A stretch of DNA of 64,000 nt from Diacronema lutheri (lineage: Eukaryota > Haptophyta > Pavlovophyceae > Pavlovales > Pavlovaceae): positions 1-64,000 of the forward strand of contig JAGTXO010000012.1 in the NCBI GenBank assembly GCA_019448385.1, read 5' to 3'. The position numbers and the translations under genes were made by a program. The notes under the pieces are model-generated. The model had not been told where the DNA came from. It saw only the letters and a program-made list of their open reading frames with translations, and made no database searches. Below, one piece after another: positions 1 to 64,000 of the stretch (position 1 is the first letter of the stretch; the number at the start of each line of letters is the position of its first letter).

Positions 1-408
1 TTATAGATGGTCAAGCCAAATCCGATCAGGGGCACGATCGAGCGCCCCGAGTGCAGCGCGGGCCATTCGGAAGGACGTCCTTGTGAGGGAGCTCTTCGCG
101 TTTGGCGAGCGGGGGAGCACGACGCGCAGCGTTGCTGCGGCGGCGTGCGGGCGGCGAGCAGCGGTCGGGCTGCTCGCGACGAGGCCGGAGCAGACGGCGC
201 CGTGGCCGCCGGCGCAGGTGACGCGCGCCGACGAGCCGTAGCGAGCGTCCGTGATCCGCACGGCGGTTGGAGCGGGCCGGCTGGTGCGGCGCGCTCGGCC
301 ACGGGTGGCGGCGTGCACGGGCGTGCCGAATGCGGTACGCGTCGCCAGCCGCGCGCGACCTGGGCAGAGCCCGCAAAGCGTCGACCGCTGCGCGGGCTCG
401 GCCGTGCG
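1..408. other. Flank downstream of the Fanzor-bearing gene; candidate element end
   Basis: This 408-bp stretch follows the stop codon of the giant minus-strand gene. A minus-strand reading frame runs through 1-318 and stops at bases 1-3; its composition is protein-like near the end, but I cannot assign it. In known Fanzor and TnpB elements the guide RNA is encoded at the 3' edge of the nuclease gene and overlaps the element terminus, so this is where a guide RNA and an element end would be expected. I see no clear terminal inverted repeat here, and the window may start inside the element. Confidence 0.3.
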
Positions 409-3400
409 TCAACGCCGGCCGCGCTTCGGCCCGCGCGCGCTGCCGCCGCCGGCACTGGCGCTGGCAGCTCCGCGGGCGGGGGTGCGGGCGTGAGCGCCGC
501 CGCCGCCACCGCCGCCGCGCCCGCCGCCGTCGTCGCCACCGCCGTCGCCGCCGCCGCCTCCCCCGCCGTCATCGTCGTCGTCGCCGCCGCCGCCTCCGTC
601 GCCGTCGCCGTCGCCGTCGCCCTCGCCGCCGCCGCCGTCGCCGCTGGCGTCGTCGTCGTCGTCGTCGTCGCCCTCGTCGTCGCCCTCGTCGCCGCCGTCG
701 CCCTCGTCGTCGCAGTCGTCGCCCTCGCCGTGCACCATGCGCTCCTCACGCTCCCACACCTCGCCGCGCGCCCACCAGGCGAGCACGAGGGCAAAGCGCT
801 CAGGCGTCGACGTGGTGTCGCGCCCGGCCGCGCGCGCCGCAATGTCGTGCACGTCGTAGAAGATGTTGCGCGCGGCGTTGTAGTCGCGGTGCACGGGCTT
901 CTTGCCGCCGTTGCACGCCGGGCAGATGACGAGCGCGTGCACCGTGCGCGTGCCGCCCTTTGCCACGGGCAGGCGCGGGTTCTGCGCGAGCTCCGCGCCG
1001 CAGCGCTGCAGCCTGCCGCCCTTGGCGAGCCGCGGCATCGAGCAGTGCATCGACGTGTACGGCTCGGGTACGAAGACGGCCGCGACGCCGCGCCGCCGCA
1101 GCTCGCGCAGCAGCCCCACCTGGAAGGCGGGCGGCGCGCCCTTGGGCTGCGCGCCCTTGTGGTCGTGCAGCCACTTGCCCACGCACACGAGCAGCCGGTC
1201 GCGCGTCACGCCGTCGACGCAGTGCGCCGCGATGAGCGCCTCGGCGACGCGCGCCGCGTTGGACCGCCCGCCGCTGTCGCGCCGCCAGCGCTCCTTGCGG
1301 CGCGCCGGCGCGTCGTACACGTGCTCGGCGGCGCGCTCGCGCACCCGCGCGCTCTCGCGGTGGAAGGCGATGTATTTGCCCGCGTCGAGCACCTTGGCGC
1401 TGTGCGCCTCGCCAAGCCGCGCCTCGTCCGCCTCCACGCTGAACTCCTCGCCGCGCCCGTCGGTGCGCACGCGCCGCCGCGCCGCGTTGGTCTTGGCCGT
1501 CTCGCGCGCAAAGCCCGCGGCGCGCGCGCGCGCGCGCTGCGTGAACTGCCGCCAGACGGCCGCCCGCCCGACGTGCGCAGAGTAGGTGGTGATGTTGCCC
1601 ATGTTCGGGTCGGCCGCGACGACGACCGCCTCCTCGATGTCGATCGCCCGCCGCAGCTCGGAGCCGAGCGCGACGGCGATGCGCCCGTCCGGCCGGCGCC
1701 AGCGGTGCAGGACGCTCGAGCTGCCGGCCGGCGCCTGCGCCTTCGGCACGAGGACGGTCGCGACGGCGTGCACGGCGACGCCATCCGTCACCACCGACGT
1801 GACGGGCTGCCGGCCCGGGAGCGGCACGCGCGGCAGCGGCGCGAGGCCCACCCACGAGCGCCGCGCGTGCCACGGCAGATCGGCCGGCGGCCGCTCGCGC
1901 CCGGCGTAGTCGAAGACGCGGTTGGAGATGTCGAAGCGCGTCGCGAAGACCGCGTACCTGACGCGCACGTCGGACATTGGCGGGACAAACGAGCCGCCTT
2001 GAGCGGTCCACTTGATCGGCTCGCCATCGTGGTCGCGCAGGTCCAGCGCCTTGAGCCGCGCGCGCAGCTCCTTGCGCTCGTCGTCCGGGAGCGTCTCCCA
2101 GATGGCGCTCGCGGTGAGGCGCACGTTGCGCGGCACCTGCGCGCAGCGCGCGGCGCGCGAGCGCGCGGGCGCGTGACCAACCTGGCCGCGGGGCGGCGCG
2201 CACGGCGGCGGCGCGCGCGCTTGGGCGCTCGGCGGCGGCAGCGGCAGCCGCGCCTCGCGCGCACATTGTGCGTGCGCAGCGGCGCCACGTTATACCGCGG
2301 CGGCCGGTCGGTGAGCTGCGTGTACAGGCGCGCGAGCCGGCAGAGCAGCGCCTGCCCCTTGGCCACGTGCTGCAGGTTGCGGATCTGCACGAGGAAGTAG
2401 CGCGTCGTGTGCCGGTCGTAGTTCCACCTTTTCGTGGGCGCGCACTCGTAGTCGATCTTGTGGAGGACCATGTCGGGCAGGTGGCGGTCGAGCGCGGCGG
2501 GGCAGCCGACGCGCGCGCCCTCCACGTCGCCGCGCAGCAGCCGCTCGCACAGCTCGCGCACGCGCGCGTTTCGCTGCATCTCGGGCAGCGCGACGAGCGC
2601 CTCGTCGCGCTCGACTGCCGCGCGGACGACGTCGCGGAGCAGCCCGTTCACGACGCGCGATGGATGCATCAGGCACGCGGTGGACACCTGCGTCGCCTCC
2701 GCCTCGAGGATCTCCGTGAGGCCCACCGCGCAGACGGGCTGGACGCCCTCGGCCATCTCGCCGACGGCGCGCGCCGTCGCCGCCTTGGTCTGCGCGGCGG
2801 CTTGCTCGGCGGGCTTGCCTCGCGGCGCTGCACCGTACGTGCTCTCGTCCTTGTGCCAGCCGATGGCCGAGAAGATCGCACGGACGGATCCCTTGTCCAT
2901 CGTGGTCGACGTGTGCACGCTGGTCGACGGGCCGCCCGACGCCGCGCCGACGGCCTGCGCGCTCGCCACCGCAGCCTCGTCGCGCACCACCTTGTTGATG
3001 ACGCGGTACGCCTGTGTCGTGAGCCTGTGCACGGCCGCCGCGATGCGCCGCAGCTCCTTCCGCGCACCGGGCTGCGCCGTCACCGCCTGCGGCCCCGCGT
3101 TGAGCGTCGAGCGCTTGACCACAAAGCCCGGGAGCACGCTGCCGCGCGTGCGCGCCGTCGCGCCGCCGGCGGCGCGCGCGCTCGGCGCAGCGGGCTCGTC
3201 CACGCGCGCGCGCTCGACGCCGCGCGCGCGGGGAACGCTCGGCGCGCGCGCGCCCGCGGCGTCGCGCGCGCTCGCGGCGGCACCCGCCGCGGCGCGCTTG
3301 CCCGCGGCGCCCGACTCGCCGTGCGCGCGAAGCGGCGCCGACGCCAATGCCGACGCCGCGCCCGCGCCGCCGCTGCCGCTGCCCGATACGCCCGCGCGCC

Positions 3401-6400
3401 GCTTCTGCTCGTCGCGCGTCTTGCGGAACTGGGCGACGAGGTCGCTGCTCACGTTGGCCTCAGGCTCCCACGTGTCGGCGCTCTCGTCGTAGCCCCGCCA
3501 CCTGATCCGGAACTGGAACGTCACCTTCTTGCCCGCCTTGCGGCGCTCGTCGACGACCGCCTCGACCTCGTACGTGCGCGCCTCCTCGTCGACGCTCGCG
3601 CCCGCCGCGCTCGCGCCCGTGTCCGGCCACCCAGCGACCGTGCCGCCCAGCCTCTCGGCGGCCGCGCGCAGCTGCCGCTCGCGCTGGGCGGCCGCGGCGC
3701 CTCGCGCGACCAGCGCGGGCAGCATGCCCGCGCCGCCCGCGAGGCCGTGCGCGCCGACGCTGGCGGTCATCAGCGCGTCGAGGCACGCGAACGTTGCGAG
3801 CGCACGCGCGCCATCGTCGCCGCCGCGCGGCTGCGAGCGCACGACGGGCGATGGCCGCGGCTCCCCCTCGGCCGCGAGCAGCGGCCAGATCGCACTGGCC
3901 AGCGCGACGGCATGCGCGCCGACCGCGACGGCCACGTCCGCGTCGAGCGGCGCAAAGTCGTAGCGCACGAGCGCGGCCGGGCGCGAGTCGTCCGTCGGCC
4001 GGTCGGCGACGAGCAGCCCGACCGGGCGCGGCGGCTCGCCGGACGGCGCGGCGACGGGCACGCAGAGGAGCACGACGAGCAGGCGCGGCGTGCCGCCGAG
4101 CAGCGCGCGCGCGGCATCCGCCCCGTCGGCTCCGCCGCGCGCGGCCGCGGCGAGCAGCTCGGCCGCGCGCGTCGGGCCCAGCGCCGTGCGCGCGTCCTTG
4201 CGCGCGCGTGCGCGGGCCGTGTACGCGGCGCAGGCGTCGTCGAGCACCGCCGCGCTGGGCGCGGTGCCAGTCGTCGCCCACGCGCGCAGCGCGTCGCGCA
4301 CCCGCGTGACGATCGCCTGGTCGACCGCCGCCTCGCCGGCAGCGTGCGCCGGCGCGCACGCCGGCGGTGCGGCGGCAGGCGCGAGCGCGGGCGCGCCGTC
4401 GGCGCCGTCAACGCCGACGGCGCCGTCGGCGCGCCGCCACGCGAGCTTCGCCTCGATCTGCTGCCGGACGGCGTGGCAGTGCCGGTCGATGCCGCGCGCG
4501 TCGTCGAGCGCGGCCAGCGCGTCCTCAGCGGCGGGACGGCCGCTCGCGTCCGCGACGGCCTGCAGGCAGAGCAGCGCGGCCGCACGCGCGTTGCACGCGC
4601 TCTGCGGCTCGGGCGCGAGCGCGAGCTCGAGCTCGAGCGGCGACGCGCCTCGCGCCGCGGCGATCGCGTCCATCAGCACGTCCAACCGCTGCACCAGCGC
4701 CCTGTGCGCGTCGCGCGGCGCGCCCGTCGACGGCGCGCGCGAGCGCGTCGCCAGGAGCCCGAGCGCGCGCGCCGGCGCGCCCGCCGGCGTGTGCAGCACG
4801 AGCAGCGCCGCGCCCGCCAAGCTCGCGTTGCGCGTGACGAGCGCGAAGATGCGCGTCGCCTCGTGCGCGCCCACCGACGCCCAGATCGCAGCGCGATCGG
4901 CGTCCGTCTGCGCGTCGCACAGGTCGCGCACGTCGTCCGGCGCGAGCAGCGCGCCGCCGCCGGCGGAGCGCGCGACGATCGCCCGCGCCTCCGCCACGAA
5001 GACGGCCTGCGGCAGGTCGGCGTGGCGCGCGTCGACGATGGCGCGCGTCGCGTGCACGCCGAGCTCCACGCCGCGGTAGAAGGCGCGCGCGTTGGCCGCG
5101 CGCGCGTGCGCCGGCCGTCCGTCCGCGTTGCGCCTCGCGCGCGCCTGCTTGCTCGTGCGCGCGAGGCCGTCGCGTGGCGGTGGCGGCAGCGTGGCGAGGA
5201 AGCGCGCGGCGGGCGGCGGCGCGCGCACGCCGCGCTGCCGCCGTGCGATGGCCGCGAGCCGCCGGCCCGCCGCGCTGCCGCCCGCGCCGACGTGCTGCCG
5301 GCGGCCGAGCGCCGCCGGTGGCGGCGGCGGCGGCGGCGCGGCGGCGGGCGGCGGCGCGACGGCGGGCGGCGGCGCGGCGGCGGGCGGCGGCGCGGCGGTG
5401 GGCGGCGGCGCGGCGGCGGGCGGCGGCGCGGCGGCGGGCGGCAGCGGCGGCGGCGCGGCGGCGACGGCAGCACCAGTCGGCTTGTCCGCCCACGCACCCG
5501 AGACTCTGTCCCAGACCTTGCCCCATGGCGCGCGCCCACGCGGCCGCGCGAACTGCCCCGGCTCGAGCGCCTGGCCGCGCTTGGCGGCGGCGGCGGCGGC
5601 AGGGGGCGGGCGGCCGGCGCGCCAGTCGAAGACAGGTGCAACCGTGGCGGCAGGCGCCGAGTGCCGCGCGTCGGTCACAGAGCGCGTGGTGCGCGCGGCG
5701 ACCGTGGCACGCCTGGCGGGCGGGCGGTGAGCAGCGCCCGCCGGCGCGCCGGCGGGCGCGGCCGCCTCGAGCCCGGCGGAGGCGCCGCGCTTGCGCTTGC
5801 GCGTGCCGCCGCGCGTGCGCCTGCGCGCGCGCCCGCCGCGCGCCCGTTCGGCCTGCGCGTCGCCAGCCGCGTCGCCGGCCGCGTCGCCGCGCCGCACGTA
5901 GACGACCGCGAACGCCTCCTCGCCGGTCCCGTCGACGCCGCCGCGCGCGCGGCGCAGGACCGACCGCCACTGCAGCCGCCGCGCGCGGCCGGGCTCGCAC
6001 GCAAACCAGCGCCCACCGCGCCTGACGACGGCCACAAAGTCGTCGTCGCGCCGCCCGCGCCGGCGCGTGCGCAGCAGCACGCACTGCACGTCGAGCCAGC
6101 CCTCGTGCCAGTCGGCCGTGCTGGGGGCGACGCGAATCGACTGCGGGAGCTCGACGCCAAAGCCGGCGAGGCGCACGATGTGCGCGACGATGACGCTCGA
6201 AATGGCGGGGGCGCTCGACGGGTCGCCCGCTGCAGCGAGCACCGCCCCGCCCCAGTGCTCACGCGTGACGCAATCCGCGTCCTCGACGTGCACGTGCGCC
6301 ACGCTCGCGCCGAGCTGGTGCAGCAACGCGCAGATGTCGGCGTCGACCGTCCTCTCCTCCTCGGCCGCCTCGGCCGTGCCGCGGGCGGCGGCGTCGCCTG

Positions 6401-9400
6401 TCGGCTGCCCGAGGTACGCGATCGCCCGCTCGACGGCCGCGCGCTCCGCACGCGCTGCGCTGTCGATCGCCGCATTGCCGACGGGCGCGCGCAGCGCCGC
6501 GATCGCGTCTTGCAACGCCGTCGCGTCGCCCGTCGCCGCCGCCGCCGTCACCGCCGCCGCGCTCGCGGTGCCGTGCGCGACGGCGTGCAGCGCGGCGGCG
6601 CGCGCGGCGGGGATGCGCCCGTCCAGCGCGAGCACGAGCGGCGGCCCGGCCGGCGTCTGCTGCCGCCGGTGCCGCCGGCTCGCAGCCGGGTGGTCGGCGC
6701 GCGCGCGCTCGAGCCGCGCGCGCCGCTCGACGACGCGCGCCCAGAAGGCCTGCACCCTCGGCTGCGCGAATGCAAGCCAGCCGGCGCCGCGCGTCACGAC
6801 GTGCACGACGATCCGGTCCTCGTGCCTGAGGTACTGCACGTAGAGCGCTTTGCTCACGCCGAGGACGTGCATGCCGAGCTGCAGCTGATCGCGGTGCGGC
6901 TGCGGCGGCCCGTCCTCGTGCGCCGTGGCGCCCGCCTTGGTGAGCGTCTTCACCTCGACGAGGACCTGCTCGTTGTTTTCGGGGAGGATGGCGAGCCCGT
7001 CCGGCGAGAAGGCGAACGGCGCGCTCTTGTCGTGCGGGTCCGCACGCACCATCGGCAGGTTGCACACGACGGTGATGCCGTACGCGGCCGCCAGCTTGCG
7101 CAGCGCGACGGCCTCGCCGAGGATGCCCGCGGTCGTCGCCTTGGTCCGCACCTCGCGCCGCCGCCGGTGCACGTACTCGTCGGTGAGCGTCTCGTGCGCG
7201 ACGCCGGCGTTGTCGTTCACGACGTCGCCAACCTTGCTGCCCGTGACCTCCTCCCATCGCTCGTCGTGCCAGCGCGGGCTGCGCTGCGCGGGCGCGCCCG
7301 CGCCGACGGCGTCGAGCACGCGGCGCAGCGCTGTGCCGTCGGGCGCAGCAGGCACGCGCGCGCGGTCCTGGGCCTCGCGAGCGTCGAGGACGCGGCCCGT
7401 AGTGGAATCTTGGGGTAGGTCGAGCTTGCTCGCCTCGCCGTAGCGGCTCTCCAGCTGGCGCGGTGCGTCGGCAGGGCCGCCGTCCGTGCGCGCACCCGAC
7501 GCGCCCGCCAGTGCACGCGGCGCAGCGTCCGAGGCGCCCGCCGCGCCCGCGCCGCCGCCAATCGCGCCAGCGCACGCGCGCGCCGCGACCTGCGGACGGC
7601 CAGCCGCAGGGACCTCGTCCGCTCGGCCGGCCGCTGCGTCGGCCGTCCGCTTGGCCACCTCGCGCACGTCTCCGAGCGCGAGCGTGGCTGGCGCCGTCCA
7701 GCTCCCGTTGCGTTTGTCCCAACATTTGAGCAGCCCGCCAAGGAAGGGCGTGCCCGTCGGGCGGTCCTCGGGCACCTCCGCCAGGATCGCGTCGACGCGC
7801 AGCGCGGCCGCCACATCGCAGAACGCGCGCGCGGCGCGCGCCATCCGCTCGGCGCGCGCGCCGCCGTCGTCCGCCGCGCGGCGGATGGCGTGGCTCACGT
7901 GCGCGACGCGGAGCGAGACGACGGCGTGCGCCGGCGCGTCGGCGCCCGTGCCGAGCGTGTGCCGCCGGATGGCCAGCTGCCCATCGCCCATGCGCGGCGG
8001 CAGCGACGCGCACGCCGCGACGGTCGTCGTGCCGGCCGCGCTGTCGCACAGCCAGCTCGCCTCGCCGCCGCCCGCAAACTCAAAGGTCGCGAAGCCCTCG
8101 CGGCCGAAAAGCGCGACGAAGTGGTCGAGCACCGCCTTGTTGATCGCGCGCGCCGCCGGCCGCGTCGATGCGCCGCGGGCAGCGCCACCCGCCGCGCCGC
8201 GCGCATCGCTGCACGTCGCAGGGCAGGTGCAGCCGGACGCGCGCACGCCGTCCGACCGCGTCCGCGGCAGCTCGAGCTCGCGCACCTTGGGGCAGAACCA
8301 GAGCGGGTTGGACGCCTCGAGGCACAGCACGACGAGCCGCCCGTCCGTGCCGGCCAGCGCGCGCGCGTCGCGCAGCAGCTCGACGGCGAGCTCGGACGTC
8401 GCCGCGTGCACCGCCGGCTCGCCCGTCGCGCGGTCGGGCGGGAAGAGGCCACCGCCGACGAGCGGGCTGGGGCAGCGGCCGAGCATCACGAGCAGCGGCG
8501 GCGGCGGCGTCTGCGGCGCCTGCTGCCCGACCGCAGCCGCCGTCAGCCCGGCCAGGTCGGAGCTCGTGCGGAGGGCCTTGAGCGCGACGCGCGAGCCGGT
8601 GCCCGCCTGCTCGGAAAACGTGGCGAGCATGGCGCACGTGCTCGCCCTCGCGCCGCACTGCCAGCTGACGCGCGCGAGGAGGCCTTCCAGCGTGTCGTTT
8701 TCGCGCGGCCGCGTGACCGCGTCGAGCGCCGCCGGGCCGAGCTGGAGGCTGCCGGGCGTGACGCACAGCACCGCCTCGTGGTAGGCGCGCAGCAGCTCCC
8801 TCGGCAGCTGCTCGGCGGGCGTCGCCGCCTGCCCGCCCACCCACCGTGCACCGTGGCCGCCGTCGCCCGCGCCCGCGAGCCGGACCGCCGGCCCGCCCGT
8901 GATCGCCGAGGTCGGTGGCGTGCCGAGCGCGTCGACGAGCGCGCGCACGGGCGCGACACGCCTGCGCGCAGCGTCCGCGCCGACGGCGAGCGCGGCGATC
9001 TGAGCGCCCTCCCATGCGCGCTCCCTCGCGTCGTCCCGCGCGGCCGCCGGCGCGGCGCCCGGCCGCGCGCCGGGCGGCACCGCGCACGCCGCCGCGACGA
9101 CCTCCGCGCGCGCGCCGGCGGCGTCGGGCGCGTGCAGCTGCGCGAGCGCGCCAAAGAGCGCGGCGGCCGAGCGGTAGCGGCCGTGCGCCGCGACGAGCGC
9201 GTAGAGCACGCGCAGCGCGGCCACGCCCGCCTGGTCGGGCGCGTCGCCAGCGATTTGCTCGACCTCCCACGTGCGCGTGGGCGGCGGGCTGCCGTCGGCC
9301 GGGTCCGGACGCAGCGCCCACGCGCGCTCGACGATCGCGTTGAACACGCCGCGCGCGGCGCCCTCGTCAAACTCGGCGGCGCCCGCCGCGTGCGCGCACC

Positions 9401-10985
9401 ACCCGTGCACGCGCGACGTGGGCGCGTCCACGGCGCGCTGCACGACGAGCACCGCCGGCCGGTCGACGCAGCCGAGGCTCACCGCCGCGTGCTTGCCCTC
9501 GAGCAGCGCCGCCGCCGCAGCCTCGACCAAGGCGTCATCAGGCGCGTCGCCGACGACGACGGCACAGCCGTCGCCGTACTCGGCCTGCATCGCGGCGACG
9601 CACGACGCGACAAAGTCGCCGCCCGCGGCCGCCGCGTGTCGCGCCGCCAGCATCCGGCGCGCGATGGCAAGCCAGACGTACTCGGCCGGCGCGCGCGCGG
9701 CGCGCGCGCGAGGCGCGCCGGCCGCGCCGCGTGCGCCCGCGCGTGCGCCTCCAGCGGCCGCGACGGCCGAGGCGGCTGGAGCGGCGGTGAGCGTGCGCCG
9801 CGCGCGCTTCGCCGGCCGCGTGATGGGCGATGCACCCGCCATCGCACCGCCCGCAGCAGCCGGTGCGGCCGCCACAGCGCCCGCCGCAACGCCACTCGTC
9901 ACGACGCCCGTGGCGGGCGGCGCGGCGGCGGACGTGGCCGCCTCGACGGGCGTCGCGCAACTACCGCCAGCGGTCGCGGACGCGCCCGGCGACGCGTCGG
10001 CGAGGAGGTGGCGCAGCACGCCGCGCGCGAGCGCGACTGGCACGGCGAGCGTCAGCGCGCGCAGGCGGTCGGAAGGCGAGGCGTCGCGCTCGGCGTCGGC
10101 GGACGTGGCGGCAGCAGGCGGGGCGGCGGGCGGCACGGCGGCGGGCTGGGCGGCCGCCGGCGCAACCTCGTCGGCCTTGGCCAGCCAGACGAGCCCGGCG
10201 ACTGCGAGCACGACGCTGTACGCGCCGACATCGTCACCCGCAACGCGCGCCAGCCGGGCGTGGGCGTCGGCCTCGGACACGGCGACGTGGAAGAGCACGT
10301 CGTCGCGGGCAGCTTGCTCGGCAAACTGACGCAGCTGCTTGGCCATCGTCACGCCGGCGACGCACGCCTCGCCCGCCTCTGCCTCGACCTGCTCGTCCTG
10401 GCCGATGGCGGACGCGCCGGCCTCGGCGCCAGCGTCGAGTGTCCGGCGGCGCTCGAGGGCGAAGCCACGCACACAGACGCGCTGGAGGCCGCCGAGCGCG
10501 CCCGCCTTCTCGTGCAGCGCGCACGACAGCTCGACCACCGAGTCCACGCGCCTCGCGGCGGCGCCCCCCCGCTCGCCGCGCGTGGCCGCGCGCACGACGA
10601 ACACCGTGAATTGCGCGCGCTTCGCCGCGCGCGCCGACGCGCACGCGTGCTTCAGGAGCCGGCAAAGCGCGGGCCTTTGCGCCGCTGCGCCCCGCGTGCA
10701 CAGCAGCAGTTGGCCGCGCTCGTCGCCCAGCTCCTGCTCGACGGCGGCCTCGAGCGCGTCGTCCGTCAAATCGCCGTGCTCCGTCGAGGCGAGCGCGCGC
10801 GCAGCCGCGAGCGCCAGCTCGCCTGCGCCCGCGCGCCGCCGGCGGCGCGCACCGGCGGGCGCGTGCGGCGCCGACGCGTGTGACGACGCCGCCGCGTCCG
10901 CGCGCGCACACGCGGCGCGCAACGCCTCACGCGCCGAGGCGGCCGCGCGCGCCCTGGGCGCGAGCTTCAAGAACGTGCGCGCGGC

Positions 10986-11058
<73 letters not shown>

Positions 11059-14000
11059 TCGCCCGCGTCGCCGGCCGGCGGCGGCGGTGGCGGCGGTGGC
11101 GGCGCGGCCACGGCGGCGGCAGCAGCGGCGGCGGCGGCGGTGGCGGCGGCGGCGGCGCCCAGCGCGGGCGGCGGCGGCGTGGCGGCGGCGGTGGCGGCGG
11201 CGGTGACGCCAGCGGCGGCCTTGGCGCCGCGCGTCTGCGGCGGCGTTTCGGCGCGATCGGGGCTGCCCCCGCCACGCACCGCGCTCGTGACCGCGCAGAC
11301 GCCGCCCGGCGCACGATCGCTGGCCGCGCCGGTCAGCGCGACGCGGAGGCGCTCGCCGACAGCGTACATGTCCGCCACGCTGAACGTGCGCGGCGCGGAC
11401 GAGCAGCCCGCCGCGGCGAGCGCGTCGTTGAGCGCGCCCACTATCGCGAGGCCGCACGTCGCGCCACGCTGCGCCGCCTCGTTGAGCAGCAGCGCGCGGC
11501 GCACGCGCGAAATGTCGAGACCCGCCGCGTGCAGCGTGGCAGTTATCGCCTTGGCGAGCATGAGCGCCTGCCTGCAGGGCGACGCGAGCGTGTCGACGAG
11601 CACCGCGTCGTAGCGATGCTCGCCCGCGCGCGCGACGCGCACAAGGCGCAACGCGGTGAAATGGCCGGAGGCGAGCTGCGCGCCGTCGTCACCGCCCGCG
11701 CCGCCGCGCTCGTCCGACGGGCTCCACACGCCGATGACAGCCTGCGTTGTCGCCTCGCTGCGCAGGCGGTGCAGCAGCGCGGCGCGCTCGGCGTCGTCCT
11801 GAAACACCGCGGGTTGCGCGGCGAGCGGCACGTGGCAGACATGCCCGCCGCCGGCCTGCCCGTGCACGCGCAGCACGACCTCGCAGCACGCGTCGACGGT
11901 TGAGGCGAGCATGTCGCCGCTGGCGATGCGCTCCACCTCTGCCTGCGGGAGGCCGGCGCTCGCGGCGGCGGCGGCCAGCCGGCGCGCAGCCGCGTCGCCC
12001 GCCCACGCAAGCAGCGCCGAGTTGGCGGGTTGGAGGGGAAGCTCAAGGGCGGCTGGTTCGGTGGCGGTAGCCTCGTTGGCAACGGGCACGTTGGCGGTGC
12101 GCGCGTTGGCGGCGGGCGCGGCGGCGATGGCTGGTGGGGCGGAAGACGCGCCCGCGGCGGCGGGCGCGGACGCGGCAGCGGCAGCGGCTAGTGGGGCGGG
12201 GAAAACGCCGTCGGTGGCAGGCGCGGAGGCGAATGCAGGAGCAACTAGTGGGGCGGGAAAATCGGCGGCAGGCGCGAAGGCGGATGCAGCAGCGGCTAGT
12301 GCGGCGGGGAAAACACCGTCGGCGGCAGGCGCGAAGGCGGATGCAGGAGCGCCCAGCGGGGCGCAGAAAACACCGTCGGCGGCAGGCGCGAAGGCGACAG
12401 CAGCAGCGGCCAGTGGAGCGGAGGCGCAGGGCCACGCGCGCGCCAGCCGTGCAAGCCCAAGCCGCGCGCGAGCGACGCACGCGCCGATGGCCGAGGCGGC
12501 GGCGCAGGCCACGACGTGGCCTGGCACCGGTGTGGCCAGCCGCTCGCGGGTGTGCACGTCGAGCCGCGCCCCACGCCAAGAGCGGCGGCGCGCTGAACGG
12601 AGGCGCGCGACCCCGATCGATCCGCCCGCGCACGCGCGCGCCGGCTCAGTGTGGCCAACGCGCGCCGCTATGCAAGGCGCGCGCGCGATAACGGCGGCTG
12701 TCGGCCGTGGCGTGCGCGTGGCGGCGCCGCGGCGACGGGCGCGGCACACGAGCCGCTCGGGCGCGCCGCCGCCGCGCGGCACGATGTCGAGCAGCACGGT
12801 CACGCCGCGCGCGCGCGCGACCGCCGTGCACGCGAGCCGCACGGGCAGCGGCGGCCCGTCCGGGCGCGCGAGCGCCGCCACCTCGGCGTCGGTGAGGCTG
12901 TGCAGCTCGCGGCGCGCGCGCGCGAACGCGGCGATGTCCGCGCGCAGCTCCGCGTCCGTGCCGAGCGCGGCACGCGCGTGCACGGGGAGCGACGCGCGCA
13001 GCGCGTGGAGCACGCCGCCGCGCGCGCCGCGCGGCGCCGGCGCGCGCTCGCGCTCAGCGCGCGCGGCGCGCGTGAGCTCGCGCACCGCGCGCGCGAGATT
13101 GCGCCGCGCGGCCGCGACGGGAGGGCTAGGTGCGCGCGCGCGCCGGTTGTAGCGCGGCCGCGCCGAGTCGAGGGGCGGCGGACGCGGTGCGTACGCCGCG
13201 GCGCGGCCCGCGCGCCAAAAGGCCGGCGGCGGGCGCAGCTCCGTCGCGTCGACCGCGGCCGCGAGCGCGCCGAGCGCGGCGTCGCTGTCGCCCGCCGCGT
13301 CGGCCGCGTCGACGAGCACGAAGAGCGCGCCGAGCGCGCGCGACGCGGCCGCCTGCGCGGCGGTGGGGCGGGCGCAGGCAGCGACGCATGCGGCCGCCAT
13401 GCCGCGCGCCGCGGCGAACGCCGGTGACGTGACGGCCGCGCCGATGGCAACGGCGGCGGCGGCGACGGTGGAGGCGGCAGCGCCGGCGATGGAGGTGGCA
13501 GCGGCGGCGGCGCTTGCCATCGCGCGGCGCGCGAGACGCGAGGCGCCACCGACCGCCGCCGCCGCAGCGCGCGCTGCGCGCGCGCCGGTGGCGCGCATCG
13601 TCGCCGCGCCAGGCGCCGCCGCGCCGACGCCGCCGGCGCCCGCGCCGTCGCCGCTCTCGGCCGTGCAGGGCTCCGATGGCGAACCCGGCGTGCGCTGGCG
13701 CGTGATGCGCGCGCCGAGGCGCGCGCTCCGCGCCGCGCGGCCGGCGACGTCGAGGAAGCGCCGTGCGCGCGCCGCGCGCAGGCCACGCGCGCGCGGCGGC
13801 GCACCGACAGGCGCCGAGCGCCGCGGCGCGCACGCCGGCGCGTCGCTGTCGGGTTGCGCAGCGCGCGCGCGGGAACTCGGCGCGGCGTGTGCGGGCGGCG
13901 GGCGCGCGCCCGCGCGGCGCAGAGGCGCGAGGCGCCGGCCGCAGACGAGGCGTGTGCGCAACCAGGACGGCGAGGGCCGCAGGGCGCCGTCGACGTCGCG

Positions 14001-17000
14001 CATCGGCGGGCCGCGAGCCCGCCGCGCAGCCGTGCGGCGCGCGCGAGGCGCTCGGCGGCGCGCGCGCCGCACGGCGCGCGCGGCGGCGCGCACGCCAGCG
14101 ACGGCTGCGGCCACGCCGCGCGCCAACACGGCCGCGGCGTGCGCCATCGCACCGAGCACGGCGCGTGGCGCGCCGAGCAAGCGCAGCAAGCGCGACGCCG
14201 TCGCGCGCGCCGGCGCACCGTGTGCAGGGGCCTCGCCAGCGCCAGCACCGACGCCGCCATCGCCGCAGCCGCAGGTGGCGTCGCCGCCGCCGCAGGCGTC
14301 GCGACGGACGCCGCCGCCGCCGAAACAACCGCCGCACACGTCGCCGCCGACGTTGCCACCCCAGCCGCCGTTGCGTGCGCAGGTGGCTGCGGCGCGTGCG
14401 TGCGGGAGGCGTGCCGTGCGGCGCGCATCACACGGGCTGCGCGACGCGAGCGACGCCGCCGGGGTCCCCGCTGCGCCAGGCGCGCCGTGCGCGCCAGCCT
14501 CGCCGGCCTCGCCGGCGCGCGGTCGCGCGCTCGCCTCGACGTGGCCGCCTCCGCCGCCATCGCCGCCGTCGAACCGGGCGGCGGAGGGCTGCCGCTCGAA
14601 CCGCTCGTCGGCGTCGGCCGCCACCGCCGCCTCGCGCTCCGCCGCCGCGGCGGCCGCACGGCGCGCGTGGCGGAGCGCGCGGCCGCCGTCCGCTGCGCGG
14701 CGTGGCGGCGCGGGCGCGGGCTTCGGCGCGCGCGGCCCCTCGGCGCGCTCGCGGAGCACGGCGAGCGGCGTGCCCGTGGCGACGCTCGTGCAGACGCGCC
14801 GCAAGGCGGCGCTTACGCACGCGTGGACGACGCGCGCCGTCCGCTTGTCGGCGGCGCGCGCGGCGCGGCGCGCGGCCTTGGCGGCGGCCTTTTTGGCGCG
14901 CCTCTGCTCCGCCTGCTCCGACAGCGCGCGCGCCTGGCGCTCGGCTGCGAGCGCGTCCTCGGGCGAAACGGTCGGCCTCGGCGGCCGCGCGCGCGCGCTG
15001 CGACGCTGCGCGCTGCGGCGGTCGGACGGCGGCTGCCGCGGCGGCGAGGACGGCGAGCGCGAGCTCGGCGTGGGCGACCAATCGCCGCTGACGGTTGCGA
15101 GCGGCGCAAACGGGTTGTCGTCCCCGCGACCCGCGGCGTGCGACAGTGCACGCGGCGTCGGGCGCCGGCCGACCGCTGGCGGGCCCCACTCGGACGGCGG
15201 CTCCGAGGGCGAGCGCGCCGTCGGCGCCGCGCGTTGCGCGGCCGGCGGCGCCTCCCGGTCCAGCGCCGCCTGCTCTCTCGCCGCGGCCTGCTCGTCACCC
15301 TCCGGCACGCCACGCGGCGCGAGCACCGCGGTGGCGCAGCGCGTCGCGTTGAGCAACGCCGCCTCCATCTGCCGCACGCTGGCCTTGGCGCACGCCACAC
15401 CCTCTCTCGCCCGGCGCAGCGCCTCGTGCGCGCGGCGCACATCCGCGTCGGCATCTTCGCGCATGCCAAAGTGCGCCTGTTGCAGCCGCAGGTCCGCAGG
15501 GCGCCCCTGCGCGCGAGGGGCACGGGCGCGGCGGCGCGCAGGTGACGGAGCTGGCGCGCCGTTCTGCGCTGCGCGCACGCCAATCGACGGGCGCGCGCGC
15601 GGCGGGGCGCGCGCGCGCGCGCGCGCGCGCGCTGCCTACCCAGCCGCCGGCCGGCTCGCGCGAGCGCGCCAGCTGCTCCGCCGCCTCGGCGTCGAGCACG
15701 CGCTGCTGCGCCTCCTCCTCGCCCAGTGCAGCGAGGTGCAGCCGGCGGGCTGCCTTGCGGCAGTTGCCCTCCGCCTTGCCCACGGCCTTGCGCGCCGCGT
15801 CGACGGGGTCGTCGTTGGCTCTGGCGCGCCTGCGCTTGCCCTTGTCGGCGGGCGGCGGCTTGGCGCGCTGCAGCGTGCCGAGCGCGTCGTCGGCTCCGCG
15901 CGCGGCCGCCCGCGGGCGGCGGGCCCCAAAAAGCGCACCGGTCGCCGTGCGCGCCGCGCAAGCAACGACCAGCGCTGACATGCCGGCGAAGACCGCACCG
16001 CCCAGCGCCACGGTTGCCACGATGCGCAGCGTCCCGTGCGCAAGCTGCGCTGCCTCCGCCGCTTTGGCGGCCTCGCGCGCGCGCGCATCGGCGGCTCTCA
16101 TCTCGTGCAGCAGCCCGGCCGCGCCGCTCGCGCCGTCGCGGCCGCGCGCGAGCTCGCACAGCACCGCCGCCGCGCGCCGCGTGGGCTCGCGCGCGAGCAG
16201 CTGCGCGCCGCCGTCGGGGCGCAGCTTCTCAACGAACTCGACAAACGTCGCGTCGCGCCAGAGGGACATGCGGAAGGCCCTGTGCACCGCCCCCTCCTGC
16301 TCGCGCATCCGCCGTGCCGCCCGCCTGCCGTCGCGCGCGTGCGCGTGCGCGGCCGCGTCGAATCCCGCGACGCCGCGCTGCGCGTCGCGCGCGGCCGACG
16401 ACGGCGCCGCCGCGCTGCCCGCCAAGGGCGCCGCAGCGGCGACGCGCGCGTGCGGAGCGACGGGATCGCCGGCGGCCGGCGGCTCGGCGCGCTGCGGCGT
16501 GCCGTTTGCTCCGCGCGCGGCCGTCCCGGGGGAGATGGCCGCGATGGCGCCGCCAGCCGCGCCGCGCGCCAGCCACGCGCATAGGCTGCCGACGAGCTCG
16601 CCGAGACCCCCGACGGTCGCCGCGGCGGCGAGTGCGCCGGGCTTGCCGGCCGACAGCGGCTCGCGAGCGTCGTCGTCGCAGCCGCCGGCACCCGTCTTGG
16701 CGAGTGCGTCGCGCTCGCCCTCGACGCCCGCCACGACCGCCGCCCCTCCGTCGTCCGCCGCGCCGGCCGCGCGCGCGGCCGGGCGCAGAGGAGGCGTGCC
16801 GGTGCAGCCGTCGCCGCTCGTCTTCGCCGTTTCCTCCACTTTGGTCACTTCGTCGCCACCTGCGCCATCTCCGACGCCGGGGCCCTTGGTCACGCTTGCC
16901 GCCATGCGCGCCGTGCCCGCCGGCCAGCCCGCCGACTGCTCGAGCGCGGCGGCGAGCGGCGCGACGCGCGTCGACTCGGGCGCGCTCTCGTCATCGGGCT

Positions 17001-19314
17001 CGAGCGCGTTGTGCAGGCGCGCGAGCGCGCGCTCGACGGCCGCGGCGCCACTGCCGGGGGCGCGGCTCGCCGCGCGCACCGCGCGCCGCCAGGCCGGCGC
17101 GAACATGAGCGCCGGCTCGAGCGCCGCGAGCGCGCGCGCCTCGCGCGCGTCGCTCGCGCCGAGGCGCGGCGGCACGCGCGCGGCTCCGCGCGGCGCGGTG
17201 CCTCGGAAGCGTGGGCTCAGCGTGTAGGCGAGGTGCTGCGGCACGCCGCGCGCCTCCGCGCGCGCGCGTCCGTCCTCGACCTCGCGCCGCGCCTTCGCGA
17301 TCGCCGGCGTGGCGCGCGCGAGCCAGTCGGGGTCGGCGGGCAGGTGGATCACGACGAGAATCGGCGCCCAGTCCAGCCGCGGGTTCTTGTGACGGTCGGG
17401 CACGACCCACACGAGCAGCACCGTGCCCTCCGCGCCGCACGCCGCCTCGTAGATCCTGGGCTGCGAGCGCCAATCGGGCCTGACGCGCAGCGCCCGCGCG
17501 TGGTCGATGGCGGCGGCGCGGTCGCCATTGAAGTGAACCGTCGTCACCTCGCCGATGACGGACCGGCCGGACCGCCAGCAGAACACCGCGTCCGCCGACC
17601 CGCCGGCGATGGCCGCGAGCGATTCGGGCGCGGCGAGCCGCGGCAAGCCCTCGAAGGCGGCAAAGTCCTCGTGCGCATTGTACACGCCGCCCCAGCCGTC
17701 GTGCGCGTACGCGCGCGCGGCCGCTCGTACCGCGCGCGGCTGGTTCTCCACGCCCGACGTCATGTGCCATGTCGTCCCCGCGAAGCCGGGCTCGCCCAGC
17801 TCGGCCCGCACGACGGTACCGTACCCCGCGCCCTGCGTCGGGGCGGCGAGGTGGTGCATGCCCGCGCCGGTCACGCCCTCCGTGCGCTGCCGCGTGACGA
17901 TCGTGCCCGTCGCGTGCGCGAAAAGCGTGTCGACCACGGCGGGCGCGCGCCCGCTGTTCGCCCGTAGCCGCGCCCTGCCCGCTTTTAGCTGCTCGGGGTC
18001 CTTGGCGTCGTACACGCGCGCGTCCGCGTCGCCCTCATCAGGCGCAGTGTAGACGCAGCGGCGTTCGAGCGGCGCCGAGCCACCGCCGTCCGCCGCCGCC
18101 GGCGAGGTTGGCGCCGCGCCCGCCGCCACCGCGCTCGTCGCCGCCGTGCCCGTCGCCACCGCCGCAGCCGCCGCGCCCGCGGGGTCGTCGTCCCCGTCCT
18201 CCGCGCCCTCCCCGTCGTCAGCGGTGGTGGCGTCGCCATCGTCCCCGTCGCCCTCGCCCCCGCCGAGGCTGCTGAATGGTCGGGGCCCCCACGCCGAGGC
18301 GGCGCGCCGCTGCGGCGCACGCGGCGGTGGCGCTCGCGACGGCGGCCTTGGCGCCGCCGCGCCGCGCGGCCTGGCCGCCGTCGACAGCGCGCGGCCTGCA
18401 GCGCCCGTGAGCGCGTCGAGCGCGGCCGTGCGTGCGATGCGGTCGTCGGGCGCGCGCAGCGCCGCCTCGACGGCCTGCAGCAGCCCGTCGGGCGCGGATC
18501 CGCCGACACTGGCATCGCACGCCTCGGCGAGCCGCGCGGCCTCGGCGAGCCGCGCGGCCTCGCGGGTGAACGGGCCGAAGCGCCTGGCGCGGTCGCCGAG
18601 CAGAGCGCCGATGGCGGCGCGGAGCGTGCGCGCGCGGGTCTCCTCGTACGCGGCCGTCGTGAGGCGCGCGAGGCGCGCGTCCAAAGCCTTCTTGATGTCG
18701 ACAAGGACACTCGCGCGGCGGCCGTAGAGCGTCGATGCGCTCGCCACGACCTCGGCCGCGACTGTTGCCGCGGCGAAGCAACACGCGGCCCCACTCTGCG
18801 GGGGCGCCTTGAAGGCATCGATGGGCGGCGCTGTTCTGCCGATGCGCTGCGCAAGCTTCTTGATGAGCACGCCGGCCGCCGTGGCGTACGCCGATTCGCC
18901 GTTGCCCAAGGTGCGCGAATCGGCGAGCAGGGCGAGCGCGGCGCCGGGCGGCGCGCCGCGCTGCGCGGGCGGCGCGAGGAGCAGGTACGCCGCCGTCCAG
19001 TGCACGAGGCCGCTGGACGCGCGGAGGCAGAGCGGTAGCACGACCACGAGCACCTGCCCAAACCGGTCCGCATCCGCGCATGCTTTGCGCAGGTTGCGCA
19101 GCGCCACCTTGAGCGCATGCTGCGAGCACCCCGTGTCGCCCACCCTAACCCTGCTCGTGCCGAAATCCGCGTAACGCAGCAGGGCGATGAGGCAAGTGGA
19201 TGGGACCACGTGGGGGTGGGTATCTCCCGGCGACAGAATGGTGCTGAGGGCCAGCGAGAAACTGTCCGAGCCGCCCCGCCCGCCGGGCAAAGCGTCCTTC
19301 ACGGAGTCCTCCAT
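409..19314 (-). CDS. Giant multidomain mobile-element protein: C48 proteases, YqaJ exonuclease, chromodomain, Fanzor nuclease
   Basis: The model is three exons, 19314-15640, 15506-2265 and 2136-409, giving about 6,214 residues. Two GT-AG introns of 133 and 128 bp each restore the frame. Visible modules in order: a C48/Ulp1-like protease (residues about 10-210; H105, D132, Q173, C179); a long Ala/Arg-rich linker; a second C48 protease (about 2400-2620; H2507, D2530, Q2571, C2576); a YqaJ-like exonuclease (about 3968-4155); PPPAAA repeats; degenerate C48-like segments; a chromodomain (about 5203-5257); and a Fanzor nuclease at the C terminus, ending in a D/G-rich tail and a basic GPKRGRR. Openness alone is weak evidence at this GC content, because antisense shadows of over 1,700 codons exist; the support is that the recognised domains fall in one spliced frame. 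Alternatively the first exon (C48 #1) is a separate gene. The start ATG at 19314 directly follows TCTGCAG, so an upstream exon is possible. Confidence 0.6.
480..735 (-). repeat. Trinucleotide-rich (GAC/GGC)n tract coding an acidic D/G tail
   Basis: On the plus strand the tract reads as runs of GTC and GCC triplets. On the minus strand it encodes Asp and Gly runs between the Fanzor RuvC-III motif and the basic C-terminal tail. Such a compositionally biased tail is likely disordered; its length may be polymorphic. Confidence 0.8.
2137..2264 (-). other. Intron (128 bp) inside the Fanzor module
   Basis: The donor is AAT|GTGCGCGCG (first intron base at 2264) and the acceptor is GCGCGCAG|GTG (last intron base at 2137). 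Removal joins ...LRTHN to VPRNVRL in phase 0 and links the Fanzor helical N-terminal part to the RuvC core. Donor and acceptor match introns in the host genes of this window, such as atpC and lepB. Confidence 0.7.
3412..3577 (-). other. Chromodomain within the giant protein
   Basis: Residues about 5203-5257 of the giant product read TYEVEAVVDERRKAGKKVTF and continue into FRIRWRGYDESADTWEPE. This is a canonical chromodomain: a Y-VE-I start, the RWRGY core and the TWEPE segment with its aromatic Trp. Chromodomains bind methylated histone tails and in chromoviral integrases and some transposases steer insertion into heterochromatin. Here it lies about 450 residues N-terminal to the Fanzor RuvC core, which suggests a chromatin-tethered nuclease. 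That role is inference. Confidence 0.85.
3770..5080 (-). other. Degenerate C48-like repeat segments in the giant protein
   Basis: Two stretches keep the outline of a C48 fold without the full active site. At about 4900-4530 a hydrophobic strand and ALGLLATRS are followed by PEPQSACNARAAALL. At about 4100-3770 LLVVLLCVPV and VGLLVADR are followed by RSQPRGGDDGARALATFACL. They resemble the pattern of a strand, a D/A-R strand, then Gln before a Cys helix seen in the two intact C48 domains, but the His and sometimes the Cys are missing. A third such stretch lies near 9.2 kb (DQAGVAALRVLYAL). The assignment is by pattern only. Confidence 0.35.
5330..5465 (-). repeat. 18-bp tandem repeat coding PPPAAA units
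   Basis: Plus-strand GGCGGGCGGCGGCGCGGC-like units repeat about seven times and encode alternating Pro and Ala triplets in the giant protein, just after the YqaJ-side region. This is a probable flexible linker. Confidence 0.75.
6720..7290 (-). other. YqaJ-like (PD-(D/E)XK) exonuclease domain in the giant protein
   Basis: Residues about 3968-4155 of the giant product begin SPRWHDERWEEVTGSKVGD and contain GILGEAVALR, then FAFSPDGLAI, then VLVEVKTLTK, then HRDQLQLGMHVLGV. This is the E, G-x-PDG, E-x-K, Q-x-Q order of the YqaJ/lambda-exonuclease type of PD-(D/E)XK nuclease found in phages, nucleocytoplasmic large DNA viruses and eukaryotic mobile elements. These enzymes resect double-stranded DNA ends for single-strand annealing recombination. 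D (SPDG), E and K (EVK) are all present, so catalysis looks possible. Confidence 0.8.
10975..11215 (-). repeat. (CGG/GCG)n triplet repeat coding poly-Ala and poly-Pro
   Basis: About 80 bp of uninterrupted GCG triplets (from about 10986) are followed by interrupted GGC/GTG triplets. On the minus strand they encode long Ala runs and a run of Pro in the linker after the second C48 domain. Confidence 0.85.
11340..11980 (-). other. Second C48/Ulp1-like cysteine protease domain in the giant protein
   Basis: The active-site order is H in SGHFTALRL (bases 11661-11663), D in AVLVDTLASP (11592-11594), Q in NEAAQRGATCGL (11469-11471) and C in the same motif (11454-11456). Spacing and context match the Ulp1/SENP/adenain clan: His on a strand, Asp-Thr/Ser on the next strand, Gln of the oxyanion hole five residues before the Cys helix. 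Family members cut SUMO or viral polyproteins. In a 6,000-residue product, self-processing or deSUMOylation are both plausible; neither can be chosen from sequence. Confidence 0.75.
12190..12425 (-). repeat. 57-bp coding minisatellite, about four units
   Basis: Units begin near GTGGGGCGGGGAAAACGCCG and recur about every 57 bp (one unit is 51 bp), encoding 19-residue repeats around APAADGVF in the giant protein. All unit lengths are multiples of three, so the frame is kept. This is the signature of coding repeat expansion in an expressed frame. Confidence 0.8.
15507..15639 (-). other. Intron (133 bp) joining first and second exons of the giant gene
   Basis: The donor is GGCTGG|GTAGGCAGC (first intron base at 15639) and the acceptor is CGCGCGCAG|GGGCGCCC (last intron base at 15507), phase 0. 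It joins ...REPAGGW to GRPADLRLQQAHF. The intron holds a run of about 14 alternating GC dinucleotides. If it is not spliced, the two long frames are separate genes. Confidence 0.5.
18700..19290 (-). other. First C48/Ulp1-like cysteine protease domain in the giant protein
   Basis: At residues 101-190 SSGLVHWTAAYLLLA gives H105 followed by Trp, as in Ulp1. LALLADSRTLGN gives D132-Ser. APPQSGAACCFAAATV gives Q173 and C179 with the six-residue Q-to-C spacing of Ulp1. The stretch from residue 38 (PSTCLIALLRYADFG) fits the usual N-terminal part of the fold. All four catalytic positions are present. Downstream in the same exon (about 17.3-18.0 kb) is another globular stretch with a possible degenerate PD-(D/E)XK core (DAVFCWRSGRSVIGEVTTVH). 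Confidence 0.7.
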
Positions 19315-19831
19315 CTGCAGACTGTGGGCACGTCAGTGTCCGGATGGCGGCCCGGATGATACTTGGGAGAATTTACATGATGCCCTGGAGAATGCCCCGC
19401 TCTCCCACAACCAGGACCCGCCAGCGCGCCGAGCCTACTCGTTTGCCCGCGCCGCCTCTCTTTGCGCGCCCGAGCGCGGCCTCCGAGCGCGGCCAACGTC
19501 TTCCGGGGGCGTGCATCGTGGCTGCTCGGAGGGGCTGCGACGCGGCGAAAGCTCGCTGCGCGGCCGCAACGTGAGCGCGCGCGCGCGGCCGCGCGCCGGC
19601 CTGCGCTTCTCTGCACGGCCGCGCGCCGGCCTGCGCAGCCTCGTCGCGCAGCGTGAGCGCGAGCGCGCGCGAGGTGAGCTCGGCGGATGGGTGCGCGGCG
19701 GCGTTGGCGGCGGGTGCGGCGGCAGGCTGGGCGGCGGGTTTGGACGGAGAGTGTCGGGGAAACGGGGCGCATCCTGGCTGGGAGTTGGACGGCGCCCACC
19801 ACGCGCTGGCGGATCCTGGTTGCCACCACCA

Positions 19832-19852
19832 CCCCCCCCCCCCCCCCCCCCC
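19832..19852. repeat. Poly-C tract (21 C)
   Basis: A pure run of 21 cytosines on the plus strand, preceded by CCACCACCA. Its length is unreliable in assemblies. Confidence 0.9.
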
Positions 19853-21220
19853 GGAGACGAGGACCAGGGGCATGGCCGACTCGCTGCGCCGCACAGCGCG
19901 CGGCGCGCGGCATGCTGCGCGACCTCAAGCACATCCAGCCGCGCTCCGCCCACGCAACGCGCGCAATGCCGCGTTGCACTGCAGGTGTGCACGTGCGGCT
20001 CTCACGCGCACTGTGTTGCACGAACGGCATCACGCCACCGAGCTGCGTCCGGACCACGCGCCGCGCGCAGGCGACCACACAGGGGCGCGCCGCGCCGCGC
20101 GTGCGCGCCCTCGCAACCGTTGCAGCACGCTCTGCCTTGCACTGCGCCGAGCCGCCGCGCGCTGTGCGCGTGCATGCAGGGCGCACGCGTGCGACGAAGC
20201 GCGCGCGCGGCGAGGCGCGCGGGCGGCTCGCTGCGCGGGCGGCAACGCGCCCAGCTGCGCCCAGGCCAGGCGCGCGCCCGCGAGTGCCACCGGGACGCAC
20301 TGCCCCCGCCGGGGTCGCCGCGCGCTCTGTGTGTGCGCTCGCGCGCTGCGAGCGCGGCGGAACGTTCGTGCATGGCGCGAAGAGCGCGGCACCCGAAGAC
20401 GGCTGCCCCGAGCCCGCGCCGGGTGGCAGCGAGCGGCGGCACCTCCTCGGCGAGCCCGCCCCGCGCCTTCCCCTCCACGTGGCGTTTTGAGGCAGACGGA
20501 CACGCGCCCACACTGCGACTGGGCACGCTGCTCGAGGCAGACACGCACCCAACGCGCGCGCACCACGCGCCCGCGTCGGCGGGCCGGTGTGAACGAGCGA
20601 GAGCTCGGTGTCGCCAACGGGGGCACGGGCGCGACTTCGGTCCGCCTCTCGACGGACGCAGGCGACGCTGCCGGGAACTTCCCCGACGCCTGCACATCCA
20701 GGGCTTCGAGGTACAGAGCTGGGCAACAGTGCCGCTCGTCACCGATGAGGCGGCCAAGCTCGCTATCCTTGCTGCCCTCGGCTCCACCAAACAGCCGGGC
20801 GACCCAACGGTTCGTGATCGCCTGGCCGCCAGGTGCGAACCGCGCCCGTGCAAGCGCTTCACCCGCATTCTCCGCCCCGCTGCGGACGTCCGCCTGCCGG
20901 CCGCGAACACGGCCGGTGCGCGTTGCCGCCTGGCCCAACACGAAAACCCGCCCGCCCCCGAGGCCGCAGGTCCTACCTGCCCAAGCGCAGCCCAACGGCA
21001 CGCAGACAGCCCGCCTTGGCAACCGACTCGTGCGCGAGCGCTCCGCCCTCCACAAGAGCCTGCCCCACGCCACCGCCGACGCGGAGCCAGCGCAGCCGAC
21101 GCCCCTCCGCGACGCTCGCGCCGCAAGGCGCAAGGGCCCCGGCGAGACGGCGTCAACCAAGCCCGCCGCTGGCACAGCGCCGGCACCCGGAGCCCACCCC
21201 AAGCCCCCGCGCACGCCTCG

Positions 21221-21247
21221 CCCCCCCCCCCCCCCCCCCCCCCCCCC
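21221..21247. repeat. Poly-C tract (27 C)
   Basis: A pure run of 27 cytosines on the plus strand, followed by GATCGGCGG. Confidence 0.9.
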
Positions 21248-21648
21248 GATCGGCGGACCGATTGCGTTTTGGTGCGCCAGGCTCAATGCGCCATCGCAGT
21301 GGCGGGCCCGCAGACGCAGACGCTGACATGCCCAACGCTGGGCACTGAGGCCGCAGGCCGGCCCTCCTGGACCTGGCGGGCGAGCTGCCCGCGCAGCGGC
21401 CACGCGAGCCTCGCACTGACCGTGGCGGTCGCTGCCACCGTGATAGCTGCGGGTGCGGCGGCCTTGGCCCCAACCCCATCATCCGTCTTCATCCCCGCCC
21501 TGCTCGCGCTCGCGGCCTACGTCGGCAATCCCTGCACCGGGATCCGCCCCGCGAAGTCCACACAAGACTTATCCGTGCTGCACGCCAGCCGCGCGCGCCG
21601 ACGCGCGCCGCTCCCACACGCTCACCTCCGTTTCCGCGGGCGGCCCAA

Positions 21649-21690
21649 CGCCCCCCCCCCCCCCCCCCCCTCCCCCCCCCCCCCCCCCCC
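21649..21690. repeat. Poly-C tract (42 bp, one T)
   Basis: A cytosine run broken by a single T at 21671. Confidence 0.9.
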
Positions 21691-22028
21691 GGCAGGCGGC
21701 CATCGAGCCGCATTAGCACACCCGCCCGGGGCCTCCCGCCGCACCCGCAGCGGCTCGGCGCCTTGAATCCTCCCGTCCCCCGGGGTGAGGCCTTCAACCC
21801 GGGCCCAGCGCGCTCCGACTGCCTCACGCGCGCCAGCGCCAACCTCGGCGGCATGGTAGACCCCGAGCGAAAAGCCGCACTTCTCGCCGTCCTCGTCAGG
21901 CGCAAGTACGTTATCCTGCTCCTACTGCCGACGCGGCTCCCGCGCGCGCGGACTACTACGCCGGGCAGATCGCCGCAGACGCACGTGAGTGCACACGTGC
22001 GGACAAGGCGCACACGCTCGACGTCCAG

Positions 22029-22245
22029 TTAGCGCACGTGCACGTGCGCGCCACTGGTCACATTTGAGCGTCCGTGCTCGCCCACAGCGTCGCCATCCAC
22101 AAGATGCGCGCTGGAGCCATCCAAGCAGGGCTCTGCCTGCTCGGCTTCCGCAAGGCAATTTGGGCCGCGGACAGCGGACAGCGGACGGCGTGCGCGTGCG
22201 AGGTGCGAAAGGAGGAAGAAGGTAGGGAGAGTTGTGTGTGTGTGT

Positions 22246-22291
<46 letters not shown>

Positions 22292-23715
22292 CGGCCGCCG
22301 GAGACGAGGACGCACTCACCGCTGTTGGCAATGCGCGCGTCACGGAGACAACTTGGCGGGCCTCGCACGCAGCTGGGCCGATCGCCGCCGTAGAGATGTC
22401 TGCAGCCGTCTCCGCGATGCCGATCGTCGCATCTGTTGGCACCGCTGCCATCTGCCGCACCCGCGGCCAGGCTGCCGGCAAGGTCGGCGCGTCGGGCTCC
22501 GAGCTCGGCCACGCAGGCGATGCGGCCGACGGCGGTGACGCTGAGCCCAGCGCCGGGTCCAACGGCTCCACGTCGAGCCGGCTGTGAACGAGCATGCTCG
22601 CACCACTTGCCCACGCCAGCGCGTCGGACTCAGGCACGTTGTAGATCTGCGCGGGCAACGCGCGTGCGTGCGGCAGGCGCGCGCGCGAGCTTTCAGGCCA
22701 CGCGCGCGTGCCGCGCGGGAGGACGGGGCGGTTGCGGCTGCGCTCGACCGCCGGTCGCGGCACCGAGCGACCGTGCGCGCCGCCGCACGTTGTAGTCGTC
22801 GCACGGAAACCAAGCCTCGTTGCGGAGCACGATGGCGACAAGGTGCCCGCTCATCGGCCCCTCGCCCACGTGCACCACGCCGGCGACGGGGAGGTGGTCG
22901 CGCCCGCCGAGCAGCAGCCGCGGCGCGCACACGAGCGCGCGGTTGTTCTTGCACTGCGAGCCATTGCCGCGCGTCGTGCGCGGCGCCTCGACAGCAATGC
23001 TGGCTGGCGTGAGCACGCCCGAGTGGCCCGCGTTCGTGTGGCGATCCCGCGGCGGCCCAGCGGCGCCCCCCAGAGCGTGTGCAAGCGCGCGCGCCGCATC
23101 GCCGCCGACGCTGACGAGTACGGCGATGCCCTCGCCGGCCTCTGAAGGCACGGCGATCTGCTCGAGCACTGGCCCGACGCGTGTGTCGGCTTCAAAGGCC
23201 GCAGCGAGCCCGGGCACTCGGCCGAGCAGCAACCGGAAGAACTCAGCGGCATCCTGCGGCGTCCTTCGCGCGCCACGGCCCGAGATGACGTCGATGACGG
23301 ACACAAGACACAGCCGTGTCGGCGCCCTGGTGTCCTCGATCAGCGTGCCAAAGTCCCGAAAACGCGCCCTCTCGACGCTGTTGGCACGGCGCGAAGCGGA
23401 GCGAAGCATCGCACGGAGCATGTTCAGGGCGAAGAGCGATTGCATAAGGACGGTCGTGTAGCACGCGCTGCCCTCGTTTTTCGCGCCTGCGCCGCGCCGC
23501 GCAGCGCCGGGTGTGCGGGGTGCGCACGCACGGTTTGCGGCGGGATGGAGGGAGGCTGGCTGGGCGCGCGCCGAGCCCGGCAAGCCGTGCAGGCGCTCAC
23601 CACGCGGCACGCCGGGCACTCTCACCGGCCACATCGGGCCGTCAAACGCGTCTTCCACAGGCTGCCGACCGACGACGTAAAACTTGCTCAAGGCGCCGCG
23701 CCGTGCACGCGCCAT
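22029..23715 (-). CDS. Ubiquitin-specific-protease-like protein (USP fold)
   Basis: The three-exon model is 23715-22789, 22646-22320 and 22136-22029, giving 453 residues. Introns of 142 and 183 bp are GT-AG and phase 0. The Cys box is NEGSACYTTVLMQSLF (Cys codon at 23461-23463), a variant of the USP GNTCY-NS-LQ motif. The His box is GPMSGHLVAIVL (His at 22843-22845) followed by WFPCDD. Across the first intron, VPESDALAWASGASMLVHSR matches the end of the USP fold (AY-LFY-R), which supports the splice. A TPQDAAEFFRLLL stretch matches the QQDAxEFL element. USPs remove ubiquitin. Beside an element protein with two C48 domains, this points to removal of ubiquitin and SUMO-like marks by one element. 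The start at 23715 is the ATG nearest the conserved region. Confidence 0.7.
22244..22286. repeat. Poly-G tract (43 G) preceded by (GT)n, inside a USP intron
   Basis: On the minus strand this is poly-C followed by CACACACACA and a pyrimidine-rich stretch, lying between donor GTGAGTGCG (22319) and acceptor GAGCAG (22137). It therefore falls in the second intron of the USP-like gene and does not break the coding sequence. Confidence 0.85.
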
Positions 23716-25200
23716 GCGCGCGCTGTTGCGGGCTGCGCAGCAGGGACGACGGGGGAATTGGCGAGCGAGGGTTGGGCGCAGATCAGCGTGGTGGCGCGGC
23801 AAGACGAGCGCGCGCCGGGCGCCTGGCGCGGAGGCGCCCCGCGCGAGGACGCGAGCCGCTTCTCGCACCGGACGGGCGCCCACGCGCAAGCCGGCTTTCG
23901 AGGGCTGGTGGATGGTGGCAGATGCCGAAACGGACACATGGAATGATGCGTCGGCGGCGCGAGCGCGGGACGATCTTGCCCGGGCAATTTTGCGCACGCT
24001 GCCAGCGCGCGTATGCGTGCGCATGCAGCGGGCGGCGCGCACGTTGCGCGTGACGGGGCGCCGAGCGGCACACCGGCGGGGACGCGCTCGCCGCTGCCGT
24101 GGCATCGTACGCTGCCTGCGTGCTGGCCCGCACGCACGTTGCCGGCGCGAGGGGACGGCGAGTGCGCCTCGGCCGAACAGGCGCGAACGTTACGCCCGAG
24201 CGCGTGGCCGGGCCCCGCCGACTGCACGCAGCGCCGGCCCAGGCGCGCATCCGCCCGACGCGGATTTGGACGACGCATCGACCGGCACGCCGAGCGTCTG
24301 CGCCCGCCTCGCGGCCGGTCGCGCCGGCCCCTCTTCGGCCCGAGGCCGCACGTCCGCCGCGCGCCGCTTTGGCGCGCGGCGCGGCGCTCCCGGAACGCGC
24401 ATGGCACACGCGCGGTGCGCGGGCACGCCCGCAACGCGCCATTCCAGCGCGAGCAGTTCGGCAAGCTTGCAGCGCGCGAGCAGCCGGGCATGTGCCGCGG
24501 AAACACAGTTCGCTGTGTGCGCCGGCCGCGACGACACGGCGTAGCGGCGCGAGGCTGGCCGCCGGGGCCACGGGCGTACTGCCGTGGCGCGACGCCATGG
24601 TATGAGCATTAAATTCATCGGGGGGTGGGGTGGGGGGGGGGGGGGGGCGCGTTGTGCGCACTTGGCGCGCGAGTAGTGCGAGTGGCGGGCGAGCCTCGTC
24701 GCCCACGGAGCCCGCCCCCGGCTCGGCGGCGCGCCGCCTGCTCGCCGGGTCGCGCACCGCCGTCGCCGCCGCTGCGCACTTGCCCAGCTTGCCGGCAGGC
24801 GGCAGGCGGCGGCGACGGCGGCGGCGGCGGCTGCGGCTGCGGCGCGAGCGCGACGCCGGGCGGCGGCAGCGCCGACGGCACGCGCGCAGCGGCGACCCAC
24901 GCGGCGGCGGGCAGCGCGCCAGCGTGAGGCCCCTGCGCGCCGGCCGCATTGGCGCCGCCCTGCGCGCCCTAGAAGGGCGCGCAGGTACGCGGGCCGGTCG
25001 CGCGGCGCGCGGTGCTGGCGAGCACCCGACGGCTGCGCGTCGGCGCGAGCGGCGCGGCGGGCGTCGCGCCGGCGGGTGCTGGCCAGCACCGCGCGCCGGC
25101 GGCGCGCCCGCCGCCAGCGCGCCGCCCGCCGCCGGCGCCGCGCGCGCCGTCCGCGCCCGCCGCCACCGCGCGCCGCCGCCGCGCATTCGCGCGCGGCGGC
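23716..25200. other. Region between USP-like gene and helicase relic
   Basis: No confident gene. Minus-strand readings near 24190-24610 are protein-like and lie in the same frame as the helicase C-terminal piece, so they could be its tail after an intron. A G-rich tract at 24620-24647 (two T interruptions) would be the poly-C of such an intron on the minus strand. At 24970-25110 short GTGCTGG/CCAGCAC motifs recur. The sequence is strongly Ala/Arg-biased in all frames, which limits inference. Confidence 0.3.
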
Positions 25201-27616
25201 GACGGCGGCCGCGGCGAGCGCCGCCGCCGCCGCCTCGCCACCGCTGACCGCGCGGAGCACCTCTTTGAAGACGACGCTGCGCGTCACGAGGTCCGGGCCG
25301 AGCGCAAAGCGGACGCGCGACGTGTGCCCGACGCGCGAAGCGGCCACGTGGAGCTGGCCGTGCGTGAAGCACGGCTCGGCGAGCCACACGCCCGCGCACC
25401 CGAGCGCTTGCCCCTGCGCCTCGTTACGCCGGCCGCACCGGGGAACTGGCGGCGCATCCGCACAAGCGCGAACGTGCCGTCGTCGGGCGAGTGGTGGTCG
25501 ACACGCGCGACGAGCACGGTGCTGTCGCGCCCGGCGGCCGCGCCGGGGCGTGCGCACTCGAGCAGCCGGCCGCCGGCGCGCACGCCGCGCACGATCAGCC
25601 GCGTGCCGCCGCACAGCCCCTCGCCGGGCGAGAGGTTGCGCGGCAGCATCACCACCATCCCGGGCTTCAGGTCGAGGACGCGGTGCGGCATCTGCGCGTG
25701 CTCGAGCGAGTCGAGGAATTCGACCGACGCCCGCGCAATCTGCTTGCCCGCCCCGTCGTCGCGCCAGCTCGTCCGCCGACGCGCACCTCGCCGCCGCGCC
25801 CGGGAAGCGGCCGATCGCCAGCCAGTTGATCCGCGCCACGTCCGTCTGCTTGGCGCAGAGCACCGCGCGGTCGCACAGCGAGCCGTCGTCGGTCCAACAC
25901 GTCGCGCCGTGGACAAAGTCGTCACGAGCTCCGTCGGGTAGGCCGAGCCCACGCGGATGGGGACGCCGCCGACGGCCTCGGGCAGCTGCACGGGATCGAG
26001 CGGGAATGCGCCGGGCATGGCCCCGGCCGCCGGCACCGCCGCGGGAACGGCGCCGTCGCCGGGGCTGCGCAGCAGCTCCGCCCACTCGCCCGCGCCGAGC
26101 GCGTCGCCCGTGTCGCGCGCCGCGCTCGAGGCGCGAACGTTCTCGACCAAGGCGTGCTGCCGATCGTGCTGCCACGGCGCCGAGTACTTGAGGCAGGAGC
26201 GCACGATCTGCGCGCGCGAGCCGCGCCGCACCACCGGCAAGCACTGGCGAAAGTCGCCGGCGAGCAGCAGCGTCTCGCCGCCGAAGCGCTCGTCGACGCC
26301 CGTCACGTCGCGCAAACACCGATCAGGCGAGTCGAGGTGGCACCGCGTCTGCATCGGCGCCTCGTCCCACACGACCAGCCGCCGCGGCGGCCAGGGAGCG
26401 CCCGCGCTCGGAGCGCGGCACGCCATTGAACGGCTTGCCCGTCGGAGTCGGCACCGCCGGGCACCTTGAAGGTCAAGTGGAAGGTGCGGCCGTCGGGCAG
26501 CAGCGTGGCGGCGACGCCCGAGGACGCGCCCACGACGACCGCGTGCCCATCCGCGCGCACGGCGGCGATAATGGCGCGCTCGACGAACGTCTTGCCCGTT
26601 CCGCCCGGCGCGTCGCAAAGATGCAGCCGGTTGCCCACGCCGCGCAGCGCCGATTTGACGACCGCGCCGTGGAGCGCGCACTGCTGGCCGCCCTCGGCCA
26701 TCGCCGCGCGCGCCGCCGCCGCGCTCGCAGCCCGCTCGGCGCGATGGTAGCCCTGCGCGCGCGCGAGCTCGCGCCCGCCCGGCCCGGCCGGCGCGCGCGC
26801 CGTGCGCAGACCGGCCACCGCCGCGAGCGCCGCCGCGCGCTCGCGCTCGTCGGGCACGTACAGCCCCGTGGAGTCGAACGTGTCGGCCCAGGCGGGCACG
26901 CCGTACGAGGCGAAGGCGTCCGAGCCGGGCTGCGGCCGCTGCTCGGCGCGCTTCAGGAGCATGACCCCGCACACGTTCCACTTGGTGCCAAACATCGAGC
27001 CCGTGAGCCCCGTGTAGACGCGGTCGAGCTGCGTGGCGATGGCGCAGACGTCCTCGTGCCGGATCTCGTCGACCGGTTCGCGCCGCGCGTCGACGAGCGG
27101 CACGACGCGCTCGGAGCCCGCCCACGTGAACGTGCGCGTCGACATGTTCAGCCGCGTGTGCGCGAGCGTGTCGTCCTCGTACTTGGGCTTGACGGCGGGC
27201 GAGAGCTTGCCGCGCACCTCCTCCTTCGAGAGGCCGCGCGTGTTGAGCAGCTCCTTCTGGCGCGCGTGCACCGTCTCGACGCGCTGATCGTCGATGGCGC
27301 GCAGGGCGCCAAAGTAGGCGTCCATCTGCGCGAGCGGCGCGCCTTCAATCGGCAGCTCCTTGTCGGTCACGCCGGCCGTGTACGCCGCCTTGTCGACGTC
27401 CGTCGGCCCGTACATGGTGCCAAAGTTGCCGTCGCCCGTGAGCTCGGGCCAGTCGACGACGCAGGGCGGCGAGACGAAGGCGAGCGCGCGGCGCGACGGC
27501 CCGTAGCTCAGCTTGTCGACCGTGCGCGCCTGCTCGCTCGGCTTGACCGGCCGCGTGCTCACGATCTCGCAGTTGACGAGCGCCGCGTCGAAGGCGCGCA
27601 GGTCGATGGCGGCCAT
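25200..27616 (-). pseudogene. SSB-like domain fused to Pif1/Helitron-type helicase, broken by frameshifts
   Basis: The start is at 27616 in a good context (GACCATGGCC). Residues 1-220 contain FGTMYGP, then LNMSTRTFTW and later MFGTKWNVCGVMLLK, recalling SSB-like proteins of algal viruses and elements (tentative). Next comes a superfamily 1B helicase: Walker A DAPGGTGKTF (about 26590), Walker B VVWDEAPM (about 26360), motif III LLLAGDFRQCLPVV, motif V-like NEAQGQALG, and motif VI CFTHGQLHVAASRVG (about 25370). DEAPM is typical of Helitron and Pif1-family element helicases. The reading moves between frames near 26440, 26400, 25927, 25770 and 25430 by single bases without splice sites, so this copy is decayed or carries uncorrected errors. 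The C-terminal end is uncertain. No Rep domain with an HUH motif precedes it. Confidence 0.7.
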
Positions 27617-28091
27617 GGTCGTTGTGCGCGGGAGATCACGCTGCAGGCGGCTCCACAGTAGGTTCGAGAAAAAAAAAAGCTGGGCCAACGGTCAGTCGAG
27701 CGCCACAAGCAATCCTCGGGAGCCGGTGGCCCAACCCAACCCAACGATCTTCGTCGCCACCCTTCGCGCGTTTTCCGTTCGCGCCCAAGCAGACAATGAG
27801 ACCACAATCTCGGTGCTGCTCGGCGCGATGATGGGCCTCAGCGGCTCGGTGGCGATCGTGCTCTACGTGCGCGCGCGACGTCGCGAGGTGCAGCACGGGC
27901 GCGTGGCGACGCCGCGCATCATCCAGCGCCAGCTCGAGCTGCAGCTGCCGTGGGGCCGGCCGGACGAGGCATCCGTCGCCTCGCGTGCCGAAACGCCGGG
28001 CGTCGAGGCCGCGTCGCGCTCGGTGCGCGACGCGGCGCCCGAGCCGGACCCGGACGAGGGCTACGTGCGCGTGGCGAGCGCGGCGTTCTGA
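27606..28091 (+). CDS. Small single-pass membrane protein of unknown function
   Basis: A plus-strand frame ends at 28091. A hydrophobic segment TISVLLGAMMGLSGSVAIVL is followed by the basic stop-transfer YVRARRREV and an acidic hydrophilic tail ending PDPDEGYVRVASAAF. The start is unclear: ATG at 27606 overlaps the opposite-strand helicase start, and ATG at 27828 would begin inside the membrane segment, so an upstream exon is possible. It is divergent from the helicase relic and is the last coding feature before the palindromic repeats. I do not recognise a family. Confidence 0.4.
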   Translation: MAAMVVVRGRSRCRRLHSRFEKKKSWANGQSSATSNPREPVAQPNPTIFVATLRAFSVRAQADNETTISVLLGAMMGLSGSVAIVLYVRARRREVQHGRVATPRIIQRQLELQLPWGRPDEASVASRAETPGVEAASRSVRDAAPEPDPDEGYVRVASAAF

Positions 28092-28172
28092 GGCGCGCAC
28101 GACGTCGCCCAGCCAGAGCAGCCCGGGGCGGGGCGAGTCCGGCTGCGCGGAGGTCCGGCTCGAGCGGGCGGG

Positions 28173-28523
28173 CGCCATGCTCTGAGGCGCCGCCGCTTTC
28201 TAAAAGGGTGTAGGGTGTAGGGTGTAGGATGCAAAACAAGCCCTCCCCACATTTGGGCCCGACGTCATTCCTTCTTCGAAGCCGTGACGTTACTCACATA
28301 CGAGTACTTTTACTTAGTGTAGGATGTATCTATTCTCTAGGTATTTGCATAGTGTAGGGTGTAGGATAAGTACGGTTATGAAAGTCCCATAGGGGGGAGA
28401 AGGAATGACGCTGTGACGAAAGAAGGAATGACGTCGGGCCCAGATGTGGGGAGGGCTTGTTTTGCATCCTACACCCTACACCCTACACCCTTTTGAAAAG
28501 CGGCGGCGCCTCAGAGCATGGCG
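28173..28523. mobile_element. Palindromic MITE-like element, copy 1
   Basis: Terminal inverted repeats of about 104 bp (28173-28276 and 28420-28523) differ at only a few positions. Each carries three head-to-tail TGTAGGG-type heptamers followed by ATGCAAAACAAGCCC and GACGTCATTCC. The interior (about 143 bp) is much less GC-rich than the surroundings and has no coding potential. The structure is that of a non-autonomous DNA transposon or foldback element. I could not identify a target-site duplication. Confidence 0.75.
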
Positions 28524-28681
28524 GCTCGACAGCATGGCGCCTATACAGCATGGCGTCGTCCAGCGTCACGCCGCGTCGTGGTCCTGCCGCTCCTCCGTGG
28601 CGCACGGATGGCGCTCCTCCGTGACGCAGCCGAACGACGTCGCGGCGTCACGGCCCGGGCGCAGTCGCCATCCTGGACGCC

Positions 28682-29057
28682 ACGCTGGACGACGCCATGC
28701 TGTCGAGGCGCCATGCTGTCGAGCCGCCATGCTCCGAGGCGCCGCCGCTTTCTAAAAGGGTGTAGGGTGTAGGGTGTAGGATGCAAAACAAGCCCTCCCC
28801 ACATTTGGGCCCGACGTCATTCCTTCTTTCGTCACAGCGTCATTCCTTCTCCCCCCTATGGGACTTTCATAACCGTACTTATCCTACACCCTACACTATG
28901 CAAATGCCTAGAGAATAGATACATCCTACACTAAGTAAAGGTACTCGTATGTGAGTAACGTCACGGCTTCGAAGAAGGAATGACGTCGGGCCCAAATGTG
29001 GGGAGGGCTTGTTTTGCATCCTACACCCTACACCCTACACCCTTTTAGAAAGCGGCG
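28682..29057. mobile_element. Palindromic MITE-like element, copy 2 (inverted)
   Basis: The same element as 28173-28523 in opposite orientation, proper from about 28725 to 29057, with part of the shared flank (28682-28724) also duplicated in inverse. The right end lacks the last CCTCAGAGCATG of copy 1. Both copies are nearly identical over the interior, so the duplication or inversion is recent. Confidence 0.75.
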
Positions 29058-29184
29058 CCGAAGGTGGGAGGATGCCACCCGTATGCGCGCGTTTGAACGT
29101 GCGCGGACGGCCGTTGGCTTCGCGCCCTTTCGCCCACGGTTTGCGCGCCAACGGACCAGTCCTCCGCGGGCGCCGCGCATCGTC

Positions 29185-29388
29185 TCAGGGGCGGTCGGTG
29201 TGGTACGCCGCGCGCATCGTCAGCGCCGCGGCGTCGAGCTCGGCGAGCGAGGGCGCGTACGTGACGCCGCTCAGCACCTCGTCCGCGCCCGCCCTCGTCG
29301 CGCTCGCCGCCTCCGCAGTGCGCGCAGGCGGCTTCGTGACGGCACGCGAGGCCACGCCGCGCGCCGCAGGTGCCTTCGCGCGCTGCAT
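29185..29388 (-). CDS. Short possible minus-strand ORF, unknown
   Basis: An ATG at 29388 opens 67 codons ending in ADEVLSGVTYAPSLAELD and a further short tail. The residue composition is unlike the Arg/Ala shadows around it. There is no recognised family and no splice support. It could be the last exon of a larger gene or chance. Confidence 0.2.
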   Translation of the reverse strand: MQRAKAPAARGVASRAVTKPPARTAEAASATRAGADEVLSGVTYAPSLAELDAAALTMRAAYHTDRP

Positions 29389-29474
29389 CGTCTGTCTGCC
29401 GGTCCGACGCGCTCTGCTCTGAACGAACGGACGGCACGCCCGACGAGATCTCGTCGCGTGCACGCTCGCACAGC

Positions 29475-30307
29475 ATGTACCCCCAGAACGTCTCCGAGCT
29501 GCTGCCCGACGAGATCTTCGGCGACGAGCTGCTCGTCGACCGGCACTACCGCGTGCGCATCCTTCAGCGCGTCGCCCGCCGCCGCGATGCGGCCGAGGCC
29601 AACTTTTGGCTCGACGGCGGGCCCGCCGACTCGGTCGTCGGCGCGTGCATGTGCGGCCGAATCTACGCGCTCAAGTGCATGGGCCGGCTCGTCCGCGGCG
29701 CCCGGATCCTCGCGCTGCTGCGCAAAAATGTGGCGCTCGCCATGTGCCGCGCACACCTCATGGGCCACATGCTCCAGCGCATCGTCGGCGACAGCGGCGT
29801 CGCGCGGCTGCTGCAGCTGGTTGCAGCTCGTTCGCGAGGATCACGACACGCTCAACGCCGAGCACCAGGCCTTGGAAGCACAGCATGACACCGGCCAAGT
29901 CATGCGACGGCATGTGCGCGCGCGCCGACGCGCTCTCCAAGGACCTCGCACGGGCGCACGAGCACGCTCACAAGCTCGATGGCTATCTGGTGTGGTGCAG
30001 CGAGCGCCTCGGTGAGAGTGACTCTTTCAACGGAGCGCTCGAGAACCTGAACACGCGGTGCAGCATGAGATGTGCTGGCTCCACGCCGAGATGTCGTCGC
30101 TCGTTGCGAGTTCGCCCGAGGCTTACGCGAACGACAGCGAGGCCACCGACTTCAAGGACCACGGCGTGTGCGTCGAGTTCGATGTCTTCAACCGCGACGG
30201 GGTCGAGGGCGCGCCCGTGCCCGCGACCGCGCCCACGAAGGCAGAGCCGGGCATCGAGTCCGAGTGCATCGCGCCCGCACAGGCAGAGCCGGGCAGCGAG
30301 TCCGAAG

Positions 30308-30340
<33 letters not shown>

Positions 30341-30370
30341 GGCAGAGCCGCGCACCGAGCCCAAGTGAGC
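29475..30370 (+). pseudogene. Frameshifted coiled-coil protein gene relic
   Basis: The reading starts MYPQNVSELLPDEIFGDEL at 29475 and continues to about 29822. Near 29815-29835 an 11-bp near-duplication (GCAGCTGGTT/GCAGCTCGTT) shifts the frame into REDHDTLNAEHQALEAQHDT. A further shift near 29890 leads to CARADALSKDLARAHEHAHK, and a third near 30055 leads to HEMCWLHAEMSSLVASSP. It ends in repeats of AEPGSESE type. The middle is heptad-like coiled coil. Three shifts without splice sites indicate a decayed gene. The family is not recognised. Confidence 0.5.
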
Positions 30371-30969
30371 CAACGTGCCGCCGAACTCGCCCAAGCTCTC
30401 GTCGGTCGACAGTCAGGCCACCGAGTACAAGACCTCCTACGCGAACTCACGTGCTCGCCACCTGCAACGCCTCGAGTTTACGCACGCGTTCGAGTCTGTG
30501 CAGGCCGAGGTCGCTTAGCCAAAGCGCGCCAAGGTTCCGGCCACCGGCGCATCCAGCCGCTGGCTGCGCAACACGGCGGTGCGCAACACCCGCAGCTCGG
30601 CCAACGGCAAGTAGCGCGCCGGCGCAGCGCACGGTATGCCGCGGCGAGCTCAGTCGCGAAGAGTGTCCGACTGGCCGCGCCCTCCACGGGGTGCACGCGC
30701 ACTCGGCGCGGTCCGGTCAGTCAGGGGGCCTCAGCTTGCGCGATGCCAGTTGCGAGCCCCCCCGGAATCCGCCATTCTATTCTACTAGGCGTAAATCACC
30801 CAAGCCCTTCCGGTCGCCCGCATTCCGGGGTCGGACCCTCCGTCGGCCCGGCTCGGGCCCTCCGTCCGCCGCGCCCGCTCGACCCCGAATTCTACTCCAA
30901 ATCGGCCGGTCAGGAGGGTGTCTCGGTCCTAGGCTCGTCATAAGCCTCGCCCCGACCCCTCGAGCGCTC
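30371..30969. other. Intergenic region, no gene seen
   Basis: About 600 bp without a convincing reading frame; GC is lower than in flanking genes. Short CGGGTCGGACCCTCCGTCGG and related GGGCCCTCCGTCCG motifs recur around 30830-30880. Confidence 0.5.
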
Positions 30970-31131
30970 ATTGGCTGGCTTTTAACCCTTGATTGTACGA
31001 CCCGGGTCGTACTCTCAGCCTTACACTGGCCGGACCAGCCCGGACCGCGCCGCGTATTGGCTGGCTTTTAACCCTTGATTGTACGGGGACCCGGGTCGTA
31101 CTCTCGGACCAGCCCGGACCGAGCCGTATAT
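30970..31131. repeat. Tandem repeat, 86-bp period, two copies, with internal palindrome
   Basis: ATTGGCTGGCTTTTAACCCT starts at 30970 and again at 31056. Each copy has a CCCGGG-centred palindrome; in copy 1 GTACGACCCGGGTCGTAC (30995-31012) is perfect. Both copies contain CGGACCAGCCCGGACCG. A TATATA box-like sequence follows at about 31130. The repeat lies 3' of atpC and could be a promoter or a decayed repeat element. Confidence 0.7.
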
Positions 31132-31181
31132 AGGCGCGCAGAGGGAAAAAAAGATATGGATGACGAGGCCAGGAGGACACT

Positions 31182-32366
31182 CTAGGCGACGGCGTTGGCA
31201 CCGGCGACGATCTCGAGCAGCTCCTGCGTGACGGCCGCCTGGCGCGCGCGGTTCATCTTCTGCGTGAGCGTCTTGCCGAGCTCGGACGCATTGTCCGTCG
31301 CCGACTGCATCGCGCTCATGCGCGCCGCGAGCTCGGACGCGAGCGACTCCTGCGAGAACGCGGGGCAACGCGCACGCGCCGCAGGATGCGGGCCATGTGA
31401 GGCGCCGCTGCACGGGCTGCGCGAGTGCGTAGCAATACCCCCGGGCGGGCGCACGGGCGCGTCCGTCGCACGCACCTGCACGGTGCGGAGGAGCTGGCCG
31501 TTGATGTAAAGGGGGAGGATGGCGTTGAGCAGCTGCGCGGGCTCCTGCTCGAAGATCATGTCGGGAACGATCTCCATCGGCTCGGCGCGGTCGAGCTTCT
31601 CGCGCTCGACGCCAAAGGTGCCGTCCTTGGTCGTCAGCTTGAAGATCTCATCACCCTCCGTCTCGAGGCCCTGCGGCGAGAGCGGGACGAGCGTGCGGAC
31701 CGACGGGAGCGCGGCGATCATCGAGATGAACGACGTGTACACGAGCTCGACGCGGTCCACCTCCTGCGAGAGGAAGTAGGCGAGGACCTCGTCGGCGACC
31801 TCGGTCGCAAACTCGGACGTCGGCTGGTTGGGCGTCGGCACAAACTTGACGATGTCGCGCTGGCGGCGCTTGAACCAGACGTTGGCCTTGCGGCCAATGC
31901 AGAGCATCTTCACCTTGATGCCCTGCTTCTCGAGCTCGGCGAGGCGCTGCGTCGCCTTCTTAATGATCTGCGCGTTGTAACCGCCGCACAGGCCGCGCTC
32001 GCCCGAGACGACGACGAGGAGGACGGTCTTGGTCTCACGCTCCTCGAGGAGGGGCAAGTCGAGGCCCTCGTTCTTGAGGCGCTGGACCAGGCCGCCGATC
32101 ACCTTCTCGAGCGTCTCGGTGAACGGGCGCGAGCGGAGCACCGCGTCCTGCGCGCGGCGCACCTTGGCGGCCGCGACGAGCTTCATCGCCGACGTGATCT
32201 TCTTCGTGTTCTTAATCGAGCCGATGCGCGTACGGAGCTCGCGAATGTTGTCGCCCATCACCACCGCCGGGCGCGCGGCCGCGGCGCGCGACGCAACCGG
32301 CATGTGCGGCGCCGAGAAGGCGGCGGCCGAGGCCACGACGAGTGCGAGGGCAAACGTGCGCAGCAT
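31182..32366 (-). CDS. atpC: Plastid ATP synthase CF1 gamma subunit
   Basis: The gamma subunit forms the rotating shaft of plastid F1-ATPase. Exons are 32366-31476 and 31349-31182 (352 residues). The 126-bp intron is a multiple of three and open, so it could be mistaken for coding. The N terminus is a signal peptide ending SAAAFSAP, the Phe-type cleavage motif of red-lineage complex plastids, then a transit peptide. The mature start is near MGDNIRELRTRIGSIKNTKK, and SGERGLCGGYNAQ is diagnostic. The segment that in green plants carries the redox-regulatory cysteine pair is here GLETEGDEIFKLTTKDG without cysteines, so thiol regulation of this subunit is not expected. It is nuclear-encoded and divergent from the DUF1995 gene. 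Confidence 0.95.
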   Translation of the reverse strand: MLRTFALALVVASAAAFSAPHMPVASRAAAARPAVVMGDNIRELRTRIGSIKNTKKITSAMKLVAAAKVRRAQDAVLRSRPFTETLEKVIGGLVQRLKNEGLDLPLLEERETKTVLLVVVSGERGLCGGYNAQIIKKATQRLAELEKQGIKVKMLCIGRKANVWFKRRQRDIVKFVPTPNQPTSEFATEVADEVLAYFLSQEVDRVELVYTSFISMIAALPSVRTLVPLSPQGLETEGDEIFKLTTKDGTFGVEREKLDRAEPMEIVPDMIFEQEPAQLLNAILPLYINGQLLRTVQVRATDAPVRPPGGIATHSRSPCSGASHGPHPAARARCPAFSQESLASELAARMSAMQSATDNASELGKTLTQKMNRARQAAVTQELLEIVAGANAVA

Positions 32367-32662
32367 CCTGCCGCCCGCCGCGGGGATGAGCGAAACGCGT
32401 GCGGCGCGCCGCGCGGAGAGATGGGCGCGTGAGAAGACCGTCGGCGCACCCTATGCCGAGCGCGCGGCCACTCCGCTGCCGGGCGCCTGATCCGCGCCGC
32501 TCGCGAGCACGACAGCGCCGCGCGGAGGAGATACCGGGCAGGGCTCTGATTGTGTCTCGCGGCACGGCACCCGACGAGATTTCAAAAAGGGGCCGGGTAT
32601 TGGCCTTCTCAGCACCCTTTTTGAATCCCGATTCCGCCCGCCTTTCAAAGAGCGGAAGCGCG

Positions 32663-33811
32663 ATGCCGCCGAGCGCGCATCTTCGCGTTGTGCTCGCGCT
32701 CTGCACGGCCGGCGCAGCGGCGGGGGCAGCGTGCGCGGCGCCGCGTGCGCGCGCGGGCTTGTCGTCAGTTGCGGCGCGCCCGCGCGCGGCCGTGCGCGCA
32801 GCCAGCGAGCCTGCCGCTGCGCCCACTGCGGCGGCGACGGGGTCGGACGAGCTCGCGCTGCCGCCGGCGTCGTTTGAGGCGCTGCTGCGGCAGGCGCAGG
32901 CGTCGACGCTCGCGAGCGTGGGCGACGGGCACCGGCTTCTGGAGGTTGAATTTCCGCCCCTCCCCACCGCCATCCTCGAAGACGCTTCCTCGTCCGCGTA
33001 CGACGTGTCGGACGCTAACGTGCGGCTCGCGGTGCGGTACGCGCAGGGCCTCGGCAAGCGTGTCGCGGTCCTCGTGCCCGACCGGCCGGAGCTCGAGCGC
33101 GCAATCAAGGTGGCGGGTGGGCGGCAGCAGCCCTACGCGAACGTCTCGCTCCACTCGCTCACCGGCTCGTCGCCCGTCCTGTCCGGCGGCGGCGCGCAGG
33201 GCGCTGACAACTCGATCGAGGGCTTTTTCTCGCGCATCTTCAACATCGAGCGGCTGGGCAAGGCGAACGTGACGATTGTGCCAGAGGCGGAGATCTACGT
33301 CATTCTTACCGTTTCGTGCCAGGAGCTGCCCGACGTCGAGCGCCTGTGGGCGCAGGACGTGGCGCCGAACGGGCGCAAGGCGATCGTGCTCTTCAACCTC
33401 AAGCTCGACACGCAGCGCGGCGACCTCGGCCTGCCCGCGTTCCCGCGCAAGGCGCTGCAGCACCGCTTCCTCTCGCGCGTCAAGCCCGCCTACTACCTCC
33501 GCTCGCGCTCGTACTCACTCTCTCTCCGCCGGCCGCCATTCCTCCTCCCCTTCTCCGGAGCGCTTTTCCGCGTCTATCCGGGGCCGTTCCAGTGTCTCCT
33601 CGACACGGGCAACGGACGATACCGGATGGTGCGGCAGTACGACCGCCGGCCCGCGCTCGGCGAGTTCAAGGAGGACTTGCGCCAGGCGCTCAAGGTCGAC
33701 CCGGAGGACAAGGGGCAGGCGTCCGACGTCCTCACGCGCGGGTACAAGACGAAGACGTGGTTCGAGGAGGACGCGGAGGGCCTCGACGAGAGCGACGCGT
33801 GGCGCACCTGA
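32663..33811 (+). CDS. DUF1995 plastid protein
   Basis: A 382-residue protein. Residues 1-25 form a signal peptide (VVLALCTAGAAAGAACAAP) followed by a transit-like Arg/Ala stretch. The globular part starts near ELALPPASFEALL and contains LLEVEFPPLP, then VRLAVRYAQ, then KAIVLFNLKLD, and ends with FRVYPGPFQCLLD and GRYRMVRQY. This matches the DUF1995 family, plastid proteins of cyanobacterial descent that in plants include LPA3, a photosystem II assembly factor. A short insertion with SLSLRRPPFLLPF before FRVYPG is unusual but in frame. It is divergent from atpC with 296 bp between starts, which suggests a shared promoter for two plastid genes. Confidence 0.8.
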   Translation: MPPSAHLRVVLALCTAGAAAGAACAAPRARAGLSSVAARPRAAVRAASEPAAAPTAAATGSDELALPPASFEALLRQAQASTLASVGDGHRLLEVEFPPLPTAILEDASSSAYDVSDANVRLAVRYAQGLGKRVAVLVPDRPELERAIKVAGGRQQPYANVSLHSLTGSSPVLSGGGAQGADNSIEGFFSRIFNIERLGKANVTIVPEAEIYVILTVSCQELPDVERLWAQDVAPNGRKAIVLFNLKLDTQRGDLGLPAFPRKALQHRFLSRVKPAYYLRSRSYSLSLRRPPFLLPFSGALFRVYPGPFQCLLDTGNGRYRMVRQYDRRPALGEFKEDLRQALKVDPEDKGQASDVLTRGYKTKTWFEEDAEGLDESDAWRT

Positions 33812-34172
33812 GCCCGCGGGGTGGGCGTCACCTCGCGCGGCCCAACCCGCGTTGCGGCCGCGTGCGGCAGTGCATGTCGCGGCACAAGGCGTCCGCGCGC
33901 GGCGTGGCGCGTCGCGTCGCGCACGCTTGCCGGCATCCCCCGCCACCGCTCGCCCTCAGGCTCCCCTCCACAATGCCCGGCTGACTTTCGGGCGACGATG
34001 CCGTGCGGGGCTGTGCTCTGCCGAGCTGGGCGGCAGAAGGGCCGAGGCGCCCCCGAGGCGGCGACGGGGCGGCGACGGCCCAATCCGCTGGCAGTGTGCC
34101 ACTGTGTGTGTGTGGCGGACTGGCATGGGTGACCACTCTCGTCGTAATCGGCCCCCGACGAGGGCAAATATC

Positions 34173-35137
34173 ATGGCGTCGATGCGCGTGGTCGCCCTCG
34201 TCGTAATCGGCCTCGGGTGCACATCGGGCGCTGTCGGCCGCGGGCGGGTGGTGAGGGGGGCGCACCGACCAGCCTTTCACTCGCCGCGCCTCGGCACGAC
34301 CGATCTCGCGCCGGGGCGGAGGTCGGTTGCCCTGCTGCTCAACGCGCGCGGGCCGGCACGCGCACACATCGTCGCGCGAGCGCCGAGCGATGACGAGCGG
34401 CGGGTGGACGGGAACGACGAGGAGGGCCCGCAGTCGTTCATCGACTCGGTGGTCGAATTCCTGCGCGACTTCATCCCCACGCTCGCCGTCTGCCTCGTCA
34501 TCCGCTTCTTCCTCGTCGAGCCGCGCTACATCCCCTCGCTCTCAATGTTCCCCGCGTTCGAGGTCGGCGACCAGCTCGCGGTCGAGAAGGTGAGCAAGCG
34601 CTTTGCGCCAATGGCGCGCGACGAGGTGGTCGTTTTTAAGCCGCCGCCAGCCTTCTTCGAGCTCTCGGGTAAGCCGCAGGACAACGATGCTCTCATCAAG
34701 CGGATCGTGGCGATAGCAGGCGACACGGTCGAGGTGTGGCGCGCGCACGCGAGCGCGCGCCTGTGGGCCGCTCGCGGCGATGCACGCGAGCGATCGAGAT
34801 GGCGCGCGTCCATGCCGCTCGTCGTCCGCCGCCCGCCCACCCTGCGCGGCCCCCATCCGCACGGCCGGCACGCGCGCGCCAGGTGCGCAACGGCGAGCTG
34901 TACGTGAATGGCGAGCAGGTCGACGAGCCCTTCATCGCCGAGCGGCCCGAGTACACGATGCCGCGTTTCACAGTGCCCGAAGGGTGCGTGTTCGTGCTCG
35001 GCGACAACCGCAACCACTCGTTTGACTCGCACTACTGGGGCCCGCTCCCGGAGGAGAACATCATCGGCAAGGCCGTGCTCAAGTATTGGCCGCCCTGGCG
35101 CCTCGCGCTCGTGAGCACCGCGCCCAAGGGCCAATAA
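34173..35137 (+). CDS. Plastid (thylakoid-type) signal peptidase I
   Basis: This serine-lysine peptidase removes signal peptides from proteins crossing thylakoid or envelope membranes. Exons are 34173-34733 and 34883-35137 (271 residues). The 149-bp intron joins AGDTVE to VRNGELYVNG. The N terminus has a signal peptide and a basic transit region, then one membrane segment (IPTLAVCLVIRFFLVEP). The catalytic Ser is in PSLSMFPAF, the catalytic Lys in LIKRIVAIAGD, and box E is GDNRNHSFDSHYWG. This matches bacterial LepB and plant Plsp1. ATG 34173 is chosen because it opens a proper signal peptide (RVVALVVIGLGCTSG). A 15-bp repeat TCGTCGTAATCGGCC brackets the start. Confidence 0.92.
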
Positions 35138-35270
35138 CGGGCAGCACGGAAGGGGGTGGGGAGGGGAAGGGGGGGGAGAACGGCCATCGGGACCACAGTG
35201 ACCAGAAGAAAAGAAGAGAGGCGGTCATTTGAGTTTTGACTCATTTCACGTGCGCACGTCAAGTCGCCGC

Positions 35271-36251
35271 TCACGACGAGAGCGAGAGCGAGAGTTGCGC
35301 ACGCGCAAGCTCGCGAGAGAACGCGTCAAAGGATCCTCCGAGCGAAGCGTAGAGCCCGAGCTGCGCGCCGAGCAGCGCCGTGTAGACGAGCGGCGCAAAG
35401 TGCGAGCGCGGCGAGAGGATGATGTACAGGTGCACGCCCCGCGGGTCCAAGCAGCCCAGATAGAAGAGCACGTAGGCTGCTGAGAAAACGAGCGTCGTCC
35501 ACAGGTCGTAGATGGCGAGCTGACGCGGCGCGAGCCGGTGCGAGAGGACGCCGAGCGCGACGTTCAGCGCGTGCACATTGACGAGGAAGAAGGAGGCGTT
35601 GAACTTGAGGAAGCCAATCCTCGCGCGCGTACCTTTCGAGAAGTAACAGATGAGTGGGACGAGCGCGAGCCACCAGACGGCCGCGAGGAAGATGGAGTTG
35701 AGCAGCGCCGGTCCGCGCAGCGCCTCGCCGATCAGCCACAGCGCTCGCGACGAGCGCGCGCCGAGCACACACGCAAAGCGGATCGTGAGCATGGTCCACG
35801 AGAGCATGGTGAAGGTGATCATCGGCCACGCCCCCGTCGTGAAGCACATGTAGCACAGCACAAGGAGCGTCCAGCCAAGCGCGCACGCGCACAGCGGCGT
35901 GCGCGCGCCCGGCAACTCGGCCGTCGACGCCGACCACGCGGGCGCTTCGCGCAAAGCGATAGGCGCCGCGGCAACGATGGCCACGATGAGAAGCGGGATG
36001 TAAACTTTCACGCCCAGCTTCCACGGGCCTTCCCGCAGCCAAAGCGGGAAGTTGGCAAACGCCATGATCGGGCCGCTGGACCCGCCGCCCTCCGACGCGG
36101 GCTTGGGCCCGATGAAGGAAGCGCCGTCGCGCCTGCCGTTGAGCCCCGGGGCGAGCGGATGAGCTGGGAGAGGGCTCGCATCCGCGCACGGCGCCGTCTC
36201 CGGCGCTTCGGCCGCGCGAATCAGGGGCTCGTCCGCCGAGCGCTGCCGCAT
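35271..36251 (-). CDS. Polytopic membrane protein, unknown
   Basis: About 326 residues starting at the ATG at 36251. About 75 hydrophilic residues precede six or seven hydrophobic segments, including VYIPLLIVAIVAAAPIAL, GWTLLVLCYMCFTTGAWPMI and NSIFLAAVWWLALVPLICYF, and later FFLVNVHALNVALGVL and LGCLDPRGVHLYIIL. His in VNVHALN and the DPRGVH loop are candidate functional residues. The layout recalls small multi-pass lipid or hydrolase families such as FAR-17a/AIG1, but I cannot assign one. It is convergent with the signal peptidase gene (133 bp between stops). Confidence 0.75.
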   Translation of the reverse strand: MRQRSADEPLIRAAEAPETAPCADASPLPAHPLAPGLNGRRDGASFIGPKPASEGGGSSGPIMAFANFPLWLREGPWKLGVKVYIPLLIVAIVAAAPIALREAPAWSASTAELPGARTPLCACALGWTLLVLCYMCFTTGAWPMITFTMLSWTMLTIRFACVLGARSSRALWLIGEALRGPALLNSIFLAAVWWLALVPLICYFSKGTRARIGFLKFNASFFLVNVHALNVALGVLSHRLAPRQLAIYDLWTTLVFSAAYVLFYLGCLDPRGVHLYIILSPRSHFAPLVYTALLGAQLGLYASLGGSFDAFSRELARAQLSLSLSS

Positions 36252-36351
36252 CGCCACCCGTCGACCCGGGCGTTTGAGATCAACTTTCAATATTGGGGGC
36301 CCCCCACGACCCCACCCCGAAATGTTGCGGTGGGCACGATGCTGGGCGCTC

Positions 36352-38325
36352 TTAGCGCGCTTCGTCGCTCAGCGCGATCCACGTGCCAGCAAAGTCCAGG
36401 CGCAAGAGCAGCGCGTGGAGCGGCGAACCGCGGTCGCTGCCCGCCAGATCGTGCGCCGCGGCCGCCACGAGTCGCGTGTGCTGTCGGATCGTCTCACACG
36501 CGACGCGCATCGACGCGCAGGACTCCGCCGACGAGAGGCCGAGCGCGACCTCGGCGCCCGCGCGCTGCTCGGCCTGCGTGACGAGGGCGAGCAGCGCGTG
36601 CAGCACCTCGTGCAGCGCGATCGCGTCGCTCTCGAGCAAGCAGCTTGCGATCACCGAGTTGAGGTACGCGCGGTGCGCCGCGTGCAGCGCCGCAAGCGTT
36701 AGTGCCTGCCGCGCGTGGAGCGCGGCGCGCAGCGCCAGCCACGGCCCCTCGCACGCCTCGGCGCCCATGTGCTGCGCGAGCGCGTTGAGAAAGTGGCGCG
36801 CCTCGTGCGTGAACAGGTGGAGCAGGTGCAGCTCGTGCGGCAAGCGCGCGCGCCGCGCGCCCGCATGGCGCACCGCGCTCGACGCTGCCGCCGCGCTGTG
36901 CAACGCGAGGGCAAGCCGCTCGATGGCAAGGAGGCAAAGGCGGATGCGCACGCGCAGGCGGAAGACGCGGTTGTAATCGGCGAGCGCGGCCTCGTCCACC
37001 ACCACGCGCAAGGCGGGCTCGAGCTCGAACGAGAGGCGCAGCGCGTCGGCCGCGTTCGCGGCTGTCAGGCGGCGGCCTCCGGCGTTGCCTCCGCCAGCGC
37101 CCCCATGCGCATCCGCGTGCAGCCGCAGCAGTCCGCTAGTGTCGGCCGCGCCGCCGCTTGAGCGGAGGAGCGCGTGCTCCAGCCAACGCGCGAGCACTCC
37201 GTCGTCCGCGTGCAGCCGGCCGCCGCCCGCTCGCAAGCCGCCATGCAGCATGCGCGCAATTTCGCCCACAAAATCGCCATCGCGCCCGAGGCCGAAGCGC
37301 GCGAGCTCGTGCAGGCGCGCCTCGAGGTGAAGCTCCTGCGCGCGTGGGCGCGATGGCGGCGCACGGCAATGGAGGAGGGACGGCGGGACGCGGTGAGACG
37401 CGGCGGCGCGCGGCCGGCCAGACGCGGGCACAGCGCGTGATGCGCGCCCCGCGCGACGCGACGCTGCTCCGCGCCGGGCTCACGTCGATGAGTAGGCTGA
37501 CGGCCGCCTGGTCGAGCAGCTGGCCCTGCACGACCGCCGGGCGCATGATCACCTCGCGCACCAACACGCGCGCGGACACAACCAGCGTGCGCCCATAAGC
37601 GGGCATCGCATCACACGCGCGCGCGGCGCCGACGCGCGTGACGCATGGCCCGGCGTCTGCGTCGTCGTCGTCGTCGCCATCGTTGGCCTCGTCGAAGCCG
37701 CGCGCGTGCGCGCCAACGCGCAGTGCAGCGGCGTTGAGGAGCGCAATCTCACGCGCAAACGGATCGGTGCCGCAGTCCGCATCGTCGGCGTCGTCTGCGA
37801 CCGCGTGGCCGTGGCCGGCGCCGCCGCTGCACTCGCTGCCGCGCATCAGACACGCGGCGCGCGCGCTCGCGCTCGGCGCGCACAGCCCCGCCGCTCCGTG
37901 CGCACCCGTCCACACGGGCGCCGCGAAGCCTCCACACGCAGCCTCCCCTTGGCCGCGCGAACCCACTAAGTCGTCGCCGTTACGCGCGCTGGGGTGGGCG
38001 TCCATGCCCGCGATGAGAGCGGCGGCGGTCGGCCGTGCCGGCTTGCACGAGACCGCGAGCGCGTGTTCTGCGCTCGCGTGTGCAGCCGAGAGCCGAACGT
38101 CGACAAGCTCAAAGCCTTGGCGATCAGCGACTGTCGCACCCTCGCCTTCTCGCTCCTCAAACATGTGCACGGCCGTCACGCCGCCCTCTGTGAGACGAGG
38201 CCGGGCGGCTGGCGAAGCCGAGGCCGTTGGAGCGTTGCATGCGACCGCAGACGCGCGTGCGAGCCCTTCGTCGAGGAGACGGCGCCTGGTGAGCACGCGC
38301 GCCGCAGTCGGCGCGCAGACGCCGC

Positions 38326-38359
<34 letters not shown>

Positions 38360-41248
38360 CCCGTCGTCGTCGTCGGCGTCGGCGCCGTCGTCGACGCCCC
38401 GCTCAATCACTGCAAAGGCCGCGTCGGCGAGAAACCGACTGCGCAGCGCCCACGCGGCCTCGAGCTCGTACCGCCGCGCGGCCTCGACGGACTGGCGCGC
38501 AGCGGCCTCTGCCGCAGCGGCCGCCGCCTGGGCCGCCGTCTCCGCCTCCGCCGTCTGCCACGTCGCGTCCACCTCGGGCGGTGGCGGCGCAGCGGTAACC
38601 GCCGTACCGGCAGACCGGCCATCCGCCGCGTCCGCGCTTGCCACCGCGCGCGGTGGCTCCGAGCCGCGGGCTGCGCTCAGCCGGCGTTCGAGCGCGGCGA
38701 TGCGTACCGCATGCTCGCGCTCGAGCTCTGCTCTCGCCTCGCTGGTCAGCTTGACCAGCATGGCCGCGGGCAATATGGCCGCAATATCAGCGCTGAGCGA
38801 CGTGGCGCCCGCCTCACGCGCGAGCGCCGCCGCGTCCGCGCGCGCTGCGTCAGCCTGCACACTCTGCGCCTCAAGCGCGTCGGAGAGCGCGCGCTGCGCG
38901 TCGCGCAGCGCCGCACGCTTCGCCGCCTCACGCTCGCGCACTGCGGCGCGCACGGCGGCGCGGCGCGCGGACGCGCGCGCTGCGAGCGCGCGCGCCTCCG
39001 CGACCGCCGCATCGCGCAGCGCGGCGAGGTGAGCGACGTGCCGCGCGTGCGCGGCATGCTGGTCTCGCACGTATTCGGCCAGCACGTCGCTGTGCGCGCG
39101 CAGCTCGGCGCGCGTCGCACAGAGGCGCATGCTCGGCGGAGGTACGCGCGGCACGAGCGGCGCGCGCGCCTCGGCGCCGAACCGCGCGGCGCGCGGGGGC
39201 GTGGTGCCGGTGCGGACGGAGAGCGACGCGGCTGAGGCGCGCGCGCCAGGCGCGCCGGCGCCGGCGCCGGCGCTGCGGAAGACCGCGCGCGCTCGCGCGA
39301 CTCGCGCGAGGAGCGGGCCGAGCGCGGCGGCAGCGAATGGCGGCAGCAGCGGTGGGCGCTCGGCGCGCGGCGGCCCGGCGGCCGCTGACGCGCCCGCGTC
39401 GCGCGAAGCGCCGTCGAGCGCCCAGCCATCGAGCCCGGCGGCGCGCTTGCCCACGAGGAAGAGCGCGTCATGCAGCGACGCGGCCCAGGGCTGCGCGGCC
39501 GCGCGGAAGAGGCAGAGCGCGAGCGCTGCGCCCAGCTCGTCGGCTTCGGCCTCGGCGATTGCGGCCTGGCGAAAAAGCCGATCGACCATTTGAGCCGGTG
39601 CGCGTAGCTCGACGCCCGCGACGGCGGTCTTGGCCGCGTCGTCCGCCGCGCAGGCGCGCGTCGCGTCCGCGATGCAGGCGTCGCGAAGGAGCGCAGCCAA
39701 TCGCCTCGTCAGCAGCTGCGAGGCGTGCGCGCGCGCGCCGAGGCCAAGGATGGTGAGGCCTGCCGTGCGCTGCAGCGCGTACGACGAGCGGCCAATCCAG
39801 TCGAGCACCGCGCCCGCTGCCGCGCCGAGCGCACGCTGCGTCTCGCCGTATTCGCCGTGCGCGGCGCTCAGCGCGCGCACGATCACGCCACACTCGCGCG
39901 CGCGCGCGCCGCTTGCGCCCGCGGCGGCGAGCACGGCGCGTGTCGCGCCCGCAGACGCCGAGGGCAAGCGCGCGCACGCGGCCGGGACGAGGACGCCCGC
40001 CTCGCGCGCGAGGCTGGCCGCGTTGCGGGCAGCCGCGCGCTCGGCGGTGGCGGGCGCGCGCGCGCGCGCCGCGAGCGCGTATGCGAGCGACGCCTCGCCT
40101 CGGAGCGCAAACGCGGCGCATGCAACAAGAGTTGGCTCGTGCCGGAGCGCGCGGCCGGCAGCGCGCGCGGCGGGCCCAAGCGTCCGGCCACGCAGCTGCG
40201 CGGAGTACCAGCTGACGTGCTGATACCACTGCCCAAAGTGGCGCCAGGCGCACAGGTCGCTCACGCGCGCGCCACTTGCCAGCGCGCTGCCGAGGCCGAG
40301 GCCGAGGACCTTCGGCGCCGCACGCCCGACGAGCACGCCCGCGTCGCTCGCGCCGCGCTCGTCGCCGAGCTGCGCGTCGGCCGGGTCGGCGGCAGCGCCA
40401 TCGACGCCCGGCGAAAGCGGCGCGAGCGCAGGCGCCGCGACGCCGTCGCCGCGAACGCTGCCCGCACGCGCCACCGTCGGCCAGTCACGCTCTGCCTCGG
40501 GCCCGCACGGCGCAAAGAGATGCGCGCACGCTCCCGACCAGAGCGCGCGCGACATCGTCTCGTCGCGGCGCGCGCGCGCGTCGCGGTGCGCGCTCGGCAT
40601 GACGCCGTACGGCGCGCCGCACGCGGCGCGCTGCGCGTCGGTGCCAAAGGCGGGCGCGCCGGGTGCTCCATCGCCGGACGCAAAGAAGCGTGCGGCGGCA
40701 GCCGCACGCCGCCGCGCCCCGCGCCTCTCAGCGGCGAGCGCGGCCAAGTGGCCGCGCGGAGGGGGCAGGCCGAGCCGCACGAGCATGGCGCTTTGCGAGG
40801 GCGGCGGGGTCGGCGGCGCGCTGTCCGCGAGTGCGAGCAGCAGCGCCAGCGGCGCGGCAATCGCCTCGCTCATCGCACGCGGTGCGTCCGCCGCGCGAGG
40901 CGTGGGCGCGCGGCTTGGCGGGCTGGAGCGAGGCGCGTCACCCCCGCGCGTGAGGGCGACGTCACGCGCGCAGAGCTCGGCGACGCGCGCGTGCACGCGC
41001 TCGCACGCCGCCACGCCCTCCGCGCCGCGCGCGCGAGAGCGCTCGTAGCAGAGCGCGAGGAGCGCGCGCCGAGCATGCTCGCTCGCGTCCACCGGCCGCG
41101 CGTAGGCGCACGCGCAGTCGTCAAATGCGAGCAGGATCTCAAAGGCGCGCGCGCGCGCGCGCGCGCGTGCACGCCCGTCCTCTGGCGCGTCGCCGAGCGC
41201 CGCGTCGCACAGCCGGCCAACGAGCGCCCATACCGACTCCTCCCGCAT
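36352..41248 (-). CDS. Gamma-tubulin complex component, GCP6-like
   Basis: GCPs assemble gamma-tubulin into the ring that nucleates microtubules. Exons are 41248-37484 and 37335-36352 (1,582 residues). The 148-bp intron with donor GTGAGC joins VSLLID to ELHLEARLHEL. N-terminal GCP helices include DLCAWRHFGQWYQHVSWYS. A long central insertion of about 600 residues, rich in Ala coiled coil and acidic Asp runs, is the hallmark of GCP6. The C-terminal part has GRDGDFVGEIARMLHGGL, then ADYNRVFRLRVRIRLCLLAI, then HELHLLHLFTHEARHFLNAL and HRAYLNSVIASCLL, the gamma-tubulin-binding GRIP2 fold. ATG 41248 fits the start of the conserved region (MREESVWALVGRLCDAA). Confidence 0.88.
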
Positions 41249-41288
41249 TGGCTTTTCCCACGCTTTTTGAAAGCTCGCGGGTGCCACG

Positions 41289-43562
41289 ATGCCGTCCGCG
41301 GTATGGTGGCCACGGCTGCGCGCGGTCGCGCTCGCGGCGGCGCGCAGCGGCCGCGGCGCGCACGCGGCGGCGCACCAGACGGCGGCGCACCAAACGGTAG
41401 CGCTTAGGTCGGCTAGGCCGCCGGCGCGCCTGCTCGGCGCCGCCGAAGCCGAAGCTCGCCGGCGCTCCATAGACCTGACGGCGCGCATCAAGGGCTTGCC
41501 GACGCCCGAGGCCGTCGCGCAAATGCACGCGCGCGACGGTCATCTCTTCGACGACATCAACCTGAGCGCCGCGTGGTACCAGGTGCATCGCACGACGGTT
41601 GCGTGGAGCCTCGAGCGCAAGCGTGGCTTGCTCGGCTTGTCACGCGCGCCCGAGGTCGACGAGGCCGACGCGTCGCCCGCGTGGCCGCAGCCGCAGCCGC
41701 CGCCGGCCGATGGCGCGGTCGCGCTGCTGGCCGCGCACGTCGAGCGACGCCTGCCACACTTTGAGCCGCGCGCGCTCGCGCATGCCGCGTACGTTGCCGC
41801 CAAGCTCGACGCGCAGCCGCTCCTCGTCGCGAGCGCCGAGCCGCTCGAGCGGCTCGTCGACCGCTGCTCACCGCGCCTGCTCGCAAACGCGCTCTGGGCT
41901 TTCGCGTCGCGCGGCGTGCGCGCGCCCGGGCTCTTCTCGCGCGCACGCGACCACCTCGTGACGACTGACGCGCTTGAGCGCTTCAACACGCACGACCTGT
42001 CCAACGTCGCGTGGTCATTTGCAATGGTCGGGGAGGCCTCGGCCGACGCGACGCTCTTCCGCGCGCTCGCGCACGCCGCGTCACTGACCGTCGACGATCT
42101 CGAGCCGAGCCACGTCGCGATGATTGCGGGCGCGCTCGCGATCGCCGGTGCGCGCGAGCCCGCGCTCTTCGCGCAGCTCGTCCGCCGCGCGCACGCGCAG
42201 ATCGACGTGCTCGAGCCCTTGTCCATTTCAAAATTACTTTGGGCCGTTGCGCGCTCGGGCGCGGGCGCTGACGACGTGCCGCCGGGCGCGGCGGAAGACG
42301 TTGCGCGCCTCTTCGACGCCGTGCTTATGCTGCCGCACCACCGGCTCGAGGCTCTCCCCAGCCGCGGCCTCTGCCAGCTCATTTGGGCGTTCAACGCTGC
42401 GCGCTACCTCCACCGCACGCCGTCGACCCAATTACCGCCCTCGCGTGCCGCCGTCGGCGCGGCGGGGCGCGCAGAGGCGCGTGCCGCGGACGTGAGCGGC
42501 GTGGGCGGCGCAGGCGGCGGCGGCTCAGGCGTCGCGTCACACTCGCAGCTGTCACGCGATGAGCGTGACGGTGCGCTCATCCGGCTGCTCGATCTTTCGA
42601 TGCGCCGGCTGCCCACGCTCTCGCCCGCCGAGCAGGTCCTCGTCGGCTGGGCGTTCGCGCCTTCGCACCTGCCGCGCGTCCCCGCGCTGCTGCAGCACGT
42701 GAGCGCCGCCGTGGAGCCCGAGCTCCACGAGCTCTCGCCGCAGGCGCTCTCGATGCTCGGCTGGGCGCACGCCGCGGCCTTTGTGCCGTCGGCGCCGCTC
42801 CTCGCGCGCCTCGCCGCGGTCGCCGCGCGCCGTTTCGACGAGCTGCGGCCGCAGGGCATCGTCACGCTGCTCTGGGCGGCGCTGCTCGTCGGCGCGTCCG
42901 CTGAGCCGCTCCTCGCGCGCCTCGCGCGCATGTCGCCCGAGCAACTCGACGGTTTCATCGCGCCGCAACTCACACTCCTTGGCTGGGCGCTGTGCGTCAA
43001 CGGCGCGTTCCCGCCCGAGCTGTTGCGCGCGCTGCTCGGCCGGATCAACGCGCTGCCGCCGTCGACCTACTCGGCGCACTCGCAGATGCAGCTGCACCAG
43101 CTGAACACCGCGCTCGCGCTCGACGCGCCCAACCTCGGCGTGCGCGTCGCTCCCGAGCTGCTCCCGACCCCGTCGCCGCGCGCCGAGGGCCCGTCGTCCG
43201 CGACGCACTACGCGCTCTCGCGCGCGCTCAGCTCGCTGTACGTGCCGCACGTCAACGAGCAGCTGCTCGGCGGCCTCGGCTACCGCGTCGACGTCGTGCT
43301 CACGGCCAGCCGGCACGTGCTGCAGGTGAACGGTCCGATGCACTACCTGCCCAGCTCGCGCGAGCCCGCGCCAAAAATGCTCTTTATGAGGAGGCACATC
43401 GAGAAAGCGGGCTGGACCGTCATCGACGTGCCCTACTGGGAGATGGACGCGCACCTCACCGTGGACGACGTGTCCGGGGGGCCGACGAGCGACTCGATGT
43501 GCCGCTACCTGCGCGCCCTCCTCGCGCGGCACGGCGCCGCGTGCGGCCGCCCGTCCGGATGA
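41289..43562 (+). CDS. RAP-domain organellar RNA-binding protein
   Basis: A 757-residue protein. The N terminus is Arg/Ala-rich and likely an organelle presequence. Residues about 130-600 form degenerate helical repeats with LANALWAFASRG, LSNVAWSFAMVG, SKLLWAVARSG and LCQLIWAFNAARY, the pattern of FASTK/OPR-type RNA-binding solenoids. The C terminus is a RAP domain: VDVVLTASRHVLQVNGPMHY, then MRRHIEKAGWTVIDVPYWE, an endonuclease-like fold. Such proteins process or stabilise plastid or mitochondrial transcripts. The start is only 40 bp from the divergent GCP6 start. Confidence 0.85.
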   Translation: MPSAVWWPRLRAVALAAARSGRGAHAAAHQTAAHQTVALRSARPPARLLGAAEAEARRRSIDLTARIKGLPTPEAVAQMHARDGHLFDDINLSAAWYQVHRTTVAWSLERKRGLLGLSRAPEVDEADASPAWPQPQPPPADGAVALLAAHVERRLPHFEPRALAHAAYVAAKLDAQPLLVASAEPLERLVDRCSPRLLANALWAFASRGVRAPGLFSRARDHLVTTDALERFNTHDLSNVAWSFAMVGEASADATLFRALAHAASLTVDDLEPSHVAMIAGALAIAGAREPALFAQLVRRAHAQIDVLEPLSISKLLWAVARSGAGADDVPPGAAEDVARLFDAVLMLPHHRLEALPSRGLCQLIWAFNAARYLHRTPSTQLPPSRAAVGAAGRAEARAADVSGVGGAGGGGSGVASHSQLSRDERDGALIRLLDLSMRRLPTLSPAEQVLVGWAFAPSHLPRVPALLQHVSAAVEPELHELSPQALSMLGWAHAAAFVPSAPLLARLAAVAARRFDELRPQGIVTLLWAALLVGASAEPLLARLARMSPEQLDGFIAPQLTLLGWALCVNGAFPPELLRALLGRINALPPSTYSAHSQMQLHQLNTALALDAPNLGVRVAPELLPTPSPRAEGPSSATHYALSRALSSLYVPHVNEQLLGGLGYRVDVVLTASRHVLQVNGPMHYLPSSREPAPKMLFMRRHIEKAGWTVIDVPYWEMDAHLTVDDVSGGPTSDSMCRYLRALLARHGAACGRPSG

Positions 43563-43604
43563 TGCATGAGTCACCACGCGCGTGGGTACATAGGCTGTGC
43601 ACAC

Positions 43605-44762
43605 TCACTGCTCGGCCGCCGCGACGGGAGAAAAGGGCGCTGAGCTGCGCGCGCCGCGCGTGAGCGGGCTCGTCGGCATCGCGCAACAGCTCTGCTGCAT
43701 GTACCCGCTCGGAGGCGACGTGACGGCCGAGCTGCTGCGCGCGCGCACGGGCGAGTGCGGCGGGAGGAAGGCACCGCGAGAGCCGCCGAGCAGCAGGGGC
43801 GCGGCGCAGCCGTAGCCCGGCCAGCTTGCGCCGCACGACGGCGCGCAGGCTGCGAACGCGGCCGCGAGCGCGTCGAGCTGCAGGCCCGGCGGAGCCGAAG
43901 GCGCGGCCGGCGTAGCGACAAGCCCGGGCAACGCCATATAGTGAATCTGCAGCAGCGCGAGGTAGTCCGCCTCGACACAGTCAGCGAGCTCATCCGAGCC
44001 GAGGTACACCTCGCGCAAGAAGAGCGCGAGCGACGCGCTTGCCTCTGCGCGCTCGCGCGTCGGGAGCGCCGCGACCGCATCGAGTTCGACCTCGAACGGG
44101 TTGCGCACGAGCGGATGCGCGAAGCGCTGCACGAGCTCAGCGAGCACGGCCCAGAGGTGCACCTCGAGCCGCTGCCCGTCTTCGGGCGCCGTGCTCCAGC
44201 GCGAGAGGCTCTGCAGCCGGAGCGGCACGTCACGCCGCGCGCTCGCGCTCGACTCTTCCGCCTCGCCGGCGCGTGCGAGGCGCGTGTGGCCGGCGCGGAC
44301 CCACACATGCGGGCAGCGGTAGTGCATGTAGCTGCCAACAAGGAAGACGACCTCGTGCTCGCCCAACGCGAGCCGCTCGCGCTCGCACGGGCTCGCAGGC
44401 GCTCGATCCGCGCCGTCCTCGCCCTCCTCGAGCGGGCGGCCCCACTCCGAGTCATCGAGCGGCGGCGGACGACCGCGCAGGCCGGGAGCGGGCGCGACGG
44501 TGGGTGACCAGGACGGCGCGGCGTCGGCATCCGTCAGATCGAGCGGCGCGACGTCGCCGCGCATGCGCGGCGAGCCTGCTGCGCCCGGGCGGCGCGCGTC
44601 GGCGTGCGAGATCGTGACGAGCAGCTCCTCGCGCCCACGCAGCTGCATGCGCAGGTATCGAAAGTGCTCGAGCGCGCCGAAGCGCGCGCACTCCTTGCAG
44701 AACAGGTCCACCCGACGGTCCTTGCTCGACATGCGCGCCTTAAGCAGCGCGTCCTCGCCCAT
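43605..44762 (-). CDS. Conserved-looking protein of unknown function
   Basis: About 385 residues from the ATG at 44762 (a second ATG lies at 44732). The N-terminal part DLFCKECARFGALEHFRYLR has two Cys and is basic and aromatic. The middle contains EVVFLVGSYMHYRCPHVWVR and a helical stretch HLWAVLAELVQRFAHPLVRN. The tail is Pro/Ser-rich and ends AAAEQ. There is no clear signal peptide or membrane segment. I do not recognise the family. It is convergent with the RAP gene (42 bp between stops) and divergent from the coiled-coil gene at 44825. Confidence 0.65.
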   Translation of the reverse strand: MGEDALLKARMSSKDRRVDLFCKECARFGALEHFRYLRMQLRGREELLVTISHADARRPGAAGSPRMRGDVAPLDLTDADAAPSWSPTVAPAPGLRGRPPPLDDSEWGRPLEEGEDGADRAPASPCERERLALGEHEVVFLVGSYMHYRCPHVWVRAGHTRLARAGEAEESSASARRDVPLRLQSLSRWSTAPEDGQRLEVHLWAVLAELVQRFAHPLVRNPFEVELDAVAALPTRERAEASASLALFLREVYLGSDELADCVEADYLALLQIHYMALPGLVATPAAPSAPPGLQLDALAAAFAACAPSCGASWPGYGCAAPLLLGGSRGAFLPPHSPVRARSSSAVTSPPSGYMQQSCCAMPTSPLTRGARSSAPFSPVAAAEQ

Positions 44763-44824
44763 CCCCACCCCTGCTGGGGGTGAGGAGATGGGTGAGGTCG
44801 TTTCGAGACGCGAAACGGCCGGGC

Positions 44825-45655
44825 ATGTCGACGTCCGTCGCGCGGCCGTCGCCCTTCGACGACCGGATGGCCGCGCTGCGCGGCCGGCTTCGGGCAACGC
44901 AGGAGGTGTCGAACGCGTGCGCGCGTGACTATGCCGCCATCTCGCGCGCGCGCGGCGGGCTCATCCCCGACGAGATGCTCAGCGGCCGCGCGGGCGAGAC
45001 GGGCGAGCAGCTGCGCAGGGCGCTCGCGCGCGAAGAGCGGCTGAGCCGCGAGCTCGAGCACGCCAAGGCGGCGGGCGCGCGCGCGCTCGAGCGCGAGCAA
45101 GAGGCCTTCTTCATCCGGCTGCGCCAGCAGGAGATCCACGCGACGCTCCTCGCCGCCGCGCACGACGAGTCGGAGCAGGCGGGCGCACAGACCGTGGTCG
45201 AGCTCGCGCTGGCGCGCTCAAAGGCAGACGCGCTCGAGAGTCGGCTCAAGGAGCTGACAGCACGCACGCATGAGGACGAGCAGCTCATGCGCTGGGACCT
45301 CGAGCTTGCCCGCCGCGAGCGCGACGCCGCGCGGCTCCAGCTCGAGGCCGAGGCGGCGCGCGCGCGCGAGCGCGTGCTCGTCACGCTCGCGGGCGCACGC
45401 GCGGCTGAAGAGCCGGCCGAGCTGGCCGAGCGGCGTGGCGGCACTAGTGCCGCGGAGGGCGTGACGATGCACGGCTGGGACTTCAGTGGCGTCGGCCCGC
45501 CGGGCAACGAGCTCAGGCTCGTCCGCGCCGGAGTGCGGCGGATGGGTGAGAGCCTCGAGGGTGCGCCCGAGGGGGACGCGTGGCGGGCGCAGTTCCGCTC
45601 GCAGCTCGCGCTTGTCGAGGCAGCCCTTGACGAGCTCGCAGCCGCGCGGCGCTGA
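44825..45655 (+). CDS. Small coiled-coil protein
   Basis: A 276-residue protein from ATG 44825 (an in-frame ATG at 44780 would add 15). Residues about 60-195 are continuous heptad-rich coiled coil (EQLRRALAREERLSRELEHA, LMRWDLELARRERDAARLQL). The C-terminal part has GWDFSGVGPPGNELRLVRAG and a final helical segment. There is no enzyme motif. A cytoskeletal or basal-body structural role is possible but is only inference. Confidence 0.7.
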   Translation: MSTSVARPSPFDDRMAALRGRLRATQEVSNACARDYAAISRARGGLIPDEMLSGRAGETGEQLRRALAREERLSRELEHAKAAGARALEREQEAFFIRLRQQEIHATLLAAAHDESEQAGAQTVVELALARSKADALESRLKELTARTHEDEQLMRWDLELARRERDAARLQLEAEAARARERVLVTLAGARAAEEPAELAERRGGTSAAEGVTMHGWDFSGVGPPGNELRLVRAGVRRMGESLEGAPEGDAWRAQFRSQLALVEAALDELAAARR

Positions 45656-45780
45656 GTCAGCGCCAGCCCGTGACGGGGAGAGTGAGCTCAGAGAAGCGGA
45701 AGTGGGGGCGTCCTCTCCAAAAGAGCCCCGAGGACACCCGGCTCCGACTTGGCGGGGAACCAAAAGCGCGCCTTGCGTTG

Positions 45781-48420
45781 ATGGGCGTGACGGGTAGGGC
45801 GCGATGCGGGTGGCGGCAGCTGACGATGTGCTTCGGCCTGTGCGTGACGTGCGGGCAGCTCGGCTTCTTCTTATCGACGCTGCGTGGCCAGCGTGCACCG
45901 CTGCGCTCCCTGGCCGGGGACGCGCCAATCTCGCCCGCGGTGGGGTCCGCGGGCGCGGCGGCCGCCAGCGAGCGCGTGGCCGCGGCGCGCGCCACAGCCG
46001 CTGCGTTGCCTTCTGCAGTGGCGCTCCCGCCGCCGTCGCGCGCGGTCGGCATGTCGCTCGGCAGCGTGCGCGTGCCCGCGCCGCCCTCGACGCTCGTCGT
46101 CGCGTTTGCCAACTCGGCGATGTCGGCGTACGCGCTCAACTGGCTGATGCACGTGAAGCAGGTGCCCACGCTGCGCCCCTATTTTCTCGTCTCGCTCGAC
46201 GACGCGATGCAGCGCGAGGCCGAGCGGCGCGGCGAGCCGGTTGTCCCGGCCCTCCTGCTGCACGGCGACGCGCGCCTCAGCCTCGAGGGGCGCGGCGGCG
46301 GCGGCTACTTGCGCAACGACGCAGACGGATTCAAGCTGCTCGGCAAGGCGAAGGCGCTCTTCACCGAGGAGCTGCTCAAGCGCGGGTATGCCGTCCTCCT
46401 TTCCGACGTCGACTCGGTCTGGCTCGCCGATCCCTTCCCATTCCTCGGCGGCGAGCGCACGCCCGGCCTTGCCCGCGCTGACGTGCTCGTCACGAACGAC
46501 TACGCGGATGCACGGCGTGACAACGACATCTCGACGGTTTTCAACACGGGCGCTCTCCTCCTCCGCCCCAGCGCGCGCGCCGTCGCCTTTGTGCGCGAGT
46601 GGGCGTTACGCACGGAGATCACTGGCCTTATTGGCAACGACCAAACGGAGTTCAACCGCCTGCTCTCATCGCAGTACGTCGACGGCGACACGAGCTGCCG
46701 CGTGCCTGACTGCCTGCGCGCGCGCAAGCTGAGCGTGCCCGCCTCCGCAGCCTTTGACGCGCCGGCGGGCAGCGCGGCGCCGTGCCCGCCGCACGGCGGC
46801 GAGCGTCGCGACGGCGTTGGCGGAGGCGGCGACGGTGGTGACGTTGGCGGTGCGCCCACCGCGCCGTGCGAGTGGGAGGCGGTGCCTTCGCTCGTGGACA
46901 AGCACACAAACTTGACGGCGGTCGACGTGCATCCGGCGCTCGCGTCGCTCGGCGCATTCCACGCGGCGAATCACGCGCTCGGCCGGCGCGCGGCGCGCGG
47001 CGAGCGCGCGCGCGTCGCGCACTGGATGTGGGGTGGTCGCGTGCGTGTCGGCCTGCTGCCGATGGCGCAGTTCATGCAGGGGCACACCTTCTTCGTGCAG
47101 CACCTGCACGAGCAGACGCGCGTGCCGCCCGTGCACGTGCACGTCACATATACGCTCTCAGCCGATTACGGCAAACGGCTCCGCCTCCGCTCGGCCGGGC
47201 TGTGGCAGGCGGAGGACGCCGCCTACTACAGCGACGGCAACTTTGTGCACGTCGTCGGTCTGCGCGAGGCTCTGCTCGCGCTCCTGCGGCTGCAGACCTT
47301 CCCCGAAGGCGTGTGGCGCTGTGCGCCGGGCGAAGCGTCTTCTCGATTCTTCGACGGCGTGCCGCACCGCGCGCTCACGTTTGCCGCGCGCGCAGCGGAC
47401 CGTCGCGGCGGCGGTGGCAATCTGACGGGCAGACTGTGCTACCACCCGGCGCACTTTGTGCCGTCGCCGCCGCCGGCGGGTAACGCGGGCTCTGAGGCAG
47501 ACTACGAGGTAGCGCCCGACCCGGCGATGCCGCACGTGCGGCTGCAGCACATGACACGTCTGGTACTGCGCAACGCGTTCGCGCTCGCGGCGGCGACGCG
47601 GCGGCGATTGGTGCTGCCGACGATCTGGTGCATGTGCGACCGTTACTGGTGGCATCTCAAGGACTGTCGAATGCCAGGCGCCGAGGCATTGCCGATGCCC
47701 TTCGCATGCCCGCTCGACATGAGCTTCAACATCGACGACTGGCAGGCGCTCCCAGCCGAGCGCGTGCAATTCGTCGAGGCGGCCTTCTTGGACAACCCGC
47801 GCACGCACGCGCGCATACGCGCGCCCAACGCGGCGCGCACGCTGCGCATCGCGCGCGATGGCGCTGCGGGCGGGCGCGATGATGAGCTGCCGGACGAGAC
47901 CGAGCCGCTGCTTGCCGACGGCTCGGCGGCGGAGGCCGCGCCGGCGGGCGGAGCGCACGCGCAGCCGTTGCCGCTCACACTCGCGTCGGGCAGCACCATC
48001 GACGACGTGGTCGAGGCGCTCGGCGCGCACGCCGAAGTGCGTGCTGCGCGTGTGATGCGCGTGAGCGCATCTTCGCTCCTGCGGCTCTCGTCGTGCGGCT
48101 TTCGCGAGGAGGGCGCGCGCGGCGCGTTCGAGCGCGACGTGCTGCGCGCCGCCTTTGCCGGGCAGCACAGCTACTGCAGCGGTGAGCGCAACCCGAACCT
48201 CGCGCTCGTGCTCGAGCGCGCGCGCCGGACGGGCATGGCGGACGAACGTGCGCTCACCCTCTTCCGCAACTGCACGGGCAACCCGGCCAACGCGTTCAAC
48301 AAGCCCAAGGTGGACCTCGGGCCCGGCGCGCTGCGCTTTTCGCGCGCGTGCGTCGCCGCCGCCGCCGCCGGCGGCCCTACCTCCGCCGCCGCGCGCGCTC
48401 TGGACGCGGTGCTGCGGTGA
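45781..48420 (+). CDS. GT77 glycosyltransferase, XEG113/arabinosyltransferase-like
   Basis: An 879-residue type II Golgi protein. The membrane anchor is at residues about 15-34 (TMCFGLCVTCGQLGFFLSTL). The nucleotide-diphospho-sugar transferase domain (about 103-300) has VVAFANSAMSAYALNWLMHV, the metal-binding DVD in VLLSDVDSVWLADPFPF (D209, D211), FNTGALLLRP and GNDQTEFNRLL. At about 612-655, LVLPTIWCMCDRYWWHLKDC and FACPLDM match the C-terminal module that in plants marks XEG113, a beta-arabinosyltransferase acting on extensin hydroxyproline chains. The sugar and acceptor here are unknown. A GGDGGDVGGAP low-complexity loop sits near residue 345. An 18-bp direct repeat overlaps the stop codon (48411 and 48445). 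Confidence 0.85.
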   Translation: MGVTGRARCGWRQLTMCFGLCVTCGQLGFFLSTLRGQRAPLRSLAGDAPISPAVGSAGAAAASERVAAARATAAALPSAVALPPPSRAVGMSLGSVRVPAPPSTLVVAFANSAMSAYALNWLMHVKQVPTLRPYFLVSLDDAMQREAERRGEPVVPALLLHGDARLSLEGRGGGGYLRNDADGFKLLGKAKALFTEELLKRGYAVLLSDVDSVWLADPFPFLGGERTPGLARADVLVTNDYADARRDNDISTVFNTGALLLRPSARAVAFVREWALRTEITGLIGNDQTEFNRLLSSQYVDGDTSCRVPDCLRARKLSVPASAAFDAPAGSAAPCPPHGGERRDGVGGGGDGGDVGGAPTAPCEWEAVPSLVDKHTNLTAVDVHPALASLGAFHAANHALGRRAARGERARVAHWMWGGRVRVGLLPMAQFMQGHTFFVQHLHEQTRVPPVHVHVTYTLSADYGKRLRLRSAGLWQAEDAAYYSDGNFVHVVGLREALLALLRLQTFPEGVWRCAPGEASSRFFDGVPHRALTFAARAADRRGGGGNLTGRLCYHPAHFVPSPPPAGNAGSEADYEVAPDPAMPHVRLQHMTRLVLRNAFALAAATRRRLVLPTIWCMCDRYWWHLKDCRMPGAEALPMPFACPLDMSFNIDDWQALPAERVQFVEAAFLDNPRTHARIRAPNAARTLRIARDGAAGGRDDELPDETEPLLADGSAAEAAPAGGAHAQPLPLTLASGSTIDDVVEALGAHAEVRAARVMRVSASSLLRLSSCGFREEGARGAFERDVLRAAFAGQHSYCSGERNPNLALVLERARRTGMADERALTLFRNCTGNPANAFNKPKVDLGPGALRFSRACVAAAAAGGPTSAAARALDAVLR

Positions 48421-48621
48421 CGGCGCTTTGGCCGGCGGCATGCTGCTGCGGTGACGGCGCTTTCGTGGAAAATTTTAAAACGTTCGTGTTCAGTTGTGGG
48501 TCCGTCCTCCGCAGGATTCACCTCCATACGCACGAGGAATCGCCACCGCAAACCCGCGAATCCGACAACCACGCCGAGCACTCTCGCCCTCGCGCTTCTC
48601 CTCCTCCGCCCGCTCCTCGCC

Positions 48622-50253
48622 ATGTCCACCGACGACAAGTACACGTGCCCCACCATGCCGCCCGCCTCCGTCGCCGTTGACTCCGAGTGGTACGCCAAGA
48701 AGCCGATGGTCGATGGCGTGTTCCGCTTCGTCGGCGGCGAGCGGCTGCCGTTCTCGGGCGAGGTGATCGACGTGACGTCGCCCATCTTCGACGCGGCGAC
48801 GGGCGAGCGCGCGGTGGTGGGCAAGGTGGCACAGTTCTCCGAGGAGGATTCGATCGCCGCCGTCAACGCCGCCGCCGCCGCATGGGACCGCGGGCAGGGT
48901 GTGTGGCCGCAGATGTCCCTCGCCGCGCGGATCGCCGCGATCGAGGCTCTCGTCGCCAACCTGACGGCGATCCGCGGAGAGCTTGTCAACGTGCTGATGT
49001 GGGAGATCTGCAAGAACACCGCCGACGCCGCCAAGGAGTTTGACCGCACGATGGACTTCATCGCGCTCACGATCAAGGAGCTCAAGGCTGACCCGACCGT
49101 GCGGATGGGCTTTGCCAAGTTCACCGAGGTCTCGGGCGTCGCGTGCCAGGTGCGGCGCGGGCCCGTGGGCGTGATGCTTGGCCTCGCGCCGTTCAACTAC
49201 CCGCTCAACGAGATGTACGCCATGCTGATCCCCGCGCTGCTGATGGGCAACACCGCCGTGCTCAAGCTGCCCGCCACTGGCGGCCTCGTCCACCTCCTCA
49301 CCGCCGACGCCTTCGCCGCCGCGCTCCCGCCCGGCGTGATCAACTTTGTCACGGGCGCGGGGCGGAAGACGATGCCACCGATCATGGAGACCGGCCTCGT
49401 CGATCTGATTGGCTTCATCGGCGGCACGGGCGCGATGGACAAGCTGATTAAGCAGCACCCCGAGCCGCACCGCCTCAAGGTCTTCGCGCAGCTCGCGGGC
49501 AAGAACATCGGCATCGTGCTGCCCGACGCCGACCTGGACGTGGCGGCCGAGCAGTGCATGCTCGGCTCGACCACGTACAACGGCCAGCGCTGCACCGCGA
49601 TCAAGCTGATGATGGTGCACGAGTCGGTCGCGGACGCGTTCGTCGCCAAGTACGCGGCCAAGGTCGGCGCGCTCAAAGCCGGGTTGCCGTGGGAGGACAA
49701 GGTGGCGATCACGCCATTGCCCGAGCCGAGCAAGCCGGCCTTCCTCGAGGGCCTCATCGCCGACGCCGTCGGCAAGGGCGCGACGCTCGTCAACGCCAAG
49801 GAGGGCGGCGGCACGCGGCACGGCGCCCTTTTCATCCCGGCCATCCTCGACGGCGTCACCAAGTCGATGCGCATCTTCCAGGAGGAGCAGTTTGGTCCGG
49901 TGATGCCGGTGGCGCGCTACTCGGACGTGGCCGAAGTGCTTGCCGCGCTCAAGGCGAGCTGGAACGGCCAGCAGTCCGCCATTTTCACATCCGACCCGGC
50001 CAAGGCCGCGCCGCTCATCGATGCGCTCTCGTCGCAGGTCGGCCGGATCAACATCAACATGCAGTGCGGCCGCTCGCCCGACCAGGTGCCCTTCTCGGGC
50101 CGGCGCAGCTCGGCGATGGGCACCATGTCCGTCGCCGAGGCGCTGCGCGCCTTCTCTGTCGAGACCGCCGTCACCTACCTCGCCAAGGACGCGACGTCCG
50201 TCGCGCTCGGCGGTGCGCTCGATCAGCACTCCAAGTTCCTCGCGCCGCTCTAG
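48622..50253 (+). CDS. GapN-like aldehyde dehydrogenase (non-phosphorylating NADP GAPDH type)
   Basis: A 543-residue protein. GapN oxidises glyceraldehyde-3-phosphate to 3-phosphoglycerate with NADP, giving cytosolic NADPH. The aldehyde dehydrogenase fold shows LGLAPFNYPLNEM (N192, oxyanion hole), K215 in AVLKLPATGG, GFIGGTG, the catalytic C324 in YNGQRCTAIKLMMV, and FQEEQFGPVMPV. QRCTAxK with VMxV downstream is typical of GapN. The usual general-base Glu (LELGGK in most family members) is Q290 in FAQLAGKN, so the mechanism may differ or the family may use another residue. ATG 48622 has a good context (CGCCATGTCC) and no targeting signal, so cytosolic location is expected. Confidence 0.82.
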   Translation: MSTDDKYTCPTMPPASVAVDSEWYAKKPMVDGVFRFVGGERLPFSGEVIDVTSPIFDAATGERAVVGKVAQFSEEDSIAAVNAAAAAWDRGQGVWPQMSLAARIAAIEALVANLTAIRGELVNVLMWEICKNTADAAKEFDRTMDFIALTIKELKADPTVRMGFAKFTEVSGVACQVRRGPVGVMLGLAPFNYPLNEMYAMLIPALLMGNTAVLKLPATGGLVHLLTADAFAAALPPGVINFVTGAGRKTMPPIMETGLVDLIGFIGGTGAMDKLIKQHPEPHRLKVFAQLAGKNIGIVLPDADLDVAAEQCMLGSTTYNGQRCTAIKLMMVHESVADAFVAKYAAKVGALKAGLPWEDKVAITPLPEPSKPAFLEGLIADAVGKGATLVNAKEGGGTRHGALFIPAILDGVTKSMRIFQEEQFGPVMPVARYSDVAEVLAALKASWNGQQSAIFTSDPAKAAPLIDALSSQVGRININMQCGRSPDQVPFSGRRSSAMGTMSVAEALRAFSVETAVTYLAKDATSVALGGALDQHSKFLAPL

Positions 50254-50402
50254 GGCCCGCAACGCGCGCCCGGCGCACGCCCGCGCCGCTCCACCGCGCG
50301 CGTGAATGACGGCGCGCGACAGCGCGCGCCGGCGTTTGGCGGGCGGTGCGGGATGTACTGAACCTTACGATGTGTTTTAGCCCCTATTGCCTCAAGCGTC
50401 AG

Positions 50403-53400
50403 TCAATCATCATCGAGCAGAAACGAGTTGGTCGGCGGCGGCGAGCGCGAGCGCCGACCGGTCGCGCTGCGCGGCGTAGTGCGCCCACGCGCCTTCTCGA
50501 GCGCGCCGCGCCCACGCTCGCCCGCAGTGTCGACGGCGCGCTCGACCACGTCGACGACGCGGTCGAGCTGGCTGTCGGCGCTCTGGAGCGCCTCACCGAC
50601 GCGACTCGCGAACTTGCCGCCCACGTCGCCCAGCTTGCGCACGAGCTCGTGCGCGCCGCCCGCCGACGCGCGACGCGGCGCAAGCGGCCTGCCGCCGGCC
50701 GCGCGCGCCGAGCTCGGCGGCAGCCCGCCCACGGCGTGATTAAACTGGTTCTGCCGCTGGCGGCTCTCGTAGTAAGCCTGCGCAGGCGATAGGGCCGGCG
50801 CGCCCGTGCCGCGGCTGCCGGCGTGCGGCGCCGAGCGGACGGCCGTGCTTAAGCGACTGCTCGACTGCGCGCCGCGGAACGGCGTGCTGAGGACGATCGA
50901 GACGAGCTGCGCGAGCGGCTGCTCGCGCGCCGCGCCGACTCGACCGCCGACGTGCGGCGACGGCGTCTCGTCGCCGTCGTCCGCGCCGCGAAGCGCGGGT
51001 GAGCTGAGCGCGTCGACGTCGCTGCATGCGCGCGAGGGCGGCTGTGGCCGCACGTGGCTCGACGAACTGCTCTTGCGCAGCAGACCCACCTCTACTGCGC
51101 GCAGCCTGAGGCGCGCCTCCGCGCGGTCGCGCTCGCGCTCTGCCGTCTCGCGCGCACGGATCTGCACCGCCAGCTCGGCCTCGAGCTCGCGGATGCGCTG
51201 CTGCGCCTCCGGCGGCTGCGGCGTGGACGGCGGCGCGTTCGCGCCAAACAAATCCCACGCGCGTGCGTCGTGGTCGCCGCCTCCGCCGCTGCCGCCGCCG
51301 CCGCCCCCGTTCGGCAACCCACCGTTCGCGCTCGGCGCGCCGCCCCAGTCCAACGGCGCAGGGAGCGGCGGCGCGTGGCCGTTCGCGCGCGCGAGTCCAC
51401 CGCCCGCGCCGTCTCCGTTCGCGTAACCGTCGCGTTTTAACCCACCGTCACTTCTGCGCGTTGCATCGAGCTCGGCGCGCAGCCGCGCGACCGTCGCGTC
51501 CGCCGCGGCGGACGCGCGATGCATCGCCCCGCGCAGCTGCGCGAGCTCCGCCTCGCGCGCGCGCAGCTGCGTCGCCGTCTGCGCCGCGAACGGGTCCGCC
51601 CAGCCCGGCACGGGCGCGCTCTGCGCGGCGGCGAGCTGCGCGCGCAGCTGCGCCTCAGACTCGGCGGCGGCGGCGAGCGCGAGCTGCTGCGCGCCGGCGT
51701 GCGCGTGCAGCTGCTCGACGCGCTGCACGGCGAGTGCAAGCCGCGCCGACAGGTCGGCCGCGCGCTGGTTGGCCGTCGCCGCGTCCGCGCCGGCCGCGGC
51801 CGCACGCTGCTCGGCGCGCGCGCGCGCAAGCGCATCAGCCTCGACGAAACCGCCGCGCGACTGCAACTGCCAGCGCAGCTGCTCGGTATCGGCGCGCTGC
51901 GCCGCCGCCTCCGCCTGCGCCGCGCGCACCGCGCCCTCCGCCTCGCCGCGCGCCTCCTCGCGCGCGGCGTGCGCCGCGCGCGCTGCGCTGTCCGACGCCG
52001 CCGCCGCGGCACGCGCCTCGGACGCGCGCCGTGCGGCGCGCGCGTCGTCGGCCTCGCGCCGCGCCTCGGCGGTGGCCTCGCGCTCGGCCGCAAGCTCAGC
52101 AGCGAGCGCCGCCAGCTTCTGCCGCGCGCTCTCCTTGAGCCGAGCGACGACGCTCTGCGTCTCCGCGTGCGTCGACGCGCGCGCCAACTCGGCGGCGCGC
52201 GCCGCCGCCTCCGCGTGCGCCGCGCGCGAGCGCTCGGCGGCGAGCTCGGCACCGAGTTGCGCCGCGCGCGCGTGCGCCGCGTCGCCGTCGTCCGCGTGCA
52301 CCGCCGCCGCCGCCGCCGAGCGCTCCGCGTCCGCCGCCGCCGCCGCGCGCTCCGCGGCGGCGGCGCCCGCTGCCGTCGCGTCGCGCGCCGCCCGCTCGGC
52401 CGCGCGCGCGCGCTCCGTCGCGGCGGCGGCGGCGTCGAGCGCGACGGCGCGCGCAGCCTCGGCCTCGGTCGCGCGCGCGCGCGCGCGCGCGATCTCCGCC
52501 GCCAGCTCGCTCATCTTAGCGCGCGCCTTGGCCTTCAGATTGTCGGCACGTTCATCCGCCGCTGCCGTGGCCGCGTCGACCGCTGCGCGCGCGCTCGCTG
52601 CGTCGGCCTCGGCGGCGCGCGCGGCGGCGCGCGCGGCGGCGAGCGCGGCGCCGTCCGCATCGCGCGAGCTCGCGAGCTCGCGCTCGAGCGCCGCGCCGCG
52701 CGCCTCCGCCGCGCGCGCCTCCGCCTGCGCGCTCGCGAGCTCGAGCCGCGCGGCCGCGAGCGCCGACGCCGCTTCGGCCTCGGCGGCGGCGCCGCGCGCG
52801 CCGACGGCGGCGGCGTGCGCCTCGGTCTCGGCGAGCTCGCACGCGAGCGTCGCGCTCGCCACGCGCGCGTTCGCCTCCGCGCCGCGCGTGGCCGCCCGTT
52901 CCGCGTCGATTCGTTCGAGGACTTTGCCCTTCCATTCGATGAGCTGCGCGATCCGAGTGCCGTGCTCGCCAAGCGCGCGCGCGGCGGAGTAGGCGGAGGT
53001 GTCGGCGTCGGAGAGCGCGTCGAGGAGGGCCGAGCGCTCCGCCGCCGCCTCCGCCGCGCCAAGTCGCGCCTCCGCCAGGTCGGCCTCGTGCGCCTCGAGC
53101 GCGGCGCCAAACTCGCCCATCCGGCGTGTCCGCTCTGCCTCGAGCTGCTCGACGCGCGCGCGCGCGCCGGCCGCGCCGTCTTCGAGCGCGTCCGCACGCT
53201 CGCGGAGCTCGTCGAGGTCGACGCGCAATGCCGACACCTCCGCCTCCGCCGCCTCCGCCGCCTCCGCCGCCTCGCGCATCTGCACGCGCAGCCGCTCATC
53301 GAGCGTAGCGATTTTCCGCTTGGCGCGCGCGCGCAGCTCAAGCGCCGCCGCATGGATCTCGGCGGCGAACTCGTCGGCGGCGTCGAGCTCGCGCGCGACG

Positions 53401-54041
53401 GCTTCGAGCGAGACGGCCAGCTCCGATCTCGCCCCCTCCGCCTCCGCCTCGTCCCGTTCCACCTCGATCACAAGGCAGAGCGCCTCCGCCTCGGCCTCGG
53501 CGGCGCGTGCGCCCATGTCGGCCGCCGTCGCCTCGGCGGCGGCGAGCGCGTCGCGCGTGCCGTCGACGTCGGCGCGCGCGTCGGCGAGATCAGCCTCAGA
53601 CATGGCGAGCGAGTCCTCGAGCACGTCCAGCTCGAGCGCCAGCGCGATCGCCTCAACCGTGCGCGCCGCGTGCGACTCGGCCGCGCCCGCCGCGCTCTCG
53701 GCCGCGCGCGCGCGCTCGTCGGCGAGCAACTGCGCGAGCTCGTCGACGCGCGCAGCGGACGCATCAAGTCGTGCCTGCGCGGAGGCCAGCTTCGTGCCCA
53801 GCTCCGCCGCGCGCGCCTCCGCCGCCTCGTAGTTCGCGCGCAGCGCGAGCGCGCCGCGGCCGAGCGTTGCCTCGAGGCCGAGCAGCTTGCGCTGCATCTC
53901 GACGTGCTGCGCGTCGCGCTCATTCAGCTGGCCATAGAGCGCCGCGATCGTGCGGCGGAGCGCGCGCGATTCCTCCATATTCTTCCGCGCCTCGCCCTCC
54001 TCGTCCTCCTCGCCACCGACGAGCGCCGAGAAGAAATCCAT
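50403..54041 (-). CDS. Long coiled-coil protein (golgin/tropomyosin-like organisation)
   Basis: A 1,212-residue protein starting MDFFSALVGGEEDEEGE. Residues about 20-820 are nearly continuous Ala/Glu/Arg coiled coil with spaced motifs of one type: RARAKRKIATLDERL, LIEWKGKVLERIDAE, LKAKARAKMSELAAEIARAR and LKESARQKLAALAAELAAER. These periodic K-K-L-E elements resemble those in golgins and other vesicle tethers. A Gly/Pro linker (about 880-930) and a second short coil follow, then a Ser/Arg-rich tail with SPPPTNSFLLDDD. There is no GRIP domain. It is divergent from the light-harvesting gene. A tether or scaffold role is inferred from shape only. Confidence 0.8.
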   Translation of the reverse strand: MDFFSALVGGEEDEEGEARKNMEESRALRRTIAALYGQLNERDAQHVEMQRKLLGLEATLGRGALALRANYEAAEARAAELGTKLASAQARLDASAARVDELAQLLADERARAAESAAGAAESHAARTVEAIALALELDVLEDSLAMSEADLADARADVDGTRDALAAAEATAADMGARAAEAEAEALCLVIEVERDEAEAEGARSELAVSLEAVARELDAADEFAAEIHAAALELRARAKRKIATLDERLRVQMREAAEAAEAAEAEVSALRVDLDELRERADALEDGAAGARARVEQLEAERTRRMGEFGAALEAHEADLAEARLGAAEAAAERSALLDALSDADTSAYSAARALGEHGTRIAQLIEWKGKVLERIDAERAATRGAEANARVASATLACELAETEAHAAAVGARGAAAEAEAASALAAARLELASAQAEARAAEARGAALERELASSRDADGAALAAARAAARAAEADAASARAAVDAATAAADERADNLKAKARAKMSELAAEIARARARATEAEAARAVALDAAAAATERARAAERAARDATAAGAAAAERAAAAADAERSAAAAAVHADDGDAAHARAAQLGAELAAERSRAAHAEAAARAAELARASTHAETQSVVARLKESARQKLAALAAELAAEREATAEARREADDARAARRASEARAAAAASDSAARAAHAAREEARGEAEGAVRAAQAEAAAQRADTEQLRWQLQSRGGFVEADALARARAEQRAAAAGADAATANQRAADLSARLALAVQRVEQLHAHAGAQQLALAAAAESEAQLRAQLAAAQSAPVPGWADPFAAQTATQLRAREAELAQLRGAMHRASAAADATVARLRAELDATRRSDGGLKRDGYANGDGAGGGLARANGHAPPLPAPLDWGGAPSANGGLPNGGGGGGSGGGGDHDARAWDLFGANAPPSTPQPPEAQQRIRELEAELAVQIRARETAERERDRAEARLRLRAVEVGLLRKSSSSSHVRPQPPSRACSDVDALSSPALRGADDGDETPSPHVGGRVGAAREQPLAQLVSIVLSTPFRGAQSSSRLSTAVRSAPHAGSRGTGAPALSPAQAYYESRQRQNQFNHAVGGLPPSSARAAGGRPLAPRRASAGGAHELVRKLGDVGGKFASRVGEALQSADSQLDRVVDVVERAVDTAGERGRGALEKARGRTTPRSATGRRSRSPPPTNSFLLDDD

Positions 54042-54392
54042 GGCCGTCCCCGCGCCGCCTTTGAAACCGGCCCGAATCCAAAATTTTGCGCCCTAATTAT
54101 TCGCGCACTTCGCAGGGTGCGTCATGCCCGAGCGCCGCAACGCGCGCCCTGCGCAACAGTGACGGGGTGGGGCAGGGGCGTGGTGGCGCGGCGACGGCGG
54201 CGGCCGTACGTGGACGTGCGCGACGTGCCGCATGCTTGCCGCGCGCCGCGCACTCTCGCGCATGATGGCCGGTGGCGTGGCGCGCGCGCAGTCGCGGCGC
54301 GCGCGGCGCGCGCGCTCGCGCGCTCACGCCGCTGCGGGCCGACGCCTACGTGCGCCGCCTCCCCTTCATGCGTCGCTCGCACATTGAGCAGC
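54042..54392. promoter_or_regulatory. Shared 351-bp upstream region of coiled-coil and light-harvesting genes
   Basis: An intergenic stretch between two divergent starts. The first 60 bp next to the coiled-coil gene are AT-richer (CCAAAATTTTGCGCC, TAATTATTCG), which is unusual here and may mark a core promoter. The rest is GC-rich with no gene. Confidence 0.4.
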
Positions 54393-54986
54393 ATGCTCAG
54401 CACCGTCGTCCTCGCCGCGTTCTCCTTTAACGGGCTCGCCCCGGCGACCCGCACGTCGGGCATTACGATGGCCGCCAAGAAGGCCGCGCCGGCCGCGGTG
54501 GGCAGCTTGGGCCTGATGGGCGCGGACGTGGAGACCAAGGGTCTCTGGGATCCGGCGGGCTACCTCAACAAGTACGACTTTGACCGGCTGCGCCTGGCCG
54601 AGCTCAAGCATGGCCGCGCGGCCATGCTCGCGACGCTCGGCTTTGTCGTGCAGGAGTACTACCGCTGGCCCAACAGCGCCGGCCTCTTCCAGGCGGAGAA
54701 CCCGCTCGAGGCGCTCTCGCCGGAGAACGCGCCGACGCTTGGCTTCGTGCAGATCCTCGTCGTCGCGGGCATCATCGAGCTCCGCTCGAAGGCCTACCCC
54801 GGCCGTGTGCCTGGCGACATTGGCTTTGACCCGCTCGGCCTCTCCAAGGACGGCATCCCGGAGAACTACCAGCTCGCCGAGATCAAGAACGGCCGCCTTG
54901 CGATGGTGGCGTTCCTCGGCTTTGTCGCGCAGACCGCGCTCACGGGCAAGGGCATCGTGGAGAGCACCTTTGATGTGTTCGCGTAG
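54393..54986 (+). CDS. Fucoxanthin-chlorophyll a/c light-harvesting protein
   Basis: A 197-residue antenna protein of the LHC superfamily for the thylakoid membrane. The N terminus MLSTVVLAAFSFNGLAP is a signal peptide plus the start of a plastid transit peptide. The mature part has WDPAGYLNKYDFDRLRLAEL, helix 1 ELKHGRAAMLATLGF, helix 2 GFVQILVVAGIIELRSKA, GDIGFDPLGLSKD, and helix 3 EIKNGRLAMVAFLGFVAQ. The Glu and Arg of helices 1 and 3 that ligate chlorophyll and pair across the membrane are present. Size and GFDPLGL spacing match FCP-type proteins. The ATG is set by the signal peptide. Confidence 0.93.
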   Translation: MLSTVVLAAFSFNGLAPATRTSGITMAAKKAAPAAVGSLGLMGADVETKGLWDPAGYLNKYDFDRLRLAELKHGRAAMLATLGFVVQEYYRWPNSAGLFQAENPLEALSPENAPTLGFVQILVVAGIIELRSKAYPGRVPGDIGFDPLGLSKDGIPENYQLAEIKNGRLAMVAFLGFVAQTALTGKGIVESTFDVFA

Positions 54987-55203
54987 ACGGCGCGCACGCC
55001 CGACGGCTCCCGTAATGCAGTGTGCGGCCGCTCGCGCCACCGGCCGTCGGCTAGGTCTCGCCTGGTGAGAGCTCGAGTTTGGCCCCAAATGCACCCGCAG
55101 CGTGGGGAGTCCTCACTCTCGTGAGAGTCGTGAGTCGTGACTCCCGACGTCTCCCGTTCGGCTCGTGCCAGTCGCAGGTCGTGCGAAGTGCGCTGCGGCG
55201 ACG

Positions 55204-55889
55204 ATGGCGGCGCCGCATGACGGCGCTGAGGGCGCGGCATGCCAGGCCATGATCGAGCGCGCCCTGGCTTCGAGCGCGGCGGTTCGCACGCTGATGCGGG
55301 CGATGGAGCGCGCTGGCTGCCCCGTCGATCGCGCTTTCTTCTCGTGCGAGCGCTGCGCGCAAGAGTGCCAGGGCGGGTACGACCGCGCGCGCGGCGTGAT
55401 CCTCTGCCAGCAGCACATGCAGAACTCGCGCTCGCTGATCGAGGCGACGATGGTGCACGAGCTGGTGCACGCGTACGATGATTGCCGCGCGCACGTCGAC
55501 TGGACCGACCTGAAGCACCACGCGTGCACCGAGATTCGTGCGGCCAACCTGAGCGGCGACTGCTCCTTCTCGCAGGAGTTTGCGCGCGGCAACTTCAACC
55601 TGCGCGCGCAGCAGCAGAAGTGCGTGCGCAGGAGAGCGGAGCTTTCCGTCGCGATGAACCCGACCAGCCAAGGTACGGCTGCGCGCGGGGTCCCCTAGTG
55701 CCTTTCTTACCCCACCCCACCGCCGACCAGCCGCCACGCTCATCGCCGCGCCTGCACCGCGCGCGGTCGCGCCGTTCACGCGCGATTTTATCGTCCGCCT
55801 CGCGAGTAGGCTCGAAGGACGTCAAGGACGCGGTCGCGGCCGTGTGGCGGCACTGCTACAATGACCGAGCCCCCTTCGACGCGGCCTGA
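55204..55889 (+). CDS. ATP23: Mitochondrial inner membrane metalloprotease ATP23
   Basis: ATP23 (peptidase M76) matures mitochondrial ATP synthase subunit 6 and aids F0 assembly in the intermembrane space. Exons are 55204-55672 and 55810-55889 (182 residues). The 137-bp intron is phase 1 with donor GTACGG. The zinc motif is H85-E86-L87-V88-H89 in TMVHELVHAYDDCRAHVDW. Conserved Cys are in FFSCERCAQECQGGY, in ILCQQH and in HHACTEIRAANLSGDC, as expected for an intermembrane-space disulfide protein. The C terminus after splicing is SKDVKDAVAAVWRHCYNDRA, which matches the family end and confirms the intron. Confidence 0.92.
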
Positions 55890-55944
55890 GAGCAGTAGTA
55901 AAAGGGCGCCCTCTTTTTTTTTTCTTTTTTTTGTTTTTTTTCCC

Positions 55945-58900
55945 TCAGCGCCTGCTGCCGCCGGCCCGCCGAGAGCCCGCGGAGCGGTCGCGTCTGCCCG
56001 CCTTTGCACCTGTGTCGGCGCTCCCGACGGCGAACGCGCCTCCACCCGTGCCCGCACCTGCGCCACCTGCCGAGAAGACGGGCATTCCTGCCGCTGGCTG
56101 CGCGACACGATGAGGAGCGCGGGGAAAGGGCGCGTAGCGGCGAGCGGTGTGAGTGAAGCGGGCACGCGCGGGCGGGCGGAGTAGAGCGCATGCGCGCGCA
56201 CACGCTCGCGCATCAACCGCAGTGCGCGGCGCAGACCTGGGCGCCAAAGCTGAAGGTCGGTGCGCCACCCGCCTGCGGCGCAGCTGCCATGCCACCACCG
56301 AACGCAGGCGTGCCAAACGCCGGCGCGCTGAACGCCGGCGCGCCGGCGGCGCCAAACGCGCCGAAAGCCTGCTGCTGCTGCTGCTGCGACTGCTGCTGCG
56401 ACTGCTGCTGCGCGCCAAACGGGGCGCCTGCGCCAAACGGGGCGGACACGAGCGCGCCAGGCGCACCGGCGCCAAACGGCGACGGCGCTGCGGCCGCGGG
56501 CTGGGCGCCGCCTCCAAAAGGCGTCGACGTAACGCCGCTGCCAAACACGCTCGGCGCGCCGCCGGCACTTGCACCGGCGCCGGCGAAGGGGCCTGCCGGC
56601 GCGCCGCCGGCCGCAGCACCGGCGCCAAACGGCAACGGCGCAGCCGCCGCGCCGCCTAAAGGCTGCCCGAAGATGCCGAGACCGCCCCCTGCGCCAACCG
56701 GCAGCTGCTGCGCCGCGCCAAATGACGACGGCGTCAACTGCGTCGGTTTGCAAAACGAAGCAGAAACGCACGGCAAAGGCGCTGCGCCGAAGGGCGTGGC
56801 GGCCCCCGCGCCGCCCATGGCCGTGGGCTGCATCGCGCCAAAGAGCCCGCCCCCACTTCCGCCTCCTCCTCCCAACGCGCCCACGCTCGCGGCCGGCTGC
56901 CCGAAGGAGAAGGCGGGCTGCGTCGCGGCGGGCTGCGTCGCGCTCACGCCAGCCGCAGGCGCGCCGCCGCCAAAGAGCCCGCCGCTGGCGGCAGCCGCAC
57001 CCGCGCCGCCGGCCGTTGATGCCGCTAGGCCAAAGGGCGACGGCGCAGCTGCGCCCGCGGCGGACGGCGCGCCGAACGCGGACACAGCACCGGCACACGG
57101 CGCCGGCTGTCCGAAGAACGGTGCTGCGGTGCTCGATCCGAGCGCGCCGCCGCCAAACGCGCCGGTGCCGCTCGACGGCGCGCCACTCGTGGGCGCAAGC
57201 GCGCCAGCACCAGGCCGCGCGACAAGGCTGAACGGCGAAGTCGCCGCGCCGCCCGCTCCCAAGCCAGCGCCAAACGATGAGGGCGTGCGCAGCGCGCCGC
57301 CCGCCGCGCCCGCGCCCGTCGTCGCACCAGCGCCCGATGCCGCCGGCTGCGCGAGCGAGCCAAAGAGGCTACCACCAGGCAACGTGCACACGCCGAAAGC
57401 GCCGCCTGTGTGCGCGGCGCCAAACGGCGTCGAGGGCGCCGCGCCGCTTGGCGCGGCAGGCGTCGCCCCCGGCACGAGAGGCGCGGCCGCGCCGAAGATG
57501 GAGCTGGGCGCGGTACCGGGCGCGGGCAGCTGCGGCGGCTGTGCGGCGCCGTGCGGCGCGGCCGCGCCAAGCTGCGGCGCGGAGGAGGTTGCGCAGCCGA
57601 AGGGGCCAACACCACCGCCACTGCCGCCACATCCACCCCCACCCGCGCTCGCACCGCCAAAGAGCGCGCCACCCGCTGCCGGGAAGGGCTGAGGGGCGGG
57701 CGTCGGCGCGCACGAGCCGATGGCGGGCTGCGCGGCTGGCGCGCCGCCGCCCGCCGCGGTTGTGAGCGGCGCGTTCGAAGTCGCAGGCGTGCACGCAGCA
57801 CCAAAGGAGAAGAGGGGCGTGCCTTCGCCCGAGCCGGCGCCCGCGCCGGCGCCCGCGCCGGCGCCCGAGCCGGCGCCCGCGCCGGCCGCGCTCGCCACGT
57901 GCTGTGCGCCGAAGCAAAAAGCACCGCCGCCCGTCGCCGGCGCGCCGGCCGCGTGCGCGCCGCCACCACCGGCGGCGCTCGCGCCGAGCGCGCAGCCCGC
58001 CGTCGCCGCGCCGGCCGGCGCTGGCTGTGCCCCAAAATGAAAAGCGGCGGGTGGAGCTGAGGGAGGCATTCGATCGGCTGCCTGCGACGCGGGCGCGGGC
58101 AGCGCGCCGAAGGAGAAGAGCGCGCCCGCTGCGCTCGGCGCGAGCGACTGGCCCTCAGCTCCCGCGCCCGCATCGGCGGTGGTGACGGTGCCGCCGGCGA
58201 GCGCGCACGGCTGCGGTGCGGCCGCCACTCCTCCGCCCGCCGCGGGCGCAGGCGCAAGCGCGAGGCCAAGCCCGGACGGCGCGGGCTTCGCGGGCGCCGC
58301 CGCGCCGTGAGCGGGATCGCCGCTGCTGCCAAAAACGAATCCACCGGGCGGCAATGGCGGCGGCTGTTGCGCATGATGCACCTGGTCGGTTGTAACTGCC
58401 GGCGCTGCGCTCGCGCCGCGTGCGCTCGCGCCGCCAAACGAGAAGGTGAGCGGCACGCCCGCGCCAGGCGGCGCCAGCGCACTGCTCGCACCCGCGCCTA
58501 AGCCGCCTGTGCCGCCGGCGGTTGGTGGTGGTTCGACCCCAAAGGAGAGAGGTGGCGGCGCACCCGCGAAGACGCCTCCGCCCGTCACGCCTCCGCCCGC
58601 CACGCCGCCCGGTGTGTCGGGTGCACTCAGCGGAGCGAGCGAGCACGAGCTGCCCGCGGGTGCCGCTGCCGGCTGCGGCGGTGCGGGCACGGTCGAGGGT
58701 GCCGCCGCCGCGCCGAAAAGGAAATTGGCAGCAGGCGCGCCCATCGCTGCCGCGCCACCAACTGATGGTGCTGCGCCAGCGCCAAACTGTGGCGGCAGCG
58801 GGCGCTCGGCGTCGGCGGGCTGCTCGCCAAAGAGCGGGACGGGAGGCACGCTCGCCCTGCGCATGCCCGCTGCCAAGCCACCCGCCCCAGTCGGCGCCGC

Positions 58901-60243
58901 GCTTAGCGCGAAGAGGCCGCAGCCGCCGCCGCCGCCATTGGGCTGCACCGTGGCACGCGCGCTCGCCGCCGCACGCCCCGCCGCACGTGCCGCTGCCTCG
59001 AGGGCCTGCGTCTCGAGGAGCGCGCGACGCGCGGCAGTGAGCGCCGAGGCGCCGAGGCGGTTGCCGAGCGCTGGCGCGCACGCACTCGCCAGCGCGAGCG
59101 CGCTCGCGTCGCGTGCGAGCGTCGCGCCGAGGGGAGCACCACCTCCACCGCCACCGCCACCACCTCGCTGCGCCACGTCATGCTCGCCGGTGTCTGCTCG
59201 CACCGGCGGTGCGGCGCGCGCGTGCGCAGCGCCGGCGGCGGACGCGCCGGCGCTCCCGCCCAAGCCGGGCGGCGCGCGCCGGCTTGACGTGCGCTCGGCG
59301 AACGCGCGCGCGCGCAGCTCCGCATGGAGTCGGGCGAGAAGACATCGGTCGGATGCGCCGTGCCGCTCGCCGACGCCGCCGCCCGTCGGCGCGCGCCGCG
59401 CGGCGGCGCGAGCGCGCGGCGGGATGGGCGTGAAGCGCGAGAGCTCGTCGTGCACGAAGCCCGGCTGCCTCGTGCTCGCGCGCCGCGCGGGCGGCTGAGG
59501 CCTGCGCGGCATGCTGCGCGTGCGCGCGCGCCAACCGGCGGCGGCGCGACGCGGGGCGCGGCGCGGCGGCGGCGCACGCCGACGGTCGATGAGATGAGAC
59601 GCTCGTAACCGGCGTCGTCCCCGGCCCGCAACCGGCGAGCCGCTGTACGCATGTCGCGGCGCCGCGCTGGCGGACGCAACGGCGCTCGCTCGGCGGGCGC
59701 CGCGCGCGCGCGCGCGCGCGCGCGCGCGCACCTCGACGACGGCCTGGCGAGACGCGGTGACGCGCCACACTCGGCGCGCGCGTTGGCCATCGCGGGCGCG
59801 TGCACGCCGTTGCCGAGCTCGTGAGAGCCGTTGAAGAGCTCGTTCGGCGCGCCGCGCCATGAACCCGAGTCGAGGTTGGATGTGCGCCGCTGCTTCTTGC
59901 GCGCGCCGCTCGCGTCGCGCAGCTCGTCCTTGGGCTCAAGGGCGGTATGCGCGTGGATCGCGCCGGTAGGGTCAGGCGGCGCTTCCCACCAGCGCACGTT
60001 GCGCCCGGGTGTCGGGCTCGGGAAGCTGAGCACGCGCGCGGTCGGGTCCGTGCCGCCGAGCGCAGACCCCGGCGTCGCCGCCGCGGCCGCGCCGTTCAGG
60101 AGCGAGTCCACGCTCATGGGGTCGGGCGTGGGCGCGGGCGCGGAGGTCGCATCGGCCGAGCCAGACGCCGATGAGCGCTGCCGTTTCCGCGCGGTGTTGA
60201 GCAGCCAGCCCGCGGCGGCTGCCGCTGCCGACGCGAGGAGCAT
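55945..60243 (-). CDS. FG-repeat nucleoporin
   Basis: Exons are 60243-59771, 59501-56237 and 56097-55945, for about 1,296 residues. FG nucleoporins line the pore and bind transport receptors. Residues 1-160 start MLLASAAAAAAGWLLNTARK, a possible membrane-binding amphipathic segment, then NVRWWEAPPDPTGA and a basic KKQRR. A helical stretch (LTAARRALLETQALEAAARA) is followed by about 900 residues of FG, FSFG and PSPFG repeats, with Gln runs (CAG triplets near 56370-56420) and AG dipeptide repeats near 57840-57890. The last exon, PAAGMPVFSAGGAGAGTGGG, ends in the basic GRRDRSAGSRRAGGSRR, recalling Nup153/Nup1-type tails. The 138-bp intron is well supported. The 269-bp first intron is less certain. 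Confidence 0.8.
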
Positions 60244-60279
60244 CTCCAAGCGGACACGCGGATCGTTGGGCGGGAGCGA

Positions 60280-60678
60280 ATGGCGATGGCGACGTCCGAG
60301 GACAAGGGCGCAGCCGGCACGAAGCCGGCGCGGGCAAAGGTGGATGTGCACGACGCCGCGGCAGCGGCGTGCGCGGACGCGCTGGTCAAGCTCGATGAGC
60401 TGGCCACGGCGCCTTCCCGCGAGGGTTGCGCCGATGCGATCGCGACATGCAAGCGCGCGGCGACGCTCATGGGTAGGGCGTACGACGCGAGAGTCAAGGC
60501 GGCGGCGAAGGGCAAGGCCGCCGCTGCGAAGGGCAAGGCGGTGGCGAAGCGGCGCGCCGCGGCGGTCAAGCCCACGGTGGTGGCCGCGCGGACGCGCAAG
60601 CTCGGAAAGGCCGTCGTTTGGGTCGCCCCTGCGGGCGGCGGATCGCCCGCAGACGTGTCAGCCGGCGGGAGCGGATGA
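60280..60678 (+). CDS. Small Lys/Ala-rich basic protein
   Basis: A 132-residue protein. The N-terminal half is helical (DVHDAAAAACADALVKLDEL). The second half has KAAAKGKAAAAKGKAVAKRR, similar in composition to histone H1 tails and algal histone-like proteins. There is no globular winged-helix domain. Nucleic-acid binding is likely from charge, but no family is assigned. Its start is 36 bp from the divergent nucleoporin start. Confidence 0.65.
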   Translation: MAMATSEDKGAAGTKPARAKVDVHDAAAAACADALVKLDELATAPSREGCADAIATCKRAATLMGRAYDARVKAAAKGKAAAAKGKAVAKRRAAAVKPTVVAARTRKLGKAVVWVAPAGGGSPADVSAGGSG

Positions 60679-60868
60679 GCCGCACGACGTTGCATGATGG
60701 TCCTGTGCCCACGTGCCGCGCAGTCACATGCCTGCAGGTGCAGCTAGCAGCGTATCAGAATCGTGACTGATGTGTCGCCGTCCACGGAGCGAGATCGTGC
60801 ACCTCCGTCCACAGTCCACCAGCACTGCACACAGCGCAACGTCGTGATCGCCATCGTGCGCACGCACA

Positions 60869-61452
60869 ATGCCGGATGCGGACGCGGCGCGTGACGCCAT
60901 TTTGGCGGAGGCGCGCGAGCGTACGGCGGCGATGAGTGCGCAGGAGAAGCGGCAGCTCATCACACATCTGCGCGACAACTGGGCCGAAGACCCTGCCGCG
61001 GCAAGTGCGTTCCTCAGCGTCGACACGACCGCCGCCACCACGCTGCTCGTCGCGCTGCTCGAGCTCGGCCTCCTGTCCGAGGAGGCCGTGCAGCAAGTGG
61101 CGCGCGAGGACGCCGAGATACAGCAGTCCTCGGCGGCCGTGGTCACACAGCAGCGCGCCGATGACGGGTACACGCAGTATCAGCTCGAGCTGCTCCGGCA
61201 AGTAAGCCAGCATGCCGCGGCCCGCGACGCAGCCCTACGTACCGTAAGCGCGCGCACGCGCGCTTACGCTTTGCCCGCGTGCGCGCTGCCTCGTCCTCGC
61301 CGGTGGTGGGTGGTTCGGCGTTGCTGCGCATTCAGGTGGCTGGGCTCACGACGGAGATGATGCAGGGCCTCTCCCCCTTCCAACAGCAGCAACTGCTCAC
61401 GCTGCAGCACATGACGCGCACGAGTGGCGTCCTCGACCGCGCAGGCCGGTGA
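60869..61452 (+). CDS. CstF-64 hinge/C-terminal-domain-like protein without RRM
   Basis: A 149-residue protein; exons are 60869-61201 and 61336-61452. The 134-bp intron (donor GTAAGC, phase 0) joins LELLRQ to VAGLTTEMMQGLSPF. The N-terminal helical part QLITHLRDNWAEDPAAASAF and TTLLVALLELGLLSEEAVQQ resembles the CSTF2 hinge that binds CstF-77. The C-terminal part, after splicing LLRQVAGLTTEMMQGLSPFQ followed by QQQLLTLQ, matches the three-helix CstF-64 C-terminal domain (typically LTPEQI-LPPEQR). The RNA-recognition motif that normally precedes them is absent, so this may be a stand-alone adaptor for 3'-end processing. Function is inferred. Confidence 0.55.
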
Positions 61453-62125
61453 CCGATGCTCGTCAGCCCTTGCTTTCTTCATGCTCTTTCCAGGGCTCGA
61501 GTCCACCTGAAACGGGGCCGACGCGGCGCCGAATTTGCGGCAGTGCGCGCGAAAAGTTTGGGCTTTGTGCGCAGCGCCGCCCCTGTTCTGCCGCCCTGTC
61601 CCGGCGCGCCGCGTGCTCCAGGCCTGCCTCCCCCCACCTCGCGGCGCGGACGACGCGGAGCCGCCAAATGCGAGCTGTGCTCCGTGTCGATTGGCCAAGC
61701 CCGTTGTCCCGCAAAGCTGGACAAGAGCCATCTGTCATTCTCAACCTACGACCAATGAGGACAGCAAGGGCTTCGCAGTTGGCCTCCTGCTCGCAAGATC
61801 ACACGTCGACTGAGCGCTCGGGGCCGCAACGAAGCTCACGCTGTCGTGGCGCCGGCGGCGCGGTGCCGGCCGCGGCGCCGGCCTCGGCACGCTCGATTGG
61901 CGATTGTGGCGCTCGACGACCGGCGCACCGTCCGAACTCCATTCCCCGAGCGTCACAAAGCTGTGATTTCAATATTGAGAGTGTGAAAAGCAAGACGCGA
62001 CGATTCGCTTTTCGCTATTCGAGCCCAGCGTCCCTTCAATATTCGCAGTCCGGGACGATCGAACGAACAAGCGGCAACTCCACGCGGACCGACGCCAATC
62101 TTCCCCTCGCCGTCCATCGCGCACC
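61453..62125. promoter_or_regulatory. Upstream region of the nitrate transporter gene
   Basis: A 673-bp intergenic stretch with no supported gene. It is less GC-rich toward the 3' side; 61965-62045 has AATATTGAGAGTGTGAAAAG and ATTCGCTTTTCGCTATTCG. This is likely the nitrate transporter promoter; no known operator was recognised. Confidence 0.4.
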
Positions 62126-63734
62126 ATGTCGTCGCCGAGCAAGTACGCGGTGCAGGTGGACAAGGAGAACAAGGTGAGCGCGCAGCACGCAAGCACCACG
62201 CCGTCCTCCTCGCGCGCGCGCCGCGCCGCGCCTCGCGCCACGCGCCGCGCCGTGCGCGCGCGGGGCGCGTTCCGCTCACCCCGTCGCCCGCGCCTCGCGC
62301 TCGCGCGCCGGCGCCCATCAGGCGACGGAGATCAAGCTGCTCAACTTCTCGCGGCCGCACATGCGCGCCTTCCACTACGCGTGGCTCTCCTTCTTCCTCG
62401 CGTTCACCGGCTGGTTTGCGCTCGCGCCGCTGACGCCGATCGTTCGCGTCTCGCTCGGCCTGTGCGAGAACGGCGACTGGAACGACTTCTCGTCGCCGCG
62501 CGAGTGCATCTGTGGTGCGCGATGCAAGGAAGCGATTGGCAACGCCAACACGGTCTCGGTCGCCGGCACGATCGGCATGCGGCTGCTCGTCGGCGCGTGG
62601 GCTGAGACGTATGGCCCGCGCTTCTCGCAGGCGTTCATGGTGATGCTCTTCTCGATCCCGCTCGCGCTCGCCGGCGCGGTGAGCAACGGCGCGTCGCTCG
62701 CAGCCGTGCGCTTCTTCATTGGCGGGATGGGCGCGACGTTTGTGATCACGCAGTTCTGGACGTCGGTCATGTTCTCGAAGAACGTCGTCGGCACGGCGAA
62801 CGCCACGTCGGCCGGCTGGGGCAACCTGGGCGGCGGCTTCACGCAGGTGTTCATGCCGTGGGTGCTCTCGTGGTTCATCGTCTTTGGCTTCGACCTCGCG
62901 TGGCGCCTCGCCGTCCTCGTGCCCGCCGTGCTTCTCTTCTTCGTCGGCATCGCGCTGTACCTCACGTCGGACGACGTGCCGGAGGGCACGTACAAGGCGC
63001 TGTACGCGTCCGGCGAGCGGAAGAAGCAGAACGGCTGGAAGGTGTTCCTCGCGGCGGCGATCGACCCGCGCGTGTGGCTTCTCTTCATCGTCTACGGCGG
63101 CTGCTTTGGCACCGAGCTGACGATGAACAACGTGCTCGCCTCCTACTTCTTCGACTACTTTGGCCTCTCGCTCCAGACCGCCGGCCTCGCCGCGTCGCTC
63201 TTTGGCCTGATGAACCTCTTCGCGCGCTCGCTCGGCGGCATCGCATCCGACTTGGCCAACAAGCACTTCTCGCACCGCGGTCGCCACTGGGTCTTCTTTG
63301 CCGTGCAGCTCGGCGAGGGCTGCATGCTCGTCCTCTTCTCGCGCTTCAAGTCGGACAACTTCACCGGCGCGATCATCACGCTCATCGCCTTCTCGACGAT
63401 GGTGCAGATGGCGGAGGGCGCGCAATACGCGGTCGTGCCGTACGTGGGCAAGCACCTCAAGGCGCTTGGCCCCGTCTCGGGCATCGTCGGCGCGGGCGGC
63501 AACTTTGGCGCGGTGATGTGGTCGCTCATCTACAAGGGCTACGCCTCGCACCCCGACCCGCGCCAACCTTTCCTCGTGCACGGCATCTGCGTCGTAGGCA
63601 CCGCGCTCCTCATCCCGTTCATCCACTACCCCGAGTTTGGCTCCATGTTCTTGCCGCAGACCAAGGAGGAGGAGGCGCAGCCGGACGAGGGGCCGACGGT
63701 GATCAAGCCGGCCTCTGCCCAAGTGAGCGTCTGA
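62126..63734 (+). CDS. NRT2: High-affinity nitrate transporter (NRT2, MFS family)
   Basis: A 486-residue plasma-membrane nitrate/nitrite porter. Exons are 62126-62173 (16 codons) and 62322-63734. The 148-bp intron joins KYAVQVDKENK to ATEIKLLNFSRPHMRAFHYAW. There are twelve membrane segments. Nitrate signature 1 is SAGWGNLGGGFTQ and signature 2 is SGIVGAGGNFGAVMW. The loop between helices 6 and 7 carries KALYASGERKKQNGWKVF, as in algal NRT2. The first extracellular loop has the Cys-containing RECICGARCKEA typical of stramenopile and haptophyte homologues. The short first exon is set by the splice and an ATG in a good context (CACCATGTCG). Confidence 0.95.
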
Positions 63735-64000
63735 TGCCCGTCGGCGCGCACCGCTGCTGGCCGTGCGATGGAGTGTGGCGTGCTGCGGCTGCGCTCTTTC
63801 GCCGCCACACGCGGCGGGGCGCTCGCGCGCGGCGTGTCTGTATGTCTATTTCCCCGCTGCGCGGGTTTCCAGGACCACATTATCATGGGTATTGGGACTG
63901 AAGGACGAGTTTTGAGGGGCCTATGCTGCCAGAGCTCATCATCATATACTGCCCTCTTGAGGAGCTCGTGGCACGTGCAGATGTTGCACGCGCTCACCTA
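63735..64000. other. 3' flank of NRT2 to window edge
   Basis: 266 bp, less GC-rich from 63840 on, with no supported coding sequence; includes the NRT2 3'-untranslated region. Confidence 0.5.

Follow-up and report, generated by a model that had tools for sequence, protein, structure and literature searches.

In the Diacronema lutheri assembly (43,492,796 bases in 103 contigs), the initial 64 kb of contig C6, hereafter called the window, start with a mobile element of 31 kb (positions 2–31133, genes on the minus strand), the 3′ two-thirds of which are taken up by a giant gene ending in a Fanzor nuclease. With moderate confidence, we read this unit as a Fanzor transposon with a product of ca. 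6,200 residues, moved by a recombinase that either lies among the residues without a profile match or is supplied in trans, and whose Fanzor would cut the donor site again once it is empty, the element being copied back by repair. The first-pass annotation, which had described the giant frame, had passed over the high-copy element that contains it, together with its ends and its genes for a PIF1 helicase and a ubiquitin-specific-protease (USP)-like product, all of which were found here.

Extent and ends of the element

An internal copy in contig C71 (C71:151845–182852) aligns in pieces with positions 31052–2 of the window, with 98.7–99.7 % identity; in the present copy, a 5′-end unit of ca. 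80 bp is duplicated, from 31053 on. The ends of the element are precise, with the same termini in 29 of 30 right-end loci and in 29 of the 31 copies whose flank could be read at the left end, and the flanks outside them are largely unrelated between copies. The 3′ end lies at position 2, and its junction reads G/TATAG in 29/31 copies with a readable flank, the exceptions being loci L018 (GTGTAG) and L062 (GTTAG). At the other end, the right terminus reads GCCGTATATAG, directly followed by the flank, in 29 of 30 search loci; the 5′ junction TATATAG, situated at 31127–31133 in the window, is equally present in 29/30 search loci (L032 deviates), plus L002, with L048 and L052 having one common flank. 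TATAG borders both ends; the coding strand has ...CTATA on one side of the element and ...CTATAC-flank on the other. No target duplication beyond the junction motif was seen by eye in 11 paired ends, a comparison of the element ends identified no terminal inverted repeats, and no empty site was found for the element, which leaves room for the junction motif being partly element-borne. As to its origin, the common TATAG could be target-derived, element-derived, or the product of a crossover between the two.

The contig containing the window begins one base outside the element, with a T, at the 3′ junction, and contig C89 seems, from its coordinates, to stop near the other element boundary. Telomere targeting was considered as a cause of contigs starting at the element end and was discarded, because contig breaks at a repeat boundary suffice.

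Between the stop codon of the Fanzor and the element terminus there are 407 noncoding bases (2–408, minus strand) that, by their position, are a candidate guide-RNA scaffold. The RNA fold of this 3′ terminus is weak (z = −1.96; 4 of 100 shuffles were as good), and Rfam gave nothing in the window at gathering thresholds. An imperfect subterminal hairpin is found at 29–48; palindromes at this end are no stronger than expected by chance (105 of 500 shuffles). Near the 5′ end there is an 18-bp perfect palindrome, GTACGACCCGGGTCGTAC (30995–31012), with an arm length that was reached in 1 of 500 mononucleotide shuffles. Two genes are located upstream of the giant gene, on the same strand. One contains a PIF1-family helicase domain (25590–26683; PF05970, E = 1.8e-24 and 3.7e-14; PF21530, E = 6.2e-13), which spans two frames and must therefore include at least one intron or frameshift; the other contains a USP-like (UCH) segment (23221–23487; PF00443, E = 4.2e-8).

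Reading frame of the giant gene

Three long minus-strand frames in the ORF listing, of 1345 aa (19332–15295), 4615 aa (15635–1788) and 626 aa (2289–409), tile positions 19332–409. Spliced in silico through two GT-AG introns, they give 18,591 nt, or 6,196 codons plus a stop, without any internal stop, in agreement with the earlier claim that they join as one spliced coding frame of ca. 18.6 kb. The predicted frame runs from an ATG at 19314 to a TGA at 411–409. Exon 1 (15640–19314, 1225 codons) shows coding bias in frame −0 and contains no profile-identified domain. The putative intron 1 (15477–15639, 163 bp, GTAGGC...CAG), whose length must be 1 modulo 3 to shift the frame from −0 to −2, is one among 42 GT-AG pairs that fit this first junction. 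Exon 2 (2289–15476, 4396 codons) is part of the 4615-aa open frame and shows coding bias, and the putative intron 2 (2137–2288, 152 bp, GTGGCG...CAG) changes the frame back from −2 to −0. Exon 3 (409–2136) codes for the Fanzor core (PF07282), with the RuvC residues, and for an acidic Gly/Asp-rich tail, and is open in the copies. We thus infer, from the GT-AG sites and the frame changes, two introns and a single frame of 6,196 codons.

The GC content of the element is ca. 76 %, which makes long ORFs cheap, and the length of the frame was therefore checked against shuffled sequence. Among 100 dinucleotide shuffles of this region, no ORF was longer than 1578 aa, and on the opposite strand ORFs of the chance type reach 1766 aa; at 4615 aa, the frame is longer than chance would give. 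In a codon-bias scan, whose training set contains pieces of the scanned giant-gene frames themselves, the single frames −0, −2 and −0 scored best in succession across nearly all of 19.3–0.45 kb. The exceptions were 10801–11250 and 12151–12600, along with a near-tie at 15301–15750 and weak scores at 13.5–14.4 kb; little coding signal was evident at 19.4–22.9 kb and 27.9–31 kb.

The same element could also contain, within these 18.6 kb, two or more genes with separate starts, for example at the ATG at 16905–16903 or at the start of a separate chromodomain-Fanzor gene, with the long frame being partly a by-product of GC content and codon bias. The long chance ORFs just mentioned lend this arrangement some weight, which is countered by 13.2 kb of exon 2 being free of stops and biased towards one coding frame nearly throughout. 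We regard separate genes as a possible, although less probable, organization, on which the copies also bear (see below).

Domains of the predicted product

The predicted product of 6,196 residues consists of 25 % Ala and 11 % Arg, and the majority of its residues had no match in any of the profile libraries used. A chromodomain of the HP1/CDY type (3420–3572, minus strand; PF00385, E = 3.9e-13) was clearly identified, as proposed before, and its matches in the PDB are CDYL/HP1 chains (2dnt, E = 4.9e-10). The proposal of a YqaJ-like recombination exonuclease was likewise upheld: a nuclease domain of the RecE/YqaJ-like (lambda-exonuclease) family, at 6720–7295 on the minus strand, matches phrog_434 (E = 6e-15) and, below the respective cut-offs, the NCBIfam lambda exonuclease model TIGR03033 (E = 3.2e-5; 24.1 bits, with a cut-off of 68) and Pfam YqaJ (E = 0.032). 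The ExK motif is found as VEVK near residue 4062 of the protein and, together with the profile match, predicts a RecE/YqaJ-like exonuclease. This piece had no match in the PDB and, as with exon 1, no homologue in the protein database at E ≤ 0.001, in searches where Ala-rich words may have crowded the candidates. A second, degenerate exonuclease seen by eye was rejected for being no better than shuffled controls.

In contrast to these domains, neither of the two C48 proteases reported in the first-pass annotation was supported by any profile search, and the idea that they release or regulate parts of a polyprotein loses its profile basis with them. The two C48-like residue patterns, one in exon 1 (ca. 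18775–19011, minus strand) and one in exon 2 (11442–11672, minus strand), amount to H..D..Q..C-like residues picked by eye, are unrelated to each other by phmmer and, as repeats, were no better than shuffled controls. Pfam gave no C48 match at E ≤ 5 in the pieces of the giant frame, and none in the 4615-aa frame; the nine matches of PF02902 (Peptidase C48/Ulp1) are all elsewhere in the genome, one of them at 9e-33, showing that the search itself works. The sole output of PADLOC was a weak match to a Csx1 tail (E = 0.006).

Identity of the Fanzor

The previously suggested Fanzor RuvC nuclease at the end of the frame was confirmed by its TNB zinc ribbon (PF07282, E = 2.2e-6; 28.2 bits, with a cut-off of 26.3) and by the published motif. 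This motif, as described in excerpts of PMC3627910, is D-X(125,275)-[TS]-[TS]-X-X-C4 zinc finger-X(5,50)-RD, and is found in the 626-aa frame as D227, TS412 (with 184 residues between them), Cys 416, 430, 456 and 459, and RD468. The stretch that opens with the first acidic residue of RuvC and closes with the zinc ribbon is at 862–1611 (minus strand), and its RuvC residues D, E and D, assigned as catalytic from the motif, are conserved with the zinc cysteines in the homologue P0016 (45–49 % identity), which sits on a public contig of 2.3 kb and scores 11.4 bits with PF07282, below the cut-off. The other full relative found is a protein with 95 % identity on a 2.4-kb contig. NCBIfam TnpB-family models scored far below cut-off, and a profile search of the PDB with the Fanzor part returned a Cas12f1 chain only (E = 0.013) and no Fanzor; an AlphaFold2 model of this part from three sequences had a mean pLDDT of 41.8, and a second structure model had one of 44.3, both very low. 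The motif, the zinc ribbon and the D/E/D residues identify exon 3 as a Fanzor, for which RNA-guided cutting is predicted.

Copies and coding constraint

Searches of the genome with the exonuclease piece identified at least 144 matches (144 scored of 239 candidates) with 99–100 % identity, two of them with one TAA. The exon-1 piece gave at least 131 matches with the same range of identity (131 scored of 201 candidates) and the Fanzor core at least 95 with 95–100 % identity (95 scored of 419 candidates), none with stops in either case. In D. lutheri, the spread of the element is recent and has produced well over 100 copies. Were all 144 copies complete, they would amount to ca. 4.5 Mb, a tenth of the 43.5-Mb genome; this is an upper bound because some copies are shorter or rearranged. 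Make-up does vary among copies, with those in C11 and C69 lacking or replacing the middle: in the C11 copy, window positions 16907–24646 are replaced by ca. 2 kb, and the C69 copy (C69:97494–118980) keeps both ends in ca. 21.5 kb.

Among the 144 copies matched by the exonuclease piece, 85 retain a frame of 4400 aa or longer, including 64 with a frame of 4490–4525 aa, and 59 have a shorter one. In four copies (C11:780438/792210, C21, C48 and C75:528460/517969), the exon-1 and exon-2 pieces gave open frames of equal length, in the range of 5279–6136 aa, and these were consequently taken as one frame. The open frame in the copies bears out the earlier notion of an element-encoded, very long coding frame ending in a Fanzor.

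For indels, the window was compared with the C71 copy across the element, with the C11 copy as far as 16.9 kb, and with 20 copies across positions 2–3672 (21 loci, two from one copy). Unique indels were multiples of three in 8/8 cases in the exons versus 1/12 elsewhere (Fisher p = 7e-5), counting as a single deletion of 33 an exon event that was aligned as gaps of 4 and 29; when this event is split in two, the exons show 7/9 multiples of three (p = 0.002). One of the 12 non-exon indels, of two bases, falls in the putative intron 2 of another copy. This three-base pattern indicates that the frame is held across copies. Of the non-stop changes in exon 3, 33/78 were synonymous (45 nonsynonymous), compared with ca. 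28 % expected (p = 0.008), and the adjoining exon 2 stretch (2289–3640) showed no excess, with 17/78 synonymous and 61 nonsynonymous changes (p = 0.21); in each set, one further change scored as a stop when taken alone.

With respect to separate genes, the C11 copy speaks in their favour, since it matches the giant gene only from the ATG at 16905–16903 on, with other DNA upstream, and thus makes an alternative start or separate genes possible; this copy also shows decay, with an in-frame interruption near window position 6.0 kb. Furthermore, searches with the exonuclease piece and exon 1 gave no relative in which the order of domains could be compared. The exon indels in multiples of three and the frame length common to exons 1 and 2 in four copies argue instead for the single frame that we prefer.

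Search for a mobilising enzyme

In the long ORFs of the element that were scanned, Pfam identified no transposase and, in particular, no HUH Y1 transposase (TnpA); a search for HUH patterns found no in-frame Y..K within 350 residues, save for one in a 176-aa ORF. A Helitron Rep was rejected as a gene of the element, as the long ORFs contain no Rep domain and the single genome match to the Helitron N-domain (PF14214) is on contig C63, outside the window copy. A tyrosine recombinase was rejected too, because none of the 16 genome matches to the phage-integrase family (PF00589) falls within window positions 2–31133. Two of these matches (C69:95472 and C17:194914) are 94 % identical to each other over 1 kb, and each has a Fanzor end 23–27 kb downstream of it on its own strand; the first lies ca. 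1.5 kb outside the 5′ end of the neighbouring element (97494). The mobilising enzyme may be a divergent one within the unmatched residues, or may act in trans.

These observations bring in the alternative that the element is a non-autonomous passenger, moved in trans by the HUH (Helitron-like) enzyme or tyrosine recombinase of another element, with the Fanzor and the exonuclease as cargo. Bao and Jurka have suggested such mobilisation for three Fanzor-bearing families of Chlamydomonas, CRe-1 to CRe-3 (excerpts of PMC3627910), and it would agree with the lack of a recognised transposase in an element whose genome has PF14214 and PF00589 matches elsewhere, with the two near-identical recombinase genes upstream of Fanzor ends, and with the palindrome near one end and the fixed 5′ flank, which resemble those of ssDNA transposons. 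Nevertheless, a rough estimate from 16 matches and 150 copies, each of 31 kb, gives ca. 1.7 recombinase genes near copies by chance, little different from the two observed, and the copy number and near-identity of copies with intact large genes suggest that these genes matter. A passenger is hence, in our opinion, a rather doubtful explanation.

An integrated virus, or a virus-derived plasmid, could account for the large size and for the exonuclease and helicase genes, and Fanzors are known from large DNA viruses (excerpts of PMC3627910). However, Pfam scans of the long ORFs revealed no capsid, no DNA polymerase, protein-primed or otherwise, and no packaging ATPase, the hallmarks that would also be expected of a Polinton, and the element pieces tried had no relative in viral contigs, making a viral origin very improbable. 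A transposon remains our preferred reading.

Comparison with known elements

The 31-kb element is roughly 15–20 times larger than ISDra2, of the IS200/IS605 family, with which it nevertheless has several traits in common. As with ISDra2 (excerpts of PMC8612924), there is a short motif fixed at the junctions, where we saw no further target duplication, along with a subterminal palindrome, and a nuclease gene followed by a noncoding terminus at the 3′ end. IS200/IS605 elements insert 3′ of a fixed short motif; at the junctions here, CTATA is nearly fixed, and no empty site was seen. The D. lutheri element differs from them in that it is eukaryotic, has putative introns and contains no HUH Y1 transposase that we could find.

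Cryptons and the giant transposons known as Starships use a tyrosine recombinase. They resemble the present element in the short direct repeat at the ends (here TATAG) and in that no terminal inverted repeats were found, and Starships also in their large size, whereas PF00589 has no match in window positions 2–31133. The helicase of Helitrons is of the PIF1 type, as in the 31-kb element, in which, however, no Rep/HUH domain was found. Some Helitron and Helitron2 elements carry Fanzor1, and they have hairpins near their ends, as here (excerpts of PMC3627910).

Fanzor1 and Fanzor2 elements, as portrayed in excerpts of PMC3627910 and PMC10432273, likewise show the TnpB-like C-terminal motif and the zinc ribbon in multi-copy eukaryotic elements, the Fanzor being at the 3′ end of the present one. 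The differences are the 31-kb size of the D. lutheri element and the position of its Fanzor at the end of a frame of ca. 6,200 codons with a chromodomain and a RecE-like exonuclease. No described Fanzor host superfamily was found to fit this element; the main text of PMC3627910 does not contain "Chromodomain", "YqaJ" or "Ulp1", and that of the genome paper (PMC8379373) has no match to "transpos". In the excerpts of open-licence literature covered, we recognised no description of such an element.

Proposed mechanism

Beyond the anatomy of the element, the following steps are conjectural. A recombinase, encoded in the unmatched residues or supplied in trans, would excise the element and insert it where a GTATAG-like sequence is present, duplicating no more of the target. 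A guide RNA would be made from the 3′ end and the flanking DNA, with the flank beyond position 2 serving as the guide, and would lead the Fanzor to the donor site once this has been emptied, with CTATA as the possible target-adjacent motif: given the position of the element between ...CTATA and ...CTATAC-flank, the emptied site would read CTATA(C)-flank and thus contain both the motif and a match to the guide. The exonuclease and the helicase might then promote homologous repair from a sister copy, by which the element would be retained or copied, and the chromodomain may tether the complex to methylated chromatin. There are parallels for these steps in ISDra2, whose transposase inserts 3′ of TTGAT without duplication, whose ends have subterminal palindromes, whose right-end guide RNA ends in flanking DNA, and for whose TnpB a cut at the emptied donor site has been proposed, with repair restoring the element (excerpts of PMC8612924); likewise, the Fanzor SpuFz1 uses a CATA motif (excerpts of PMC10432273). 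Against this reading stand the lack of a transposase profile in the long ORFs scanned, the absence of a synonymous excess in the exon 2 stretch compared, the weak fold of the candidate guide RNA, a 3′ hairpin no stronger than chance would give, the shortened frames in 59/144 copies and the variable make-up of copies such as those in C11 and C69. It is a bolder and unlikely possibility that the giant protein combines the Fanzor cutter and the exonuclease, tethered to chromatin, in a self-sufficient RNA-guided copying of 31 kb, possibly without any conventional transposase.

Implications for Fanzor biology

The element adds a giant frame with a chromodomain and a RecE-type exonuclease to the Fanzor-bearing transposons already known. 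The biological roles of Fanzors are stated to be unknown in excerpts of PMC10432273, and here a Fanzor is found at the precise terminus of more than 100 copies, which are recent and in many cases intact, in an alga whose genome measures 43.5 Mb. Since the predicted motif (CTATA) and the predicted guide (the own flank) can be read at every copy, the model of donor-site recleavage is directly testable, and the element is a natural setting for testing the role of Fanzors.

Termini and insertion surroundings of the element

Three contigs of the D. lutheri genome (C1, C12 and C6, the last of which carries the window) start, and a fourth (C3) ends, within a few bases of the 3′ terminus of the 31-kb mobile element (window 2–31133, genes on the minus strand); most likely, these are assembly breaks at a repeat boundary. 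At the other end, an ATP synthase gene (window 31182–32450; PF00231, E = 6e-83) adjoins the window copy, which terminates ~50 bp past that gene's stop codon. Five copies, represented by flanks L047, L049, L053, L063 and L064, are situated in or adjoining a short repeat of ~140–150 bp, with GTAAGCGTCGTTA as a frequent terminal sequence.

The 5′-terminal unit of the element is tandemly duplicated in the window copy (30968–31133) and in a copy from contig C2 (L031). Near this end, the plus strand of window 28955–30950 contains frames that, by eye, have a coiled-coil-like and less biased sequence. A Pfam scan of two of these plus-strand frames returned no match, and they possibly belong to a decayed or spliced gene.

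Variant copies and a possible fragment

The copy in contig C11 (L073–L074) departs from the window sequence at an internal ATG of the giant frame (window 16905–16903) and returns to the window pattern at 24647, with ~2 kb of different DNA in between, where Fanzor-like and MPAAASVT-like remnants were apparent by eye. Contig C69 contains a variant of ~21.5 kb with both ends present (97494–118980; L081, L077, L080, L082, L076 and L022). Outside the element, ~1.5 kb beyond the 5′ end of this variant, there is a tyrosine-recombinase-like gene (PF00589), 94% identical to a second one located upstream of the C17 copy. Additionally, the Fanzor frame matches an annotated SAM-domain protein of D. lutheri (KFE25_006464, our entry P0017; 74% identity over 9% of the frame), in which the matching part is perhaps an insertion fragment within a host gene.

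Divergence between copies

Substitutions between the window and the copy in contig C71 (151845–182852, aligned with window 31052–2) were not distributed evenly: 72 of the 151 fell within the first 3 kb, at the Fanzor end, few lay between 13 and 28 kb, and 17 were in the 28–29 kb bin. This uneven divergence (window 1–3000 versus 3000–31000) suggests that subfamilies of the element have undergone exchange.
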